This document shows positions 1-64,000 of a stretch of 64,000 nucleotides of DNA, piece after piece (the first letter of the stretch is position 1; each line of letters opens with the position of its first letter). The DNA lies in assembly GCF_014640075.1 (NCBI RefSeq), contig NZ_BMGG01000002.1:248001-312000 (forward strand), in the 5' to 3' direction. Under the pieces are notes generated by a model. The model worked only from the letters and a program-made list of their open reading frames with translations, was not told the DNA's origin and did no database searches. The stretch comes from Chelatococcus reniformis. Lineage in GTDB: Bacteria; Pseudomonadota; Alphaproteobacteria; Rhizobiales; Beijerinckiaceae. The position numbers and the translations under genes are program-made.

Positions 1-230
1 CGGGCACGTCGCACCTGCGTACATCGATCGGCACCGGCCAGGCGCTGATGCGGACCTTGCGCGGCCGGTTGTCGGGCATCGCCCAGCCGGTCTACGTGCT
101 CGATATTCCAGGCGGCCACGGCAAGGTGCCGATCGGGCCGGCCTACCTGTGCGACGCGCCCGAGGCGGTAGACGACCCGGTCGAGGTGATTGATCCGGCC
201 GGCCGGCGCCACCGCTATCCCCCCGTCTGA
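1..230 (+). CDS. kamA: Lysine 2,3-aminomutase family protein, C-terminal fragment
   Basis: Only the last 75 or so codons are inside the window; the open frame begins at base 3 and ends in TGA at 228-230. The tail contains TSHLRTSIGTGQALM and DIPGGHGKVPIGP, which match the C-terminal end of KamA-type radical SAM lysine 2,3-aminomutases, where this stretch closes the PLP-containing barrel. These enzymes convert L-lysine to beta-lysine using S-adenosylmethionine, an iron-sulfur cluster and PLP. The SAM-binding CxxxCxxC motif lies upstream of the window, so activity cannot be judged. The next gene starts 43 bp downstream on the same strand, so the two may be co-transcribed. The family call is fairly secure; the exact substrate is an inference. 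Confidence 0.85.
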   Translation, partial: GTSHLRTSIGTGQALMRTLRGRLSGIAQPVYVLDIPGGHGKVPIGPAYLCDAPEAVDDPVEVIDPAGRRHRYPPV

Positions 231-273
231 AGCCGCAATCCAAGAAGCTCCCAGAAACCCCAAGGAGGACCCC

Positions 274-822
274 ATGGCCCGTATCCCCTACTTCGACCCC
301 GCCACGGCGACCGGTCCGCTGGCCGAGACCTACAAGAAGCTGCCGCCGCTCAACATCTTCCGGATGATGGGCCATGCCGGGCCGATGATGGATAAGTTCG
401 TCAAGCTCGGGAACCAGATCCTGATCTTCTCGGACCTGGATCCGGTGCTGCGCGAGATCGCCATCGTCCGTGTCGGCGTGCTGTCCAAGGCCTCCTACGA
501 GGTCTACCAGCACGAGGCGATTTGCCGGAAATACGGCATGTCCGAGGAGAAGATAAAGGCCATCCACGAGGGGCCGGAAGCGGCTGCCTTCAACGAACTG
601 GAGCGGCTGGTCATGCGCTTCACCGACGACGTGGTGGCGAACGTGCGCGCCTGCGACGCCACCTTCAAGCCGCTGGTGGAGAAGCTCGGCTTCCAGCAGA
701 CCCAGCACCTGGTGATGGCCATCGGCTACTACATGATGGTGAGCCGATTCCTCGAGACCTTCGACGTCGACATCGAGGAGGACGGCCGCCCGGCGGGGCT
801 CAAGCTGCCCGGCATGGGGTGA
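274..822 (+). CDS. Carboxymuconolactone decarboxylase / AhpD-like family protein
   Basis: A 182-residue protein. The frame is open further upstream, but the ATG at 274 follows a clear AGGAGG at 264-269 and begins MARIPYFDP, typical of this family. Around residues 50-85 it has REIAIVRVG followed by YEVYQHE, the helix that carries the conserved Glu and His of the carboxymuconolactone decarboxylase fold. The CxxC pair of peroxidase-type AhpD proteins is absent (SKAS in its place), so a thiol peroxidase role is unlikely. Members of this group are often linked to aromatic or peroxide metabolism, but the substrate here is unknown. It is followed by a hairpin that may end transcription, and it converges with the acyl-CoA dehydrogenase gene. 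Confidence 0.85.
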   Translation: MARIPYFDPATATGPLAETYKKLPPLNIFRMMGHAGPMMDKFVKLGNQILIFSDLDPVLREIAIVRVGVLSKASYEVYQHEAICRKYGMSEEKIKAIHEGPEAAAFNELERLVMRFTDDVVANVRACDATFKPLVEKLGFQQTQHLVMAIGYYMMVSRFLETFDVDIEEDGRPAGLKLPGMG

Positions 823-841
823 AACTCATTTGAGTGGATGG

Positions 842-864
842 ATGGCCGGATCAACTCCGGCCAT
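842..864. terminator. Perfect 9-bp hairpin between convergent genes
   Basis: Arms ATGGCCGGA (842-850) and TCCGGCCAT (856-864) with a 5-base loop, 20 bases after the stop of the carboxymuconolactone decarboxylase gene. There is no clear T-run, so this is a possible terminator or a copy of a short palindromic repeat. Confidence 0.5.
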
Positions 865-890
865 GACGAAGTGCGTTCCATTGCAACGTC

Positions 891-913
891 ATGATCGGGC
901 TTGACCCGATCAT
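891..913. repeat. Second 9-bp palindrome, REP-like (GATCGGGcttgaCCCGATC)
   Basis: Arms ATGATCGGG (891-899) and CCCGATCAT (905-913) with loop CTTGA. It is 17 bases before the end of the convergent acyl-CoA dehydrogenase gene. The form 'GGGCTTG(A/T)CCC' inside a longer palindrome resembles short palindromes scattered between genes in many Rhizobiales genomes. That resemblance is from general knowledge, not a search. It could also terminate the leftward gene. Confidence 0.5.
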
Positions 914-930
914 CCATCAGGGATGGCGAC

Positions 931-2073
931 TCAGCCTTCCTTCAGCATCTGCCGCGCGATGACGATCTGCTGCACCTGGCTGGTGCCCTCGTAGAGGCGG
1001 AACAGGCGCACGTCGCGGTAGAAGCGCTCGACCGGATAGTCGGCGACGTAGCCGGAGCCGCCGTAGATCTGCACGGCGCGGTCGGCCACGCGGCCGACCA
1101 TCTCGCTGGCGAACAGTTTGCAGCACGAGGCTTCCATCGAGATCACCTCGCCCGCGTCGCGGCGGCGGGCGGCGTCCTTGACCATGGAGCGGGCGGCGTA
1201 GGTCTCGGTGCGGCTGTCGGCCAGCATGGCCTGGATCAGCTGGAACTCGCCGATCGCCTGGCCGAACTGCTTGCGCTCGCGGGCGTAGCGCACGCTCTCC
1301 TCGATCAGCCGCTCGGCCACGCCCACGCAGATGGCGGCGATGTGCAGGCGACCCTTGTCGAGGGTCTTCATGGCTGTCTTGAAGCCCTGGCCTTCCCTGC
1401 CGCCGATGATGGCGGAGGCCGGCACGCGACAATCTTCGAAGATCACGTCGGCGGTGTGGGCGCCGCGCTGGCCCATCTTGCGGTCGCGCTTGCCGATGCG
1501 GATGCCGGGGGTGCCAGCCGGCACCAGGAAGGCGGAGATGCCGCCGGCGCCGGCGCCCCCGGTGCGCGCCATCAAGGTGAACACGCCGGCATGGGGCGAA
1601 TTGGTGATGAAGCGCTTGGTGCCGTTGACGACGTAATGGTCGCCGTCCTTGCGGGCGGTGGTGCGCAGCGAAGCGGCGTCGGAGCCCGCCTCAGGTTCGG
1701 TGAGCGCGAAGGAGGCGATGGTCTCGCCGCTGGCGATCCTCGGCAACCAGTACGCTTTCTGTTCCTCGGTGCCGTCGATGACGATGCCCTGGGAGCCGAT
1801 GCCCACGTTGGTGCCGATGGCCGAGCGGAAGGCGGGCGAGGTGAGGCCCAGGCGGAAGCAGACCTCGACCTCCTCGCTCATGGAGAGGCCGAGCCCGCCG
1901 AAGGCTTCCGGCACGGACAGCCCGTAGAGGCCGAGCTCGCGCATCTCCGCCAGGATCTCCGCCGGAATCTCGTCGGTCTCGGCCACCTGCTCCTCGGCCG
2001 GGATCAGCCGCTCGCGCACGAAGCGTTCGACCGTGTCGAGCAACTGGCTGAAGGTTTCGGGGTCGAGCGCCAT
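931..2073 (-). CDS. Acyl-CoA dehydrogenase
   Basis: A 380-residue FAD-dependent acyl-CoA dehydrogenase, the usual length for the family. It oxidises an acyl-CoA to the 2-enoyl-CoA and passes electrons to electron-transfer flavoprotein. Visible signatures are LTEPEAGSDA in the middle domain and, near the end, QIYGGSGYV and YRDVRLFRLYEGTSQ. The Glu of YEGTS (residue 362) is at the position of the catalytic base of short- and medium-chain enzymes. Longer upstream frames are shadows; the ATG at 2073 begins MALDPETFSQLL, where family homology starts. Substrate chain length cannot be told. It probably stands alone, 218 bp from the amidohydrolase gene on the same strand. Confidence 0.93.
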   Translation of the reverse strand: MALDPETFSQLLDTVERFVRERLIPAEEQVAETDEIPAEILAEMRELGLYGLSVPEAFGGLGLSMSEEVEVCFRLGLTSPAFRSAIGTNVGIGSQGIVIDGTEEQKAYWLPRIASGETIASFALTEPEAGSDAASLRTTARKDGDHYVVNGTKRFITNSPHAGVFTLMARTGGAGAGGISAFLVPAGTPGIRIGKRDRKMGQRGAHTADVIFEDCRVPASAIIGGREGQGFKTAMKTLDKGRLHIAAICVGVAERLIEESVRYARERKQFGQAIGEFQLIQAMLADSRTETYAARSMVKDAARRRDAGEVISMEASCCKLFASEMVGRVADRAVQIYGGSGYVADYPVERFYRDVRLFRLYEGTSQVQQIVIARQMLKEG

Positions 2074-2291
2074 GGGGTGATCTCCGCGAAAAGGAATGGG
2101 CAAAACGGCAATCTTCGCGAAAGCCAATTTTGCAGTCGCCATACGCCATCCACCGACGCAGGCAAAGGCCGGGCACGCCCTGGGGGCATGGCCGGCCGTG
2201 AACAGGCGCGATGGACGGCTCGAGGACAGCGGCGCCGGCGCCACCGCGTCAGCGAAGGATGGCCGACACGTTTGGCGAAGCGGGCATTCGA

Positions 2292-3284
2292 TCAGCCATC
2301 CAGGCGGTAGAACCGTCGCGCGGTATCGCGGTAGAGCGCCGCCTTCTCCGCGGCGCTCGCGCCTTTGGTCACGCGTTTGAAAGCGTTCCAGAGCGTCGCA
2401 TAGGTGCAAGACACGCCGTCGACCGGAAAGTTGCTCTCCAGCATGGCGCGTTTGGGCCCGAATGCCTCGATGCAGGTCTCCAGGTACGGCCTCCACGCGT
2501 TGCTGAGCTCGAGCGACCCCGGCAGCACGTCGCGCTTGTGAAAATCGAACCCGCAGATCGCCATGCCGAGCCCGCCGAGCTTGACGACCACGTTGGGGCA
2601 GCTCGCCAGCAATTTAATATCGCGCGCCCAGCCGGCGAAAATCTCGTCGCGCCGGCCCGCATAGGGACCGATGCCGAGCGGTCCGCCGACGTGGTTGAGC
2701 ACGATTTCGGCCTCGGGCACGGCGCGTGCCAGCGCGACCAGGTCGGGGAGCTGGGGGTGATACTGCCACGCCTCGAACGACAGCCTGCGCTTTGCCAGCT
2801 CCCTCAGCCCGTCGCGAAAGCTCGGCACGGCGTAGAGGTGTTGCGGCGGATTGGTGTGGCTGTTGCGGACCTCGGGGCTCGCGTCCCAGCCCGCGGCGTG
2901 GCGTATGCCGCGGAAGCGGCCATTGCCGGCCCGGATATGTGCGTCGAGCACACCGCCAACCGCGGCGCCCGCCGTCAGGTCGGCCCGCGAGACGATGCCT
3001 TCGCAGGCCAGGAGCTTGCCGTAGCGCCCGCTCGCGGCCATGGCGGCCTGGCCGTTGACGAACTCGGTCTCGCCGATGAAGCGCAGTTCCTCGGGACCAG
3101 CGGCGCGGTAGAACGCCCCGCATTCCACGAACACCGTGCTTTCGATATTGTGGCCCGACTCCAGGTCGATCAGCAGCTCAGGCAGGAGATATCGACCAGC
3201 CGGATAATCCCAGAGGTGATGGTGTGGGTCGCAGATCGGCAGCTCAGGCTCGAGGATGTCTTCCACCAGGCTCGACGCGGGCAT
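2292..3284 (-). CDS. Amidohydrolase family protein (TIM-barrel metal-dependent hydrolase)
   Basis: A 330-residue protein of the amidohydrolase-2 type. The N-terminus has ICDPHHHLWDY (residues 17-27), whose HxH supplies metal ligands. Later it has LNHVGGPLG and, near the C-terminus, LESNFPVDG, the usual places of a histidine and the conserved aspartate. This group includes lactonases, decarboxylases and hydrolases for cyclic or aromatic intermediates; I cannot assign a substrate. The ATG at 3284 is preceded on its strand by a purine-rich GGGAGAG. It lies downstream of the ABC transporter genes (122 bp gap), so it might process what they import, but that is inference. Confidence 0.88.
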   Translation of the reverse strand: MPASSLVEDILEPELPICDPHHHLWDYPAGRYLLPELLIDLESGHNIESTVFVECGAFYRAAGPEELRFIGETEFVNGQAAMAASGRYGKLLACEGIVSRADLTAGAAVGGVLDAHIRAGNGRFRGIRHAAGWDASPEVRNSHTNPPQHLYAVPSFRDGLRELAKRRLSFEAWQYHPQLPDLVALARAVPEAEIVLNHVGGPLGIGPYAGRRDEIFAGWARDIKLLASCPNVVVKLGGLGMAICGFDFHKRDVLPGSLELSNAWRPYLETCIEAFGPKRAMLESNFPVDGVSCTYATLWNAFKRVTKGASAAEKAALYRDTARRFYRLDG

Positions 3285-3406
3285 TTCGTTCTCTCCCTAG
3301 GTTCACGGAACCACGGTGCCAGCTTGGCCGGGCAACCCGCAAGGGATGACGCCAGACATCTGATGGGCTTCACCGACGCCAAGGAAGCCTGGCGCGTCGC
3401 AGGCGT

Positions 3407-4435
3407 CTATTTCCCCGCTGCGGCGCGGTCGTAGGGCGCGAAGTCGAACAGACCGTCAGTCTCGGGAGCTTTGGGGAAGTCGCCGAGCTCGGCCTGGAAG
3501 GCGAGCATGTGGCGGGTAGTCGGAACGATGGCGCGCGGGTCGATCAGGAAGCTGATGGCGGGCGAAGCGAGCGCCCGGGCCATGACCCCAACCTCGACGA
3601 GGCCGCCGCCCAGGGCCTGCTGCACGTAGGGCGCGGCTTCACCCGGTCGGGCACGGATGAGGTCCGTGGCGCGGATGGCCAGCCGCAGCAGCGTATCGAG
3701 CGCATCGGCGTGGCTGCGGGCAAAGGCGCCGGTGGCTGCCAGCACCACGCCCGGGATGTCCGGAAACATCTGCGGGGCGGTGACGATCGGCTTGAAGCGA
3801 GGATCGCGACTCTGCACGATGGTCGCCGCCGGCTCCAGCACCTGGCCGCCGTCCACGGCGCCGGCGAGCATGGCCTGCTGCGCCGCTTCTATGCCCATGG
3901 TCACGATCTCCAGATCGTCGGTGACAACGGCGTGCTGCTTCAGCCAGTATTTGAAGGCCGTCGTCGGCACCGCGCCCGGCGGCAGCGTGGCGATCTTCGG
4001 CTTGCGCCCCTGGTCTGCGCGGAAGGCGGCAAAGGCCTTGGCCGGGTCCCGCTGTGCGGCGAAGGCCTTGGCCAGGGGGTCTCCGGCGACGAACATCGAG
4101 CCACCGATGCCGGCGGCCGAGACGACCTTGACGTCGATCCCCTTGGCATAGGCGACCGCCACGGGTGCGACGCCGATGGCGAGCACATCGAGCGTGCCCG
4201 AGGCCAGCGCCGATATGGCGGCGGGGCCGGAGTCGAACTTGGTGGTGACGATGGCGAGCCCTGCGTCCGCGGCCCAACCCGCCTTGTCGAGCACGTAGAG
4301 CGCGCTGGCGCCGATCACCGGCACGAAGCCGACACGGACCGGCGTGCGCGTGCCCTGCGCCCGCGCCGACCCGGATCCGGCGCTCGTGGCCACGAGCGAG
4401 GCGAGGGCGGCGGCAAAGGAACGACGGCTGAGCAT
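3407..4435 (-). CDS. ABC transporter substrate-binding protein, NitT/TauT/SsuA type (copy 1)
   Basis: A 342-residue periplasmic binding protein. The N-terminus has a Tat-like SRRSFA (residues 3-8), a hydrophobic stretch and an ARA|QG cleavage site near residue 26. The mature part begins with VRVGFVPVIGASALYVLDKAGW, a variant of the opening strand of SsuA/TauA/ThiY-type proteins. A second motif, LASGTLDVLAIGVAP, is also typical. It is clearly paralogous to the binding protein at 5993-7057 (shared PVIGA, DSGPA/ESGPN, ALASGT-DV, KGIDVKVV, PTRxMxAFQ). It is the last transporter gene, 13 bp after the ATPase. The ligand is unknown; sulfonates, nitrate, taurine, aromatics or thiamine precursors are all possible for the family. 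Confidence 0.88.
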   Translation of the reverse strand: MLSRRSFAAALASLVATSAGSGSARAQGTRTPVRVGFVPVIGASALYVLDKAGWAADAGLAIVTTKFDSGPAAISALASGTLDVLAIGVAPVAVAYAKGIDVKVVSAAGIGGSMFVAGDPLAKAFAAQRDPAKAFAAFRADQGRKPKIATLPPGAVPTTAFKYWLKQHAVVTDDLEIVTMGIEAAQQAMLAGAVDGGQVLEPAATIVQSRDPRFKPIVTAPQMFPDIPGVVLAATGAFARSHADALDTLLRLAIRATDLIRARPGEAAPYVQQALGGGLVEVGVMARALASPAISFLIDPRAIVPTTRHMLAFQAELGDFPKAPETDGLFDFAPYDRAAAGK

Positions 4436-4448
4436 GGCGTGAAAGTCC

Positions 4449-5204
4449 CTACAGGGCGGCCGATCCGGCCGCGAGGTCGGCGCGCAGCCGCCTCACCACC
4501 GCTTCGAGCCGCGGATCGCCGCGCTCGCGCGGCCGCGGCACATCGACGGTGATGGAGGAGCGCACCTCGCCGGGCGAGCCGACGATGGCGACCACCCGGT
4601 CGGCGAGATAGACCGCTTCGTCCATGTCGTGGGTGACGAACAGGATGGTCCGTCCGGTCGCCTGCCAGACGCGCAGCAGCTCGTTCTGCAAATTCTCGCG
4701 GGTGATCGCGTCGAGGGCCCCGAACGGCTCGTCCATCAGCAGGATGTCGGAGCCGACCGCCAGGGCGCGGGCGAGGGCGACGCGCTGGCGCTGGCCGCCC
4801 GAAAGCTGATGCGGCCAGCGGCCCGCCAGGTTGCCGAGGCCGACGAAGTCGAGCGCCTCGTGCGCCCGGCGCTTGCGTTCGGCGGCGGTGATGCCGCCGT
4901 GCTCGAGCCCGAATGCCACGTTCGACAGCACGCGCCGCCAGGGCAGCATGCGGGCGTCCTGGAACACCAGCGCTGCCGGCACGGGCGCGTCGCCGCGGGT
5001 CGCCAGCCTGACAGTGCCGCTGCTCGCCTTAGCGAGCCCGATCAGCACGCGCAGCAGCGTCGACTTGCCGACCCCCGAGGGGCCGACGATGGCGACGAAT
5101 TCGCCGCGCGCCACGGTGAGGTCGAGCCCGCGCAGCACCTCGGTGGTGCGCCCGTCCTGCCCGAAGGCGAGGCCGAGGCCTCTGATCTCGATTATGCTTT
5201 CCAT
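4449..5204 (-). CDS. ABC transporter ATP-binding protein (SsuB/TauB/NrtD type)
   Basis: A 251-residue ATPase that drives the importer from the cytoplasmic face. It has Walker A GPSGVGKST (residues 41-49), a Q-loop (VFQDARMLPW), signature LSGGQ (134-138), Walker B ILLMDEP (154-160) followed by FGALD, and the switch histidine in FVTHDMDEA. The MLPWRRVLSNVAFGLE stretch is typical of the nitrate/sulfonate/taurine subfamily. The frame stays open well upstream, but that part is a shadow of the permease. The ATG at 5204 (MESIIEIRGLGLAFG) overlaps the permease end by 13 bases, which suggests translational coupling. Confidence 0.93.
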   Translation of the reverse strand: MESIIEIRGLGLAFGQDGRTTEVLRGLDLTVARGEFVAIVGPSGVGKSTLLRVLIGLAKASSGTVRLATRGDAPVPAALVFQDARMLPWRRVLSNVAFGLEHGGITAAERKRRAHEALDFVGLGNLAGRWPHQLSGGQRQRVALARALAVGSDILLMDEPFGALDAITRENLQNELLRVWQATGRTILFVTHDMDEAVYLADRVVAIVGSPGEVRSSITVDVPRPRERGDPRLEAVVRRLRADLAAGSAAL

Positions 5205-5944
5205 CGCAGCAGCCAGTTCTGCAGGCGCACGAAGCCGGTGTCGATGAGCCCGTAGAGGGCCGCGATGGTCAGCATGTAGACGACCACGATGTCGGTGGCG
5301 AGGAGGCTGGAGGCCTGCATCATGCGCTGGCCGAGGCCGAACACGCCGAAGATCTCGGCCGCCACCACCGCCATCCAGGCCTGGCCGAGCGCGGTCCTGA
5401 GGCCGACGAGGATGCCCGGCGTTGCCGCCGGCAGCACGATCTTGACCAGTCGAGCCGGGCCGGAGCGGAAGCCGAACGCCTCGGCGACCTCCAGCAGGTC
5501 GCGGTCGACCGCGCGCACGGCGCCGAGGGTCGCGAAGTAGACGATCCAGAACACGCCGATGGCGATGATGAAGATCGCGGCCGGCGCATTGACCCCGAAC
5601 CAGATGATGGCGAAGGGCACCCAGGCGAGCCCCGGGATCGGCCGGAGCAGCCGCACGACCCAGGCGATCGCCTCCTCGGCTGGCGGCGACATGCCGGTAA
5701 GGATGCCGAGGGCGACGCCGCAGCCGGCGCCGATGGCGAGGCCCAGGACGTAGTGCGACAAGCTGCTCAAGAGGGCGCTGAACCATAGGCCCGACGTCAG
5801 CTCCCGGCCGAAGGCCGCCGGCAGCGCGCTCGGCGGCGGCAGCAGCATCGGGTTGATCAGGCCGATCAGCGGCACCAGCTCCCAGAGCGCCAGGAAGGCG
5901 ATGAGGCCGGCCGCGCCGAGCAGCAGCGGCCGCGACCGCGTCAT
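5192..5944 (-). CDS. ABC transporter permease (SsuC/TauC/NrtB type)
   Basis: A 250-residue inner-membrane permease with about six hydrophobic segments. The cytoplasmic EAA loop that docks the ATPase is visible as EVAEAFGFRSG followed by VLPAATPGILVGLR. RPIPGLAWVPFAIIWFG is a hallmark of the nitrate/sulfonate/taurine permease subfamily. It sits between its two binding-protein genes: the upstream one ends 48 bp before, and the ATPase overlaps its 3' end. As only one permease gene is present, it presumably works as a homodimer. Confidence 0.92.
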   Translation of the reverse strand: MTRSRPLLLGAAGLIAFLALWELVPLIGLINPMLLPPPSALPAAFGRELTSGLWFSALLSSLSHYVLGLAIGAGCGVALGILTGMSPPAEEAIAWVVRLLRPIPGLAWVPFAIIWFGVNAPAAIFIIAIGVFWIVYFATLGAVRAVDRDLLEVAEAFGFRSGPARLVKIVLPAATPGILVGLRTALGQAWMAVVAAEIFGVFGLGQRMMQASSLLATDIVVVYMLTIAALYGLIDTGFVRLQNWLLRWKA

Positions 5945-5992
5945 GCCAGCACCCCCGTCGGCGCGGCTGCCGGACCCGTTGGTGCGGGCATG

Positions 5993-7057
5993 TCAGCGGG
6001 CCTTGGCCGCGGTCTCGTAGAAGGTCGTGTCGAACAGGCCGTCCAGCGGCAGCTCCTTGTCGAGTGTTCCGATGGAGAGCTGGAAGGCCTGCATCTGGCG
6101 GGTCGGCTCGATGATGACACGCGGATCCGCTTCCAGCTTCGTCGCCGGCGAGGCGAGCGCCTTCTTGATCGTCTCGTCGCTGACGATGCCCTTGCCCAGG
6201 ACCGTGCCGATCAGCGGGGCGGCCGCTGCCGGATCCTTCTTGATGAAGTCGATGGCGCGAATATTGGCATCGACGAGCGCCTGCACCGCCTTCGGGTGCT
6301 TGGCCAGGAAGGCGCCGGAGACGCCGATCACCGTGCCGGGCTGTGTCGGGAACATGGCGCCGCCGAGCGCGATCAGCTTGATGGCCGGATTGCGCTCCAT
6401 GACGATGGTGTCAGCGGGCTCGCGGATGGTCGCGCCGTCGACGGCACCCGCCAGCAGCGCCTGCTGGGTCGCGTCGATGCCCATGGGCACGATCTCGACA
6501 TCGGCCTTGTCGGTCTTGGTGACGCGCTCCAGCCAGTGGCGCAGCGTCGTCTCCGGCACCGAGCCCGGCGGCTGGGTGGCGAGCCGCGCGGGCTTGCCGG
6601 TGGCTGCCTTGAAGGCCTTGAACGCCTCGGCCGCCGGCTTGCCGCCCTCGAAGAAGGGAGCGAGCTTGGGCGAGGCCACGAAAGTCATCTCCTCGATAGC
6701 GGTCGCGGCCACCACCTTGACGTCGATGCCCTTGGAGCGTGCCACCGCCAGCGGCGCGACGCCCGCCACATAAACGTCGATGGTGCCCGAGGCCAACGCC
6801 TGGATCATGTTGGGGCCTGACTCGAAGACGGTGAAGGCGGGCGCGAGGCCCGCGTCCTTCAACCAGCCCTGCTTGTCGGCCACCACCACCGGGGCGGCGC
6901 CGATGATCGGGATATAGCCGATGCGCACGGGTACGGTCTGCGCCCGGGCCGGGGCGGCCAGCGCCGTCGCCAGGAGCAGAGCTGCCCCGGCGCCTGCGGC
7001 ACGGCGGGTCAATCGGGCGGCGAGCGACGGGAAACGGGACACGCGGTGATCCTCCAT
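5993..7057 (-). CDS. ABC transporter substrate-binding protein, NitT/TauT/SsuA type (copy 2)
   Basis: A 354-residue binding protein that heads the transporter operon. A signal peptide with a twin-arginine (TRRAAGAGAALLL) ends at ARA|QT near residue 39. The mature protein starts PVRIGYIPIIGAAPVVVADK and includes FESGPNMIQALASGTIDV, matching the SsuA/TauA/ThiY group. I chose the ATG at 7057; an in-frame GTG at 7090 would add 11 residues but has no better ribosome-binding site. It is a paralogue of the protein at 3407-4435, roughly collinear throughout. Gene order is binding protein, permease, ATPase, binding protein. The 163-bp gap to the divergent dehydrogenase gene should contain the promoter. 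Confidence 0.88.
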   Translation of the reverse strand: MEDHRVSRFPSLAARLTRRAAGAGAALLLATALAAPARAQTVPVRIGYIPIIGAAPVVVADKQGWLKDAGLAPAFTVFESGPNMIQALASGTIDVYVAGVAPLAVARSKGIDVKVVAATAIEEMTFVASPKLAPFFEGGKPAAEAFKAFKAATGKPARLATQPPGSVPETTLRHWLERVTKTDKADVEIVPMGIDATQQALLAGAVDGATIREPADTIVMERNPAIKLIALGGAMFPTQPGTVIGVSGAFLAKHPKAVQALVDANIRAIDFIKKDPAAAAPLIGTVLGKGIVSDETIKKALASPATKLEADPRVIIEPTRQMQAFQLSIGTLDKELPLDGLFDTTFYETAAKAR

Positions 7058-7220
7058 GGTGAGCGTCGGACCTATCAGCTTTTTCGGCACACGATAGTGA
7101 AAATCAGCAAACCCGCGCTCAGCATGTGGAAAGCGTCGCGCCGGCCACGCCCCTTGTCCTGGGGGCCATCAGGACCTATGCCGCCGTAGTAGCAGATCAA
7201 GAAGAGATGAGGAGAGGGCT

Positions 7221-8015
7221 ATGGGACGCCTCGAAGGCAAGCGCGCGATCGTGACCGGCGCGGGGAGCGGCATCGGTCGTGCCAGCGCGATCCTGTTCGC
7301 CGAGCAAGGCGCCCGCGTCTTCGCCATCGACAAGAACCAGGCCGGTGTCGAGGAGACCGTCGCCGCGATCAAGCAGGCCGGCGGCGTGGCCCATGCGCGG
7401 GCGGCCGACAGCGGCTCCGAGCCTGAAGTCAAGGCGTTCATCGCCGAAGCGGTCGAGACGCTGGGCGGACTCGACGTGCTCTTTGCCAATGCCGGCATCA
7501 GCGGCGGCGTCGTGCCGTTGTTCGAGCAGACCGTCGAGCAATGGCAGGAGATCCTGCGCGTCAATCTGATCGGGCCGTTCCTCGCCATCCGTCACGGTGC
7601 GCCGCACATGGTGGCGCAGAAGCACGGCTCGATCATCTGCACCGCCTCCGTCGCCGGCATCCGGGCCAACGCCGGCGGCAACCCCTACAGCGCCAGCAAG
7701 GCGGGAGTGGTCTCGCTGGTGCAGACCAGCGCCTATTCGCTGACCGGCACGGGGGTGCGCGTCAACGCCGTCTGCCCGGGCCTGATCGAGACGGGCATGA
7801 CCCGGCCGATTTTCGACAGCGCCCGTGAGCGCGGCACCGATCACAAGATCGGCCAGATCAACCCGTTGCAGCGCGCCGGCGCGCCGGCCGAGATCGCCGC
7901 CATGGCGTTGTTCCTGGCCAGCGATGAAGCTTCCTACGTCAACGGCCAGGCCTTCGCCGTCGACGGCGGCCTGTCGGCATCGCACCCCTATGCCGGCAGG
8001 ATGCGCCTGTCATAG
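7221..8015 (+). CDS. Short-chain dehydrogenase/reductase (SDR)
   Basis: A 264-residue classical SDR, an NAD(P)-dependent oxidoreductase of alcohols or ketones. The dinucleotide-binding motif TGAGSGIG is at residues 12-19, the NAG motif at 90-92, and the catalytic Ser143, Tyr156 and Lys160 are all in place (YSASK). Asp37 after the second strand (FAIDKN) suggests NAD(H) rather than NADP(H). A GAGGAGAGG site lies just before the ATG. It is divergent from the ABC transporter and 94 bp ahead of the epoxide-hydrolase-like gene, and the two may form an operon. The substrate is unknown. Confidence 0.92.
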
Positions 8016-8109
8016 GCGCCTCCTGCGGGGTGGCGCAAAGTCAACGAGCCCCGCTCGTCCGGCCATCGGGAGTGGCGGGACGCCTGGCGGCCTGGAGGGA
8101 GACGAGCCC

Positions 8110-9141
8110 TTGAGCATCGCCATCGCCGAGCACGTGACGAAGAGCCGTCGCCACGCCACCTTCTACCTCGCGTGCGGCGCGCCGGCCGGCACGCCGATCA
8201 TCTTCGTCCACGGCTGGCCGGAGCTGTCGATCTCGTGGCGACACCAGCTGCCGGTGTTCGGGGGCCTCGGCTTCCGCGCGATTGCGCCCGACATGCGCGG
8301 CTACGGCCGCTCCGGCGTGTACAGCCGGCATGAGGATTACGCGCTGCAAGAGATCGTCGCCGACATGGTCGAGCTGCTCGATGCGCTCGGCGCGCCGAAG
8401 GCGATCTGGGTCGGCCACGACTGGGGCGCGCCGGTGGTCTGGTCCATCGCCCAGCACCATCCGGATCGCTGCCTGGGCGTCGCCAGCCTCTGCGTGCCCT
8501 ACATGCCGGAGGGCTTCGCGCCGGAAACGATCGTTCCGCTGGCCGATCGCTCGGTCTACCCGGACGAGCAGTATCCGGCGGCGCAGTGGGACTATCAGCT
8601 GTTCTATCGCGAGAATTTCCCGGCGGCCTGCGAGGCCTTCGAGGGCGACGTACGGGCAACGGTCAAGGCGCTGTTCCGTGCCGGCCGCCCCGAGGACCGG
8701 GGCAAGCCCGCGCGCCTCGCGTCGGTGCGCGCGAGCGGGGGCTTCTTCGGCCCGGGGCGGGCTGCGCCCGACCTGCCGCGGGACGAGCGGGTGCTCACCG
8801 AGGAGGACGAGAACCGCTACACCGCTGCGCTGCTGCGCAACGGCTTCTTCGGCCCCGACAGCTGGTACATGAACGGCGAGGCCAACATGGCCTACGCCGC
8901 GCGCGCCAGGGGCAGCTGGCACCTGTCCATGCCCGTGCTGTTCCTGCACGCGGCCCACGACTATGTCTGCGAGACGATCGACTCGCGACTTGCCGGGCCG
9001 ATGCGGGCGCATTGCGACAACCTTGTCGAAGGCACCGTCGCGTCCGGGCATTGGATGGCCCAGGAGAAGCCGGTGGAGGTCAACGCCGCGCTCGCCCGAT
9101 GGCTCGCGGCGCAGCTGCCGGAGGCTTGGCTGCGGGCGTGA
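8110..9141 (+). CDS. Alpha/beta hydrolase, epoxide hydrolase-like
   Basis: A 343-residue alpha/beta hydrolase. HGWPE (residues 34-38) is the oxyanion-hole motif of epoxide hydrolases. The nucleophile elbow is VGHDWGAP with an aspartate nucleophile (Asp104), as in epoxide hydrolases and haloalkane dehalogenases rather than serine esterases. The catalytic His is in SGHWMAQEKP (His314), and an acid is plausible in LHAAHDY. The frame is open from 7825, but that part overlaps the upstream SDR gene. The start is taken as TTG at 8110, preceded by GGAGGGAG at 8094-8101. Two lid tyrosines would be expected but were not assigned. Epoxide hydrolysis is likely, the substrate is not known. Confidence 0.85.
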   Translation: MSIAIAEHVTKSRRHATFYLACGAPAGTPIIFVHGWPELSISWRHQLPVFGGLGFRAIAPDMRGYGRSGVYSRHEDYALQEIVADMVELLDALGAPKAIWVGHDWGAPVVWSIAQHHPDRCLGVASLCVPYMPEGFAPETIVPLADRSVYPDEQYPAAQWDYQLFYRENFPAACEAFEGDVRATVKALFRAGRPEDRGKPARLASVRASGGFFGPGRAAPDLPRDERVLTEEDENRYTAALLRNGFFGPDSWYMNGEANMAYAARARGSWHLSMPVLFLHAAHDYVCETIDSRLAGPMRAHCDNLVEGTVASGHWMAQEKPVEVNAALARWLAAQLPEAWLRA

Positions 9142-9309
9142 CCGGCACACGATGCCTCTGCCGCAGCCTCAGCTCTTATCCGAGACAAGCCGCGCGATTG
9201 CGCCGATAGAAACCTTGGCCCTCGGCAACGTTCTTCTGCCTCGGCCGCAGTGATTGGCGGCATCTGTTCCCACACTTCGGTTGTACTGAGGTCAGTCGCG
9301 TTCCCCCGT

Positions 9310-9732
9310 TCACTTGCCATGGAAGGCGAATGACCGGGCACCGGAATAGTTCACGACAAGCGCAATCGCCGAGGCGATGGCGAGCGCAACGGCAGGCGAC
9401 GCGAGTACGCCCGGGCCAAACGCGATCAGCGTCACATACACCGTCAGATTGACCAGCAATCCCACGATCTGCACCGACAGATACGAAGCGAATTCACGCA
9501 TGCTCGGCCGGGTCCCGGCCTTGAAAGTCAGCGTGCGGTTCAGAAGCCACGTCACTACGACGGCGATGCCGAACGATAGCCCCCGGCCGGCGAGGGGGCC
9601 GGCGCCGAGCCAGACGGCGGCGAGGAGCACGCCGAGGTCGGTGACGAAGCCGAGGCCGCCGACGACACAGAACCGCAGGAAGCGCCGGGCCTCGCCGGAG
9701 CGGACCAGGGCCGTGACGTCAAAGCCCGTCAT
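9310..9732 (-). CDS. GtrA-like membrane protein
   Basis: A 140-residue protein with four hydrophobic segments. FCVVGGLGFVTDLGV at the start and LNRTLTF in the middle are typical of the GtrA family, which is thought to flip undecaprenyl-phosphate-linked sugars across the inner membrane. It is the last gene of a three-gene set, and its start (ATG 9732) overlaps the end of the upstream glycosyltransferase gene by 14 bases. That overlap strongly supports co-translation. Together with the next two genes it recalls the gtrA-gtrB-gtrC modules that add a side sugar to surface polysaccharide. Confidence 0.88.
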   Translation of the reverse strand: MTGFDVTALVRSGEARRFLRFCVVGGLGFVTDLGVLLAAVWLGAGPLAGRGLSFGIAVVVTWLLNRTLTFKAGTRPSMREFASYLSVQIVGLLVNLTVYVTLIAFGPGVLASPAVALAIASAIALVVNYSGARSFAFHGK

Positions 9733-10696
9733 CGAAGACCGGAATGGCGAGATAGGCGAGGCGCATCATGTTGTGCCGCGTCTTGGTGACCATATCGAGG
9801 ATCAGCCCGGCGGCAATACTCAGCACGCCGACCAGGACGAGGCTCGTGGCGAGGACGGCCGTGGGTAGGCGCGGGACGAGGTGGGTCTCGAGGAATTCGT
9901 AGATCACCGGGACGCCGATGACGATGCCGGCGATGACCGCGAGCAGGCCGGCCGTGCCGAAGAACAGCAACGGCCGTTCGTCCTTCACCAGGCGGGCGAT
10001 GAGCCACAGGATGCGCGTGCCGTCCCGCACGGTGCGCAGCTTGCTCTCCGAGTTCTCCGGCCGCTCCTTGTAGCGCGCCCGCAGCTCGAGCGACGGCATG
10101 CGCAGCTCGAGGCAGTGAATGGCAAGTTCCGTTTCGGTCTCGAAGCCGCCCGAGGTGGCCGGAAACGATTTGACGAAGCGCCGCGACAGCACCTTGTAGC
10201 CGGACAGCATGTCCTCGAACTGTCGCCCGAAGACGGACTGCACGATGCCGCTCAGCAGCCTGTTGCCCCAACGATGGCCGCGCCGGTAGGCGGCGCCGTC
10301 CGCCGCGTCCCGCGCCGCGTTGACGAAGTCGGCCCGCTCGGCGAGCAGCCGGGCGACCAGGTCGGGGGCGGCCCCGGCATCGTAGGTATCGTCGCCGTCG
10401 ACCAGGATGTAGACGTCCGCCTCGACATCGGCGAACATTCGCCGGACCACGTAGCCCTTGCCTTGCCGTGGCTCGCGGCGGACGATCGCGCCAGCCGCCC
10501 TGGCGATGGCAGCCGTGTCGTCGGTGGAATTGTTGTCGTAGACGTAGATGGCCGCGTCCGGCAAGTGCGTGCCGAAGTCCCGCACCACCTTGCCGATGGC
10601 CGCCGCTTCATTGAAGCAGGGGACCAGCACGGCGATGCGTGGACGCGCCGCCCGGCCGGTGCCGGCGATGCCAGGTGAGGCGAGAGGCTGGTTCAT
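9719..10696 (-). CDS. Family 2 glycosyltransferase, polyprenyl-phosphate (GtrB/DPM) type
   Basis: A 325-residue GT-A glycosyltransferase. IAVLVPCFNEAAAIGKVV opens the catalytic domain, the metal-binding DxD is in LVDGDDTYD (residues 98-106), and LSGYKVLSRRFVKSFP and ETELAIHCLE are typical of dolichyl/bactoprenyl-phosphate sugar transferases. Two hydrophobic segments near the C-terminus (about residues 230-300) match the membrane anchor of GtrB-like enzymes. It should load a sugar from a nucleotide donor onto undecaprenyl phosphate on the cytoplasmic face. ATG 10696 with AGAAGAG upstream is preferred to the in-frame TTG at 10702. The sugar is unknown. Confidence 0.88.
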   Translation of the reverse strand: MNQPLASPGIAGTGRAARPRIAVLVPCFNEAAAIGKVVRDFGTHLPDAAIYVYDNNSTDDTAAIARAAGAIVRREPRQGKGYVVRRMFADVEADVYILVDGDDTYDAGAAPDLVARLLAERADFVNAARDAADGAAYRRGHRWGNRLLSGIVQSVFGRQFEDMLSGYKVLSRRFVKSFPATSGGFETETELAIHCLELRMPSLELRARYKERPENSESKLRTVRDGTRILWLIARLVKDERPLLFFGTAGLLAVIAGIVIGVPVIYEFLETHLVPRLPTAVLATSLVLVGVLSIAAGLILDMVTKTRHNMMRLAYLAIPVFDDGL

Positions 10697-10729
10697 CGGC
10701 AAGCTCTTCTCATCGCGGCGTGGCGGAGC

Positions 10730-12910
10730 TCAGCCGGGCGCGCCTGCATCCGGCATCTCCTTGCGGCACGAGCCCGCCTCTAAGGACAGGGAGGTCAGGG
10801 CAAAATCAAGCCGCCGCGGGTCGCGCCCGCGGCCCAGCTCGCGCGGCGAGTAGGAGCGATCCGTCTCGAACGTCAGGCGCATGATGCCGTCGGCGGGGAT
10901 GTCGGCGGCGGCAATGCAGACCGTCTGTTCGCTTCGTTCAGCGGTCAGCGTGAGCTCGGCCAGTGGCCGACCCACCAACAAAACACGCACCGCCTTGCTC
11001 GCCACCGCGTCCGGCAGGACGGACGACATGGCCAGACGCAGGCGGGCATCGCCGCCCGCGAGTGAGGCGGCGCCGAGCCGGACGGTGAGTTCAGAGCGCG
11101 TGTCGAGCGCCCAAGTGCCCCAGTCGTCCGGTTGCCACCATCCGGTCGACAGCATGCCGGCGCCGCGATCTCCGGCGCGGAAGGTGACGGTCTCTCCGGC
11201 CGCGAGCGGCTGCACCGGCGGGCCGGGCAGCGGCCGGCTGGTGACGTGCCGCCAGGTCGACGAGGCGAGGTCGAGCGCGCACAGGCCGTCCGCCACTCCG
11301 CGGCGGCGAGCATAGTCGTAGACGCGGGTCTCATAGGCGCCGCCCAGGGGATCATCGAGGTCCCAGCCGGGCGGCAGGAAGCTGTCCACGCCCAGTACCG
11401 TCGGCAGCCCGGACGAAGTGGCGTAGAGCATCGCCTCCACCGCGTGGACGTAGAAGCGGCGTTGCGCCTCGCTATCGGTCGGCGCCACCGTCGGGTGGAC
11501 GACGTAGAAGGCGCGGCATTCGCGCGGCGCGGTCGCCGGCGGCCGGCGCAGCACGGCGACATCGGCCGTCCTCAAGCCTGCGGTCGGCGTGAGATTGTGC
11601 TGTTCGACCAGCACGGCGAGGCCGATGAGCGCAGCGGCCAGGGGGCGCCAGCCCCGGCCGCGGCTGGCCGCGCTATGCGCCAGCCGGTCCAGGGCGACCG
11701 CGGTCAGGATCGCGCCGAACGTCACCAGGACCAATTGCAGGCGGGCCACCACGCGCAGGGCGCGAGCGCCCGGAACCGTGTGATAGATCAGCGTCCACAG
11801 CGTCATGCCGCCGATCTGCACCTCCAACAGCATGCCGGCGACGATCGCCACCAGCAGGCTCTTGTAGACCAGCGCCGGCAGAGCATGCGGGCGCCCGCTC
11901 TGCCGGACCGCGGCGACCAATGCGGCCAGCAGCGTCACCAGCACGAGCGGCGTGAAGCCGCGCGCCAGTTCGCCGACGCTCCAGCTGGCGAGGCCACCCC
12001 AGAGGAGGTTGCCGGCCCCGACGTTGATGAGATCGATCGGCGCCAGCAGATATTGATAGACGTCGGCCAGCCGGTGCATGCCGGTCGAGCGCGCGGTCGG
12101 CCCGTAGGTCAGCGCAAAGGGAATCAGGCCGAGCGCAAAGGCGGCCGCGCCCGGCAGCAGCGCCCGCCAGCGGCCGCCACGCACGAAATCTCCCACCAGC
12201 GCAATGAGCACCGCCCAGTCGATCACCGCGGCGGCGGCCAGCGCGATCAGCGCGAACAGGCCGGTGAACCAGAACGTGTAGAAGGCCGTCATCGCCCACG
12301 CCGTCAGCAGCAGTCCGAGGGCTCCGCCCCACAGCGCCGCGGCGGCTCGCCGCTCGGCCACCAGCAGTTCGTGGACGCGGGCAAGCAGGCAGCCGAGCAG
12401 CGGCGCGAAGGCGACGGTCGCCAGTTGGGTGTGTGCCGTGCCGATGTAGAAGGCGTTGGAGCACATGACCAGGAGGGCGCCGAGAGCCGTCGCCCACAGC
12501 GACAGCCGGAAGTAGCGCCGCATCAGCACCCAGGCGGCAAAGAAGCCCACGGCGCGGACAACGGCCACGGTGAGCTCCATGGCGGCGAGCTGGCTCGCGC
12601 CGAGACGGCGAAAGCCGGAATAGATCACGCCGTAGACGAAGTAGCCGTCGTTGAAGCCGAGGACATGCGGATAAGGATAGAAGAAGATCGGGTCGCGCCA
12701 GCGATACCAGCCTTTGAGCACGCCGTACCAATGCTCGAGCCGAGCCGCCTGGATGACCGGATCGAAGCGGTCCCCCGTATAGATGTCGGGCCCATGCCAG
12801 AGATGGGCGCGGTAGAAGTAGAGGAGCGCGAGCCCGCAAACGAGGACGCTGACGATGACATCGGTGCCGGGAAAGCTACGCGGCGCGCGCGCCGCCTCGC
12901 GGTCTCGCAT
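10730..12910 (-). CDS. Large multi-spanning membrane protein, possible GT-C glycosyltransferase (GtrC-like)
   Basis: A 726-residue protein. The first 430 residues carry about ten hydrophobic segments; the remaining 290 form a soluble, probably periplasmic domain. The N-terminal YFYRAHLWHGPDIYTGDRFD has an acidic residue in the first outer loop, as in GT-C transferases that use polyprenyl-phosphate sugars, but I do not recognise a specific family. GGGAGGGTGA lies just before the ATG. It ends 33 bp before the GT2 gene, which with gtrA makes a GtrABC-like trio. I infer that it transfers the flipped sugar to a surface glycan. It could instead be an unrelated YfhO-like membrane protein. Confidence 0.7.
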   Translation of the reverse strand: MRDREAARAPRSFPGTDVIVSVLVCGLALLYFYRAHLWHGPDIYTGDRFDPVIQAARLEHWYGVLKGWYRWRDPIFFYPYPHVLGFNDGYFVYGVIYSGFRRLGASQLAAMELTVAVVRAVGFFAAWVLMRRYFRLSLWATALGALLVMCSNAFYIGTAHTQLATVAFAPLLGCLLARVHELLVAERRAAAALWGGALGLLLTAWAMTAFYTFWFTGLFALIALAAAAVIDWAVLIALVGDFVRGGRWRALLPGAAAFALGLIPFALTYGPTARSTGMHRLADVYQYLLAPIDLINVGAGNLLWGGLASWSVGELARGFTPLVLVTLLAALVAAVRQSGRPHALPALVYKSLLVAIVAGMLLEVQIGGMTLWTLIYHTVPGARALRVVARLQLVLVTFGAILTAVALDRLAHSAASRGRGWRPLAAALIGLAVLVEQHNLTPTAGLRTADVAVLRRPPATAPRECRAFYVVHPTVAPTDSEAQRRFYVHAVEAMLYATSSGLPTVLGVDSFLPPGWDLDDPLGGAYETRVYDYARRRGVADGLCALDLASSTWRHVTSRPLPGPPVQPLAAGETVTFRAGDRGAGMLSTGWWQPDDWGTWALDTRSELTVRLGAASLAGGDARLRLAMSSVLPDAVASKAVRVLLVGRPLAELTLTAERSEQTVCIAAADIPADGIMRLTFETDRSYSPRELGRGRDPRRLDFALTSLSLEAGSCRKEMPDAGAPG

Positions 12911-13118
12911 CCTGTCACCCTCCCGCAGGCGATGGTTTTCGTGTTGGGAGGAGGTGACGCGATTCGTGTGCCCAGACCAAGGCCACCGCCTGATCGACGG
13001 AAGGCGCGATCGCGCGCTGAGAGCGTGGCGCGCGATGCGGGACGATTTCTCCTTAAATCAACATCCCTCTATAAGTTTTTGATTTTAAAATGATCTTGTC
13101 GAAAAGCGGTCCACTGCT
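12911..13118. other. Intergenic region with an AT-rich patch
   Basis: No gene seen. Bases about 13049-13097 are strikingly AT-rich for this window (runs such as AAGTTTTTGATTTTAAAATG). The patch lies upstream of the leftward glycosylation genes and beyond the end of the leftward sugar operon, so it is a plausible promoter for the former. I could not define the promoter elements. Confidence 0.4.
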
Positions 13119-13970
13119 TCAGTTCATGCGCTCGTCGTCGAGCAGCCGGTTCACGGCCGCAGCAAAGCCATCTGCTTCGTTGCCCTCCGCCATCACCATG
13201 TCGGCGGCGGCCTTGGCCGCGTCGCTGCCGTTGCCCATGGCAATGGCGTAGCCCGCCTTGCGGAACATGGGGATGTCGTTGTCCATGTCGCCGATGGTGA
13301 CGATCTCGCTCGCCGGGATGCCCATGCTGCGGCTGATGAACGCCACCACGGTGCCCTTGTCCACGTGGGGCGGCGTCACGTCGAGATAGTAGAGCTGCGA
13401 GCGGCCGGAGTGGGTGAGGCCGTGCAGCGCTTGGGCCAAGGTTCCCTCGATGGCGGCAAGGTGCTCATGATCGTCGCTCGCCCCCACGATCTTGCCGCCC
13501 TGGGCGAGGTAGGGGGTAAAATCCGATACCACCGTCGGTTCGGTCAGGATCGTCCGCAGCTCGTGCTCCACATGGGGCCCATCCGGATCGGTGATCAGCC
13601 ACTGGCCGGCCGTGAAGAACCAGGTGCTGATCCTCTCGCTGCCGAGCAGATCGATCGCGACGCGGGCGGCCTCCTCGGGAATGAGGGTCTGCTCGATGAC
13701 GCTCATGTCGGGCCGAACCATGGTGCCGCCGTTGAAGCCGCCGACCGGGTCCGTGATGCCCAGCGCGTCGACGATGTAGCGCATGCCGAATGGCGGCCGG
13801 CTGCTCGTCACGCTGAAGCCGATGCCCTGTTGCTTGAGGCGCGCCACCGCGGCCTGGCTCGCGCGCGTCACCCGCTTGTCGTCGGTGACGAGCGTGCCGT
13901 CCACGTCGGAGAGGACGAACGAGATGCGTTCGGGCCGCGAACGTTTGGCGGCGGGCTCCGTGTCGCTCAA
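13119..13970 (-). CDS. HAD-superfamily hydrolase, Cof type
   Basis: A 283-residue phosphatase-like protein of the Cof/YbiV group. Motif I is VLSDVDGTLVTDD, with the nucleophile aspartate followed by a second Asp. Motif II is in VTSSRPP, and the C-terminal VTIGDMDNDIPMF holds the motif IV acidic residues, so the catalytic set is complete. The long frame upstream is a shadow of gntK. The start is taken as TTG at 13970, preceded by GGGAG, so that TTGA overlaps the gntK stop by four bases. It ends the tal-pgi/gnd/zwf/pgl/gntK operon. A sugar phosphate is the likely substrate; which one is unknown. Confidence 0.87.
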   Translation of the reverse strand: MSDTEPAAKRSRPERISFVLSDVDGTLVTDDKRVTRASQAAVARLKQQGIGFSVTSSRPPFGMRYIVDALGITDPVGGFNGGTMVRPDMSVIEQTLIPEEAARVAIDLLGSERISTWFFTAGQWLITDPDGPHVEHELRTILTEPTVVSDFTPYLAQGGKIVGASDDHEHLAAIEGTLAQALHGLTHSGRSQLYYLDVTPPHVDKGTVVAFISRSMGIPASEIVTIGDMDNDIPMFRKAGYAIAMGNGSDAAKAAADMVMAEGNEADGFAAAVNRLLDDERMN

Positions 13971-14527
13971 GCCAGGCTCCCGGGTGGCATTTCGGTGCGC
14001 TCGCGCAGGCCGAGGCCTCGGATGATGTCGGTCACGATCTCGTCGGGCGCCGGCTCCACGGAAACTGTCAGCGCGCGCTCGCCCGGGCTTGGCGCCTGGA
14101 GCGTGTCGAGCTGATCCTGGAGCAGGCTCGCGGGCATGAAGTGCCCGCTGCGGCCACCCATGCGCGCGGCGATCAACGGGGCGGGGCCGGTGAGATGCAC
14201 GACCCGCACCTCGGCCGCCCCGCGAACGAGGGCATCGCGGTAGACGCGCCGCAACGCCGAGCAGGCGAGCACGGATGGGGTGCCGGTGTCCCGTTGCCGG
14301 TCGATCCAAGCCGCCAGTGCGGCGAGCCACGGGGCGCGGTCGGCGTCGGTGAGCGGCACCCCGGCGCGCATCTTGGCGACGTTGGCGGCCGGATGCAGCG
14401 CGTCGGCATCGAGGAAATCCCACCCGAGCCGCTGGGCGAGGAGCGTTCCGATCGTCGTCTTGCCGGACCCCGAGACGCCCATGACGATCACGGTCGCCGG
14501 CGCGTGCTCGGGCGCCGAGCCGGTCAA
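13967..14527 (-). CDS. gntK: Gluconokinase
   Basis: A 186-residue gluconokinase, the normal size. It phosphorylates gluconate to 6-phosphogluconate with ATP. VMGVSGSGKTTIG near the N-terminus is the P-loop typical of GntK, followed by FLDADALHPAANVAKMRAG, the gluconate-binding stretch, and VLACSALRRVYRD. Its ATG overlaps the pgl stop by four bases (ATGA) and its stop overlaps the next start by four, so it is translationally coupled on both sides. In this operon it feeds gluconate into the same 6-phosphogluconate pool that zwf and pgl produce. Confidence 0.95.
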   Translation of the reverse strand: MTGSAPEHAPATVIVMGVSGSGKTTIGTLLAQRLGWDFLDADALHPAANVAKMRAGVPLTDADRAPWLAALAAWIDRQRDTGTPSVLACSALRRVYRDALVRGAAEVRVVHLTGPAPLIAARMGGRSGHFMPASLLQDQLDTLQAPSPGERALTVSVEPAPDEIVTDIIRGLGLRERTEMPPGSLA

Positions 14528-15255
14528 TCGACGTCGTCCGGGTGGGCGGCGCGATCCACCAGCCAGCTCAACTGCTCCTGGGCGGTGACGCGCGCGGCCG
14601 GCAGGTCTTCGCCCGCCAGCACGCGGGCCAGGATCGCCCGTTTGTCGGCGCCGGCGACCAGAAAAGCCGTCGATCGGCTGGAGTTGAGAGCGGGGAGGGT
14701 CAGGGTGACGCGCGGCACGTAGGGGGTCTGCCCGGCCTCCGGCACACCGACAACCCAGCGCGTCTCCTCCGCGAGGGCCGGCTTCCCAGGAAACAGCGAG
14801 GCCGTATGGCCGTCGAGGCCGATGCCGCAGATCATCACGTGGAACAGCGGCCGGTTGGGGTCGAGGATCTCGGCTCCGTAGAGCTGCTGCAGCGTCGCCT
14901 CATAGGCGCGGGCGCTCGCCTCGGGCGTCTCGAGATTGGGGATGACGTGGATGCGGTCCGGCGGGATGGGCGCGTGGTCGAAGAGGGCGAGCCGCGCCAT
15001 GCGGGCGTTGCTGCGCTCGTCGCTCGGGGGCACGAAGCGGTCGTCGCCGAAGAACCAGCGGATGCGCCCCCAAGGCAGCGTCTCCAGGAACGGCGGCCTG
15101 GCCAGAGCCTCGTACAGTTTCTGAGGCGTCGAGCCGCCGGAGAGGCAGACGAACACGTCACCCGGCGTCGCTTCGATCTCCTCCAGCAGCCAACTGGCGG
15201 CGGATTGACGGAGCGCCTCTGCATCCTTGGAAACGATGGTTTCGATCGTCGTCAT
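14524..15255 (-). CDS. pgl: 6-phosphogluconolactonase
   Basis: A 243-residue 6-phosphogluconolactonase of the DevB/Pgl type, which hydrolyses 6-phosphoglucono-1,5-lactone to 6-phosphogluconate. FVCLSGGSTPQKLYEAL binds the phosphate, WFFGDDRFVPPSDERSN is the family signature, and GIGLDGHTASLFPG carries the catalytic histidine region. It sits between zwf (67 bp upstream) and gntK (four-base overlap), as expected for the oxidative pentose phosphate pathway. Confidence 0.96.
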   Translation of the reverse strand: MTTIETIVSKDAEALRQSAASWLLEEIEATPGDVFVCLSGGSTPQKLYEALARPPFLETLPWGRIRWFFGDDRFVPPSDERSNARMARLALFDHAPIPPDRIHVIPNLETPEASARAYEATLQQLYGAEILDPNRPLFHVMICGIGLDGHTASLFPGKPALAEETRWVVGVPEAGQTPYVPRVTLTLPALNSSRSTAFLVAGADKRAILARVLAGEDLPAARVTAQEQLSWLVDRAAHPDDVD

Positions 15256-15322
15256 CGCCGCCTCGCGTGCTCCGTCGAATCAGCCGGGCCAAGCCTTGCC
15301 GCTCTGTGCAAGCCCTGCCGTT

Positions 15323-16840
15323 CTATAGATGCCGCCAACTGCGGCCGTCGCGCCCGAGCAGCGCGTCGGCTTCGCTCGGGCCGTTCGTTCCGGCAGCATA
15401 GGTGGCGAGGCCTGCGCCCTTCGTCTCGCGCCAGACCCGCTGGAACGGCTCGACTGCGCACCAGCCGGCCTCCACTGCATCGGCGCGCTGGAACAGCATG
15501 GCGTCACCGATCATGCAGTCGTAGATCAGCGTCTCATAGCCCGTCGACGGGGCCGCCTCGAAGAAGTCGGCGTACTTGAAGCGCATGTCGACGCCGCCGA
15601 TGCGAATGGCGGGGCCGGGCACCTTGGCATTGAAGTGCAGCCGGATGCCCTCGTCCGGCTGGATGCCGAGGACCATGAAGTTCTGTGCCAGACGTTCCAC
15701 CGGCGTCTCGCGGAACATGCTGAAGGGGGCGGCCTTGAACTTGATCGCCACTTCGGACTTACGCGCGGAGAGGGCCTTGCCCGTGCGCAGGTAGAAGGGC
15801 ACGCCCGCCCAGCGCCAGTTATCGATGTGCAGCTTCAGCGCGACATACGTCTCGGTCGTGCTGGTCGGCGAGACATCGGGCGCCTCCCGGTAACCGACGA
15901 CGGTCTCGCCGTTCACGGTGCCGGCACCGTAGCTGGCGCGCACGGAGTTCGCGAGCGCCTGCTCGTCCGTATAGTGGGAGATGGCGTCCAGCACCTCCGC
16001 CTTCTCGGCCCGCACCGCGCCTGCCTCGAAGCGGGACGGGGGCTCCATGGCGACGAGCGAGAGGAGCTGGAAGAGGTGGTTTGGCACCATGTCGCGCAGG
16101 GTGCCGGTGGCGTCGAAGAACGCGCCGCGCCGTTCCACGTTCACCGTTTCGGCCACCGTGATCTGCACGTGGTCGATGTGGTTGCGGTTCCATAGCGGCT
16201 CGAACACGCCGTTGGCGAACCGCAGCATGGTGATGTTCTGGACCGTCTCTTTGCCGAGATAGTGGTCCATCCGGTAGATCTGATCCTCGTCGAGGACGCT
16301 CAACAGATCGCCATTGAGGGCGCGGGCCGAGCCGAGGTCGGTCCCGAACGGCTTCTCGACGATCACCCGCCGCCAGGGGCCGCCATCTTCTTCGCCCACC
16401 AGCTTGGCGGCGCCGAGCGCCTTGACGATCGGGGCGAAGCCCGCCGGAGGCGTCGCCAGGTAGAAGATGCGGTTGCCCTGCGTGCGGTAGCGGTCCTCCA
16501 CGTCGAGCAGCCGGGCGCACAGCGTGTCGAAGCTGCCGTCCAGGCTCGGGTCCGCCTGGACGTAGCTCAGGTTGTTGAACAGCTTCTTGGCGAGTTCGCG
16601 ATCGACCGGCCGTGTCGCGAATTTTCCCAGGGCTTCGACGAGGCCGTTGCGGAAATCGTCGCTCGTCAGATCGGCGCGGCCGACGCCGATGACGGCGAAA
16701 TGGTCCGGCAGCAGGTTGGTCGCCGCTAGGTTGTACAGGGCGGGCACGAGCAGCCGTTGCGTCAGATCGCCCGTGGCGCCGAAGATAACGAAGCAGCAAG
16801 GGTCGGGCCGGCGGACGCCGGAGGTGTCCGTCTGGATCAT
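15323..16840 (-). CDS. zwf: Glucose-6-phosphate 1-dehydrogenase
   Basis: A 505-residue enzyme of normal length that oxidises glucose 6-phosphate with NAD(P)+. The N-terminus has [21 protein letters not shown] for dinucleotide binding, then VEKPFGTDL, and the substrate-binding [14 protein letters not shown] with the active-site Asp-His. The start ATG at 16840 overlaps the gnd stop by four bases, a clear operon link. Coenzyme preference cannot be decided from what I can see. Confidence 0.97.
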
Positions 16841-17856
16841 CGGGCCACCTTGCTCGACGCAGCAGCGGGAGACGGCGCGCCATGGCCGGGCTCGACGTGG
16901 CCGCCGAAGCCCTTGCGCATGGCCGACAGGATCTTCTCGGCGAAGGTGTGCTCCTGGCGCGAGCGGAAGCGGGCGTAGAGGGCCGCGGACAGCACGTCGG
17001 CGGGGACGGCTTCCTCAATCGCGGCCTGGATGGTCCAGCGCCCTTCACCCGAATCCTCGACGAAGCCCGAATAGCTCGCCAAGGTCGGTTCCTCCGCCAG
17101 CGCGTCCGCCGTCAGGTCGAGCAGCCAGGAGCTGACGACGCTGCCGCGGCGCCAGACCTCGGCGATGTCGGCGATGTCGAGGTCGAACTGCTCGGCCGCC
17201 ACCCGGTCTTTGCCACCGGCGTTCTTGAGAATGTCGAAGCCCTCGGCGTAGGCCTGCATCAGGCCGTACTCGATGCCATTGTGCACCATCTTGACGAAAT
17301 GGCCGGCACCGTTCGGCCCGGCATGGATGTAGCCGTGCTCGGCGCGCGCATCGCGCCCCTCGCGGCCCGGCGTGCGCGGCACGTCGCCGAGGCCCGGCGC
17401 CAGGGTCGAGAAGATCGGATCGAGCCGGTCGACGATCTCCTTGTCACCGCCGATCATCATGCAATACCCGCGCTCCAGGCCCCAGACGCCGCCGCTGGTG
17501 CCGACGTCGACGTAGGAGATGCCCTTGGGCGCCAGCGCCTGAGCCCGGCGGATGTCGTCCCGCCACATGCTGTTGCCGCCGTCGATGATGGTATCGCCCG
17601 GCGACAGCAGGTTGCCGAGTTCCATCACCGTCTGCTCGGTCGCCGCGCCGGCCGGCAGCATCACCCACACATGGCGCGGCGCGTCGAGTTTGGCCACCAC
17701 GGCGGCGAGGTCACCCGCGCCGACCGCACCCTCGCCGACCAGCGCATCGATCGCCGCCTGGGCACGATCGCTGACGACTGCCTGATGGCCGTTCTGGAGT
17801 AGCCGCCGGACGATATTGCCGCCCATGCGTCCGAGGCCGATCATGCCGAGCTGCAT
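16837..17856 (-). CDS. gnd: 6-phosphogluconate dehydrogenase (decarboxylating), short type
   Basis: A 339-residue 6-phosphogluconate dehydrogenase, the short form (about 300-340 residues) rather than the 470-residue enteric form. [20 protein letters not shown] binds the cofactor, [11 protein letters not shown] and [14 protein letters not shown] surround the substrate, and [20 protein letters not shown] contains the catalytic Lys and the HNGIEY motif. The frame is open 18 codons upstream, but ATG 17856 has GGAAAGG before it and starts where homology starts. It makes ribulose 5-phosphate plus CO2. Short forms are often NAD-dependent; that is not shown here. It follows tal-pgi by 96 bp. Confidence 0.95.
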
Positions 17857-17952
17857 TGTGGTGCCTTTCCTGCCTTGAGGACCGGCCGGCGGCCGCGTGC
17901 CACCGGTCAATGATACGAATGTTGCGCGGCCGGCGCGGCTCGGCGCAGGCTC

Positions 17953-20808
17953 TCAGGCCCGCGCCACCGCTTGCTCGATCGCTTCGGCGATGGTGGCGAG
18001 CCCGTGCGCGACGTCGCCTGAGATGTGCAGGCGAAGGTAGCGCCGGCCCCGCTCGGCGAGCACGCCGAGGTCGCCCGCCGCCTGCGCCGCCTCGACCTGG
18101 CCGAAGCTCAGGCTGCGGCCTGGTATGGCGATGTCGTGGGCCGCATCGGCGGTGATCTGCACGAAGACGCCGCTGTTCGGTCCGCCCTTGTAGGCTTGGC
18201 CCGTCGAATGCAGGAAGCGCGGGCCGAAGCCGAGGCAGGTGGCCACCCGCCGCTCGACGAGCACCGCCTTGCGGGCCTTTTGCAGCACCTCGTGATGGGC
18301 CGGGTTGCGGGCAACATAGGCGAGGATGGCGACATAGTCGCCCGCCTTGGCCCGGCCCAGGTGGGCGCGCAGCACCTCTGCCAGGCCGCCCGCCTCGGCG
18401 GCCAGATCGAACTGCTCGCGATCGGCCTCGCTGCTGAAGACGCTAATCGGGCCGGTGATGGCCGTCGGCGTCTCCTGCGGCAGGTGGCCGGTCTGCTCGA
18501 TGGCGGCGCTGAGTTCGCGCGTCTTGATCTTGCTCGCTTCCACGTCGGGCTGGTCGAACGCGTTGATGCCGATGACCGCGCCGGCGACGGCGGTGGCGAT
18601 CTCGAAGCGGAAGAACTCCTCGGCGAGCCGATCACGCGAGGCGAGGTCGATGCGCACCACGGGATGGCCAGCGGCCCGGAGCGTCTCGGCGAAGGCGTCC
18701 TGCGTCCCACTGGAGCCGTCGGTCAGGCGCAGATAGATGAAGACGCGGTCGCCGGCGTAGGCATCGATCGGCACCTCGGGCTCGCCGTCCACCGGGATCA
18801 GGCCCTTGCCCTGCTTGCCGGTCGACTCGGCGAGCAATTGCTCAGCCCAGGCGCCGAAGGTCGCGATGCCGGGCGAGGCGATCAAGGTCACCTTGTCCCG
18901 GCCGGCGTTGGCGGCGGTGCCCAGCACGAGGCCGAGCGTCGCGCCCGGGTTGTCGGCGGGCGGCACGTCGGGCCCGCAGGCGTAGACCATTTCCTGCGCG
19001 GTCTTGAGGAAGACCTCGACATTGATGCCGATGGCGGCGGCCGGCACCAGGCCGAAGCGCGAGAGCACAGAGTAACGGCCGCCGACGCCGGGCAGGCCGT
19101 AGAAGACGCGCCAGAAGCCGTCGGCCTTGGCGGTCTTCTCCATGGAGGAGCCGGGGTCGGTCACGGCCACGAAGCGGCTGCCAGCCTCATCGCGGCCGAG
19201 CGCCTTGCCCACCTTGTCGAAGAAGTAGTCCTTGAGGATGTTGGGCTCGAGCGTGCTGCCCGATTTGCTCGAGACGATGAACAATGTCCGGCGCAGGTCG
19301 AGTTTGGCCTCGGTGGCGGCGATCTGCTCGGGATCGGTGGAATCGATGATGGTGAGGGCCGGGTAGCCGTCGGCGGCGCCGAAGGTCTCGGCCAGCACCT
19401 CCGGGCCCAGGCTCGAGCCGCCCATGCCGATCAGCAGCACGTGGTCGAAGTCGGCCTCGGCGACCTCCCGCTGGAAGGCGACGAGCTCGTCGACGCGCTT
19501 GAGCTCCTCCGGCACCAGGGTCAGCCAGTCGAGCCACTTGGCTTCGTCCTTGCCGGTCCAGACAGCCGCATCCCGATGCCACAGGCGGCGCAGCGATCCC
19601 TCGCTCCGCCAGGCCTCGCTGGCGTGCGCGACACCGTCGGCCAGCGTTTGGGGGAGGGCGGTCGTCTGCGTGTTGAGCTGCGCGCCCAGCACGGTGATGC
19701 GCCGCCGCGCCACCGCACCGAGCAGCTTGTCGGCCGCATCGGCGAAGAGCTTGACGCCGTCGCTGACCAGTTCGTCGGCAACGGCCTCGATGGAAATGCC
19801 GGCCTTGGCCAGGGCGGCCATGATCGCTTCGGCCTCGCCGACGTTCTCCTCCAGCGAGTTGCGCAACCGGCCGTGATCGCGGAAGGCGTCCATGGTGGCC
19901 GGAGGCATGGTGTTGACCGTGTTGGGCCCGATCAGCTCCTCCACATACAGCACGTCGCTGTAGGCCTTGTTCTTGGTGCCGGTCGAGGCCCACAGCAGAC
20001 GCTGGGCGTGGGCGCCCTTCGCCTTGAGCTGCGCAAAGCCGCCGTTGAAGAGGCGCTGGTAGCGCCGGTAGGCGAGCTTGGCGTTGGCGATGGCGACCTT
20101 GCCCTTGAGGCCGGCCAGCCGCGCTTTTTCGTCCGGATCGTTGGCCTTGGCGATGGCCTGGTCGAGCAGCTTGTCGACGGCGACATCGATGCGGCTGATG
20201 AAGAAGCTCGCCACGCTCGCCACCCTGGAGACGTCGCCCCCCTTGGCGGCCAGCGCCTCGAGGCCGGCGATGTAGGCCTTGGCCACCTCCTCGTAGACCT
20301 CCTGCGAGAACAGCAGCGTCACATTGATGTTGATGCCGTCGCCGATCAGCGTGCGGATGGCCGGAATGCCGGCCTTGGTGGCCGGCACCTTGACCATCAG
20401 GTTGGGACGGTCGACCTCCTTCCAGAAGCGGCGCGCCTCCTCGACGGTCGGCTCGGTCTCGAGCGCCAAGTAAGGCGAGACCTCGAGGCTGACGTAGCCG
20501 TCGGCGCCGCCAGTCGCGTCGTAGACCGGACGCAGCACGTCGGCTGCCTTGCGGATGTCAGCCATCGCCAGGTGCTCGTAGAGCCCCATCACCGACAGGT
20601 CGCTCTGGCCGAGAAGGTCGGCCGTCGCCTGCGAATATTCGTCGGTATCGGCGATCGCCTTCTCGAAGATGGACGGGTTGGAGGTCACTCCGCGCAGCCC
20701 GTCCTCGGCGACCAGGCGGGCGAGGTCGCCCTTGTCGATGAAGCCGCGGGCCAGAAAGTCGAGCCAGGCGGCCTGGCCATGGTCGGGAAGGGATTTCAAC
20801 GGGTTCAT
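17953..20808 (-). CDS. tal-pgi: Bifunctional transaldolase / glucose-6-phosphate isomerase
   Basis: A 951-residue natural fusion. Residues 1 to about 370 are transaldolase: VTSNPSIFEKAI and NLMVKVPATKAG, the latter holding the Schiff-base lysine. The rest is phosphoglucose isomerase: LLIGMGGSSLGPEVLAETFG, IVSSKSGSTLEPN for the phosphate, and later LGKR-type and PFNQ-like positions seen as INAFDQPDVEASK. Long PGI signatures are typical of the 500-residue family. ATG 20808 with CAGGAG upstream is used; the frame runs 49 codons further but without homology. It heads the operon that ends with the HAD gene, joining glycolysis, the oxidative branch and the non-oxidative branch. Such fusions are known in several proteobacteria. 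Confidence 0.95.
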   Translation of the reverse strand: MNPLKSLPDHGQAAWLDFLARGFIDKGDLARLVAEDGLRGVTSNPSIFEKAIADTDEYSQATADLLGQSDLSVMGLYEHLAMADIRKAADVLRPVYDATGGADGYVSLEVSPYLALETEPTVEEARRFWKEVDRPNLMVKVPATKAGIPAIRTLIGDGININVTLLFSQEVYEEVAKAYIAGLEALAAKGGDVSRVASVASFFISRIDVAVDKLLDQAIAKANDPDEKARLAGLKGKVAIANAKLAYRRYQRLFNGGFAQLKAKGAHAQRLLWASTGTKNKAYSDVLYVEELIGPNTVNTMPPATMDAFRDHGRLRNSLEENVGEAEAIMAALAKAGISIEAVADELVSDGVKLFADAADKLLGAVARRRITVLGAQLNTQTTALPQTLADGVAHASEAWRSEGSLRRLWHRDAAVWTGKDEAKWLDWLTLVPEELKRVDELVAFQREVAEADFDHVLLIGMGGSSLGPEVLAETFGAADGYPALTIIDSTDPEQIAATEAKLDLRRTLFIVSSKSGSTLEPNILKDYFFDKVGKALGRDEAGSRFVAVTDPGSSMEKTAKADGFWRVFYGLPGVGGRYSVLSRFGLVPAAAIGINVEVFLKTAQEMVYACGPDVPPADNPGATLGLVLGTAANAGRDKVTLIASPGIATFGAWAEQLLAESTGKQGKGLIPVDGEPEVPIDAYAGDRVFIYLRLTDGSSGTQDAFAETLRAAGHPVVRIDLASRDRLAEEFFRFEIATAVAGAVIGINAFDQPDVEASKIKTRELSAAIEQTGHLPQETPTAITGPISVFSSEADREQFDLAAEAGGLAEVLRAHLGRAKAGDYVAILAYVARNPAHHEVLQKARKAVLVERRVATCLGFGPRFLHSTGQAYKGGPNSGVFVQITADAAHDIAIPGRSLSFGQVEAAQAAGDLGVLAERGRRYLRLHISGDVAHGLATIAEAIEQAVARA

Positions 20809-21221
20809 GGCGGTCTCCTGGCGGACTTCTATCCCGGTGCGCCCGAGCGGGCGAGCGTCTTCGCGCGCGGCTTGCCGTTCCGTCTTGCGGCCGCTGCGGC
20901 CTTCGGATCCCCGTGGCCGCCGCGCAGACGAGTGCGACAGGTCGCAGCCATTCATGACGTCCTTACGTCAGTCGCGTCTACAACGATTGGCGACGTTGAC
21001 CGAGGAAACTGAACCGATCAATCTCAAATGCAACCGCCGCAATCCGGATCCGCGCCTGCCGCAACGGACGGCGCCTTAGAGCGCATACCCGCTCGGATGA
21101 ACCCATCCGTTGCGCAGATGTGCTCCAACTCTTTGAATTCAAAAGCTGAATCCTGGTTGGCCGAAATCGGCCGGCCGGACGTGCGCCAACGCAATTGACC
21201 GATCCTACCGGAGGAACGCCC
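20809..21221. other. Divergent intergenic region with a cruciform-like repeat
   Basis: No gene seen. It separates the leftward tal-pgi operon from the rightward binding-protein gene and should contain both promoters. It includes the nested hairpin at 21079-21125 and, further right, GGCCGA-AA-TCGGCC (about 21161-21174). Promoter elements could not be fixed with confidence. Confidence 0.5.
21079..21125. repeat. Nested hairpin element
   Basis: Outer arms GAGCGCAT (21079-21086) and ATGTGCTC (21118-21125) pair with one G-T wobble. Inside is a perfect hairpin CGGATG (21094-21099), loop AACC, CATCCG (21104-21109). The layout resembles intergenic palindromic elements common in Rhizobiales. No coding potential was seen across it. 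Confidence 0.5.
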
Positions 21222-22430
21222 TTGCAGAAGAAACAGTTCGCGCTCGGTGCAGCGCTCGGCCTTGTCTTGGCCTCGGCCGCGCAGGCCCAATCTCCCATTC
21301 AGGTCAAGATCGGCGTGCTGAACGACCGCGCAGGGCTTTATTCGGACATCACCGGTGAGGGCTCGGCCATCGCGGCGCGCATGGCCGTGGAAGACGCCAA
21401 GGTCGCCGACAAGGGAATCAAGGTCGAAGTGCTCGCCGGCGACCACCAGAACAAGCCGGACGTCGGCTCCTCCATCGCCCGCCAATGGATCGACCAGGAC
21501 GGCGTCGACGTGATCGCCGACGTGCCCACCTCCTCCGTAGCGTTGGCCGTCAACCAGGTCGTGCGCGAGAAGAACAAGATCTTCCTCAATTCGGGGGCCG
21601 GTTCGTCCGACCTCACGGGCAAGCAGTGCTCGCCCAACACCGTACACTGGACGTACGATACATGGGCGCTCGCCAACGGCACGGGCGGCGCCATGGTCAA
21701 GCGCGGCGGCGACACCTGGTTCTTCGTCACCGCCGACTATGCCTTCGGCCAGGCCCTGGAGCGCGATACCAGCGCGGTCGTCACGAAGGCCGGCGGCAAG
21801 GTGCTGGGCTCGGTCAAGCATCCGATCAACACCAGCGACTTCTCGTCTTATCTGCTGCAGGCGCAGTCATCGAAGGCGAAGGTGATCGGCCTCGCCAACG
21901 CCGGCGGTGACACCATCAACGCCATCAAGCAGGCCGGCGAGTTCGGCATCACCCAGGGCGGCCAGGCGGTTGCCGGCCTGCTGATCTTCAGCAGCGACAT
22001 CCATTCGCTGGGGGTCAAGACGGCGCAAGGCCTGGTGCTGACCGAGGCATTCTATTGGGACCTGAACGACAAGACACGGGCATTCTCCAAGCGGTTTGCC
22101 GAGAAGAATGGCGGCAAGATGCCGACGAGCGTGCATGCGGGCGTCTACAGCTCCGTGCTGCAGTACCTGAAGGCGGTCGCCGAGCTGAAGAGCAAGGACC
22201 CGGAGAAGGTGCTGGCCAAGCTGCGGAGCGCGCCGATCGAGGATGAGCTGTTCGGCAAGGTGGTGCTGCGCGAGGACGGTCGCGCCGTGCACGACATGTA
22301 TCTGTTCGAGGTGAAGAAGCCGGACGAGTCGAAGGGGCCGTGGGACCTCTACAAGACGTTGACCGTCATTCCCGCCGATCAGGCCTTCCGGCCGCTGAAG
22401 GAGGGGGGCTGCCCCCTCGTCAAGAGCTGA
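21222..22430 (+). CDS. ABC transporter substrate-binding protein, branched-chain amino acid (LivK) type
   Basis: A 402-residue periplasmic binding protein. The start is TTG at 21222 behind a strong GGAGGAA (21210-21216); the frame is open for nine more codons upstream without a better site. A signal peptide ends at AQA|QS near residue 22. The mature part opens IQVKIGVLNDRAGLYSDITG, then AARMAVEDA, and WFFVTADYAFGQALERD, all typical of the LivK/HbaE-like family that binds amino acids, amides or aromatic acids. No permease or ATPase gene is adjacent, so it is an orphan here. The neighbouring acyl-CoA degradation genes make an aromatic or fatty-acid-derived ligand plausible, but this is inference. 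Confidence 0.9.
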   Translation: MQKKQFALGAALGLVLASAAQAQSPIQVKIGVLNDRAGLYSDITGEGSAIAARMAVEDAKVADKGIKVEVLAGDHQNKPDVGSSIARQWIDQDGVDVIADVPTSSVALAVNQVVREKNKIFLNSGAGSSDLTGKQCSPNTVHWTYDTWALANGTGGAMVKRGGDTWFFVTADYAFGQALERDTSAVVTKAGGKVLGSVKHPINTSDFSSYLLQAQSSKAKVIGLANAGGDTINAIKQAGEFGITQGGQAVAGLLIFSSDIHSLGVKTAQGLVLTEAFYWDLNDKTRAFSKRFAEKNGGKMPTSVHAGVYSSVLQYLKAVAELKSKDPEKVLAKLRSAPIEDELFGKVVLREDGRAVHDMYLFEVKKPDESKGPWDLYKTLTVIPADQAFRPLKEGGCPLVKS

Positions 22431-22439
22431 CCGACCCCG

Positions 22440-22478
22440 GCCGTGCAGGTCCTTCGCAAGGCGACGGGTCTGCACGGC
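22440..22478 (+). terminator. Possible terminator hairpin after the binding-protein gene
   Basis: Arms GCCGTGCAG (22440-22448) and CTGCACGGC (22470-22478), a perfect 9-bp stem with a 21-base loop, 10 bases after the stop. There is no T-run; a second GC-rich palindrome follows near 22498-22523. Weak call. Confidence 0.35.
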
Positions 22479-22699
22479 GTGCGGCATCGGGCTGATCAAG
22501 CCGGCGCCCCGCCGGCGCCGGCGGTTGGTGTCCCCGGCTGGACCTGCCGTCTTGTATAGAATATCACATCGCGGGTCTGGCCCTGTGGCCAAGATGCATA
22601 TACACATTTGACCGAGGCCGGGCAGAGACGGCCGCCTCGTTCGGGAGAAGACGAACCGGGCGGAGGTGGCGGGCGTCGGGCCGTCGAGGGAGCGAACAC

Positions 22700-23200
22700 A
22701 TGAGCAGTGCTGCGGCAGAGCGGGCCGACAATTCCAAGGCCAAGGTCGAGCTGACCGTCGACGAGCTGAAGGCCAAGGTCGGCCAGGAGGTCGGCGTGTC
22801 CCGCTGGTTCGAGGTGGACCAGAAGCGCATCGACGCCTTCGCCGACGTGACCGAGGACTGGCAGTTCATTCACGTCGATCCGGCGGCGGCCGCCAAGACG
22901 CCGTTCGGCAGCACCATCGCACACGGCTTCCTGACCACATCGCTGCTCGCCCCCATGGCCTACGATGCGCTCCCGGGAATCGCCGGCCGCGCCATGGGCG
23001 TCAATTACGGTTTCGACAAGCTGCGCTTCATCTCGCCGGTGCGCTCCGGCAAGCGCGTCCGCGGTCGCTTCACGCTGAAGGAATTCACCCAGAAGGGCCC
23101 GAAGGAGCTGCTGCTGAAGCACGAGGTGGCCGTCGAGATCGAGGGGGAAGCCAAGCCCGCCCTCGTCGCCGAGTGGCTCGGCATGTCTTTCCTGGCCTGA
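22700..23200 (+). CDS. MaoC-family dehydratase (R-specific enoyl-CoA hydratase-like)
   Basis: A 166-residue hot-dog-fold protein. The hydratase-2 motif is intact: DWQFIHVD (residues 53-60), with Asp53 and His58 as catalytic pair, followed by TPFGSTIAHGFLTTSL. The family adds water to trans-2-enoyl-CoA to give (R)-3-hydroxyacyl-CoA. It is 98 bp before a 3-hydroxyacyl-CoA dehydrogenase-like gene and then a thiolase, so it fits the hydration step of an acyl-CoA degradation set. No strong ribosome-binding site was seen (AGGGAG at 22687-22692 is acceptable). Confidence 0.92.
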   Translation: MSSAAAERADNSKAKVELTVDELKAKVGQEVGVSRWFEVDQKRIDAFADVTEDWQFIHVDPAAAAKTPFGSTIAHGFLTTSLLAPMAYDALPGIAGRAMGVNYGFDKLRFISPVRSGKRVRGRFTLKEFTQKGPKELLLKHEVAVEIEGEAKPALVAEWLGMSFLA

Positions 23201-23298
23201 TCGTTCGGGTATGACGTGGGGTGCGTCGGCCCGGCTGCGGCCGATGCGGAACCCGTCCCCGACGCCGACGGCGCCACCCCAACTTCAAGGACAACAGG

Positions 23299-24225
23299 AT
23301 GAGCATTCGTTTCGATGATCGCGTCGCCATCGTGACCGGCGCCGGCAACGGCCTGGGCCGCGAGCATGCGCTCGGCCTCGCGGCTCGTGGCGCCAAGGTG
23401 GTGGTCAACGATTTCGGCGGCGCGCGCGACGGCACCGGCGGCAGCTCCGAGGCGGCCGAGAAGGTCGTAGCGCAGATCAAGGCGGCGGGCGGCGAGGCGA
23501 TCGCCGACGGCGCGGACGTCGCCAATGCCGAGCAAGTCAAGGCGATGGTCGACCGCGCCAAGGGGCAGTGGGGCCGCGTCGACATCCTCATCAACAACGC
23601 CGGCATCCTGCGCGACAAGACCTTCGCCAAGCTCGACATCGCCGATTTCTGGAAGGTGGTGGACGTGCACCTCATGGGCACGGTCAACTGCACCAAGGCC
23701 GTGTGGGACACCATGCGCGAGCAGAACTACGGCCGCATCGTGCTGACCTCGTCGTCGTCGGGCATCTACGGCAACTTCGGCCAGGCCAACTACGCTGCCG
23801 CCAAGGCCGCCATGGTCGGCCTGATGAACGTGCTGCACATCGAAGGGCAGAAGAACAACATCCACGTGAACACCCTGGCACCAGCGGCCGCGACCCGCAT
23901 GACCGAGGAGCTGATGCCGCCGGAGGTGCTGAAGCTGTTGGAGCCCGGCAAGATCTCGCCCGGCGTGCTGTTTCTGGTCAGCGAGAACGGCCCGTCGCGT
24001 GTCATTCTGGGCGCTGGGGCGGGCGTCTACGCGCAGACCCATATCTATGAGACCGAGGGCGCCTATCTGCCGCCGGCCGAGAATACGCCGGAGGGCGTCG
24101 CCGCCCAGTTTGCGCGCATCTCCGATCCAGCCGGCCAACGGGAGCTGCAGGGCGCTTTCGAGCAGACCGGGCACTTCGTCAGCAAGGCGGCCGCGGCGCA
24201 GGGCATCAAGCTGCCCGCGCGCTGA
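23299..24225 (+). CDS. SDR-family 3-hydroxyacyl-CoA dehydrogenase (peroxisomal MFE-2 / HSD17B4-like)
   Basis: A 308-residue [23 protein letters not shown], then [20 protein letters not shown], is the distinctive opening of the dehydrogenase domain of peroxisomal multifunctional enzyme 2, which oxidises (R)-3-hydroxyacyl-CoA. Cofactor motif TGAGNGLG is at residues 13-20; the Asp after strand 2 favours NAD+; catalytic Ser152, Tyr165 and Lys169 (YAAAK) are present. The frame is open from 23221, but ATG 23299 starts the homology. In the eukaryotic enzyme this domain is fused to a MaoC-type hydratase; here the hydratase is the separate gene just upstream, which supports a paired role. Confidence 0.93.
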
Positions 24226-24295
24226 TATCAGTTATCCGACGTCGGGGGCCGGCGGCTTCGCGCCGGCTCCGCAGCAGATCCACGGGAGGATCCCC

Positions 24296-25498
24296 ATGAG
24301 AGAAGCGGTCATCGTCTCCACGGCCCGCACGCCGATCGGCAAGGCCTATCGCGGCGCCTTCAACGACACCCAGGCCCAGGCCCTGGGCGGCCACGTGATC
24401 AAGCACGCGGTGCAGCGTGCCAAGATCGACCCGGCCGAGATCCAGGACGTCGTCTTCGGCGCGGCCATGCAGCAGGGTTCCAGCGGGCTCAACATCGCCC
24501 GCCAGTCGGCCATGCGCGCCGGCCTGCCGACCTCGGTGGCGGGCATGTCGCTCGACCGCCAGTGCGCCTCCGGCATGATGGCCATCGCCACCGCCGCCAA
24601 GGAGATCATTTCCGACGGCATGGACGTGACCGTCGGTGGTGGCCTCGACTCGATCTCGCTCGTGCAGAACGACAAGCAGAACACCTATCGCGCGCGCGAT
24701 CCGTGGCTGGTGGACCACCTGCCGGCCATCTACATGTCCATGCTGGAGACGGCCGAGACGGTCGGCGCCCGCTACAATGTTTCGCGCGAGGCCCAGGACC
24801 GATATTCGGTGCAGTCTCAGGCTCGCACCGCCGCCGCCCAACAGGCCGGCCGCTTCGCCGACGAGATCGTGCCGCTCCCCAGCACCATGAAGGTGCAGGA
24901 CAAGGCGACGGGCGAGGTCAAGGACGTGGCGATCACCCTAGACAAGGACGAAGGCAACCGTCCCGGCACGACGTACGAGAACCTCGCCAGCCTCCAGCCC
25001 GTCTTCAAGGATGGGTTGACGATCAAGCAGGGCAAGTACATCACCGCCGGCAATGCCTCGCAGCTCTCCGACGGTGCTTCCGCGGCGGTGCTGATGGAGG
25101 GCAGGCTCGCGGAGAAGCGCGGCCTGGAGCCGCTTGGCATCTACCGCGGCATCGCGGTGGCCGGCTGCGAGCCGGACGAGATGGGCATCGGCCCGGTGTT
25201 CGCCGTGCCGAAGCTGCTCAAGGCCAACGGCCTCAAGATCGAGGACATCGGCCTGTGGGAGCTCAACGAAGCCTTCGCGGTGCAGGTACTCTATTGCCGT
25301 GACAAGCTCGGCATTCCGGACGAGTTGCTCAACGTCGACGGGGGCGCGATCTCCATCGGCCATCCCTACGGCATGTCAGGCGCCCGCATGGTCGGGCACG
25401 CGCTGATCGAGGGCAAGCGCCGCGGCGCCAAATACGTCGTCTGCACCATGTGCGTCGGCGGCGGCATGGGCGCGGCAGGCCTGTTCGAAGTGGCCTGA
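24296..25498 (+). CDS. Thiolase (acetyl-CoA acyltransferase)
   Basis: A 400-residue thiolase that cleaves 3-ketoacyl-CoA with CoA, or condenses acyl-CoAs. The acyl-accepting cysteine is in [10 protein letters not shown] (Cys90), the conserved His in [11 protein letters not shown] (His356) and the second Cys in [10 protein letters not shown] (Cys386). The start is ATG 24296 with GGGAGGA before it; the upstream frame is the shadow of the SDR gene. It is the last gene of the hydratase-dehydrogenase-thiolase set and is closed by a strong terminator. GMSGARM and NEAFAVQ are typical of degradative thiolases, but direction of use cannot be proved. Confidence 0.95.
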
Positions 25499-25525
25499 TC
25501 GGATACACAGTCCACGCTTTTCGAC

Positions 25526-25553
25526 AGCCCGTCGCTCGGCCGAGCGACGGGCT
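25526..25553 (+). terminator. Rho-independent terminator after the thiolase gene
   Basis: A perfect 28-base palindrome (arms AGCCCGTCGCTCGG and its complement), 28 bases after the thiolase stop, followed by TCTTTTC. This is the clearest intrinsic terminator in the window. Confidence 0.88.
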
Positions 25554-25630
25554 TCTTTTCGTGCAGGAGACATGGTCTACGAGGGAGGGGCGCGGCGCGG
25601 GGCCGGGCGGCAGGCAAGACGGGGTGGGCG

Positions 25631-26179
25631 ATGAGCGACATCACTGATCAATCCGGTTCGGGCCGCCGCAGCTTCCTGCTCGCGCAGGCTCCCTACATCG
25701 CCATGCTGCTCCTGGTGTTCGGCGGCATCGCCCTCACCAGCCTGCTACCGTCGCTGACCTCCGTCTACTGGCAGCTCATCGCTGTCGTCTTCGCCGTCAT
25801 GTGCATACTCAGCGAATGGCGACGGCATCCCCCCGGCCGGCCCCGATGGCGGATGGCCATCGCGCAGCTCCTGCACTGGGCGGTGATCCTCATCGCCATG
25901 CGCGTGCTGTTCGTGCACGACGTCGCCAACATGCTGAACTCCGATGCCATCGGCCTTGCGGTGCTCGCGGTGCTCGCGCTCGGCACGCTGCTCGCCGGCA
26001 TTCATATCGGCGCTTGGCAGATCGGCTTCGTGGGCCTGCTGCTGGCGCTCGGCATCCCGGCGATCGCCTGGCTCGAACAGGCGGCCCTGCTCATCACGGC
26101 GGCTGCCATCTCGATCGCCGCCATTGCGGCCCTCTACCTGTGGCAGCGGCATCGCAGCGCCGAATCGGCGGATGTCTAG
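25631..26179 (+). CDS. Hypothetical membrane protein
   Basis: A 182-residue protein not recognised from its motifs. About five to six hydrophobic segments are visible, roughly residues 20-40, 45-60, 78-92, 104-122, 127-145 and 150-170. The loop SEWRRHPPGRPRW is basic and so probably cytoplasmic. The short N-terminal tail is polar (MSDITDQSGSGRRSF). The ATG is the first good start after the terminator of the thiolase operon. It is the first of four genes in a row that encode membrane or secreted proteins. No enzymatic motif was seen. Confidence 0.75.
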   Translation: MSDITDQSGSGRRSFLLAQAPYIAMLLLVFGGIALTSLLPSLTSVYWQLIAVVFAVMCILSEWRRHPPGRPRWRMAIAQLLHWAVILIAMRVLFVHDVANMLNSDAIGLAVLAVLALGTLLAGIHIGAWQIGFVGLLLALGIPAIAWLEQAALLITAAAISIAAIAALYLWQRHRSAESADV

Positions 26180-26383
26180 ACGGATTCCAGAACTGCGACT
26201 GCCGTTCGCACTATTGTGAGCTGGTCAACCAGCCCAATGTCTTGCGAAAACTTGCACACGCGGCAAATAGGAGCTGCGTCTCGCGCCAATCCGCGCTAGG
26301 GGAGTCCGGCAGGGCGCCGGTCTGTAGCCGGCTCGGTTTCCGGCGCGATCTGCTTCCATCTCGGCGAAGGGGGGAATCGCCAC

Positions 26384-26932
26384 ATGAAGCACACCTGGTC
26401 ACTGTTGGGCGCGGCCGCGATCGGCGCCGCACTGGTCACGGGTCCGGCCTGGGCGCAGCAGCCCGCCGCAGCGCCCCCTGCGGGGCAGACGATGGCCGCT
26501 CCGGCGGCCGGACAGGCCGACGCGGGCGCGCCGCCGCCGTACAGTGCGGAGGATGCCCGCGCCATCCTCAACGCGCGTCTCGCCGCGCTCAAGGCGGTGA
26601 TCGAGCTGACCCCCGAGCAGGACAAGCTCTGGCCGGCTCTGGAGACGGCGGTGCGCGACATCGTCAAGGATGCCGCTCAGCGGCGCGCGCAACGCAGTCA
26701 GCAGCCGCCTCCGGCGACGTTCCTCGACGTGCTTGGCCGCATCGCCGACGCGGAAGAGACCCGCGGCAAGGATCTGCGTCGCTTCGTCGAGGCCGCCAAG
26801 CCGTTCGTCGCGTCGCTGAGCGACGCGCAGAAGCGTCGCGTGCCGGCCTTCCTGGGCATGACCGACCATCCCGGCGGCCCGCAGCCGAGCGCGCAGATCT
26901 GGCTGTTCGAGGAAGAAGACGATCAATCCTGA
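26384..26932 (+). CDS. Secreted LTXXQ-motif (Spy/CpxP-like) protein
   Basis: A 182-residue exported protein. The signal peptide MKHTWSLLGAAAIGAALVTG ends at about WAQ (residue 25), followed by an Ala/Pro/Gln-rich linker to residue 50. The helical part has IELTPEQDKLWPALE, the LTxxQ motif of Spy/CpxP-related proteins, and a degenerate second copy ASLSDAQKRRVPAF. Spy and CpxP are periplasmic chaperone or stress-sensing proteins. AAGGGGGGAATCG precedes the ATG. It is followed closely by two small secreted proteins, which suggests an envelope-stress set, but this is inference. Confidence 0.85.
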   Translation: MKHTWSLLGAAAIGAALVTGPAWAQQPAAAPPAGQTMAAPAAGQADAGAPPPYSAEDARAILNARLAALKAVIELTPEQDKLWPALETAVRDIVKDAAQRRAQRSQQPPPATFLDVLGRIADAEETRGKDLRRFVEAAKPFVASLSDAQKRRVPAFLGMTDHPGGPQPSAQIWLFEEEDDQS

Positions 26933-26963
26933 CGCGCTCGGCAATCGAGGGAGGACAGCTTCC

Positions 26964-27263
26964 ATGCGCAAGATGATACTGCTGGTGTGGGCGGCTGCGG
27001 CGGCCCTGCTCGCTGGCGCCCCCGCGGCGCAGGCCATGCCGGTCGATCGCGGCCCGGCCTTGGCGGCTCCGGCCGAGCCGACCGCCGGCGGCTGTGGCTG
27101 GGGCTGGCACCGCGGGCCGTGGGGCGGCTGCCGTGCCAACGGCTTCTATGGTCCCCGCGCCGTCTGGGGCGGTCCCGGTCCCTATTGGGGCGGCGGAGTC
27201 GTCCTGGCCCCCCGCTGCTGGTGGCGGCCGGGTCCGTGGGGGCCGGTGCGTGTCTGCAACTAA
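26964..27263 (+). CDS. Small secreted GCGxGxHRGPxGGC protein (copy 1)
   Basis: A 99-residue exported protein. A signal peptide (MRKMILLVWAAAAALLAGAP) ends near QAM. The mature part is rich in Gly, Trp and Pro and contains GGCGWGWHRGPWGGCRANG, a motif known from small secreted proteins of Rhizobiales whose function is undetermined. Two further cysteines occur near the C-terminus (PRCWW and VRVCN). GAGGGAGGA precedes the ATG. It starts 31 bp after the LTXXQ gene and is probably co-transcribed. Four cysteines and a histidine could bind metal or form disulfides, which is inference. Confidence 0.82.
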   Translation: MRKMILLVWAAAAALLAGAPAAQAMPVDRGPALAAPAEPTAGGCGWGWHRGPWGGCRANGFYGPRAVWGGPGPYWGGGVVLAPRCWWRPGPWGPVRVCN

Positions 27264-27444
27264 GGCGCTACCGGCCGCGCTGTCCGATCGGGTGGGGGAG
27301 CCGGTCAGCCGGAAAAATGCTTCAGATGCAAACGCTTGAAGCACATTACCCCATCGGGTGATTTCGCGTGATCGGGATTTGCACTAGTGGGGTTGCGCTG
27401 GGTCGATCGTTCTAGATCGGCTTCATGTCAGGGGAGAATACCCA

Positions 27445-27693
27445 ATGCGTAAATCACTTGCGATCGCTGCCGTCGCGGCTGCCTGCGGCCTCTTCGGCGC
27501 TGTCGAGGCCCAGGCGTTACCGGGGGCGCCGGCCCTCCAGAGCGACAATGCGATGGTGCAGCAGGTCCGTGGAGGCTGCGGGACCGGCTTTCATCGCGGG
27601 CCATACGGCGGCTGCCGCCGCAACACCGCGGCCTATGGCCCGCGGGGGGCGAACGCCTGCTGGTTCCGCGGCGGCGTCAAGGTCTGTCGCTAA
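27445..27693 (+). CDS. Small secreted GCGxGxHRGPxGGC protein (copy 2)
   Basis: An 82-residue exported protein with a signal peptide (MRKSLAIAAVAAACGLFGAV, cleavage near EAQA). The mature protein has RGGCGTGFHRGPYGGCRRN, matching the motif of the gene before it, and ends in ANACWFRGGVKVCR with two more cysteines. It is thus a shorter paralogue with the same four-cysteine pattern. CAGGGGAG lies before the ATG. The 181-bp gap from copy 1 is AT-richer than its surroundings and may contain its own promoter. Function unknown. Confidence 0.82.
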   Translation: MRKSLAIAAVAAACGLFGAVEAQALPGAPALQSDNAMVQQVRGGCGTGFHRGPYGGCRRNTAAYGPRGANACWFRGGVKVCR

Positions 27694-27716
27694 GCGGCTC
27701 GGGTCCCACGATGCGC

Positions 27717-27748
27717 GGCGATCGTCCGGGTCGACCCGGACGGTCGCC
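27717..27748. terminator. Bidirectional GC-rich terminator hairpin
   Basis: Arms GGCGATCGTCCGGGTC (27717-27732) and GACCCGGACGGTCGCC (27733-27748) pair over 16 bases with one G-T wobble. It lies between the convergent small secreted protein gene and the monooxygenase gene. No T-run on either side, but position and strength suit a terminator. Confidence 0.6.
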
Positions 27749-27765
27749 GGGCTCCCGTGGCCAGC

Positions 27766-29118
27766 TCAACCTGCGGCCTGCGGATGGCTTGTTTCGGTGA
27801 AGAAGCGGTTGCTCGGGCGCGGCAGCCCCAGATTCTCGCGCAGGGTCCGTCCCTCGTAGTCGAGGCGGAACAGCCCGCGCCGCTGCAGCTCCGGCACCAC
27901 CTTGTCGACGAAGTCGTCGAGCCCCTCCGGCAGATAGGGGAACATGACGTTGAAGCCGTCGCAGGCCTCCGTCATCAGCCACTCCTCCATGCCGTCGGCG
28001 ATGGTCTGCGGCGTGCCGACGAAGGCCAGGCCGGCATAGCCGCCGAGGCGCTGCGCCAGCTGCCGCACCGTCAGGTTGTCGCGGCGCGCCACCTGGATCA
28101 CCCGGTCCTGCGCGCTCTTGCTCGCGTTGCTCGGCGGAACCTCCGGCAGCGGGGCGTCGGGATCGAACGCCGAGGCGTCGTGGCCGAGGGCAATCGATAG
28201 GGCGGCGATGGCGCTGTCGTAGTGGACCAAGCTGTCGAGCTTGAGACGCTTGGCGCGCGCCTCGGCGGCCGTCTCGCCGACCACGACGAAGGCGCCGGGC
28301 AGGATCTTCAGGTGATCGCGGTCGCGGCCGAGCCTTGCCATGCGCCCCTTGACGTCCGCGTAGAAGCGCTGCCCGTCGGCCAGGCTGCCGCCGGCGCCGA
28401 AGATCACCTCCGCCGTCTCGGCGGCGAGTTGCTTGCCGGCCTCGGAGGCGCCGGCCTGCACGATGACCGGCCAGCCCTGGATCGGTCGCGCCACGTTGAG
28501 CGGGCCGCGCACGGAATAGTAGGGGCCCTTATGGTTCAGCACGTGCATCTTGGCGGGGTCGAAATAGATGCCCGTCTCCATGTCGCGGACGATGGCGTCG
28601 TCGGCGAAGCTGTCCCAAAGGCCTGTGACGACATCGTAGAATTCACGAGCCCGGCGGTAGCGCTCGTCGTGCCCGACATGGTCATCGAGGCCGAAGTTGA
28701 GGGCCGCGTCCGGGTTCGAGGTGGTGACGATGTTCCAGCCGGCGCGGCCTTCGCTCAGGTGATCGAGCGAGGCGAATCGGCGGGCCAGGTGATAGGGCTG
28801 CTCGAAGGTGGTGGAGCCGGTGGCGATGAGCCCGATGTGCTCGGTGACCGCGGCGAGCGCCGGCAGCAGCGTCGGCGGATCGAACGAGGTGACCGTATGG
28901 CTCCGCTTCAGCGCCTCGATGGGCATGTTGAGCACGGCCAGGTGGTCGGCCATGAAGAAGGCATCGAACTTGCCGCGCTCGAGCTTCTGCGCAAATGCCT
29001 TGAGATGGCGGAAATTGAAGTTCGCGTCCGGATAGGCGCCGGGATAGCGCCAGGCGGCGGTGTGGATGGTCGTGGGCCGCATGAAGGCGCCGAGGTGAAG
29101 TTGACGGGCTGAGGCCAT
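27766..29118 (-). CDS. Flavin-dependent monooxygenase, NtaA/SnaA/DszA family (luciferase-like)
   Basis: A 450-residue LLM-class oxidoreductase. It opens LHLGAFMRPTTIHTAAWRYP and continues KFDAFFMADHLAVLNM, then RFASLDHLSEGRAGWNIVTT, the signature of the nitrilotriacetate/dibenzothiophene-sulfone/pristinamycin monooxygenase group. These use FMNH2 from a partner reductase and O2. The frame remains open far upstream, but that is a shadow of the binding-protein gene; ATG 29118 with AGGTGA before it is the natural start. It follows a sulfonate-type binding-protein gene by 134 bp. I infer oxidative breakdown of an imported organosulfur or amine compound. No flavin reductase gene is adjacent. Confidence 0.9.
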   Translation of the reverse strand: MASARQLHLGAFMRPTTIHTAAWRYPGAYPDANFNFRHLKAFAQKLERGKFDAFFMADHLAVLNMPIEALKRSHTVTSFDPPTLLPALAAVTEHIGLIATGSTTFEQPYHLARRFASLDHLSEGRAGWNIVTTSNPDAALNFGLDDHVGHDERYRRAREFYDVVTGLWDSFADDAIVRDMETGIYFDPAKMHVLNHKGPYYSVRGPLNVARPIQGWPVIVQAGASEAGKQLAAETAEVIFGAGGSLADGQRFYADVKGRMARLGRDRDHLKILPGAFVVVGETAAEARAKRLKLDSLVHYDSAIAALSIALGHDASAFDPDAPLPEVPPSNASKSAQDRVIQVARRDNLTVRQLAQRLGGYAGLAFVGTPQTIADGMEEWLMTEACDGFNVMFPYLPEGLDDFVDKVVPELQRRGLFRLDYEGRTLRENLGLPRPSNRFFTETSHPQAAG

Positions 29119-29252
29119 GGGATCACCTGAAGGGCTCTGCCGAGCGGCCCTTCCGCCACGCGCGCGGAGGACGCCGGCCCGGCGGCGCTGCGCCGCCGGT
29201 GAAGGCTGCGGCGGATGTAAGCAACGCCGCGGCCCATTGGAAGGTCGGAGCC

Positions 29253-30239
29253 TTAACTGGGCGGCTGCCAGATCCGCGCGGCAGAGGTGTCGATCCGCTT
29301 GGGAATGAGACCGTCCTTGGTGAAGGCATCCGCAATCGTCTGCTGTTCGGTGAGGCCCGCCCGGGTCACTGGGCCCACCGCATAGGAGCGGTGGCTGTTG
29401 GCCTCCTCGATGGTCGCGGCATCGATGCCCCACAGCCCGGCCAGCAGCTTGGCGGCCTCGGCCGGATGCTGCTTGACCCAGAGGCCGGTCTCCTTGAGCT
29501 TGGCGAAGGTCACGGCGAGCGCCGCGCCGCGCTTGTCCTGCGTCGCCGCCGAGGTCAGGTAGTAGCGCTTGTAGCTGGCGAGCCTCTCGCCGTCGGCGAG
29601 TATCCTGGCGTCGGTCTGCCGCCTGGCGCTGGTCAGGAACGGGTCCCACGCCACCCAGGCATCCACGTGGCCACTGACGAACGCTGCCCGGCCATCGGCC
29701 GGCGGCAGATAAGCCGGCCTGATGTCGGCGAAGCTGAGGCCCTTGCTGGCTAGCGCGGCGAGCAGCAGGAAGTGGCTGCCGGCCCCCTTGGTCACGGCCA
29801 CCCGCTTGCCCTTCAAATCTGGGATCGCAGCGATCGGCGCATCCTTCGCCACGAGGATCGCCTGGGCCGCCGGGGAGGGGCCCTCTTCGGCAACGTAGAC
29901 CAGGTCGGCCCCCGCCGCCTGGGCGAAGACCGGCACGGTGTCGGCGACGTCGGCGCTGAAGTCCACGTTCCCGAGGTTGAGCGCCTCCAGCAGCGGCAGG
30001 CCGCTGGTGAACTCGTGCCAGCTGACCTTGGTGCCGAGCGGCGCCAGCGCCTTCTCCAGTTCCCCGTTGGCCTTCAGGATGGCGATCAGCGTGGACGATC
30101 TCTGAAAGCCGATGCGAAGCGTGTCGGCTGGCTGGGCGGCGGCGGTGGTTACCAAAGCGAGGGCGACGGCAAGCGTGCCCAGGATCGTCCGCAGGCCCGT
30201 CAGCGCCCGCGCGGCTGTCGCCGATCGGCGCTCGTTCAT
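29253..30239 (-). CDS. Sulfonate-type ABC substrate-binding protein (SsuA-like)
   Basis: A 328-residue periplasmic binding protein. The signal peptide runs to about AAA|QP (residue 35). The mature part begins TLRIGFQRSSTLIAILKANG, followed by VSWHEFTSGLPLLEALNLG and VDFSADVADTVPVFAQAAG, the standard opening of aliphatic sulfonate binding proteins. ATG 30239 was chosen; the frame is open to a GTG at 30320, which would spoil the signal peptide. No permease or ATPase gene is adjacent. With the monooxygenase gene downstream it suggests sulfur scavenging. The ligand itself is not shown. Confidence 0.88.
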   Translation of the reverse strand: MNERRSATAARALTGLRTILGTLAVALALVTTAAAQPADTLRIGFQRSSTLIAILKANGELEKALAPLGTKVSWHEFTSGLPLLEALNLGNVDFSADVADTVPVFAQAAGADLVYVAEEGPSPAAQAILVAKDAPIAAIPDLKGKRVAVTKGAGSHFLLLAALASKGLSFADIRPAYLPPADGRAAFVSGHVDAWVAWDPFLTSARRQTDARILADGERLASYKRYYLTSAATQDKRGAALAVTFAKLKETGLWVKQHPAEAAKLLAGLWGIDAATIEEANSHRSYAVGPVTRAGLTEQQTIADAFTKDGLIPKRIDTSAARIWQPPS

Positions 30240-30367
30240 GTGCTGAAAAGTCAACGTGCCGCTCCTGGAGCATAGGGCCGCCCGCCCGGGCCCGCCGCAT
30301 CGTCGCAGAGCATCTTCCACGGCCCCAGAGGTGTCGATGAGACAGACTTCCGTTCTTGCATGCTCAT

Positions 30368-30384
30368 GGAGAAATAAATTCTCC
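30368..30384 (-). terminator. Small hairpin downstream of the oxidoreductase operon
   Basis: GGAGAA (30368-30373), loop ATAAA, TTCTCC (30379-30384). It is about 80 bases beyond the last gene of the leftward oxidoreductase operon and 130 before the binding-protein start, so it may end the one or lie in the leader of the other. Only six base pairs; weak call. Confidence 0.3.
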
Positions 30385-30464
30385 GTTGGGCCTGCCGGTT
30401 GCTGGTCGGCAACCTCGGGCAGACGCCCGCGACACGAACAGCGCGAACGCCCGATGGCTGCCGT

Positions 30465-33400
30465 TCAGGGTCGACGCCGGGAAAGCAACGTGGCGGCGAA
30501 TGCCTGAAGGTCAGGGGGGACGACGCTGGCCGGTTCGATGCCCGCCGACAAAGGCACACTCAGGTGCCAGTTGGTTTGAAACCGGAACGCACCAAAATCT
30601 TCGTCGACGATACTGGGAATATCGAGCGTTCCGGTCGGGCAGGGCTCTGGATCGAAAGGAGCGCCCAGGCCGACCTGGCCGTACGCGCCCTGAAATGTTG
30701 CAGAGTCGAAGCGAAAGTCGAGATGCGAATAAACGAAGGCGCCGCTCGTCGTAAGCGAGATAAGCGGGTGTTCAAGGAGCCGTCGGACCGATTTCAGGCG
30801 AGAGAAGCGGGGATTGGCGGCTTGTCCCGGCAATCCCCGTTCGGACAAATCGGTGCCGATCTCCCCGAGATCGCATTGAACTTGAAAGGATCCGTCGCGC
30901 GACGTGATCCGGGCGAGCCGCTTGTTGAAGCCATACAGGTTGACGCCGATCCATACGGGTGCAATCTCGTCAAGAAAAAGATGCGGCATATAATTGAATG
31001 GGCCGCCGCTTGGAGCATTAATACTGTTCTGTTTTACAAAAGGTATAAGCTCAATTACCTCATGATATCGCATGCCGCCAATCGGGACAAAGCCGGGACG
31101 AACATTTTTCTGGCGGCTGAACAGAAATACGATTGGATGCCGACGCCTTGACGATGCCTCCGGCCCGAGGCCAAGCGGCGGGTCGAGAGCCAGCCCCGCC
31201 GGCAGCAAACGCTGTACAGCGTCAGAGTCGCGCCAGATGGTGACACAATAGCCCTCCATCGAGCCAACGCCACCGGCGGCGCCGGCTTTCAGTTGTTTGA
31301 GAAGGCTGACGACCGGCAGCAACGTGACGGGAATAGGGATTCTGCCGGAGTTGCCGAAACCTGGAATGGACATGCTCCCTCCTGTTATCGCTCTTGCCGT
31401 CGCTCGGCCCGACATGACCGCGGCTTCAATGCAGCCGGCGTCTAATCCGGTCCGGACCCAGTCGCCCGCGAGAAATAGATTGGAAACTCCGGTCCCATCC
31501 GGCCAAAGGCGTGAGCGGAGACTGCCGGGTGTCGACAGCACATATCGCTCCCACGGATTTATATTTACCCGCACGTATTGAGCGTCGAGGCGAGCCGCGC
31601 CGGCCGTCCCTGGAGGAGCCTGGAGCAGCCCCCAATTGAAACCCGAACCGCAGGCATCGCGGGCATTCGGCCAGAGCACCGGCAGTTGCCGGTTCATCCA
31701 AGGCACGATCGCCGCTTTGGCCCTCTCGATCTCGGCCTTGGGGAACTGAGGATAGGGCGACGGCGGAGGGATGACCTCCGCATCGGGGAAAACGCCCACA
31801 AAATAGGCCAACGACCGCGCGATCCGCCCGCCGCCGGCATATTCGGCTGCGAGCAGCGGCGTATTGTCTTGCCACGACTGGAGAGGCGAATGGCTCCAAT
31901 CCCTACGCTCATCCCCAAAGCCAACCAGAACGGTTCCGGGGTCGTGCCAGCCAAGTTGTGCGGTCTCCTTGTTCAGCCAGAGTTGCACGGCCAACGTCTG
32001 GGTGGTCTTGACCTCGTCGAGGCACCTGCCCCAGGTGTCTGGATAAAAGTCCCGAAGCTCGTGGCAAATCGAATGAAGTCCTCCGAAACCGGTTCCGAGG
32101 ATCGCGATGTCGAAGGTGTCGATGGCCGAACCCTGAACGTCGGGGGATCGCAGGCGCAACGTGACCTCGTTGTTCGTGCCGGCCCAATCGGTCCACGCCG
32201 ACTCCAGGTCATGCCCCTCCAACAGGTGGCCATTTTTTATTTGAGAATAGTCAGGATGAATTGGCCAACTCTTGAAGTCGCGTCCCGGTACATCGATCAA
32301 CGGCTCGTATTCGGCTCGCGGGTCCTTGAGGTCGACCTGGCGGCTGAGCGCAACTCTCTCGATCCTGCTTCCGTCGGACGATAGGTGAAGCGCATCGAGT
32401 CTATGGAAAAAATTGAACTTCACCTTCCGCCCGCAAAGATACTTGTAAAGTGGGGCGAATAGAAAATCGGCCATCGGCTCGCGCAGGGTATAGAAGATCG
32501 AGCCCTTATGGGTCAACAAGAGCCGAAGTAGTGCGAGCGTGCCGACACCTGCACTGACCTCCCGGATTCCTTTAACGTAGCCAAAGACATAGTCGTAGCA
32601 TCCCCGAACGATCGCCGACTCCAAACTGTCCTGGCGGCAGCCGTTCTGCTTCATCCACGCGGACCACTCCAGATCGTCGATGGCGTCGAATCCGCTCGAC
32701 AACACGTCGGCGGACAGGAGTCCTTGGATGAGCCCACCGGCCAAGTCGTAAAGGATGTCGAAACGACGCGCCTCATCACCGTCGGGAGCGGCGCCGACCG
32801 CGCTAGTGACCTGCCTGCGGAAGGCCCCGACAAGCCTGTCCCTATCGCCGGCCTCGATTTTCGCGGGTTCCGCAGCGGACCGGTCCAGCAATGCCGCTAT
32901 GGCGGACAAAGGCGTTGGAAAGACGACGTCATGCGGCACCCCCATGACCGCGGCGATCTCCCGGTGCATGCTCACTTGAGCGTTCGGCTCCAGGAACTGC
33001 GCGAGCGGAGAGTTGAGAAAGCTCTCCTCCACCCAAGTCAGGAGTGTTCTCAGGAGGGTGACCGGGGCAAAGCCGCCATTCCCGTCGATACCCGGATCCC
33101 GGGCGTTCGGGCGCGCGCTCAGCAGCCAGGGCTTCCATACGCCGTCGACGAGCTCCATGGCGGTGAAGTGGTTCAGGCCTTCGAATTTTTCGCGCCATTC
33201 ATCGTTCGGACGCCCGAGGCGCGCGTAGAGCCGCTGCACCAAATCGAAGGAGTTGTCATAAAATCCGGCCCAGACATGAAGGCCGTGCTCGAGCGCGCGG
33301 CAATCTCTATGCGCATCTCGACCGACCAGGCATTTGCCTCCGAGGCGCCAGCCGAGCGTATAGATGGCAATATCGTAGCGCGTCTGCTCCGGATCCTGCT

Positions 33401-33473
33401 CGGTCAGTTCAAAAGCAGCGGTGAGGGCGGCGATACCGCCGCCGAAGATTGCAACGCGTGTCCTTTGCATCAT
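30465..33473 (-). CDS. FAD-dependent oxidoreductase (phytoene desaturase-like) fused to an acetoacetate decarboxylase-like domain
   Basis: A 1002-residue protein. Residues 1-700 are an FAD/NAD(P)-binding amine-oxidase-type fold: RVAIFGGGIAALTAAFEL at the start, LGWRLGGKCLVGRD, EHGLHVWAGFYDN, and near 665-695 LFLAGDWVRTGLDAGCIEAA, as in phytoene desaturase and HpnE-like enzymes. From about residue 735 a second domain matches acetoacetate decarboxylase: DSDAVQRLLPAGLALDPPLG, then PHLFLDEIAPVWIGVNLYGF directly followed by NKRLARI, whose Lys aligns with the Schiff-base lysine. Met701 has its own AGGAGGGAGC upstream, so the second domain may also be made alone. ATG 33473 follows GAGGGAGG. It is the last gene of the operon, 13 bp after its paralogue. 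The pathway is unknown. Confidence 0.82.
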   Translation of the reverse strand: MMQRTRVAIFGGGIAALTAAFELTEQDPEQTRYDIAIYTLGWRLGGKCLVGRDAHRDCRALEHGLHVWAGFYDNSFDLVQRLYARLGRPNDEWREKFEGLNHFTAMELVDGVWKPWLLSARPNARDPGIDGNGGFAPVTLLRTLLTWVEESFLNSPLAQFLEPNAQVSMHREIAAVMGVPHDVVFPTPLSAIAALLDRSAAEPAKIEAGDRDRLVGAFRRQVTSAVGAAPDGDEARRFDILYDLAGGLIQGLLSADVLSSGFDAIDDLEWSAWMKQNGCRQDSLESAIVRGCYDYVFGYVKGIREVSAGVGTLALLRLLLTHKGSIFYTLREPMADFLFAPLYKYLCGRKVKFNFFHRLDALHLSSDGSRIERVALSRQVDLKDPRAEYEPLIDVPGRDFKSWPIHPDYSQIKNGHLLEGHDLESAWTDWAGTNNEVTLRLRSPDVQGSAIDTFDIAILGTGFGGLHSICHELRDFYPDTWGRCLDEVKTTQTLAVQLWLNKETAQLGWHDPGTVLVGFGDERRDWSHSPLQSWQDNTPLLAAEYAGGGRIARSLAYFVGVFPDAEVIPPPSPYPQFPKAEIERAKAAIVPWMNRQLPVLWPNARDACGSGFNWGLLQAPPGTAGAARLDAQYVRVNINPWERYVLSTPGSLRSRLWPDGTGVSNLFLAGDWVRTGLDAGCIEAAVMSGRATARAITGGSMSIPGFGNSGRIPIPVTLLPVVSLLKQLKAGAAGGVGSMEGYCVTIWRDSDAVQRLLPAGLALDPPLGLGPEASSRRRHPIVFLFSRQKNVRPGFVPIGGMRYHEVIELIPFVKQNSINAPSGGPFNYMPHLFLDEIAPVWIGVNLYGFNKRLARITSRDGSFQVQCDLGEIGTDLSERGLPGQAANPRFSRLKSVRRLLEHPLISLTTSGAFVYSHLDFRFDSATFQGAYGQVGLGAPFDPEPCPTGTLDIPSIVDEDFGAFRFQTNWHLSVPLSAGIEPASVVPPDLQAFAATLLSRRRP
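31373..31387 (-). promoter_or_regulatory. Internal ribosome-binding site and in-frame ATG at the domain junction
   Basis: Read on the minus strand, AGGAGGGAGC directly precedes an in-frame ATG (31373-31371) at residue 701, where the oxidoreductase domain ends and the decarboxylase-like domain is about to begin. Initiation here would give a 302-residue protein holding only the second domain. The bases also encode a natural GGS linker, so chance is possible. Confidence 0.4.
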
Positions 33474-33486
33474 CTCCGGCCCTCCC

Positions 33487-35820
33487 TCACGGTGGATGGC
33501 GCGGCATGCCGCCGACCGAACTCGGCGCGCTGCCTTCCCATGCCGCGTCGACAAGAGCTTCCCACAGCAGCATCGCGCCCTCCGCCACAAGGCTGAGCGG
33601 AGCGGGTAGGCCGTCGCCAAATCTCAGGAAGTCCTCGCCTGGAATGGCGAAGCTGGTCCCTGAGATGGCGCGGGCCGCCTGCATGCCGGAGATGACCGCC
33701 GTCTCGATGCATTCGGTGTTGAAGCCGCTGTCAATCCAAGCGCCGGCGAGGTAGAGATGGCCGAACCCGGAGGCGTCGGTCGCCAGACGCCATCGCGTCG
33801 AGCCGGCGGCCGAGGCGACGCAGCAACTCGACGGATCGACGTTCGCCTGACACACCTGTGCGTCGATGCGGTCGGACCCTGCGGCCCCGTCGGGGTCGAA
33901 CAGAACGGTCCAATCAAAATATCCGTGCGGACTTGTTCCCGGCCAAATACAGCGAGCCTTTCTGCTGAACCAATCGATCGCCTCGGAGCGCGCGCGCGCC
34001 TTGGCATCCGCGGGAACGTGACCTTCTTCGGGAGGGGCGCGGTACAGTTCGCACGCAAACGCGTCGCAAAGATACTGGAGCGATTCCGGCCCAACGGGGC
34101 CGGAGCCGTAGGGCTCGAACTGCAGGACCTGCGACATGTCGGCCCAGATGCCGAGCGGATCCGGTCCGGTCGAGATGACCGTTTTCTCCGGTGCGTCCGG
34201 CGGCACCGCCCCTTCGGGCGGCCATCGGAATCCGGCCGTCGGGACGCTGCACCATGCCTGAACCGAAATGCTCGGAACCAGGGTTGCCGTCTCGGTCATT
34301 GCACGGAACTGCGCATTGGCTTCGATGAGCGCGTCGCAGGGTCCTGGCGCCGCATTCAGCTTCTTGAAGGCGCCGAGGGGAACGGCGAGGATGACATTGT
34401 CGAATTCACGGCCCTGCCGGAGCATGACCTTGCCGACGGAATGAGTGCACCAATGCGATTCAAGATCGATGTTCTGCGTCGCGAGTTGTTCGCCGCAGTG
34501 GATCTGGTCCCATAGTGGCCGGCTTGGCCAGGATTGGAGGAACCCGTTGCCGGGGCCGGGAGCGATCGTCGGGATGTATTCTCCGCTTATCAGATTGACC
34601 TGCCGATCAAATTCGATCCACTCCACGGCGGTTTTGGAGGGGTCCAATGCAATGCGGTTCATTTTCATGAAGAATTGAAATTTGACTCCACGTCTCTTCA
34701 AGACCTCGTATATCGGCACGACGACGACCTCGCCCATTCCCGATTGCATCTCGAATGCGAACGCGCCCCTGTAGGTGCCGTACAGGCGAATGACGGCCTG
34801 GGTGGCCGTTCCGGCGCCGTAGCTCGGGCGCCGCTTGTCCCCCTCGCAGTATTGAAGCATGGAATCATAGAGCGCCTGCACGATCGGCGAGCCATAGATC
34901 GAGCTCCGATCCGCTCCGCAGACCGCAAGCCATTCGCGGAAATCCATGAGGTCGAGATCGCCGACGGTGGCGCCCCCAAGCATCATGTCGACGACGACGC
35001 CCTTGATCGCGGCCGTCCCCACATCGATAAGTTGAGCGAGGAAGTTTCCGGAAGGCCGCTTCACGAAGGCTTCCGTGTCGAGTGCGGCCCTTGCAAAGCT
35101 TCGGATCACGCTGATGAAGGCTCGGAGCTGAGCTTCGTTCCGGAGCCTGTCGTTTGCAGCGAGCATCCCTGCCCAGTCACTCGCGAGCTCAAGCACTCTT
35201 TCGGCTTGAATCGCAAGCGACCGCTCGCCCCGTCCGGCTTCCGCCGATGCCGACGTGGCATATTTCGAGGCGTCGACGCCTGCGAGCCGCAGAAGCGCGA
35301 TCGTAGTGGTGCCGAGAATCGGGTCGGGAGGAAGGGAATCGGCGAATTCACCAGGGGGTGCAAGCTGACGGAAGAACTCCTGCATGACATGGAGCATTTG
35401 TGAGAACGATGAGAACGCCGTGAGGTCGGGGGCGCTAACGCCTGGCGTGCCATCGATGCTGGGCCACCGCAGGCCAATAATCTCCGGCCGGTCCCCGGCG
35501 CCGATCGCGGAATTGCATTGGGGCTTCAGAGCGTCATCGGAACACACGATCTTCTGGTCCGCCAGGGGCTCCCACTCCTCGTAGGCTGCCCTCAGCATGC
35601 GGAATGCATTCTCGTAGCAGCCGAACCAGATATGCAGACCGTGCTCGACGACGCGGCCGCGCTCGTCGCGGCCTGTCGCGCCTTTCCCTCCGAGGCGCCA
35701 GCCCATCTGGTAGATCGTGATGTCGAAGCGCTCCCGCTGTTCAGCGCGCTGGGTCAGCTCAAAGGCGGCAGTGAGCGCGGCCATGCCGCCGCCGACGATC
35801 GCGATTCGTTGCCGTGTCAT
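33487..35820 (-). CDS. FAD-dependent oxidoreductase (phytoene desaturase/HpnE-like), paralogue
   Basis: A 777-residue protein with the same oxidoreductase domain as the next gene: RIAIVGGGMAALTAAFELTQ, then YQMGWRLGGKGATGRDE, VVEHGLHIWFGCYENAF and, near residue 720, LYLAGAWIDSGFNTECIETA. It lacks the decarboxylase-like domain. At 777 residues it is clearly longer than typical 480-550-residue phytoene desaturases, with extra helical sequence around residues 130-340. The ATG at 35820 has GGAG before it, 24 bp after the cyclase gene stop; it ends 13 bp before its paralogue. Family members oxidise or isomerise isoprenoid or other hydrophobic substrates, but no substrate can be named. Confidence 0.83.
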   Translation of the reverse strand: MTRQRIAIVGGGMAALTAAFELTQRAEQRERFDITIYQMGWRLGGKGATGRDERGRVVEHGLHIWFGCYENAFRMLRAAYEEWEPLADQKIVCSDDALKPQCNSAIGAGDRPEIIGLRWPSIDGTPGVSAPDLTAFSSFSQMLHVMQEFFRQLAPPGEFADSLPPDPILGTTTIALLRLAGVDASKYATSASAEAGRGERSLAIQAERVLELASDWAGMLAANDRLRNEAQLRAFISVIRSFARAALDTEAFVKRPSGNFLAQLIDVGTAAIKGVVVDMMLGGATVGDLDLMDFREWLAVCGADRSSIYGSPIVQALYDSMLQYCEGDKRRPSYGAGTATQAVIRLYGTYRGAFAFEMQSGMGEVVVVPIYEVLKRRGVKFQFFMKMNRIALDPSKTAVEWIEFDRQVNLISGEYIPTIAPGPGNGFLQSWPSRPLWDQIHCGEQLATQNIDLESHWCTHSVGKVMLRQGREFDNVILAVPLGAFKKLNAAPGPCDALIEANAQFRAMTETATLVPSISVQAWCSVPTAGFRWPPEGAVPPDAPEKTVISTGPDPLGIWADMSQVLQFEPYGSGPVGPESLQYLCDAFACELYRAPPEEGHVPADAKARARSEAIDWFSRKARCIWPGTSPHGYFDWTVLFDPDGAAGSDRIDAQVCQANVDPSSCCVASAAGSTRWRLATDASGFGHLYLAGAWIDSGFNTECIETAVISGMQAARAISGTSFAIPGEDFLRFGDGLPAPLSLVAEGAMLLWEALVDAAWEGSAPSSVGGMPRHPP

Positions 35821-35844
35821 GCAAGTACTCCGCGCGTTCGGTCC

Positions 35845-38800
35845 TCACACTGACAATGCCCTGCGGACGGCAGCAAGATCGGGCTGGGCACCTACACCTT
35901 CAAAAATGTCGGCAGCTCGGCTGAGAGTTGACGACCTGTCCGGATCGTCGTGGGACTTCGTCTGGCCGATCTGATACAGGGCGAGGCCGAGCTCGCGCGG
36001 CATCCGCAGTTCCTTCGCCGCCTGCGCGGCAGCGTTCCAGAGGCGTTGCGCTTTGGCCGGCCGGCCCGCGAGAAGCGCGGAGCGCCCCCCCAACAACAAG
36101 GCCTGTGGCCGGCAGACGGGAGACATTCTGGTGGCTCGCGCCGCGTGCCGGCACGCGAGCAATGCACGCGTTTGCGCGGCCGGGCCGACATTCCGGCCGT
36201 CCTTCTCCTCGGCCCACCTCGCCAGAAGGACCTCCGTCACGCCCACCACTCCATAGACGTAGCTGCCCCAGACAACATCCACCTCCTGAAGAACGGCAAG
36301 ACCGCGCTCGGCCGCCTCCATGGCGTCCGCCGTCTCCTGCCGCTGCAGAAGGGCCGAAGACAAAATCCCAAGGCAAAGCAGTCGATCGGCGCGGCCCATC
36401 CGGACCTGGGAGAGGTCATTGAGCTGCCGCAGCTGCGCCGTGTCTGTCCGACCGCGCATCAGATTGAGCAATGCGGTCGCCGCCGCGTGCCATGCCGCTG
36501 CCTGGCGCGTCGACTCGGACGAAACCATCGTTTCCAGATCCGACAGCAGCGTTTCCGCGGTTCCCAGATCGCCACGAAAGATCGATGAAAAGGCCAGGAT
36601 CGTCACCGGCGCATGCCAGCGGGACCGGTCACCCAGCTGACGGTAGAGCGAAAGCGCGCGTCGCGCGCAACGCTCCGTGAAGTCCCAGTCGCCCATGCCG
36701 TAGCCGAAGACCGCGGCGAGGAGGTGCGCCCGGGCCGCGACAGGCAAGCTGTCCACCTCGTCGGCGACGCGCAGGGCGCGTGCGCAATAGAAGCGCCCGA
36801 TGCGGTGCAGTCCGGACATTCCGAGGCCCAGCCCCAGCGCGCTATAGCCGCTGACGGCTTCGGTCGTGGCGCCGCAGCGCTCGGCCAGATTGAGCGCAGA
36901 GAGGGTCTCGTCGAGGACTGCCAGTGACTCATTCAAAAAGAAATGCCGTTCCGCCAGCCGCTCGCGCATGTGCGCCGTCCGCTGGAGCGTCCGCAGATCA
37001 ACGGCCGGGCGTCCCGCCAGCCGCGGGGCCCAGGCCCGCATGCGGATTTGGCGGGCCACGTTGGTCATCACCCGCGCGAGCCGACCCGCAGGCCCTCGTG
37101 GAGAGGTCTGATGCAGGAAGGCCATGGCCCGGCCATAGTGGAGAAACGCTTCCTCATAGTCCGCCAGCTCGTTGTTGGCGTCTCCGAGGATTTCCTCCCA
37201 TTCCGATAGGCGGGCGTCGTTGTCCACGGTCCGACTGCCTTCGGTCAGACCATAGGCTCGTTCGATGTAGCGTATGGCGTCCCGGTTCGCATGGCTCCTC
37301 AACGCCTGCCTTGCCGCAAGCTCGAAGTAACCGATGGCGCGATCGCTCTCGGCTGCGTGTTCCCAATGTTGTGCGAGCTGAGAATAATAGGGCTCCAACC
37401 ATTGAGAATGTTGGCGCTCGATTGCGACAGCGATCAACTTATGAAGCGTGACACGCTGTGCCAGCGACAGAAGCCTATACGTGACCTCCTGGCCAATGGC
37501 GTGGCGAAACGAGTAGCGGGGTGCCGATCCGTCGTCCTCCATCAAGAGAAAGTCCTGCTCCATCAGTTGGCGGAGCATGGCCTTGATGTCCGTCAGAGCC
37601 GTCTTCCTCGGATAGACCGCGATCGCGGTCTCGGCGGTGAAAGTTCCGCCGATTGCGCTCGCGGCCTTCAGCAAGAGCTGGGTTTCGAGGGGAAGTGCAT
37701 CGACACGACTGACGATCGCTCCCTCGAGACTTGCGGGCAGCGATCGTTTTGCCGGGTCGTCCAGATCAGCCAATACCTCGCAAACACCCCGAGCCACGGC
37801 AACTGCCCCGGTATCGCGCAGCGCGAGCGCGAGTTCCTCGCAATGGAACGGGTTCCCTTCACTGTGTTGATAGACAAACTTCACCAGACGCTCCGGAAGC
37901 TCGCTGGCGCGCAGCTTTCGGCGAATGAGTTCCTCGATCGCGCGCTCGGACATCGCGGAGAGGCTGATCTCGATGCCATGACCGAGCTCGTCTGCGGGCC
38001 CGGCACGGGCCGGGGCGGAAGCGGCAGGTCGGCGGCTCGCAACCAACAGCAGACGGGGCAACTTCCGGGCGACGGCGGCCAGGAGGTGAATAGACGCGCT
38101 GTCGAACCAGTGCAGGTCTTCAAAGATCAATGCGCCCGGGGCCTGCTCACGTTCGGCAAGCAGCGCAATGGTTAGGGCTTCAAGACAGGCGGCCCTTGCC
38201 GAGCCGGTGATCTGACTGGTCAGCGCGGTTTCGGTAAGATCGATGTTGATGATCTCGCGCAGCAAGGGTAACCATGACGCGAGCATTTCATCGTGCTTCA
38301 GCCTTTCCTCGGCAATCCGCCGTGTCTGTTCGGGCGAATCCCCGCCGAGGATTTCGTGGATGACGCCTCGCCACGCAAAATACGGCGTCGATTTGTCAAT
38401 TGCAGTCGCGAAGCCGCGCAAGACCCGGTATTTCTGCGCCCTGGCAAATTCCGCGAGATCGTCGAGAAGAATGGACTTGCCGATGCCCGGTTCGCCTTGA
38501 ACGATGATCGCACCGCCCTGTCCCCGTTGTAGCGCATCGCGAAGCTGACGTCGTTCGTCCTCCCGACCGACGATCTCGCTATCGCCATGGTCGCGACTGC
38601 CTGTTGAGACGGTCACGGGGCGAAATGCTGCCACATGGGGTTCAATCCCTTTGACCTGCTGCGGGGGCAGAACAGAGAAGCTGACGCGATCCCGAACTGC
38701 CGTCGCCGTTGCGGCGTCGCAAAGGATGTCGCCAGCTGCCAGCTCCATCAGTCGCGCGGCAATATTGATAGCCGGGCCGATAAGGCAATATTCACGGCGC

Positions 38801-39873
38801 CGCTCTCCACCGTAATCTCCACAGAATAACTTGCCCGACGCAATGCCAATCGACGTCCTCACGCCCGCGGCTTTGAGCTGCCTGGCTATGGCAAGACCGG
38901 CCTCGATGCCTCGTTGCGGGTCTTCTTCATGCGCCAATCGCGGAACGCCAAAGGCGAGAAATATGCTGAAACCCTTGTCATCCATCAGGACTTTGTGGAC
39001 CACGCCATCAAATCTATGGGCGACGCGCTGGATCTCTAGAACTGCAGCCTGAAGTATTTTCGCAAAGGTTTCGTCAAAGGAGAGATCGACCAATTGAATG
39101 TACACGATCGTTACATTACGAAACTCGGCCAGCCACGTTCGCTCGCCGAGGCGCAGATGATCGACGACAAAGCTGGGAATTAGCTCTTCAATATTGAGAT
39201 CGGCTGGCATCTGGCCAGCAGGCATTTGGGACGGCAGTATATCTTTCCGCATCCTGTCGAGGATGAATAGTCCGTTGGAAAATATACCTTCGCAATGATG
39301 TCGGACGACATTGTGCAATGCGCTGCACAGCACCACGTCGCCGACTTTTGCCTTCCGGTATGCATCGCCCAACCGCTCAAACGGCGATCCGACAACAACG
39401 AAGCACCACTGACCGTAAAGGCCGCCCAGTTTGCAGCGATGAATTTCACCGATATCAGTCGAGATGCGCAAGTGAAGTTTCTGCGCCGACCCCGCCCGCT
39501 CGTTCATCTCGCGTTTCAGCGCCAGAGCGCACTGGGCCGCAAGTCGGGCCGCCTCATCCATCTCGAATGCATCGTCCCAGACTGCCAGTATTGCGTCCCC
39601 GGCAAATGCGATTATATCTCCCCCGTATCTGTCGATAATGTCGGTAAGCGGTCCAAAACATTGATTAAGAAGAATTGATACTTCCTCGGCGCCGCCCGGG
39701 CCGTGTCGCGCCATGCGGTTCGTCATCTCGACGAATCCGGCGATGTCCAACAGCAGCACTGCGGCAACCGCAGATTCGACAACGGGTTCGTTGAAAGGGA
39801 AGCGGCGGCCTCCGCGTGCGGTCCTAACCCATCTTGGAACGTATGCGCTGACGTCCCCCGTGAGTCTGTCCAT
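35845..39873 (-). CDS. Soluble adenylyl cyclase-like protein: two cyclase domains, AAA ATPase, helical repeats
   Basis: A 1342-residue protein laid out like mammalian soluble adenylyl cyclase. Cyclase domain 1 (about 35-200) has LLLDIAGF (Asp43) and GGDIIAFAGDAILAVW (Asp93), the two metal-binding aspartates. Domain 2 (about 250-430) has VHKVLMDDKGF, SIGIASGKLFCGDYGGERR and CLIGPAINIAARLME with the Asn/Arg of the transition state. A P-loop ATPase follows: GEPGIGKS near 460 and LIFEDLHWFDSAS near 580. The last 480 residues look like TPR-type helices. Two positions that recognise the base in the mammalian enzyme differ: Ala89 for Lys and Cys for Thr before LIG. ATG 39873 has GAGGT upstream. It leads the operon with the two oxidoreductases. 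Cyclase activity is uncertain. Confidence 0.87.
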   Translation of the reverse strand: MDRLTGDVSAYVPRWVRTARGGRRFPFNEPVVESAVAAVLLLDIAGFVEMTNRMARHGPGGAEEVSILLNQCFGPLTDIIDRYGGDIIAFAGDAILAVWDDAFEMDEAARLAAQCALALKREMNERAGSAQKLHLRISTDIGEIHRCKLGGLYGQWCFVVVGSPFERLGDAYRKAKVGDVVLCSALHNVVRHHCEGIFSNGLFILDRMRKDILPSQMPAGQMPADLNIEELIPSFVVDHLRLGERTWLAEFRNVTIVYIQLVDLSFDETFAKILQAAVLEIQRVAHRFDGVVHKVLMDDKGFSIFLAFGVPRLAHEEDPQRGIEAGLAIARQLKAAGVRTSIGIASGKLFCGDYGGERRREYCLIGPAINIAARLMELAAGDILCDAATATAVRDRVSFSVLPPQQVKGIEPHVAAFRPVTVSTGSRDHGDSEIVGREDERRQLRDALQRGQGGAIIVQGEPGIGKSILLDDLAEFARAQKYRVLRGFATAIDKSTPYFAWRGVIHEILGGDSPEQTRRIAEERLKHDEMLASWLPLLREIINIDLTETALTSQITGSARAACLEALTIALLAEREQAPGALIFEDLHWFDSASIHLLAAVARKLPRLLLVASRRPAASAPARAGPADELGHGIEISLSAMSERAIEELIRRKLRASELPERLVKFVYQHSEGNPFHCEELALALRDTGAVAVARGVCEVLADLDDPAKRSLPASLEGAIVSRVDALPLETQLLLKAASAIGGTFTAETAIAVYPRKTALTDIKAMLRQLMEQDFLLMEDDGSAPRYSFRHAIGQEVTYRLLSLAQRVTLHKLIAVAIERQHSQWLEPYYSQLAQHWEHAAESDRAIGYFELAARQALRSHANRDAIRYIERAYGLTEGSRTVDNDARLSEWEEILGDANNELADYEEAFLHYGRAMAFLHQTSPRGPAGRLARVMTNVARQIRMRAWAPRLAGRPAVDLRTLQRTAHMRERLAERHFFLNESLAVLDETLSALNLAERCGATTEAVSGYSALGLGLGMSGLHRIGRFYCARALRVADEVDSLPVAARAHLLAAVFGYGMGDWDFTERCARRALSLYRQLGDRSRWHAPVTILAFSSIFRGDLGTAETLLSDLETMVSSESTRQAAAWHAAATALLNLMRGRTDTAQLRQLNDLSQVRMGRADRLLCLGILSSALLQRQETADAMEAAERGLAVLQEVDVVWGSYVYGVVGVTEVLLARWAEEKDGRNVGPAAQTRALLACRHAARATRMSPVCRPQALLLGGRSALLAGRPAKAQRLWNAAAQAAKELRMPRELGLALYQIGQTKSHDDPDRSSTLSRAADIFEGVGAQPDLAAVRRALSV

Positions 39874-40056
39874 CGACGAGACCTCGCATTTTACGCTGGC
39901 GTGATCCGCAGCGAGGTGTTCACGGGTGCGCGCAGAGCCGACTACGTTGCCATTCCGCAACGTTCGCGCCCCAGAACTTTCCTGCGTCCATCTAATAGGA
40001 CTCCCTGGAAAGCTTCAACCATCAATTCGATGTGCGCCGGCGATCGAACGCTTCAT

Positions 40057-40160
40057 TAGAGCGTTTTCGAGCGAAGTGGACGCCGGTTCGCGTGAAGAAA
40101 ACGCGATGAATCAAACAGATAGAGCACTTCGGCGTTTCGAAGAAACGCGGAAATGCTCTA
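40057..40160. repeat. Rhizobiales-type intergenic repeat element
   Basis: The segment starts TAGAGCGTTTTCGAGCGAAG, continues with a GGTTCGCGTGAAGAAAACGCG block, and ends in a hairpin with arms 40120-40138 and 40142-40160 that pair at 17 of 19 positions around a 3-base loop. GCGTTTTC (left) and GAAAACGC (middle) also pair. Elements of this wording are, from general knowledge, dispersed in hundreds of copies in Bradyrhizobium and relatives. Only one copy was seen in this window. Confidence 0.72.
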
Positions 40161-40376
40161 GGCCGATGGGCAGCGCGGACCGCGCGACGGGCTCGTTCGG
40201 TTGCGTCCGGCCGATCAGCGGCGGATAGGATCTTTGCTACTTGTAGAGACGGACGTTGGTGAGCCCCGTCCGCAGGCCGTAGGGTCGAGGGCTGCCCGGG
40301 CCCGCGGTGGCGGAGTGCCGAGATCTCGCTGCAAGGGCCTTTTGGCGCAATCTTTCCGGGTCGCGGCCGCCCGACC

Positions 40377-40410
40377 TGGTGTCCCACGTGTCGCGCAGTG
40401 GGGGACACCA
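40377..40410 (-). terminator. Hairpin beyond the end of glgB
   Basis: TGGTGTCCCAC (40377-40387) and GTGGGGGACACCA (40398-40410) pair almost fully, with a two-base bulge and a 10-base loop. It is 160 bases past the glgB stop on the transcribed side. No T-run; terminator or RNA-stability element. Confidence 0.4.
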
Positions 40411-40569
40411 GGGGCGCTGCTTCAGACCAGGGGCTTCGGCTCACGGCCGGGTGAAGCCGTCAGCGGGCGTGTGGCGCGGGGCTCGCCGCATGGGCTGCAA
40501 GGGATCAACGCGCCAAGTGCCCCTATGGGGAGCCGCGGGGCGGCAGCGAGGCGCCCGGCTCCAATCCGC

Positions 40570-42812
40570 TCACGGCTCGCGGGCGAGGATCACTGTCGCC
40601 AGCGGCGGCAACGTCAGCGCCAGCGATTGGTGCTGGCCGTGGCTGGCAATGGTGTCGGTGGTGACGCCGCCCTGATTGCCGACGTTGCTGCCGCCGTAGA
40701 CGGCGGCATCGGTGTTCAGGATCTCCCGGTAGAAGCCTGGCAGCGGCACCCCGAAGCGGTAGCCCTCGCGCGGCACCGGCGTGAAGTTCGACACCACGAG
40801 GACGATCTTGTCCGGGTCCATGCCTTTGCGCGCCCAGATGATCACCGAATTGTCGCGGTCGTCGGACACCAGCCATTGGAAGCCGGCCGGCTCGGTGTCG
40901 CGCTCGTGCAGGGCAGGGTAGTCGCGGTAGACGCGGTTGAGATCCCGCACCAGCGTTTGAACCCCCCGGTGCTCGGGCTGATCGAGCAGATGCCAGTCGA
41001 GGCTGGCGTCGTGGTTCCATTCGCGCTCCTGCCCGAACTCGCAGCCCATGAACAGGAGCTTCTTGCCGGGATGGCCCCACATGAAGCCGAGGTAAGCGCG
41101 CAGATTGGCGAAGCGCTGCCAGGCGTCGCCGGGCATGCGGCCGATGAGCGATCCTTTGCCGTGCACGACCTCGTCGTGGGAGATCGGCAGAACGAAGTTC
41201 TCGGAGAAGGCGTAGAGCAAGCCGAAGGTCAGGTCGTCGTGGTGATAGCGACGATGCACGGGGTCGTAGCCGATGTAGCGGAGAGTGTCGTGCATCCACC
41301 CCATGTTCCACTTGAAGCCGAAACCCAGGCCGCCCGTATAGGTCGGGTGCGAGACACCCGGCCAGGCTGTCGATTCCTCGGCGACGGTGATGACGCCTGG
41401 ATTGTGGCCGTAGGTTACCTCGTTCATGCGACGCATGAAGTCGATGGCGTCGAGATTCTCGTTGCCGCCATAGCGGTTCGGCACCCATTCGCCGGGCCGG
41501 CGCGAATAGTCGAGGTAGAGCATGGAGGCGACTGCGTCGACACGCAGCCCGTCGAGATGGTAGCGCTCGAGCCAGAAGCGGGCGTTGGCGATGAGGAAGC
41601 TCGCGACCTCCTGGCGGCCGAAGTTGTAGATGTAGGTGCCCCAGTCCTGGTGGAAGCCTTGGCGCGGATCAGCGTGCTCGTAGAGATGGGTGCCGTCGAA
41701 CAATGCAAGGCCGTGGGGATCGTTCGGGAAATGCCCCGGCACCCAGTCGAGCAGGATGCCGATGCCCTCCCGGTGCGCCACCTCGACGAAATGCGCGAAA
41801 TCCTCGGGCGTGCCGAAACGGCTGGTCGGCGCGTAGAGCGACACCGGCTGATAGCCCCACGAGCCGTCGAACGGGTATTCGGTGATCGGCAGCAATTCGA
41901 TATGGGTGAAGCCCATGTCCTTGACGTAGGGGATCAGCCGGTCGGCGAGCTCCCGGTACGTCAGGTACCGGTGGCCTTCGTCGGGGACTCGGGCCCACGA
42001 GCCCAGGTGGCATTCATAAATGGTCATGGGCGCGCGACGCGGCTCGGCGCGCGCGCGCGCCGCCATCCATTCGCTGTCGCGCCAGGCGGGCAGCGACGTG
42101 CCGCTCAGCACGGAGGCGGTGGCCGGCGGCCGCTCGGCGGCGAGGGCGACCGGGTCCGCCTTCAGGCGCAGGCCCCCGTCGGCCCCCTTGATCTCGAACT
42201 TGTAGCGCTGCCCGTTGCCGAGCTCCGGCACGAACAGCTCCCAGGCGCCGGCGCTGTGGCGCAGCCGCATGGGATGGACCCGCCCGTCCCAGCCGTTGAA
42301 GTCCCCCACGACGCTGACACGGCGCGCGTTGGGAGCCCAGACCGTGAAGACGATGCCGGCGACGTCCTCGGCGGTGCGCGCATGGCCGCCGAAGACGGCC
42401 GCGACCGCGTCGCCGCCGACGTCCCGCGTGCCGGCGAGATCCGCGTCGCTCCAGACGGGGCCGAAGCGATACGGATCATGGCGGATGACGCTGCCTTGGT
42501 CGGTCTCGACGCGCAGGCGGTAGGCGGGCGTTTCCCGCGCCGACAGCCGCGCAACGAAGAAGCCGGCGTCGTGGCGGCGTTCCATGGCCTTAATGTCGGC
42601 ATCGCGGTCCCGCTCGATCAGCGTGACAGTGCGGGCGCCGGGAAGCAGCACGCGGATCTCCCAAAGCCCCGGGGCGATGCGGTGCGGGCCGAGGACCGAG
42701 AACGGGTCGCCGTGCTCGGCTCGCACCATGGCGTCCACGACCGCCTGGGCCAGCGCCGCTCTCGCGGGGGGCGGCGGCGCAGTTTCGTTGCGAGGCGGTG
42801 CCTGGTCCGTCT

Positions 42813-42816
<4 letters not shown>
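40570..42816 (-). CDS. glgB: 1,4-alpha-glucan branching enzyme
   Basis: A 748-residue GH13 branching enzyme of normal length, which moves an alpha-1,4 segment to an alpha-1,6 branch. An N-terminal CBM48-like beta domain contains VWAPNARRVSVVGDFNGWDG; the barrel has YECHLGSWAR, ELLPITEYPFDGSWGYQ, the nucleophile in DGLRVDAVASM (Asp427), the acid/base in TVAEEST (Glu480) and SHDEVVHGKGS. ATG 42816 overlaps the treS stop by four bases; the upstream frame is a shadow. As last gene of the cluster it branches the linear chains made by GlgE. Confidence 0.96.
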
Positions 42817-46112
<3,296 letters not shown>

Positions 46113-46288
46113 GGAGACCTCGTCGAATGAGGGGCGGCGGCTCCGGTGCGGGTCTGCGCGCTGCCGGCGAATCCGGCTAGGCGAACCCGCTCAGTGACGC
46201 ATAAGGGGAACAAGCTTCCGGGCACAAGAGCGGCGGAAAGGTGCGGAAAACCGGCGCCTTGTCCGCTGCGCCGGCCGCGGCGCAGGGC

Positions 46289-46323
46289 GGCGCCTCAAGC
46301 CGCCGCCGGCGGCTTGAGGCGCC
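46289..46323 (-). terminator. 16-bp perfect hairpin across the glgE stop codon
   Basis: Arms GGCGCCTCAAGCCGCC (46289-46304) and its exact complement (46308-46323) with a 3-base loop. The glgE stop codon (46295-46297) is inside one arm and the last codons (PPAAA) in the other. No T-run follows, so complete termination is doubtful; attenuation or RNA processing between glgE and treS is more likely. Confidence 0.6.
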
Positions 46324-49300
46324 AGACCACGACGGGCCGGCTGTCCGGTTCCAGCGCGATGCGGTGGGTCTTGCCGTAGAGCGTGAAGCTGCCACCCGCC
46401 AACAGATCTTCGGCATCGATCGAGGCGTCGTCGGGCAGGCCGAACTGCCACAGCGGCACCTCGTAGGTGCACTCCTGTCGGTTGTGCGGGTCGAGGTTGA
46501 TCAGCACCAGCACGCAGTCGTCCCGCTCCGGCGTGATGCGGGCGAAGGCCAGGATGTTGTCGTTCCAGGCGTTCAGGAACAGCACGTTGCGGAAATCCTG
46601 CAGCGCCCGGTTGTCGCGCCGGATGGCGTTGAGGCGGGTGATGAAGTCGCGGATGTGGCCGGGCCGGGCCAGGTCCCACGCCTTGATCTCGTACTTCTCG
46701 CTGTTGAGATACTCCTCCCGGCCCGGCAGCGGCTCGGCCTCGCACATCTCGAAGCTCGAATACACGCCCCACACCGATGACAGGAGGGCGCCGAGCGCCG
46801 CCCGCACCCTAAAGCCGGCCGGTCCGCTGGTCTGCAGGTAGAATGGATTGATGTCGGGCGTGTTGACGAAAAAGTTCGGCCGGTAATACTCGGCCATCTC
46901 GCTGGTCGACAACTCGACGATATAGTCGATGATCTCCTGCTTGCCGGTGCGCCAGGTAAAGTAGGTGTAGGATTGCTGGAAGCCGGCCTTGGCGAGGGCG
47001 CGCATCATCTTGGGCCGGGTGAACGCTTCGGCCAGGAAAATCGCGTCCGGGTGCCGGTCGTTGACGCTGCGGATCAACCAGCGCCAGAACGGCAGGGGCT
47101 TGGTGTGGGGGTTGTCGACGCGGAAGATGCGCACCCCCTGGTCGCACCAGAACAGCACGACGTCGCGCAGCGCGACCCACAGCGACGGCAGGCCGGCGCG
47201 GTAGAAGTCGACGTTGACGATGTCCTCGTATTTCTTCGGTGGGTTTTCGGCGTATTTCAGTGTCCCGTCCGGCCGCCAGTCGAACCATTCGGGATGCTGC
47301 TTGATCCACGGATGGTCGGGCGAGCACTGGATGGCGAAATCGAGGGCGATCTCCAGCCCGTGGTCGAAGGCCGCGGCAACGAGGGCGCGGAAGTCCTCGA
47401 TCGAGCCCAGCTGCGGGTGTACCGCGTCGTGGCCGCCGTCGGGCGAGCCGATGGCATAGACACTGCCGACGTCGCCCTCGACGGCCGTCAGCGAATTGTT
47501 CCTGCCCTTGCGATGGCTCGTGCCGATCGGGTGGATGGGCGGGAAATACAGCACGTCGAAGCCCATGTCGCGCACGTAGGGCAGGCGGCCGATGACGTCG
47601 CGGAAGGTGCCGTGGCGCCCGGGGTCGCCGGATTGCGAGCGCGGAAACAGCTCGTACCAGGAGCTGAAACGCGCGGCGAGGCGGTCGCCAATGAGCTCGA
47701 GGGTGGGGTGAGTGGAGAGCTGGGCGCGCTCGGCGTTGCGGGCGACCAGGGCCGCGTTGCGCTCATCCGTCAGGGCGGCGAGCTGCGCCGGCGCGCCGTC
47801 CGCATGCCGCTTCAGCTCGGCGAGCAGGGCGGTCAGAGCTGGCGCGTCCGCGCTGCCGCCGGCAGCCGCCGCGGCGGCTGCGTGCTCGGCCATGTGCACG
47901 CCCTCGATGGTCTCCAGCCGCACGTCCTGCCCGGCGCCGTGCTTGCGCTCCACCTCCCACAGCCAGGAAGCGAAGGGGTCGCGCCAGGCTTCGATCGTGT
48001 AGAGGTAGCGGGTGTTCTCCTCGACCGGGAAGTGGCCGGCCCAGCGGTCGTTGTCGACGAAGGCCATGGGCGCGCGCCGCCACTCCGCCTCAGCGGCCGT
48101 CCGAAAGAGCACCTCGGCGGCGATCTTGTCGTGGCCGTCGCTGAAGATGTCGGCGCTGACCTCGACGACCTCGCCGACGACGCGCTTGACCGGGGTCGCG
48201 CCGCCGTCCACCTGCGGCGCCACGCGCTCGATGATCACGCGGCCGCCGCCGTCGGGCGCTTCGCCTGCGTCCGCCGACCGCGCCGGCTTGGCGGCGCTGA
48301 GCACCACCACCTCACCGGGCGCGAGCACGAGCTGCTGCGCCGCGTCGACGGCCTCGGCTGCGGCCGCCGGTTCGGCGAAGCGCAGGGCCGTGAAGCGCGA
48401 GAAGACGCCGCCGACGCGGCTCATCAGCGGCCCCACGCCGGCATGAGCCTCCTGCCCGCCCGGGTTGGCGACGATGATGGCGACGCTTTCGGCCACCAGC
48501 GGATGGGCGCCCTCGTAGCGGGCCAGCACCAGCAGCGGCTCGTCCGGCGCCGAGAGGCGCACGAGCGCACCCTCCGTATTGAGCGCCGGCACCGTCGGGC
48601 GCAGGCGGTTGAAGGCGCGAATGAAGGCGGAAATGTCGATGCCCGTAGTCTCCGCATCGCCAGGGCGGGTCTCGACCACGTGCAGGGGCCGGCGATAGCC
48701 CCATTCATAGCCGATGGGCATCAGCACGCCGGTCGAGAAGCAGCCGGCCAGCGCATAGCGGAGCTTGAGGTAGCGTGCGATGCCGGCGATGTCGCCGGGA
48801 TCGTGCTCGCTCGCCAGCCGCGCCATGTCGTGGTTCTCGGGAAAGGCGATGGATGGCGCGAGCGTGCGCAGCGCCTGGTACTGCTCGATCGCCCAAGGCT
48901 CGCGCAGGTCCCACCAGGCGAACGAGTTGAAGAGGTAGTCGAAGCCGGCGGCGGCGATCCGCCTGGTCTCGTCGAACGTGCAGCCGAGCGTCTCGGCGGC
49001 GAAGACGGCGGCTCCATCGCGGGTCTTGGCGTCGGCGATCAGCTCGGCCCAGACTTCGGCGGGGACCTTGTAGGCCGCGTCGCAGCGGAAGCCTGTGACG
49101 CCGAGGCCCTGCATATGGGCCACATAGCGCTTCCAATAGGTCAGCAGGTCGGTGCGGGCGGCCTCGTTCTCGTAGTCCAGCTCGGCCAGATCCGTCCACT
49201 CGGTGCGCACGCTCGGATCGACCGGATCGACGGCGAACGGGCTCACCAGCTCGCCGTCCGCGGTCCGCCGGAAGGCATGCGGCAGCTCCTGGGTGAGCAG

Positions 49301-49720
49301 CGCGTCCCTGGCCGTATGGTTGATAACCAGGTCGATCATCACCTTGAGCGACTGGCCGGCCGCATCGGCAACGAAGCGCGCGATCTGGGCGTCGTCGTCG
49401 GCGCCGTCCGCGTCGCGGAAGCGGGCGTCGAGGCGCCGGGGGTCCTTGATGGCGTAGAGGCTGCCGGAGGATCCGGACTGATGGAAGGGGTTGAGATAGA
49501 CCCAGTCGAAGCCCATGGCGGCGATGCGCGGCAGCTCGCCGCGCCAGGCCTGGACCGTGCCGACGAGCAGCGGAAACAGGTTGTAGATGCGCGGCCCGGC
49601 GGGCGTGCATGCGGCTACGGCTGTTGCCCTCCGGTCTCCGGGGGATGGGGAGGCGGCCGCCCGGTCGCGGCCGACGGGACGGATGTCGCTGCTGATGTTC
49701 ATGGCAGGCTCAGCCTTCAT
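46295..49720 (-). CDS. glgE: Maltose-1-phosphate maltosyltransferase GlgE with extra N-terminal GH13 domain
   Basis: A 1141-residue protein, against about 660-700 for ordinary GlgE. Residues about 45-430 form an additional GH13 barrel: PRIYNLFPLLVGTV, DLVINHTARDAL, GFRCDAAYK, FAAETLGC and FPENHDMARLA, so its nucleophile, acid/base and third Asp look intact. From about 480 the true GlgE begins: ADIFSDGHDKIAAEVLFR, then YFPPIHPIGTSHRKGRNN, nucleophile in FRVDNPHTKPLPFW and acid/base in FLAEAFTRPKMMR. GlgE extends alpha-1,4-glucan with maltose 1-phosphate. ATG 49720 (GAGGA upstream) overlaps the malQ-treY stop by 11 bases; ATG 49702 is an alternative. Confidence 0.92.
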   Translation of the reverse strand: MKAEPAMNISSDIRPVGRDRAAASPSPGDRRATAVAACTPAGPRIYNLFPLLVGTVQAWRGELPRIAAMGFDWVYLNPFHQSGSSGSLYAIKDPRRLDARFRDADGADDDAQIARFVADAAGQSLKVMIDLVINHTARDALLTQELPHAFRRTADGELVSPFAVDPVDPSVRTEWTDLAELDYENEAARTDLLTYWKRYVAHMQGLGVTGFRCDAAYKVPAEVWAELIADAKTRDGAAVFAAETLGCTFDETRRIAAAGFDYLFNSFAWWDLREPWAIEQYQALRTLAPSIAFPENHDMARLASEHDPGDIAGIARYLKLRYALAGCFSTGVLMPIGYEWGYRRPLHVVETRPGDAETTGIDISAFIRAFNRLRPTVPALNTEGALVRLSAPDEPLLVLARYEGAHPLVAESVAIIVANPGGQEAHAGVGPLMSRVGGVFSRFTALRFAEPAAAAEAVDAAQQLVLAPGEVVVLSAAKPARSADAGEAPDGGGRVIIERVAPQVDGGATPVKRVVGEVVEVSADIFSDGHDKIAAEVLFRTAAEAEWRRAPMAFVDNDRWAGHFPVEENTRYLYTIEAWRDPFASWLWEVERKHGAGQDVRLETIEGVHMAEHAAAAAAAGGSADAPALTALLAELKRHADGAPAQLAALTDERNAALVARNAERAQLSTHPTLELIGDRLAARFSSWYELFPRSQSGDPGRHGTFRDVIGRLPYVRDMGFDVLYFPPIHPIGTSHRKGRNNSLTAVEGDVGSVYAIGSPDGGHDAVHPQLGSIEDFRALVAAAFDHGLEIALDFAIQCSPDHPWIKQHPEWFDWRPDGTLKYAENPPKKYEDIVNVDFYRAGLPSLWVALRDVVLFWCDQGVRIFRVDNPHTKPLPFWRWLIRSVNDRHPDAIFLAEAFTRPKMMRALAKAGFQQSYTYFTWRTGKQEIIDYIVELSTSEMAEYYRPNFFVNTPDINPFYLQTSGPAGFRVRAALGALLSSVWGVYSSFEMCEAEPLPGREEYLNSEKYEIKAWDLARPGHIRDFITRLNAIRRDNRALQDFRNVLFLNAWNDNILAFARITPERDDCVLVLINLDPHNRQECTYEVPLWQFGLPDDASIDAEDLLAGGSFTLYGKTHRIALEPDSRPVVVWRLKPPAAA

Positions 49721-52700
49721 CGATCGTCCTCAGCACAGCAATCGGCAGGGTTTGGACAAGTTCCCCGACGGCGATGCCGCCGTCCGGGCCCGGCAAGGCC
49801 TCACGCCCGGTGAGCACGTCGCCCCAGCGACCCGGCGGCAGGATGAGCCGCGTGTCGCTCCAGACGTCGGTGCCAAGGGGCAGCGTGCCCTCCGCCGTCA
49901 GTGTGGCGACCAGCCGTGGCACGACGACGACACGATGGTGGCCGCCCGACGAGCGGCGGAAGGCGAGGCAGTGGCGCGCCTTGGCGCCGGTCGCCGGCAA
50001 CGGGTGATAGTCGCCGTCGGCGTAGAGCTGCGGGGCGGCGGCCCGATCGGCGAGCAGGCGGGCGAGCAGCCACTGCTTGATGCGCCCGTCCCGCCAATCG
50101 GCGAGGAGCGCACCCGCATCGGCGCCCTCCTCGAGCGCGTCGAGCGCCCGCAGGCGGGCCGTGTAGTCGATCGGCCGCCGGTTGTCCGGGTCGACCAGAG
50201 CGAGGTCCCAGAACTCCGTGCCCTGGTAGATGTCGGGCACTCCCGGCACGGCGCACTTGAGGACCGTCCGCGTCAGTCCGTTGACCATGCCGATGGCGGC
50301 GAGCCGCGTCAGCAGCGGGGTGAAGGCGCGGACGAACGGGCCGTCGGGGACGACGACGCGGCGCATCAGCTCCAGGGCGGCGCGCTCGTAGTCTTCGTCC
50401 GGGTTGACCCAGCTGGTGTAACGCTTGGCCTCGCGCAGCGCCTTGACGATGAAGCCGCTGAGGCGTTCCCGAAGGGCTTCCCAGGCCTCGGAGCCGCTTC
50501 CGCGTGCGGGCGCCAGCAGCTCCAGCGGCCAGGCGCCCAGCAGCGCCTGGAGCAGCAGCACCTGATCATTGTCGTCGGGCTGCGAGCCCTCGTCGGTCTC
50601 GGCGACGAACGGCCGGGCGATGGCCCGCCAGTCGGCGAGCGCCTGCTCCCAGGCTTCGGGCAGCTCCGACAGGGCGAGCAGCCGGGAGCGTGCGTCCTCG
50701 CCGCGCTTGGTGTCGTGGGTCGCCGTGGCCACCAGCGCATCCGGCCAGGCGCGGGCCCGGTCTCGGTTCTGCTCGTGGAAGCTCGCCACGCTGATGCCGA
50801 AATGGCCGGGATCGCCGCCCACCTCGTTGAGGGCGAGCAGCCGCCCGTACCGGTAGAACAGCGTGTCCTCCAGGCTCTTGGCCATCACCGGGCCGGTGAG
50901 CTGCTGGAAGCGCAGGCAAAAGCGGCGGATCAGATCAGGATCGGGCCGACCCGGTCCTTCGACGTCGATCTCGCCGAGCAGGGCCGAGCGCACGAAGTCG
51001 TGCACCGAGCGGTCGGGGAGCGCGCTACGGCGCTTGGCGGCATCGACGCTGTCGTCGATCAAGGCCCGGTCGTCGGGCGTCGGCTCCTCGTCGGTGAGAT
51101 AGGTGCGATAGACGGGAAAGCGGGTGATGATCTCGGTCAGCGCCAGGCGCAGGGCCGTCGCCGGATAATCGCGCGTACGCCGATCCGCGTCGGCGGTGCG
51201 CTTCAGGTCGGAGACCAGGCCTTCCAATTCGCTCGCGAACGAGTTCTGGATGACCTCGCGCTTGGCACGGCGCAGCAGCCGGTCGTAGGGCCCCTCCAGG
51301 TCCGAATGGGCACGGTAGATCCGGCTGAAGCGCTCGCCGTTGGCCTCCGCGACGAGCACGCCGTCGAGCGCGTTGAGCGCGTCGTAGCCGGTCGTGCCGG
51401 CGATCGGCCAAGGGCGCAGGCTTTCACCAGGCTCGAGAATCTTCTCGACGACGATGTAAAAGCCCGGTCCGACCGCCCGCTGCAGCGCGCGGGCATAGCC
51501 TTCCGGGTCCGCGAGCCCGTCGATGTGGTCGATGCGCAGACCCTGGATGCGGCCTTCGTGGATGTAGCGGAAGACGGTGGCGTGTGTTGCCTCGAAGATG
51601 TCCGGCTTCTCGATCCTGAGCCCTGCCAGGCCGTTGATGTCGAAGAAACGGCGGTAGTTGATGTCGCTGGCGGCTACCCGCCAGTGGGCGAGGCGGTAGG
51701 ACTGCGTCTCCAGCAGCCGGTGCAGGGTGCCGAAGCTCTCCGGCACGCCGGGGACGCCGTTGATCAGGGTCACGGCGCGACCGATCGCCCGGGTGAGCGC
51801 GGGCGAGGCGGCAGCAGCGGCCGCGAGCCGCTGTTTCAGCTCCTCCGCTTCCGCCGGAAAGGCACGGCGGCGCTCCGTACCGCTCTCCTCGCCCATGGCG
51901 CGCAGGCGCTCGCTGATGGCGAGCATGTCCGGCGGCACCTCGCCGGCCGCGGCCGCCAACGCACGGTCGAGGATCACCGGAAAGTCGAGGGGCCGGATGG
52001 GAAAGCGGTGCTCGAAGTGCCAGACGCTGAAGCTGCCTTCGCCAGCATCGAAGGCGAGCTTCAGATCGCCCTTTTCCAACGCCTCGCCATAGCGGTCGCC
52101 GAGGAAGGGCACGACGAGACGGCCGCCAGCCCCGAGCCGCTGCCAGTCGATGTCGAAGCTGTCCGCGTGCGGCGAGAGTTCGCCCCACTCCAGCACCGAG
52201 AGCCACCAGCCGTTGTCGGCGCCGCCGACGCCCATGTGGTTGGGCACGATGTCGAGCACGAGCCCCAGGCCGTGCGCGGCCAGCGCGTCGGTGAGCCGCA
52301 CGAAGCCCGCCTCGCCGCCAAGCTCCGGGTTGATCGTGGCGTGGTCGACGATGTCGTAGCCGTGTGTCGAGCCGGGCCGGGCCGTGTGGATCGGCGAGGC
52401 GTAGACGTGGCTGATGCCGAGGCGCGCAAGGTAGGGGACGATGTCGGCGGCATCGTCGAAGGTGAAGCCCTTGTGGAACTGGAGGCGGTAGGTGGCGCGC
52501 GGCGGCGGCGCGGCGAGCACGCCCGGGCGGGGCTTGGGCCCGCGACCCTCGGCGGCGATGGCCGAGGCGAGCTTGGCGAGTTCGCCGCCCGGGCCGGCCA
52601 ACGCCTCGACGGCGATGGCCAGCCTGCGCCGCCAGTTGGGATGCCCCTGATCGAGGCCGGGCAGGTTGGCCTGATTGAGCTCGAGCGCCACATCCTCCAG

Positions 52701-54629
52701 CTGCACGCCCATCAGGGACGACTGGGTGCGCGCCAGGTAGCGCACCGCCGCCTCGATCGGCGGTTCGCTGGGCGGCTCGGCGTCAGGCAGCAGTCTTGCT
52801 TCGGCCAGCGCCTGGGCGAAGGCCCTGATCTCGCTGTCGCGGCTGGCCCGCGCCTGTTCCGCGGTGTCGCGGTCGAAGAGCGCCAGGGTCTGGCGCAGGT
52901 CGATGTCGAGCCCCCGCCACCAGCCGGCGAAGGTGGGCAGGTCGTGAGTGGTGAGCACCGAGAGGGCGCGCGGCGGGTAGTCCTGCGGCGGGCAGAAGCG
53001 CCCCTCGCCCTCGCGCTCGAACCACAGCACGCGGTAGCTGAAGATACCGGCGTCCATGATGGCGTCGGAAAAGCCGGGCGGGCCGTTGCCCAGGTCCTCG
53101 GCGATCACCAGGCAGCGATGGCGATGGCTCTCCAGGCGCAGCACCGCCATCATCGCGTCGAACGGGAAGTCGACGTAGGTGCCCGCCGAGGACGGAGCCC
53201 CCTGCGGGATGAGGAACAGGCGCCGGAGCTGGAAGGCGTGGTCGATGCGGATGGCACCGGCGTGGCGCATGTTGGCGGCGACCAGGGCGCGGAAGGCGGC
53301 AAGGCCTTGCGATGCGAGCGCCATCGGATCGAAGGGCGGCAGGCCCCAGTTCTGACCGCCGACGGCGATCGGATCGGGCGGTGCGCCGATCGACAGCGTC
53401 GGGCCGAAGCGCTCCGGCGCGCTCCACACCTCCGAGCCGCCGCGATCGGCACCGACGGCCAGGTCCCGGTAGAGGCCGATGCCCATGCCGGCGGCCTGCG
53501 CTCGCTCGGCCGCATCGGCGAGCTGGAGGTCCGCCTGCCATTGCAGCCAGGCCCGGTAGGCGATCTCGTCCGCGTGCTCGCGGCGAAAGGCCGCGACCTC
53601 TTCGGAGGCGGCGGTGCGAAGGCCCTGCGGCCACTCGCCCGACCACATCTCGCCCGCCGCGAGACGGGCGGCGAAAATGGCCTCGAAGGTGGCGTGAGCC
53701 TCCAGCAGCTCGCCCTGGGCGCGCCGGAAGGTCGCGAAGGCGCGGGCACCGGGGCCCGCGCGCGGGCCGGCCTCGCGCCACAGGGCCTCGAGGAGCGGCG
53801 CCTTGATCGCCCACACCGCCGCGTGGTCGATCAGCGGCGCGGCCCGCTGGGCGGCGATCGCGGCGGCCATGTCCGGCTCGGCGGCCAGCCGTGCGGCGTC
53901 CGAGCCGACGAAGCCTTCGATGGCCGTCGGGTCGATGTAGAGCGGGTCGATGAACAGCCGCGACGACGGCGCGTAGGGGGAGATCTTGCTGCGGTCGTCG
54001 GCGAATAGGGCATGCAGCGGGCTGAGGCCAAGGAACGAGGCGCCGAGCTTGCCCGCGGCGGAGCCCGCATCGCCCACATCGGTGAACGCGCCGATGCCCA
54101 GGTCATGCTCCGAGCGCAGGCTGTAGATCTGGGCCGTGATGCCCCACAGCTTGGCGCCGTCGGCCAGGTCCGGCGCCTCGAAGCACCGGCGCGGCGCGGA
54201 GATCACCGTGGCTTCGTGGCGTGTGTCCGCGACGTCGACGGCCAGATGCCAGTAGCCGCTGGCGAGCGCGGGCAGGGTGAGCGTCCCGCCTCCGGCACCG
54301 CCGCCGACAAGGGTGCGGACCTCGTGCACGGCACCGCGCTCGTCAGTCAGCCGGCAGATCACGGTGGTGCCGGCCGCATAGCGCACCCGCACCATCGTGG
54401 GCCGGGCCGCCACCGTGGGGATCAGCGCCGGCAGCGGGCCGCGCAGGAGCTGTTCGGCGCGCGCCAGGCTGTCGCGCGCCTGCGCCTCGGTTGCCGTCGG
54501 CAGGCCGAAATCCGCCAGGATGTCGCGCTGCGTCTCGACCGGTGCGGCATTGGATCGGCCGAAGGCGTCGTCGTATTGCGGCCAGATGCCGACGAGCTGC
54601 GCCAGCTGCGCGACGATGGCGTCACTCAT
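49710..54629 (-). CDS. malQ-treY: Fused 4-alpha-glucanotransferase / maltooligosyltrehalose synthase
   Basis: A 1639-residue fusion. Residues 1-700 are MalQ: WGITAQIYSLRSEHDLGIGA, then SPYAPSSRLFIDPLYID, nucleophile in AIRIDHAFQLRRLF, acid/base in LVIAEDLGNG and VLTTHDLPTFAGWW. From about 708 TreY starts: ATYRLQFHKGFTFDDAADIV, LVLDIVPNHMGV, nucleophile in GLRIDHIDGLADP, acid/base in FYIVVEKILEPGE and ATHDTKRGEDARSR. MalQ disproportionates maltodextrins; TreY converts the reducing end of maltodextrin to a trehalosyl group. The frame is uninterrupted across an Ala/Pro-rich linker (KPRPGVLAAPPP). It overlaps treZ by four bases and glgE by 11, so all are coupled. This pairs chain lengthening with trehalose-end formation in one polypeptide. 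Confidence 0.94.
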   Translation of the reverse strand: MSDAIVAQLAQLVGIWPQYDDAFGRSNAAPVETQRDILADFGLPTATEAQARDSLARAEQLLRGPLPALIPTVAARPTMVRVRYAAGTTVICRLTDERGAVHEVRTLVGGGAGGGTLTLPALASGYWHLAVDVADTRHEATVISAPRRCFEAPDLADGAKLWGITAQIYSLRSEHDLGIGAFTDVGDAGSAAGKLGASFLGLSPLHALFADDRSKISPYAPSSRLFIDPLYIDPTAIEGFVGSDAARLAAEPDMAAAIAAQRAAPLIDHAAVWAIKAPLLEALWREAGPRAGPGARAFATFRRAQGELLEAHATFEAIFAARLAAGEMWSGEWPQGLRTAASEEVAAFRREHADEIAYRAWLQWQADLQLADAAERAQAAGMGIGLYRDLAVGADRGGSEVWSAPERFGPTLSIGAPPDPIAVGGQNWGLPPFDPMALASQGLAAFRALVAANMRHAGAIRIDHAFQLRRLFLIPQGAPSSAGTYVDFPFDAMMAVLRLESHRHRCLVIAEDLGNGPPGFSDAIMDAGIFSYRVLWFEREGEGRFCPPQDYPPRALSVLTTHDLPTFAGWWRGLDIDLRQTLALFDRDTAEQARASRDSEIRAFAQALAEARLLPDAEPPSEPPIEAAVRYLARTQSSLMGVQLEDVALELNQANLPGLDQGHPNWRRRLAIAVEALAGPGGELAKLASAIAAEGRGPKPRPGVLAAPPPRATYRLQFHKGFTFDDAADIVPYLARLGISHVYASPIHTARPGSTHGYDIVDHATINPELGGEAGFVRLTDALAAHGLGLVLDIVPNHMGVGGADNGWWLSVLEWGELSPHADSFDIDWQRLGAGGRLVVPFLGDRYGEALEKGDLKLAFDAGEGSFSVWHFEHRFPIRPLDFPVILDRALAAAAGEVPPDMLAISERLRAMGEESGTERRRAFPAEAEELKQRLAAAAAASPALTRAIGRAVTLINGVPGVPESFGTLHRLLETQSYRLAHWRVAASDINYRRFFDINGLAGLRIEKPDIFEATHATVFRYIHEGRIQGLRIDHIDGLADPEGYARALQRAVGPGFYIVVEKILEPGESLRPWPIAGTTGYDALNALDGVLVAEANGERFSRIYRAHSDLEGPYDRLLRRAKREVIQNSFASELEGLVSDLKRTADADRRTRDYPATALRLALTEIITRFPVYRTYLTDEEPTPDDRALIDDSVDAAKRRSALPDRSVHDFVRSALLGEIDVEGPGRPDPDLIRRFCLRFQQLTGPVMAKSLEDTLFYRYGRLLALNEVGGDPGHFGISVASFHEQNRDRARAWPDALVATATHDTKRGEDARSRLLALSELPEAWEQALADWRAIARPFVAETDEGSQPDDNDQVLLLQALLGAWPLELLAPARGSGSEAWEALRERLSGFIVKALREAKRYTSWVNPDEDYERAALELMRRVVVPDGPFVRAFTPLLTRLAAIGMVNGLTRTVLKCAVPGVPDIYQGTEFWDLALVDPDNRRPIDYTARLRALDALEEGADAGALLADWRDGRIKQWLLARLLADRAAAPQLYADGDYHPLPATGAKARHCLAFRRSSGGHHRVVVVPRLVATLTAEGTLPLGTDVWSDTRLILPPGRWGDVLTGREALPGPDGGIAVGELVQTLPIAVLRTIDEG

Positions 54630-56458
54630 GCCGCCGGTTCCACCAGCACGAGTCCGCCCCAGGGCGCCATCGTGCTGCTCGTCAGATTGTGTCCGTGCCC
54701 GGGCGTCGTCGTCGCGTGCCGCGACCAGATGGGCCTCGCGGTGCCCACGGCGACCGTGATCGGAAACGAGCCCACATTGGCCAGGAGGCGGAGCATCCCG
54801 GCGTCGAAACGCCAGGTGACGTCGAGCATGTCGGGCACGGTGAGGTCTTGTTGCGAACCGCGGAAGCCCGAGGCGATGAGCGGCTCGACATGCCGCTGCC
54901 GCAGGCCGAGCAACTCCCGCACGTCCTCTCGCACTGCCCGATGGGCGGGCTGGTCCGCCTCGCTCCAGTTGAGTACGGAGCGGTGGAAGGTGTCCTCGCT
55001 CGTCGGGTCAGGCACACGCTCGCGCGCATCGGGATCGCTGAACGCCTTGAACTTCGCAAACTCGGCCCGCCGGCCTTCGCGCACCGCGTCCGACAGGGTG
55101 GGATCGTCCGCAAAATCGACGAAGAACTGGAACGGCGTGGATGCCGACCAGTCCTCGCCCATGAACAGCAGCGGCACCTGCGGGCCGAGCAGCAGCGCAG
55201 CCCGCGCCAGCGCCAGCTTCTCCTCGGGGACGAGGCGGGACAGGCGCTCGCCGAAGGCCCGGTTGCCAACCTGGTCGTGGTTTTGCAGGAAGGCCACGAA
55301 CGCCGTCGGCGGCAGGTGGGCGGACGGTTCGCCGCGCGCTGCGCCACCCTTGTGCGCCGAGGGATCGCCCTGATAGGCGAAGCCTTCGGCCAGCGCCCGC
55401 GACAGCCGCTCGAGCGGCCGGTCGGCGTAGTCCTCGTAGTAGCCCTCGGCTTCGCCGGTCAGCAGCGCGTGCCAGGCGTTGTGGATGTCGTCCGCCCATT
55501 GCGCCGTGTGCAGCACCGGCCGGGCGCGGTCATCCCGTTCGAGCCAGCGGGCCTGGTTGGCATCGTTCTCCAGCACCAGATGCACATGACGGCCGCGGAT
55601 CGCGTCGCGGATGCGGTTCGCCAGCTCGTCGATGAAGTGCGGCCGGCCGTCGTCCAGGATGGCGTGCACCGCATCGAAGCGAAGCCCGTCGAAATGGTAC
55701 TCCTCCAGCCAGTACAGGGCGTTGTGGACGAAGTAGTCGCGCACGATGCCGCTGGTGGCACCATCGAAGTTGATGCCGGCGCCCCAGGGCGTGCGGTGCC
55801 GGTCCGTGAAGAAGGATTCGGCGTAGGCGTGCAGGTAGTTCCCGCTCGGCCCGAAGTGGTTGTAGACGACGTCGAGGATCATCATCAGGCCGAGCCCGTG
55901 CGCGTGGTCGACGAGGCGCTTGAGGTCCTCGGGGCCGCCGTAGGCACTATCCGGGGCGAACGGCAGCACGCCGTCGTAGCCCCAGTTGCGGCGACCCGCG
56001 AAATCGCCGATGGGAAGCAGCTCGATTGCGGTGATGCCGAGCTCCTTGAGCTCGGCGAGCTTGGGCATGAGCGCCGCGTAGGTGCCCTCCGGCGTCGCCG
56101 TGCCGACGTGCACCTCATAGAGCACCGTCTCGCTCCAGGGCCGGCCGGTCCAGCGTGCGTCGGTCCAGGTGTAGGCGCGGGGGTCCACCACGAGGCTCGC
56201 CGCGTGCACGTCGTCCGGCTGGAAGCGCGAGGCGGGGTCCGGCACCTCGAGGCGGTCGTCGATGCGAAAGGCGTAGCGGCTGCCGGCTGCGGCGCGGGCG
56301 GACGCCAGACGATGCCAGCCCTGCTCGGCTGCCGTCATCTCCTGGGCCTCACCGTCGACGACGAGCTCGACCTTGGCGGCGTTCGGCGCCCACAGGGCAA
56401 AGCGGACGCCCTCGTCGGACAGCTCGGCCCCGAAGGGCATGGCGTGGGTGCGGTACAT
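54626..56458 (-). CDS. treZ: Maltooligosyltrehalose trehalohydrolase
   Basis: A 610-residue GH13 enzyme of usual size that releases trehalose from the maltooligosyltrehalose made by TreY. An N-terminal domain has GVRFALWAPNAAKVELVVDG. The barrel has YEVHVGTATPEGTYAAL, DVVYNHFGPSGNYL, nucleophile in FDGLRFDAVHAI, acid/base in LVLENDANQARW and FLQNHDQVGNRA. The C-terminal all-beta domain is present. Its ATG shares one base with the glgX stop (TGATG) and its end overlaps malQ-treY by four bases, so the three are tightly coupled. Confidence 0.96.
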   Translation of the reverse strand: MYRTHAMPFGAELSDEGVRFALWAPNAAKVELVVDGEAQEMTAAEQGWHRLASARAAAGSRYAFRIDDRLEVPDPASRFQPDDVHAASLVVDPRAYTWTDARWTGRPWSETVLYEVHVGTATPEGTYAALMPKLAELKELGITAIELLPIGDFAGRRNWGYDGVLPFAPDSAYGGPEDLKRLVDHAHGLGLMMILDVVYNHFGPSGNYLHAYAESFFTDRHRTPWGAGINFDGATSGIVRDYFVHNALYWLEEYHFDGLRFDAVHAILDDGRPHFIDELANRIRDAIRGRHVHLVLENDANQARWLERDDRARPVLHTAQWADDIHNAWHALLTGEAEGYYEDYADRPLERLSRALAEGFAYQGDPSAHKGGAARGEPSAHLPPTAFVAFLQNHDQVGNRAFGERLSRLVPEEKLALARAALLLGPQVPLLFMGEDWSASTPFQFFVDFADDPTLSDAVREGRRAEFAKFKAFSDPDARERVPDPTSEDTFHRSVLNWSEADQPAHRAVREDVRELLGLRQRHVEPLIASGFRGSQQDLTVPDMLDVTWRFDAGMLRLLANVGSFPITVAVGTARPIWSRHATTTPGHGHNLTSSTMAPWGGLVLVEPAA

Positions 56459-58563
56459 CAGTGCGTCTCGCCGGCCGCGTGCTGCATCAGGAGAAACGAG
56501 CGTGGCGGTAGTTTGATGGTCTCGCCGGCAGCGAGGATCTTTGGTTCCTTGACGAGGCCGGTGGCGACCATGGTGTCGAAGATGCCCACCCAGCGTTCAC
56601 CCGGCAACGTCTCGTCCAGCGTGAAGGGGATCTCGCGCTCGTCGGCGTTGAGCAGCAGCAGGAAGCGCTTACCGTCGCGGGCATCGTTGCCGAGCTGGAT
56701 GCCGATCGTGCGACGCAGGCCGTCGTTCCAATCGTCGAGCGTCATCTCGCGGCCGTCCGGCGCCAGCCAGTAGACGTCGCGCAAGCCGTGGTTGCGGGCG
56801 ACCGGCTCGCCGGTGAGGAACTTGCGACGGCGAAAGGCGTCGTTCTGCCGGCGCAGGCGAACGAGTGCCTGAGTGAACGCCAGCAGGTCCGGATCGACCT
56901 TGGCGTCGCGACGCCAGTCGAGCCAGCTGATGTCGTTGTCCTGGCAATAGGCGTTGTTGTTGCCGTCCTGGGTGCGCGAGAGCTCGTCGCCCATCAGCAG
57001 CATCGGCACGCCTTGCGACAGCATCACCGTGGTGAGCATGTTGCGCTTCTGGCGGGCGCGCAGGGCGTTGATCTCAGGGTCATCGGTCGGCCCTTCGACC
57101 CCGCAGTTCCACGACAGGTTGTGCGAATGGCCATCCTTGTTGTCCTCGCCGTTCGCCTCGTTGTGGCGCTCGTTGTAGCTTACCAGGTCGTGCAGCGTGT
57201 AGCCGTCATGGGCGCTGATGAAGTTGACCGACGCCCAGGGATGCCGCCCGGTATGCTCGAACAGCTCGCGCGAGCCGGCCATGACCCGGGCGAGGGCGGG
57301 CAACTGCCCCGTATCGCTCTTCCAGAAGCTGCGCAGCACGTCGCGGAACTGATCGTTCCACTCGCTCCAGCCGGGCGGGAAGCCGCCGAGGCGGTAGCCG
57401 TCGGCGCCCACGTCCCATGGCTCGGCGATGAGCTTGACCCGGGACAGCACCGGATCCTGTCCGATGGCGCGCAGGAAGCCGGCGCGCTCGGAGAAATCGT
57501 GCGGATCGCGGCCCAGCACCGGCGCCAGATCGAAGCGAAAGCCGTCGACGTGGTAGGTCTCGACCCAGTGGCGCAGCGAATCCATCACCATTTGCAGCAC
57601 GCGAGGATGGCTGACGTCGACCGTGTTGCCCGTCCCCGTCGTGTCCCAGTAGAAGCGCGGGTTGTCCGGCGAGAGCTTGTAGTAGCTGGCATTGTCGATG
57701 CCCCGGAACGACAGCGTCGGTCCCAAGTGGTTGCCCTCGGCCGTATGGTTGTAGACCACGTCGAGGATCACCTCGATGCCGGCGTCGTGCAGGGTGCGGA
57801 TCGCCGCCTTGAGGCCGACGGTCCCGTCGACGCCGAGATAGCGGGCATCCGGGGCGAAATAGCCGTAGGTGGAATAGCCCCAGTAGTTCTTGAGCCCCTT
57901 CTCCACCAGGAAACGGTCGTCGGCGAAAGCGTGGATGGGCAGCAACTCCAGCGAGGTGACGCCGAGCTTCACCAGATGCTCGACGACCGCGGGATGACCC
58001 AGGGCCGCGTAGGTGCCCCGCTGCATCTCCGGCACGCGCGGATGACCTTGGGTGAGCCCCTTGACGTGGGCCTCGTAGATCAGCGTGTCCCGCCACAGGT
58101 GGCGCGGTGGGTGGTCATCACCCCAGTCGTGGGAGGCATCCACTACGACGCATTTTGGCATCATCGGCGCGCTGTCGCGGCGATCGGCCGTCAGATCGCC
58201 GCGCTGGGCGCCCGTACGATAGCCGAACACGGCGTCGTGCCAGCGGATGCTCCCCTGGAATTGGCGCGCGTAGGGGTCGAGCAGGAGCTTGTTGGGGTTG
58301 AAGCGGTGCCCCTGGGCCGGGTCGTAGGGGCCATGCACGCGGTAGCCGTAGAGCTGTCCGGGCCTGAGGCCATCGACGTAGCCGTGCCAGACCTGGTCGG
58401 TGCAGCAGGGGAGCCTGACGCGCCGGATCTCGCGCCGCCCCTGGGAGTCGAACAGGCACAGCTCCACGCCCGTCGCATGGGCCGAGAACAACGCGAAGTT
58501 GACGCCTCGACCATCCCAGGTCGCGCCGAGCGGCTGCGGCGAGCCGTCCTCAAGGTCGTGCAT
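56458..58563 (-). CDS. glgX: Glycogen debranching enzyme
   Basis: A 701-residue isoamylase-type debranching enzyme, normal for GlgX. The opening [20 protein letters not shown] and [21 protein letters not shown] are diagnostic of this subfamily. Catalytic residues are visible in [11 protein letters not shown] (nucleophile), LIAEPWDVG (acid/base) and [11 protein letters not shown]. It hydrolyses alpha-1,6 branches of phosphorylase-limit dextrins and releases maltodextrins. It heads the leftward cluster and thus supplies substrate for MalQ-TreY and TreZ. The 313-bp region to its right should hold the cluster promoter. Confidence 0.96.
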
Positions 58564-58876
58564 GGCTATTGATCTCGACGTGAGAAACGGACCGCCGCAG
58601 GGTGTCCGGCGCGGTCAGCCGTCGTGGGGGGAGGGGGCGCGGCGGGCGCCGTCACGGCGCTGCCTGCGTAAGACGCGTCCGCCCCATAGCACTTGGCCCG
58701 GGCTCCCGCCACGGCACAGCGCCACGCCCGCGCCGCGGCTGCCCGCCGGCGCGCGTGTTCCTCCATCGCCATGAGCAGCCCCCACATGCCCGCATGCGGA
58801 CAAAAGCCATTGCACTTCTGAAATGTTCCCGAGAAGCTCGCTTCGAGTTGAGCGGTGATTAACACGAGAGGGTACG
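58564..58876. other. Divergent promoter region between glgX and the beta-glucosidase gene
   Basis: No gene seen. The left two thirds are extremely GC-rich; bases about 58800-58870 are AT-richer and most likely contain the rightward promoter. No EcfG-type or clear sigma-70 pair was found on either strand. Confidence 0.5.
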
Positions 58877-61090
58877 ATGCGGCGCGGGGGTAGACCGGTG
58901 CGGGGGCAGACTGCCGGCGCGGTCGCGCTGCTGGCGCTCGGGCTGGGGCCGCCCTCGGCAGCGGCGGTCGAACTCGGCCCCCGTGCCCGGGCGCTGTTCG
59001 AGCGCATGACGGTGGCCGAGAAGGTCGGCCAGCTGACCCTGGTGTCGGCCGGCCCCGGCTATGACGCCGCCATGCTCCCGGCCGGCCGCGTCGGCGCAGT
59101 CATCAACTTCGACGGGGCCGATGCCATTGCCGCGGTGCAACGGGCGGCCCGGCGCGCGCGGCTCGCCGTCCCCGTGCTGGCCGGCCTCGATATCCTGCAC
59201 GGCTTTCGGACCATGTTTCCGGTGCCGCTGGGCGAGGCCGCGGCCTTCGATCCGGATCTGGCCGAGCGCGTGTCCGCGTTCGCCGGCGCCGAGGCACGGG
59301 CCGTCGGCATCCGCTGGACCTTCGCACCGATGGCCGACCTGGCGCGCGATGCACGCTGGGGCCGCGCCGTCGAAGGCTTCGGCGAGGACCCGCTTTTAGG
59401 CGCGGCGCTGACGGCGGCGCGCGTGCGCGGGCTGCGGGCTGCGGGCATCGCCACCTCGGTCAAGCATTTCGCCGGCTATGGTGCGCCCGTCGGCGGCCGC
59501 GACTACGACAATGCCGAGATCCCGACGGCCCTGCTGTGGGACGTCTATCTGCCGCCGTTCGCGGCAGCGGTCGCGGCGGGCAGCGAGACCGTGATGGCCA
59601 GCCTCAACGCGCTGAACGGCGTACCCGCCACCGCCAACCCGCTGTTGCTCGATACCATCCTGCGCCGGCGCTGGGGCTTCGATGGTTTCGTCGTGTCCGA
59701 CTGGAACTCGATCGGGGAACTGATTGCCCATGGCGTCGCCGTCGACGGGGCCGAGGCGGCGCGCAAGGCGATCCTCGCCGGCGTCGACATGGACCTGGCG
59801 AGCGGGCTCTACGACCGGCATCTGGCGGATGAAGTCGCGGCCGGCCGCGTGCCGCAGGCAGCGCTGGACGAGAGCGTGCGGCGCGTGCTCCGCGTCAAGG
59901 AACGACTGGGGCTTCTCGACGAGCATCCGGTCGCGGCCCAGAACCCGCCGGGCCAGCCGGCTCAGCTCACGGCGGCCGGCCGGGCGTTGGCGCGGGAGGC
60001 GGCGCGCGATGCGATCGTTCTGCTGGCCAACCGGGGCGCCACGCTGCCGCTCGGCGGGGACGGCGGCCTCGCCGGGCGACGGATCGCGCTCATCGGTGGA
60101 CTGGCGGCCAGTGCTGTCGACCAGATCGGCCCGCATGGGGCCGACGGGCGTGCTGAGGACGTGGTAACGCCGCTCGCGGGCCTGCGGCGGCGGGCCGAGA
60201 CGGCGGGCGCCGCGCTCGCCTACGCGCCGGGTTGCGATCCGCAGTGCGGCTCGACGGACGGCTTCGACGCAGCCGTCGCCGCGGCCGCGGCTGCCGACGT
60301 GGTCGTCGCCATGCTCGGTGAGCCGCAGGAGATGACCGGGGAGGCGGCGTCGCGCACGACGCTCGCCCTGCCGGGACGGCAAGCCGAGCTGCTCGATCGC
60401 CTGATCGCCACCGGCCGGCCGGTGGTGCTGCTCCTGGCAGGCGGCCGGCCGCTGGAGCTGGGTCGCGCCGCCGACCGGATCCAGGCCCTGCTGATGACGT
60501 GGTTCCTCGGCTCCGAGGCGGGCAACGCCATCGCCGATATCCTGTTCGGCGACGTGGCGCCCAGTGCCAAGCTGCCGCTTACCTGGCCGCGGCACGTGGG
60601 GCAGTCGCCGATCTATTACAACGCGTTGCCGAGCGGCCGGCCCTACCAGCCAGGCAATCGCTTCACCATGCAGTACCTGGACGGCGAGCATACACCGCTG
60701 TTCCCCTTCGGCTGGGGTCTGAGTTACGGCGCCGTCCGCTATGGCGAGCTGCACCTGGACCAGAGCGAGCTCTCGGGTGCGGACACCCTGCGCGCCACCG
60801 TGACCGTCACCAACACGGGGCGTAGGACCATTCGGGAGGTGGTCCAGCTCTACGTGCACGATGCCGTGGCGAGCCGCAGCCGTCCGGTGCGCGAACTCAA
60901 GGCCTTCGCCAAGGTCGCTCTCGCCCCGGGCGAGAGCCGGGACGTGGTGCTCTCGGTGCCGGTCGTAGCGCTCGGCTTTCACGACGACGCCGGAATCTAT
61001 CGGGTCGAGCCCGGCGCCTTCGATGCCTTCGTCGGCGGCAGCTCACTCGCCGAGCTGACGGCCCGCTTTTCCGTGACATCGATGCCCTGA
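58877..61090 (+). CDS. bglX: Secreted family 3 glycoside hydrolase (beta-glucosidase-like)
   Basis: A 737-residue GH3 enzyme. An Arg-rich start and hydrophobic stretch (residues about 8-28, ending PPSAAA) form a probable signal peptide, so it is likely periplasmic. ALFERMTVAEKVGQLTLVS opens the barrel; KHFAGYGAPVGGRDYDN binds substrate, and the nucleophile is Asp275 in FVVSDWNSIGEL. The second alpha/beta domain has VLLLAGGRPLEL and WFLGSEAGNAIADILFG, and a fibronectin-III-like domain ends it. ATG 58877 has GAGAGGGT upstream. It resembles periplasmic BglX, which cleaves beta-glucosides. Divergent from the alpha-glucan cluster; a shared role is not shown. Confidence 0.92.
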   Translation: MRRGGRPVRGQTAGAVALLALGLGPPSAAAVELGPRARALFERMTVAEKVGQLTLVSAGPGYDAAMLPAGRVGAVINFDGADAIAAVQRAARRARLAVPVLAGLDILHGFRTMFPVPLGEAAAFDPDLAERVSAFAGAEARAVGIRWTFAPMADLARDARWGRAVEGFGEDPLLGAALTAARVRGLRAAGIATSVKHFAGYGAPVGGRDYDNAEIPTALLWDVYLPPFAAAVAAGSETVMASLNALNGVPATANPLLLDTILRRRWGFDGFVVSDWNSIGELIAHGVAVDGAEAARKAILAGVDMDLASGLYDRHLADEVAAGRVPQAALDESVRRVLRVKERLGLLDEHPVAAQNPPGQPAQLTAAGRALAREAARDAIVLLANRGATLPLGGDGGLAGRRIALIGGLAASAVDQIGPHGADGRAEDVVTPLAGLRRRAETAGAALAYAPGCDPQCGSTDGFDAAVAAAAAADVVVAMLGEPQEMTGEAASRTTLALPGRQAELLDRLIATGRPVVLLLAGGRPLELGRAADRIQALLMTWFLGSEAGNAIADILFGDVAPSAKLPLTWPRHVGQSPIYYNALPSGRPYQPGNRFTMQYLDGEHTPLFPFGWGLSYGAVRYGELHLDQSELSGADTLRATVTVTNTGRRTIREVVQLYVHDAVASRSRPVRELKAFAKVALAPGESRDVVLSVPVVALGFHDDAGIYRVEPGAFDAFVGGSSLAELTARFSVTSMP

Positions 61091-61226
61091 GCCGGGCGAG
61101 CGCCGCCCCACGGGATTGCGCCCCTTGGTCGAGGAAGATTTCGACGAGCCGCGGCGTGGCGTGAACGCTCGCCGCAGCCGGCACGTCTTGCGTTCGGGCT
61201 CACGGGCGTCGAACGTGAGCGGGATC

Positions 61227-61589
61227 ATGAGTCGCGCCCCTCGCCCTCTTGGCTTCGCCGTGACCGAACGGCAGATCGGGATCATCCGCGCGTGGGCGCG
61301 CTCCAAGCGGCGGGTGGAACAGGTCAGGCTGTTCGGAAGCCGCTGCAAGGGCGTCCACCGTCCTGACAGCGACCTCGACATCGCCCTCACCGTTTCGGAC
61401 GATCTACGGCATACGCGGGCCGCGATCTGGTTCCTCGACGTGCCGCAATGGCGGGCTGAACTGACGGCGCTGCTTGGCATCCCGGCCGACCTGCGCATCA
61501 CCGATCTCGGCGATCCGTGCCGGGTCCGGCAGTTCTGCGCCGAGGCGGGGGACACGCTGATCTACGACGTGGCCGGTCACCCCACCTGA
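61227..61589 (+). CDS. Minimal nucleotidyltransferase-domain protein
   Basis: A 120-residue protein with the Pol-beta-type nucleotidyltransferase core: VRLFGSRCKG (Gly37-Ser38) followed by DSDLDIAL with metal-binding Asp49 and Asp51. It resembles the MNT half of MNT/HEPN toxin-antitoxin pairs, but no HEPN gene is next to it. The frame is open to 61116; ATG 61227 was chosen as the domain begins soon after and a weak AGCGGG precedes it. Substrate and partner are unknown. It follows the beta-glucosidase by 136 bp. Confidence 0.78.
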   Translation: MSRAPRPLGFAVTERQIGIIRAWARSKRRVEQVRLFGSRCKGVHRPDSDLDIALTVSDDLRHTRAAIWFLDVPQWRAELTALLGIPADLRITDLGDPCRVRQFCAEAGDTLIYDVAGHPT

Positions 61590-61708
61590 GGCAACGCCCG
61601 CGCGGAGATTCACACCTGTGCGGGACGAGCCGGAGCCGTGCGATGGGGCGGAATCGCCCGATCGCACGCGCGCCCTGACTCGGGGCGTCAGGAGCGAGCG
61701 CCTGGCTA

Positions 61709-62008
61709 TCACCTGTTCGGGTAGGCCCGCGGAGCCCCGGGCCGGCCGGCCGCGTTCGAGTCGATGCCCTGACCGTCCGGCTGCATGCGCCGCCCGGCGT
61801 CGTCCTCGATGATGACGACCGAGCCCGTGCGATCGTCGGGCGCGATGACCGGCGAACCTTGGAGCGGGCCTCCCTGATTGGTCCCGTCGGACGTCGGGCT
61901 GTTGGCGCTTCCGCCCCACGTGCCCTGTCCGCCCGGCGCCTGCGCCGATGCGAGTGTAGTGGTGGCAGCCAGGAGAGCCGCGGCGAATGGCAGCGCATAC
62001 TTGGTCAT
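61709..62008 (-). CDS. Small secreted protein, unknown function
   Basis: A 99-residue exported protein. The signal peptide MTKYALPFAAALLAATTTLA ends at about SAQ (residue 23). The mature part is Gly/Ser/Asn-rich and then has VVIIEDDAGRRMQPDGQG; no family was recognised. ATG 62008 has a perfect AAGGAGATCG before it. An EcfG-type promoter sits 26-50 bases upstream (62034-62058), so it is probably a general-stress gene. The longer frame to 62080 has no start signal. Confidence 0.8.
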   Translation of the reverse strand: MTKYALPFAAALLAATTTLASAQAPGGQGTWGGSANSPTSDGTNQGGPLQGSPVIAPDDRTGSVVIIEDDAGRRMQPDGQGIDSNAAGRPGAPRAYPNR

Positions 62009-62033
62009 AACGATCTCCTTGTGATGGCGGGAG

Positions 62034-62058
62034 AACGGCTCCTCGATCCCATTGTTCC
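62034..62058 (-). promoter_or_regulatory. EcfG (general stress sigma factor) type promoter
   Basis: On the minus strand, GGAAC (62058-62054), 16-base spacer, CGTT (62037-62034). This matches the alphaproteobacterial EcfG consensus exactly. It lies 26 bases before the ATG at 62008, with the ribosome-binding site in between. Confidence 0.72.
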
Positions 62059-62503
62059 GAGCACCGCCTAAAAGGATCACACGAAGATCGTATTCTTAAC
62101 TGTATCTCCGTCATGTTCGAACGGATGGCCGCGCTTGATGAATAACAGGAAGAATAAGATTTGCAAAAAGGGGCAAAGGGGCCAGATCTAGACGATATAA
62201 ATAGAACCTAAACCTCAGCGGAATCGGCGGCGACGGGCCGCTGGCGGCGTGTTGTTCATCCTGGCGCCTTAAAGCCCCGCGCGGACGGGATGCGCGTGGC
62301 CGCCGGGGAAAGGCGGGTCTGGTCGTCTGCGACGACGACCCACTGGTCGGCCGGGCAGTGTTGTGGCTGACGCTGAGCACATCTGCGAGGCCGGCAGTGC
62401 TCCGGCAGGCCGCTTGGGTGTATCGGCAGCCCCTTCCGCTCAGGCCGGCCGATCTGCGCACAGGTGGCGGGACGCGAGGCAAAGGGCGTTGCGGCGAGAC
62501 ATA

Positions 62504-62533
62504 CAACAGCAGAGCTTGCAACAGCAGAGCTTG
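62504..62533 (+). repeat. Two tandem copies of a 15-base unit
   Basis: CAACAGCAGAGCTTG occurs twice in direct succession (62504-62518 and 62519-62533), just upstream of the small gene at 62552. If the longer frame were translated it would encode a repeated QQQSL. No other copy seen. Confidence 0.8.
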
Positions 62534-62551
62534 GCAGAAACGATCGGAACC

Positions 62552-62821
62552 ATGGTCAACGCAGGGCTGCTCCACGCCTACAGCGACCTGGCCGCCGCCG
62601 CATTGCGGGGGCCCCTGACCAACGCGGAAATTGGCCATATCGAAGCCCGCGTTATCGCGCAGATCGGTGAAAGCGGCTCACTGTCCGGTCTTCCGGGCGA
62701 GCTGATGCAGCTCGCGATGGAGGCAGCCGAGGACGGTCTGCGGCGGTTCTTCGTCGCGTGTTGCGCGGTCAGGCAAGCGACGCCTTCCAACGCGCCGGCC
62801 AGCGTCCACTTCAAGAATTGA
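62552..62821 (+). CDS. Hypothetical protein
   Basis: An 89-residue frame from ATG 62552, not recognised. The sequence MVNAGLLHAYSDLAAAAL followed by LTNAEIGHIEARVIAQIGE and a helical second half looks like a real small helical protein rather than noise. No clear ribosome-binding site precedes it (CGGAAC at 62546-62551 is poor), and the frame is open to 62363, so the start is uncertain. It converges with the small gene at 62915. Confidence 0.45.
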   Translation: MVNAGLLHAYSDLAAAALRGPLTNAEIGHIEARVIAQIGESGSLSGLPGELMQLAMEAAEDGLRRFFVACCAVRQATPSNAPASVHFKN

Positions 62822-62865
62822 GGCGGGAGGGGCGATCAGCCGCCCAACCACGCCCGATCTGTTTT

Positions 62866-62891
62866 GGTCCACCCTGCTCGCCGGGTGGACC
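62866..62891. terminator. Perfect 9-bp hairpin between convergent small genes
   Basis: GGTCCACCC (62866-62874), 8-base loop, GGGTGGACC (62883-62891). Its position between two converging genes suits a bidirectional terminator; no T-run. Confidence 0.5.
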
Positions 62892-62914
62892 CGCCCTTCG
62901 CCGTAGTTGGGCCG

Positions 62915-63145
62915 TCACCCGTTTCGCGCGCCAGGCATGGGGCCATGAACGCGGGCGTCGTCTTGCGTCTTCCTCGGTGCGGGCGCGATCGTCTGTCGAT
63001 CGAGCAGCGCAGCAATAGCCGTGAGCTGCTCGCGCAACGCGGCCAGTTCGGCCATGACGTCGACGAGCGCCGGCTCGGGCCTGGGCGCGGGCGCGGCTTC
63101 AGCGGCAGCTTCGGCCGCACGGATGTGCTCGGTCAGGTCCTGCAT
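62915..63145 (-). CDS. Small helical hypothetical protein
   Basis: A 76-residue protein from ATG 63145, preceded by AGGAG. It begins MQDLTEHIRAAEAAAEA, has an Ala/Pro-rich stretch, and then VDVMAELAALREQLTAIAAL, a probable short coiled coil, before a charged tail. Not recognised. It starts 11 bp after the DUF3309 gene on the same strand, so the two form an operon. Confidence 0.6.
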   Translation of the reverse strand: MQDLTEHIRAAEAAAEAAPAPRPEPALVDVMAELAALREQLTAIAALLDRQTIAPAPRKTQDDARVHGPMPGARNG

Positions 63146-63156
63146 GGTCGCCGCTC

Positions 63157-63315
63157 CTATAGCCTGCCCATCAGGAGCAAGATGAGCACGACGACCAGCA
63201 GAACGCCGATGATGCCCGACGGATAGTATCCCCATCCTGCCGAGTACGGCCACGACGGGAGGCCGCCGACCAGCAGAAGAATGAGGATGATAAGGAGGAT
63301 GGTGCCGAGACCCAT
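63157..63315 (-). CDS. DUF3309 family small membrane protein
   Basis: A 52-residue protein: MGLGTILLIILILLLVGGLP, a central aromatic stretch SWPYSAGWGYYPSG, and a second hydrophobic segment ending LLLMGRL. This two-helix hairpin pattern is the DUF3309 family, small membrane proteins common in proteobacteria and of unknown function. ATG 63315 begins the conserved sequence; GGACACG upstream is a poor ribosome-binding site. It is followed by the 76-residue protein gene 11 bp later. Confidence 0.82.
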   Translation of the reverse strand: MGLGTILLIILILLLVGGLPSWPYSAGWGYYPSGIIGVLLVVVLILLLMGRL

Positions 63316-63663
63316 GGGGCGTGTCCTTGTCGTTGAGGGCTCGCTCATAACGCGCGAGAAACGATCCAGGTCCGCCCAGCGCGTGGGTGTCATGGCATGG
63401 GGCGCCCACCTGACCGTCGATGCGGCGACGTATTGAGAGCCAGATTGGAAATGTCGGGCGGGTCGGTCCGATGGGTCTTTCACGCTCTGGTGCGTCGGCG
63501 ATCTTTGCCGATACCGGCTGAGATCGCTTGCCGCCGGACCGCGAAAATCCCTCGCCGGCCGTCCGCCGCCGAATTCCCAAACAGGCTCATAGGAACAAGC
63601 CGGTGTTGGCAGCCGTTGGATACCTGCGCCGGGCTGCGCAACGCGCCGGGTGAGGAGTTCGAT
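63316..63663. other. Divergent intergenic region
   Basis: It separates the leftward DUF3309 operon from the rightward 66-residue gene. Apart from the EcfG-type promoter at 63592-63617 nothing definite was seen. The longer frames across it lack starts and family features. Confidence 0.5.
63592..63617 (+). promoter_or_regulatory. EcfG (general stress sigma factor) type promoter
   Basis: GGAAC (63592-63596), 17-base spacer, CGTT (63614-63617), the EcfG consensus with the longer allowed spacer. It is 46 bases before the ATG of the 66-residue gene. Confidence 0.68.
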
Positions 63664-63864
63664 ATGGCCGACCTTGAACCCAGCGTGCCCCTGGCCGAAA
63701 ATGTGAATAACGTGCCACCGGGATTGGATGCGTCCGAGCAGATGCTGCTCTACAGCGCCGCGCTTCAGAGGATCGCCGGTGGTGTCTACGATCCTGCCCT
63801 GGTCGCCAAGCAAGCCCTGGCGGCGGCCGAGAGGCACGTGCGGGGGCTGCCGCACGGTGCATAG
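63664..63864 (+). CDS. Small hypothetical protein, probable stress gene
   Basis: A 66-residue protein starting at ATG 63664 behind GAGGAG. It begins MADLEPSVPLAENVNNVPPG and continues as a likely helix (SEQMLLYSAALQRIAGGVYD). No family recognised. The frame is open to 63397, but the ribosome-binding site and the EcfG-type promoter upstream both support this start. The 136 bases after it hold nothing recognisable. Confidence 0.65.
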   Translation: MADLEPSVPLAENVNNVPPGLDASEQMLLYSAALQRIAGGVYDPALVAKQALAAAERHVRGLPHGA

Positions 63865-64000
63865 GTCCTGGCGCAGCACAGAGACGGCGCCCGTGTGGGC
63901 CCTCGCGACGCGCTCGGGCTTTCAGTTGGATGAGGTCAAAGGTCAACCCACGAGGCTGAGCTAGCTCCAGGCAGCTCTGCCCGTCGAGAGCCGACCTGGA

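Follow-up and report, generated by a model that had tools for sequence, protein, structure and literature searches.

Human soluble adenylyl cyclase (ADCY10) carries two cyclase domains on one chain, and its ATPase and helical repeats come after them. ATPases of the STAND class with TPR sensors are represented by the solved structure 6mfv and by Apaf-1 and CED-4, and the described enzymes nearest to those considered here are the plant-type phytoene and zeta-carotene desaturases (CrtP/PDS), the hydroxysqualene dehydroxylase HpnE and acetoacetate decarboxylase. Three minus-strand genes in the window, by which we mean the whole 64-kb stretch of DNA analyzed, bring relatives of all these proteins together. 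The operon is best read as a horizontally acquired sensor-enzyme module, in which a STAND cyclase reports on a compound that flavoenzymes and an acetoacetate decarboxylase (ADC)-like domain make or modify, and we give this reading about an even chance of being correct. A literature search, judged by titles and the openings of abstracts, returned no description of this gene set.

The operon and its cyclase-ATPase protein

The order, strand, lengths, and spacing of the three genes are as the original prediction described them. The first gene, cyc (35845–39873), encodes 1342 aa counted from an ATG, within an open frame that extends to 39960. It is followed by ox1 (33487–35820), identified from its reading frame, Pfam and NCBIfam as a 777-aa FAD oxidoreductase of the phytoene desaturase/HpnE superfamily, and by ox2-ADC (30465–33473), for which the same sources and the fold indicate a 1002-aa FAD oxidoreductase fused to an ADC-like domain. 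The gaps are 24 bp (35821–35844) between cyc and ox1 and 13 bp (33474–33486) between ox1 and ox2-ADC. A promoter and terminator scan detected no terminator-like site in either gap, which is weak evidence because the scan gave no more terminators in the region as a whole than in shuffled sequences.

The reading frame, Pfam, alignment to ADCY10, a structural model and Foldseek together identify cyc as a two-cyclase STAND ATPase with a TPR-like superhelix. Pfam reports Guanylate_cyc and AAA_16, and the match to ADCY10 (E = 3.6 × 10−30) bears out the predicted likeness to soluble adenylyl cyclase. Both metal-binding Asp positions of the first cyclase domain, C1 (39325–39789, minus strand), and the Lys, Asn, and Arg of the second, C2 (38641–39141, minus strand), are retained in cyc and align with those of the human enzyme. 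Among 16 double cyclases, cyc included, the two C1 Asp residues are conserved in every one and the purine-site Lys of C2 is present in only three, cyc among the keepers, which may mean that another nucleotide is used or that the role of C2 is chiefly structural. In the cyclase at locus L118, a motif search detected no C1 Asp motif and no Asn/Arg motif. Overall, cyc looks able to make cyclic AMP. Unlike ADCY10, it has Ala and Gly at the C1 positions of the bicarbonate-site Lys and Arg, and neither residue is retained in any of the 16 double cyclases; bicarbonate sensing by cyc was rejected on these residues.

The AAA_16/STAND NTPase domain (38047–38574, minus strand; Pfam, motif search, and Foldseek) contains a Walker A motif, GEPGIGKS, and a Walker B motif, LIFEDLHW. 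The predicted sensor is a helical-repeat, TPR-like region (35848–37395, minus strand) recognized from the AlphaFold2 model (mean pLDDT 87.4) and Foldseek; Pfam reports no TPR family within it. The best PDB match of the cyc model is 6mfv, a STAND-TPR protein (E = 1.0 × 10−11), and the next is Apaf-1. In its model, cyc has the arrangement of a STAND protein: an NTPase of the AAA/NACHT type, which carries the Walker motifs, precedes a superhelical predicted sensor. The fold of the C-terminal 911 residues and the two motifs are shared with 6mfv, Apaf-1, and CED-4, whereas the output part of cyc, a pair of cyclase domains, is not.

The flavoenzymes and the ADC-like domain

The two oxidases are paralogues that agree in 243 (31%) of the 793 columns of their alignment, and Pfam NAD_binding_8 and Amino_oxidase score above cut-off in both. 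The model of ox2-ADC has a flavin amine-oxidase/desaturase fold, ox1 being placed by Pfam alone, and the best fold match of ox2 is rice PDS (5mog, E = 8.6 × 10−16), in agreement with the phytoene-desaturase fold suggested previously. This fold match and a similarity in N-terminal motif link it to the plant-type phytoene and zeta-carotene desaturases, but the identity of the oxidase to plant-type PDS is just 14%. Against the NCBIfam phytoene desaturase family TIGR02731 the oxidases score 29.0 bits (ox2) and 28.8 bits with a cut-off of 569.4, and ox2 reaches 45.6 of the 622.15 bits set for zeta-carotene desaturase. At oxidase position 38, where an acidic residue is usual, Gln is found in 37 of 44 sequences and Glu in none. 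The top NCBIfam match of both oxidases is HpnE (TIGR03467), at 63.7 and 61.1 bits against a cut-off of 283.05; unlike HpnE, whose profile has 430 positions, the two proteins are longer, paired, and associated with an ADC-like domain.

The ADC-like domain of ox2 (30471–31325, minus strand) scores 26.1 bits against the 29.8-bit gathering score of Pfam PF06314. Its fold matches 3cmb (E = 5.7 × 10−8), and Lys851 (codon 30921–30923, minus strand), invariant in all 17 aligned ADC-like domains, aligns with a lysine of solved acetoacetate decarboxylases (best E = 1 × 10−4), the Schiff-base lysine. The decarboxylase-like domain predicted on the second oxidoreductase is therefore backed by fold and conserved lysine, though it falls below the Pfam cut-off and, unlike acetoacetate decarboxylase itself, is fused to a flavoenzyme. 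The domain was not found in nine of 85 loci. An acetoacetate decarboxylase family protein and an FAD-dependent oxidoreductase with distant locus numbers are both listed for the lipid droplets (cyanoglobule) of Anabaena in a 2026 paper (PMC12923008). A link to the ox2-ADC family was not adopted, given those locus numbers and no stated connection to it.

Origin and conservation of the neighborhood

The three genes are poorer in GC (0.60–0.63) than ten flanking genes (0.67–0.72), and the difference is wider at third codon positions (GC3 of 0.69–0.75 vs. 0.85–0.91). Codon use also sets them apart, in a comparison where the flanking genes were measured against a pool containing themselves, which lowers their distance. 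The best matches of the operon proteins are in Bradyrhizobium, at 61–64%. The operon was probably acquired horizontally, as had been guessed from its lower GC. No clean empty site was found, because the genomes G001 and G021 carry glgB in another gene order. The best matches of glgB, which lie on plasmids, place the host as an alphaproteobacterium; no 16S gene was detected in its own genome.

The oxidase and a cyclase-AAA protein recur as neighbors. Within the ox1 clade (19 tree rows, SH-aLRT 99; 23 loci counted), a cyclase-AAA protein adjoins the oxidase in 15 loci and another signaling protein in five (L029–L031, L033, and L034); the three loci that show no signaling gene (L026, L032, and L036) all end upstream at contig ends. 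A second sample comprised 14 relatives from a whole-genome search that ignored neighbors, a weak short match (G022, E = 9.8 × 10−4) being excluded. A cyclase-AAA gene lies at the oxidase/ADC block in five of them (G271, G592, G617, G693, and G1222, the last with one carotenoid-oxygenase gene in between), an AAA/TPR gene with a cut N-terminus in one (G016), and another signaling gene in four (G286, G295, G392, and G784), while four have no adjacent signaling gene (G553, G566, G876, and G1088). The neighborhood is conserved across genomes, so the possibility raised with the original prediction, that homologs of these genes are almost never neighbors, does not hold.

Signaling genes are concentrated next to the block, at 50 of 159 genes of rank 1 and 35 of 147 of rank 2 compared with 20 of 423 at ranks 4–8, in a scan with local HMMs that favors oxidase-adjoining genes because its seeds came from such genes. 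Later loci were scanned with the HMMs already fixed, but three members of the 14-relative set (L018, L020, and L021) had supplied seeds. Genes were called mechanically, as open frames, in every locus, and the cyclase-neighbor counts refer to the best 80 of 503 relatives. The enzyme-sensor pairing ranges from Bradyrhizobium to planctomycetes, across several phyla. In place of a cyclase-AAA protein, most of the wider oxidase family adjoins some other signal protein: a kinase, a 7TM sensor, a TIR protein, or a winged-helix/TPR protein. The constant core is the flavoenzyme with the ADC-like domain, whose partner may be a STAND cyclase, a STAND kinase-histidine kinase, a 7TM sensor kinase, a TIR protein, or a winged-helix protein. 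No signaling gene lies within two genes of the block in 15 of 85 loci, including eight from Duganella/Pseudoduganella, of which L079 is cut on one side and the other seven have at least seven ORFs on each side.

Substrate, sensing, and direction of control

In the sensor-enzyme module that we favor, ox1, ox2, and the ADC-like domain would synthesize or alter a lipophilic compound that most likely derives from isoprenoids. The TPR superhelix of cyc would bind a ligand tied to this chemistry, be it substrate, product, or a partner protein; binding would switch the AAA ATPase, which in turn would activate the paired cyclase domains to produce a cyclic nucleotide, most likely cAMP. As originally predicted, cyc may instead control the oxidoreductases; it would then respond to an external cue, and the cyclic nucleotide that it makes would turn on their expression or activity. 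The upstream, co-directional, closely spaced cyc in the window and in Bradyrhizobium is consistent with such regulation, as are the winged-helix/TPR regulators adjoining the block in L021, L033, and L034. However, the signaling gene may also lie downstream (L020, L065, and L066), between the oxidase and ADC genes (L118), or in divergent (L087) or convergent (L117 and L126) orientation, and a diffusible second messenger has no specificity for adjacent genes. The swapping of unrelated signal proteins beside the same enzymes fits substrate or product sensing at least as well as enzyme regulation, to which we assign a minority share of the probability.

The gene neighbors suggest a lipophilic substrate, probably an isoprenoid, and so lend indirect backing to the hydrophobic or isoprenoid substrate proposed earlier. 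A polyprenyl synthetase is encoded near the oxidase in four loci (G286, G553, G566, and G592), an RPE65/carotenoid oxygenase gene follows it by 23 bp in G1222, and a FadL/TodX-type channel adjoins the block in Roseomonas, Azospirillum, a planctomycete, and G693, four lineages in all. Isoprenoid genes are confined to five loci, and the window has none. When 139 flanking proteins were tallied by Pfam, the L018 polyprenyl synthetase not being among them, the 25 commonest of 153 families included none for isoprenoids; FadL occurs in three proteins and short-chain dehydrogenases in three. A TonB receptor family, defined by clustering with one member recognized by Pfam, adjoins the block in 14 Pseudoalteromonas/Alteromonadaceae loci; a 745-aa Pseudoalteromonas neighbor considered as a lipoxygenase proved to be a TonB receptor.

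These FadL/TodX channels and TonB receptors might instead belong with enzymes that catabolize or detoxify an environmental hydrophobic compound, the sensor merely reporting its presence. But the transporters reveal neither the direction nor the nature of their cargo, and, the short-chain dehydrogenases aside, the 25 commonest flanking families include no catabolic set. We consider catabolism or detoxification somewhat less likely still than regulation.

A role in anti-phage conflict, with a STAND sensor, a cyclase output, and enzymatic effectors, is suggested by the STAND architecture of cyc, by the TIR protein that Pfam finds in L101 and the TIR-like protein recognized in L018 by eye and with a local model, which have similar 620–664-aa partners, and by matches of PADLOC Pycsar cyclase models to cyc. 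A PADLOC scan of cyc, ox1, and ox2-ADC found no Pycsar effector adjacent to the cyclase, and neither oxidase matches any PADLOC family at E 0.01. The hits are limited to the cyclase domains of cyc and reflect the common domain only, and polyprenyl synthetase and carotenoid oxygenase neighbors do not fit, so this reading was set aside as weak and is improbable. Chance association of unrelated genes is very unlikely: the whole operon is compositionally foreign, so a single transfer could explain close copies, but the genome holds just two cyc-like proteins (cyc included, E 1 × 10−10), the pairing recurs in varied gene orders in distant lineages, and the paired oxidases, judged by eye, branch alike.

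Through the recurrent pairing of desaturase-like flavoenzymes and an ADC-like domain with STAND cyclases and other sensors, the ligand of a bacterial STAND cyclase resembling soluble adenylyl cyclase would become accessible to genetics, as would a lipid or isoprenoid product. Such neighborhoods hint that a fatty or isoprenoid compound is sensed or made by a route not yet described. CqsA and CqsS are a known synthase-receptor gene pair. By analogy, and only tentatively, the enzymes might be the synthase, and the signaling gene the receptor, of an unrecognized lipophilic, isoprenoid-derived signal in several phyla.

The operon and its surroundings

The three genes lie where the original prediction placed them, all on the reverse strand: cyc, which codes for the 1342-residue two-cyclase STAND ATPase, starts with an ATG at 39873 (39873-35845), followed by the oxidoreductase gene ox1 (35820-33487) and by ox2-ADC, which starts at 33473 (33473-30465) and carries an acetoacetate-decarboxylase-like (ADC) domain. 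ox1 and ox2 are paralogues, 31% identical. The codon-usage distances of the three genes (0.37-0.46) exceed those of ten flanking genes (0.07-0.19), and GC3 likewise separates them from the flanks. Two genomes of the same genus gave no match. Among the matches listed, the best within the family reach 32-38% across long stretches (in genome G617, 54% across 107 residues), below the 61-64% of the Bradyrhizobium matches.

Relatives are rare among the genomes searched. They were found in at least 3 of 41 near genomes at E 1e-3, with one match weak and short; the wider searches gave at least 5/398 (phylum), 7/298 (family), 3/385 (class) and 3/274 (another class); the centre genome is counted in each figure, and often few candidates were scored per genome, so these are lower bounds.

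A glycogen/trehalose set (40570-58563, reverse strand) with GlgB, TreS-maltokinase, GlgE-type and further alpha-amylase family proteins adjoins the acquired operon. Directly downstream (27766-30320, reverse) are an NtaA/DmoA-type FMN monooxygenase and an NMT1-like substrate-binding protein; a transaldolase-phosphoglucose isomerase fusion is found at 17953-20955 (reverse).

Signalling genes around the oxidoreductase block

A contig scan of genomes gave at least 503 relatives, the best 80 of which, with 5 more, make up the 85 loci compared, several genera being represented many times. Counting outward from the block of oxidase and ADC genes in these listed loci, signalling genes fill 50/159 positions at rank 1, 35/147 at rank 2, 11/133 at rank 3 and 20/423 at ranks 4-8; averaged by genus, their share falls from 0.42 at rank 1 to 0.02-0.06 at ranks 4-8. 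For cyclase genes the counts are 15/159 at rank 1 and 0/423 at ranks 4-8. A signalling gene is the immediate neighbour in 48 of the 85 listed loci and at most two genes away in 70. Among the 15 with none within two genes, a contig end lies within a few genes in L026, L032, L036, L090, L095 and L100; those without a nearby contig end are L055 and eight Duganella/Pseudoduganella loci (L041, L048, L049, L051, L054, L079, cut on one side, L082 and L092).

Within the ox1 clade, 15 of 23 loci among the matches listed carry a cyclase protein (L022-L025, L027, L028, L035, L037-L040, L042, L044, L068, L087), split into two open frames in L027 and L040; in L068 the mechanical frame of this protein and the opposite-strand oxidase overlap. 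The closest relatives among the matches listed, Bradyrhizobium L022 and L023 (61-62%), share the gene order of the operon. Three loci, all Azospirillum (L029-L031), have a kinase-AAA-histidine kinase instead, in L033 and L034 a winged-helix/TPR protein stands on one side while the other is cut, and in three (L026, L032, L036), cut upstream, no signalling gene was seen. L023, L030, L031, L034 and L037 were assigned to the clade by similarity, because the oxidase tree was thinned to 92 of 111 oxidases. Two oxidase frames occur in 22/23 ox1-clade loci (L042 is cut) but in only 2/62 other listed loci, and the paired oxidases branch alike by eye.

A second set comprised 14 relatives from whole-genome searches blind to neighbours, a weak match in G022 being left out. 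The block adjoins a cyclase-AAA gene in five (in G1222 with one carotenoid-oxygenase gene intervening), an AAA/TPR gene with a cut N-terminus in one, and another signalling gene in four. No adjacent signalling gene was found in G553, G566, G876 and G1088; the contigs of G553, G566 and G1088 span only 8.1, 7.4 and 5.0 kb, G1088 has a response-regulator gene one gene further out, and G876 has no signalling gene in 19.9 kb.

In L101 (1-8272) and L018 (6507-17902) the oxidase block is flanked by TIR-like proteins and 620-664-residue proteins with a GxTGHR motif; Pfam confirms the L101 TIR domain, followed by AAA just below cut-off. Two Acidobacteria (L060 9158-9862; L096 15964-16668) encode alike 234-residue proteins, sigma-factor-like by eye, adjoining Ser/Thr kinases beside the oxidase.

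The enzymes and their likely substrate

In fold, the ox2-ADC model (mean pLDDT 86.5, from 67 sequences) most resembles rice phytoene desaturase (E 8.6e-16); for the C-terminal domain the match is acetoacetate decarboxylase (E 5.7e-8). Neither ox1 nor ox2 reached any curated cut-off listed for the PDS, ZDS, HpnE and PPOX models. All 44 aligned oxidases share GGK, EHG.H, G.Y and a C-terminal E; directly after the second strand, 37 of the 44 have Gln and none has Glu. The ADC lysine is invariant in 17/17 aligned domains. Separate or fused, an ADC-like domain occurs in 76/85 loci among the matches listed, none being found in L019, L021, L039, L042 (cut), L045, L067, L074, L091 and L097. In L119 a 1147-residue open frame (4006-7447), without any match in a Pfam search, has four stretches matched by the local ADC model, and its neighbours are a polyprenyl synthetase and an oxidase.

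Judged from gene neighbourhoods, the substrate is likely an isoprenoid. In G286, G592 and G566 (Pfam) and in G553 (BLAST) a polyprenyl synthetase neighbours the oxidase, with both Asp-rich motifs visible by eye in the three inspected; the G592 stretch also carries a saccharopine-dehydrogenase-like gene, an ADC gene and a cyclase-AAA gene. In G1222, a genome from a different class within the phylum (L126 7608-18959), two oxidase genes around an ADC gene are followed by a carotenoid oxygenase (RPE65 match, E 7.9e-125) and a convergent double-cyclase-AAA gene. Next to the block, FadL/TodX genes were identified by Pfam in Roseomonas, Azospirillum and a planctomycete, and by BLAST in G693. Against these neighbours, a flanking tally (139 proteins, one locus per genus) has FadL in 3, and its 25 commonest families out of 153 include none for isoprenoids; the tally lacked the L018 polyprenyl synthetase, which an antisense frame had displaced. 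Hence the reading is graded as likely.

The cyclase protein and a working model

The best solved relatives of cyc are human ADCY10 structures (E 3.6e-30), matched across both cyclase domains. In this alignment the first domain has both metal Asp and the second has the Lys, Asn and Arg. Of the 16 double cyclases compared (cyc and those of 15 linked loci), all retain both Asp, 11 retain Asn, 12 Arg and 3 the purine-site Lys, with no letters aligned at Asn/Arg in L038 and L068 and poor alignment there in L040. None of the 16 has the bicarbonate Lys or Arg. Walker A and Walker B are intact in cyc. The model of its C-terminal 911 residues is good (mean pLDDT 87.4, from 16 sequences), and among solved chains it comes nearest to a STAND protein that carries a TPR sensor (E 1.0e-11); Apaf-1 and CED-4 rank next.

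The same genome has one further cyc-like protein on another contig, 27-29% identical to cyc. This second double-cyclase-AAA protein (L123 3036-13110, contig C11) is divergent from a 1916-residue fusion of GMC oxidoreductase, alpha/beta hydrolase (below the Pfam cut-off) and PhoD-like phosphatase, another case of a cyc-type cyclase adjoining a flavoenzyme. In L118 (4533-8390) a cyclase-AAA gene lies between the oxidase and ADC genes; its cyclase part may be inactive, since a motif search detected no first-domain Asp motif and no Asn/Arg motif.

Cyc probably works in steps that accord with the established behaviour of STAND proteins and of class III cyclases: a ligand would bind the TPR sensor, which would set the ATPase switch and thereby the cyclase. 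In the original prediction the cyclase/ATPase protein senses or regulates the oxidoreductase reaction; control of the enzymes by this protein is possible. Across loci the enzyme core is constant and the signalling protein varies, a pattern that fits a sensor for something linked to the enzymes better than a single fixed control circuit. Listings from searches of open-access papers contained no account of these genes together as one conserved module; every part is a member of a known superfamily.
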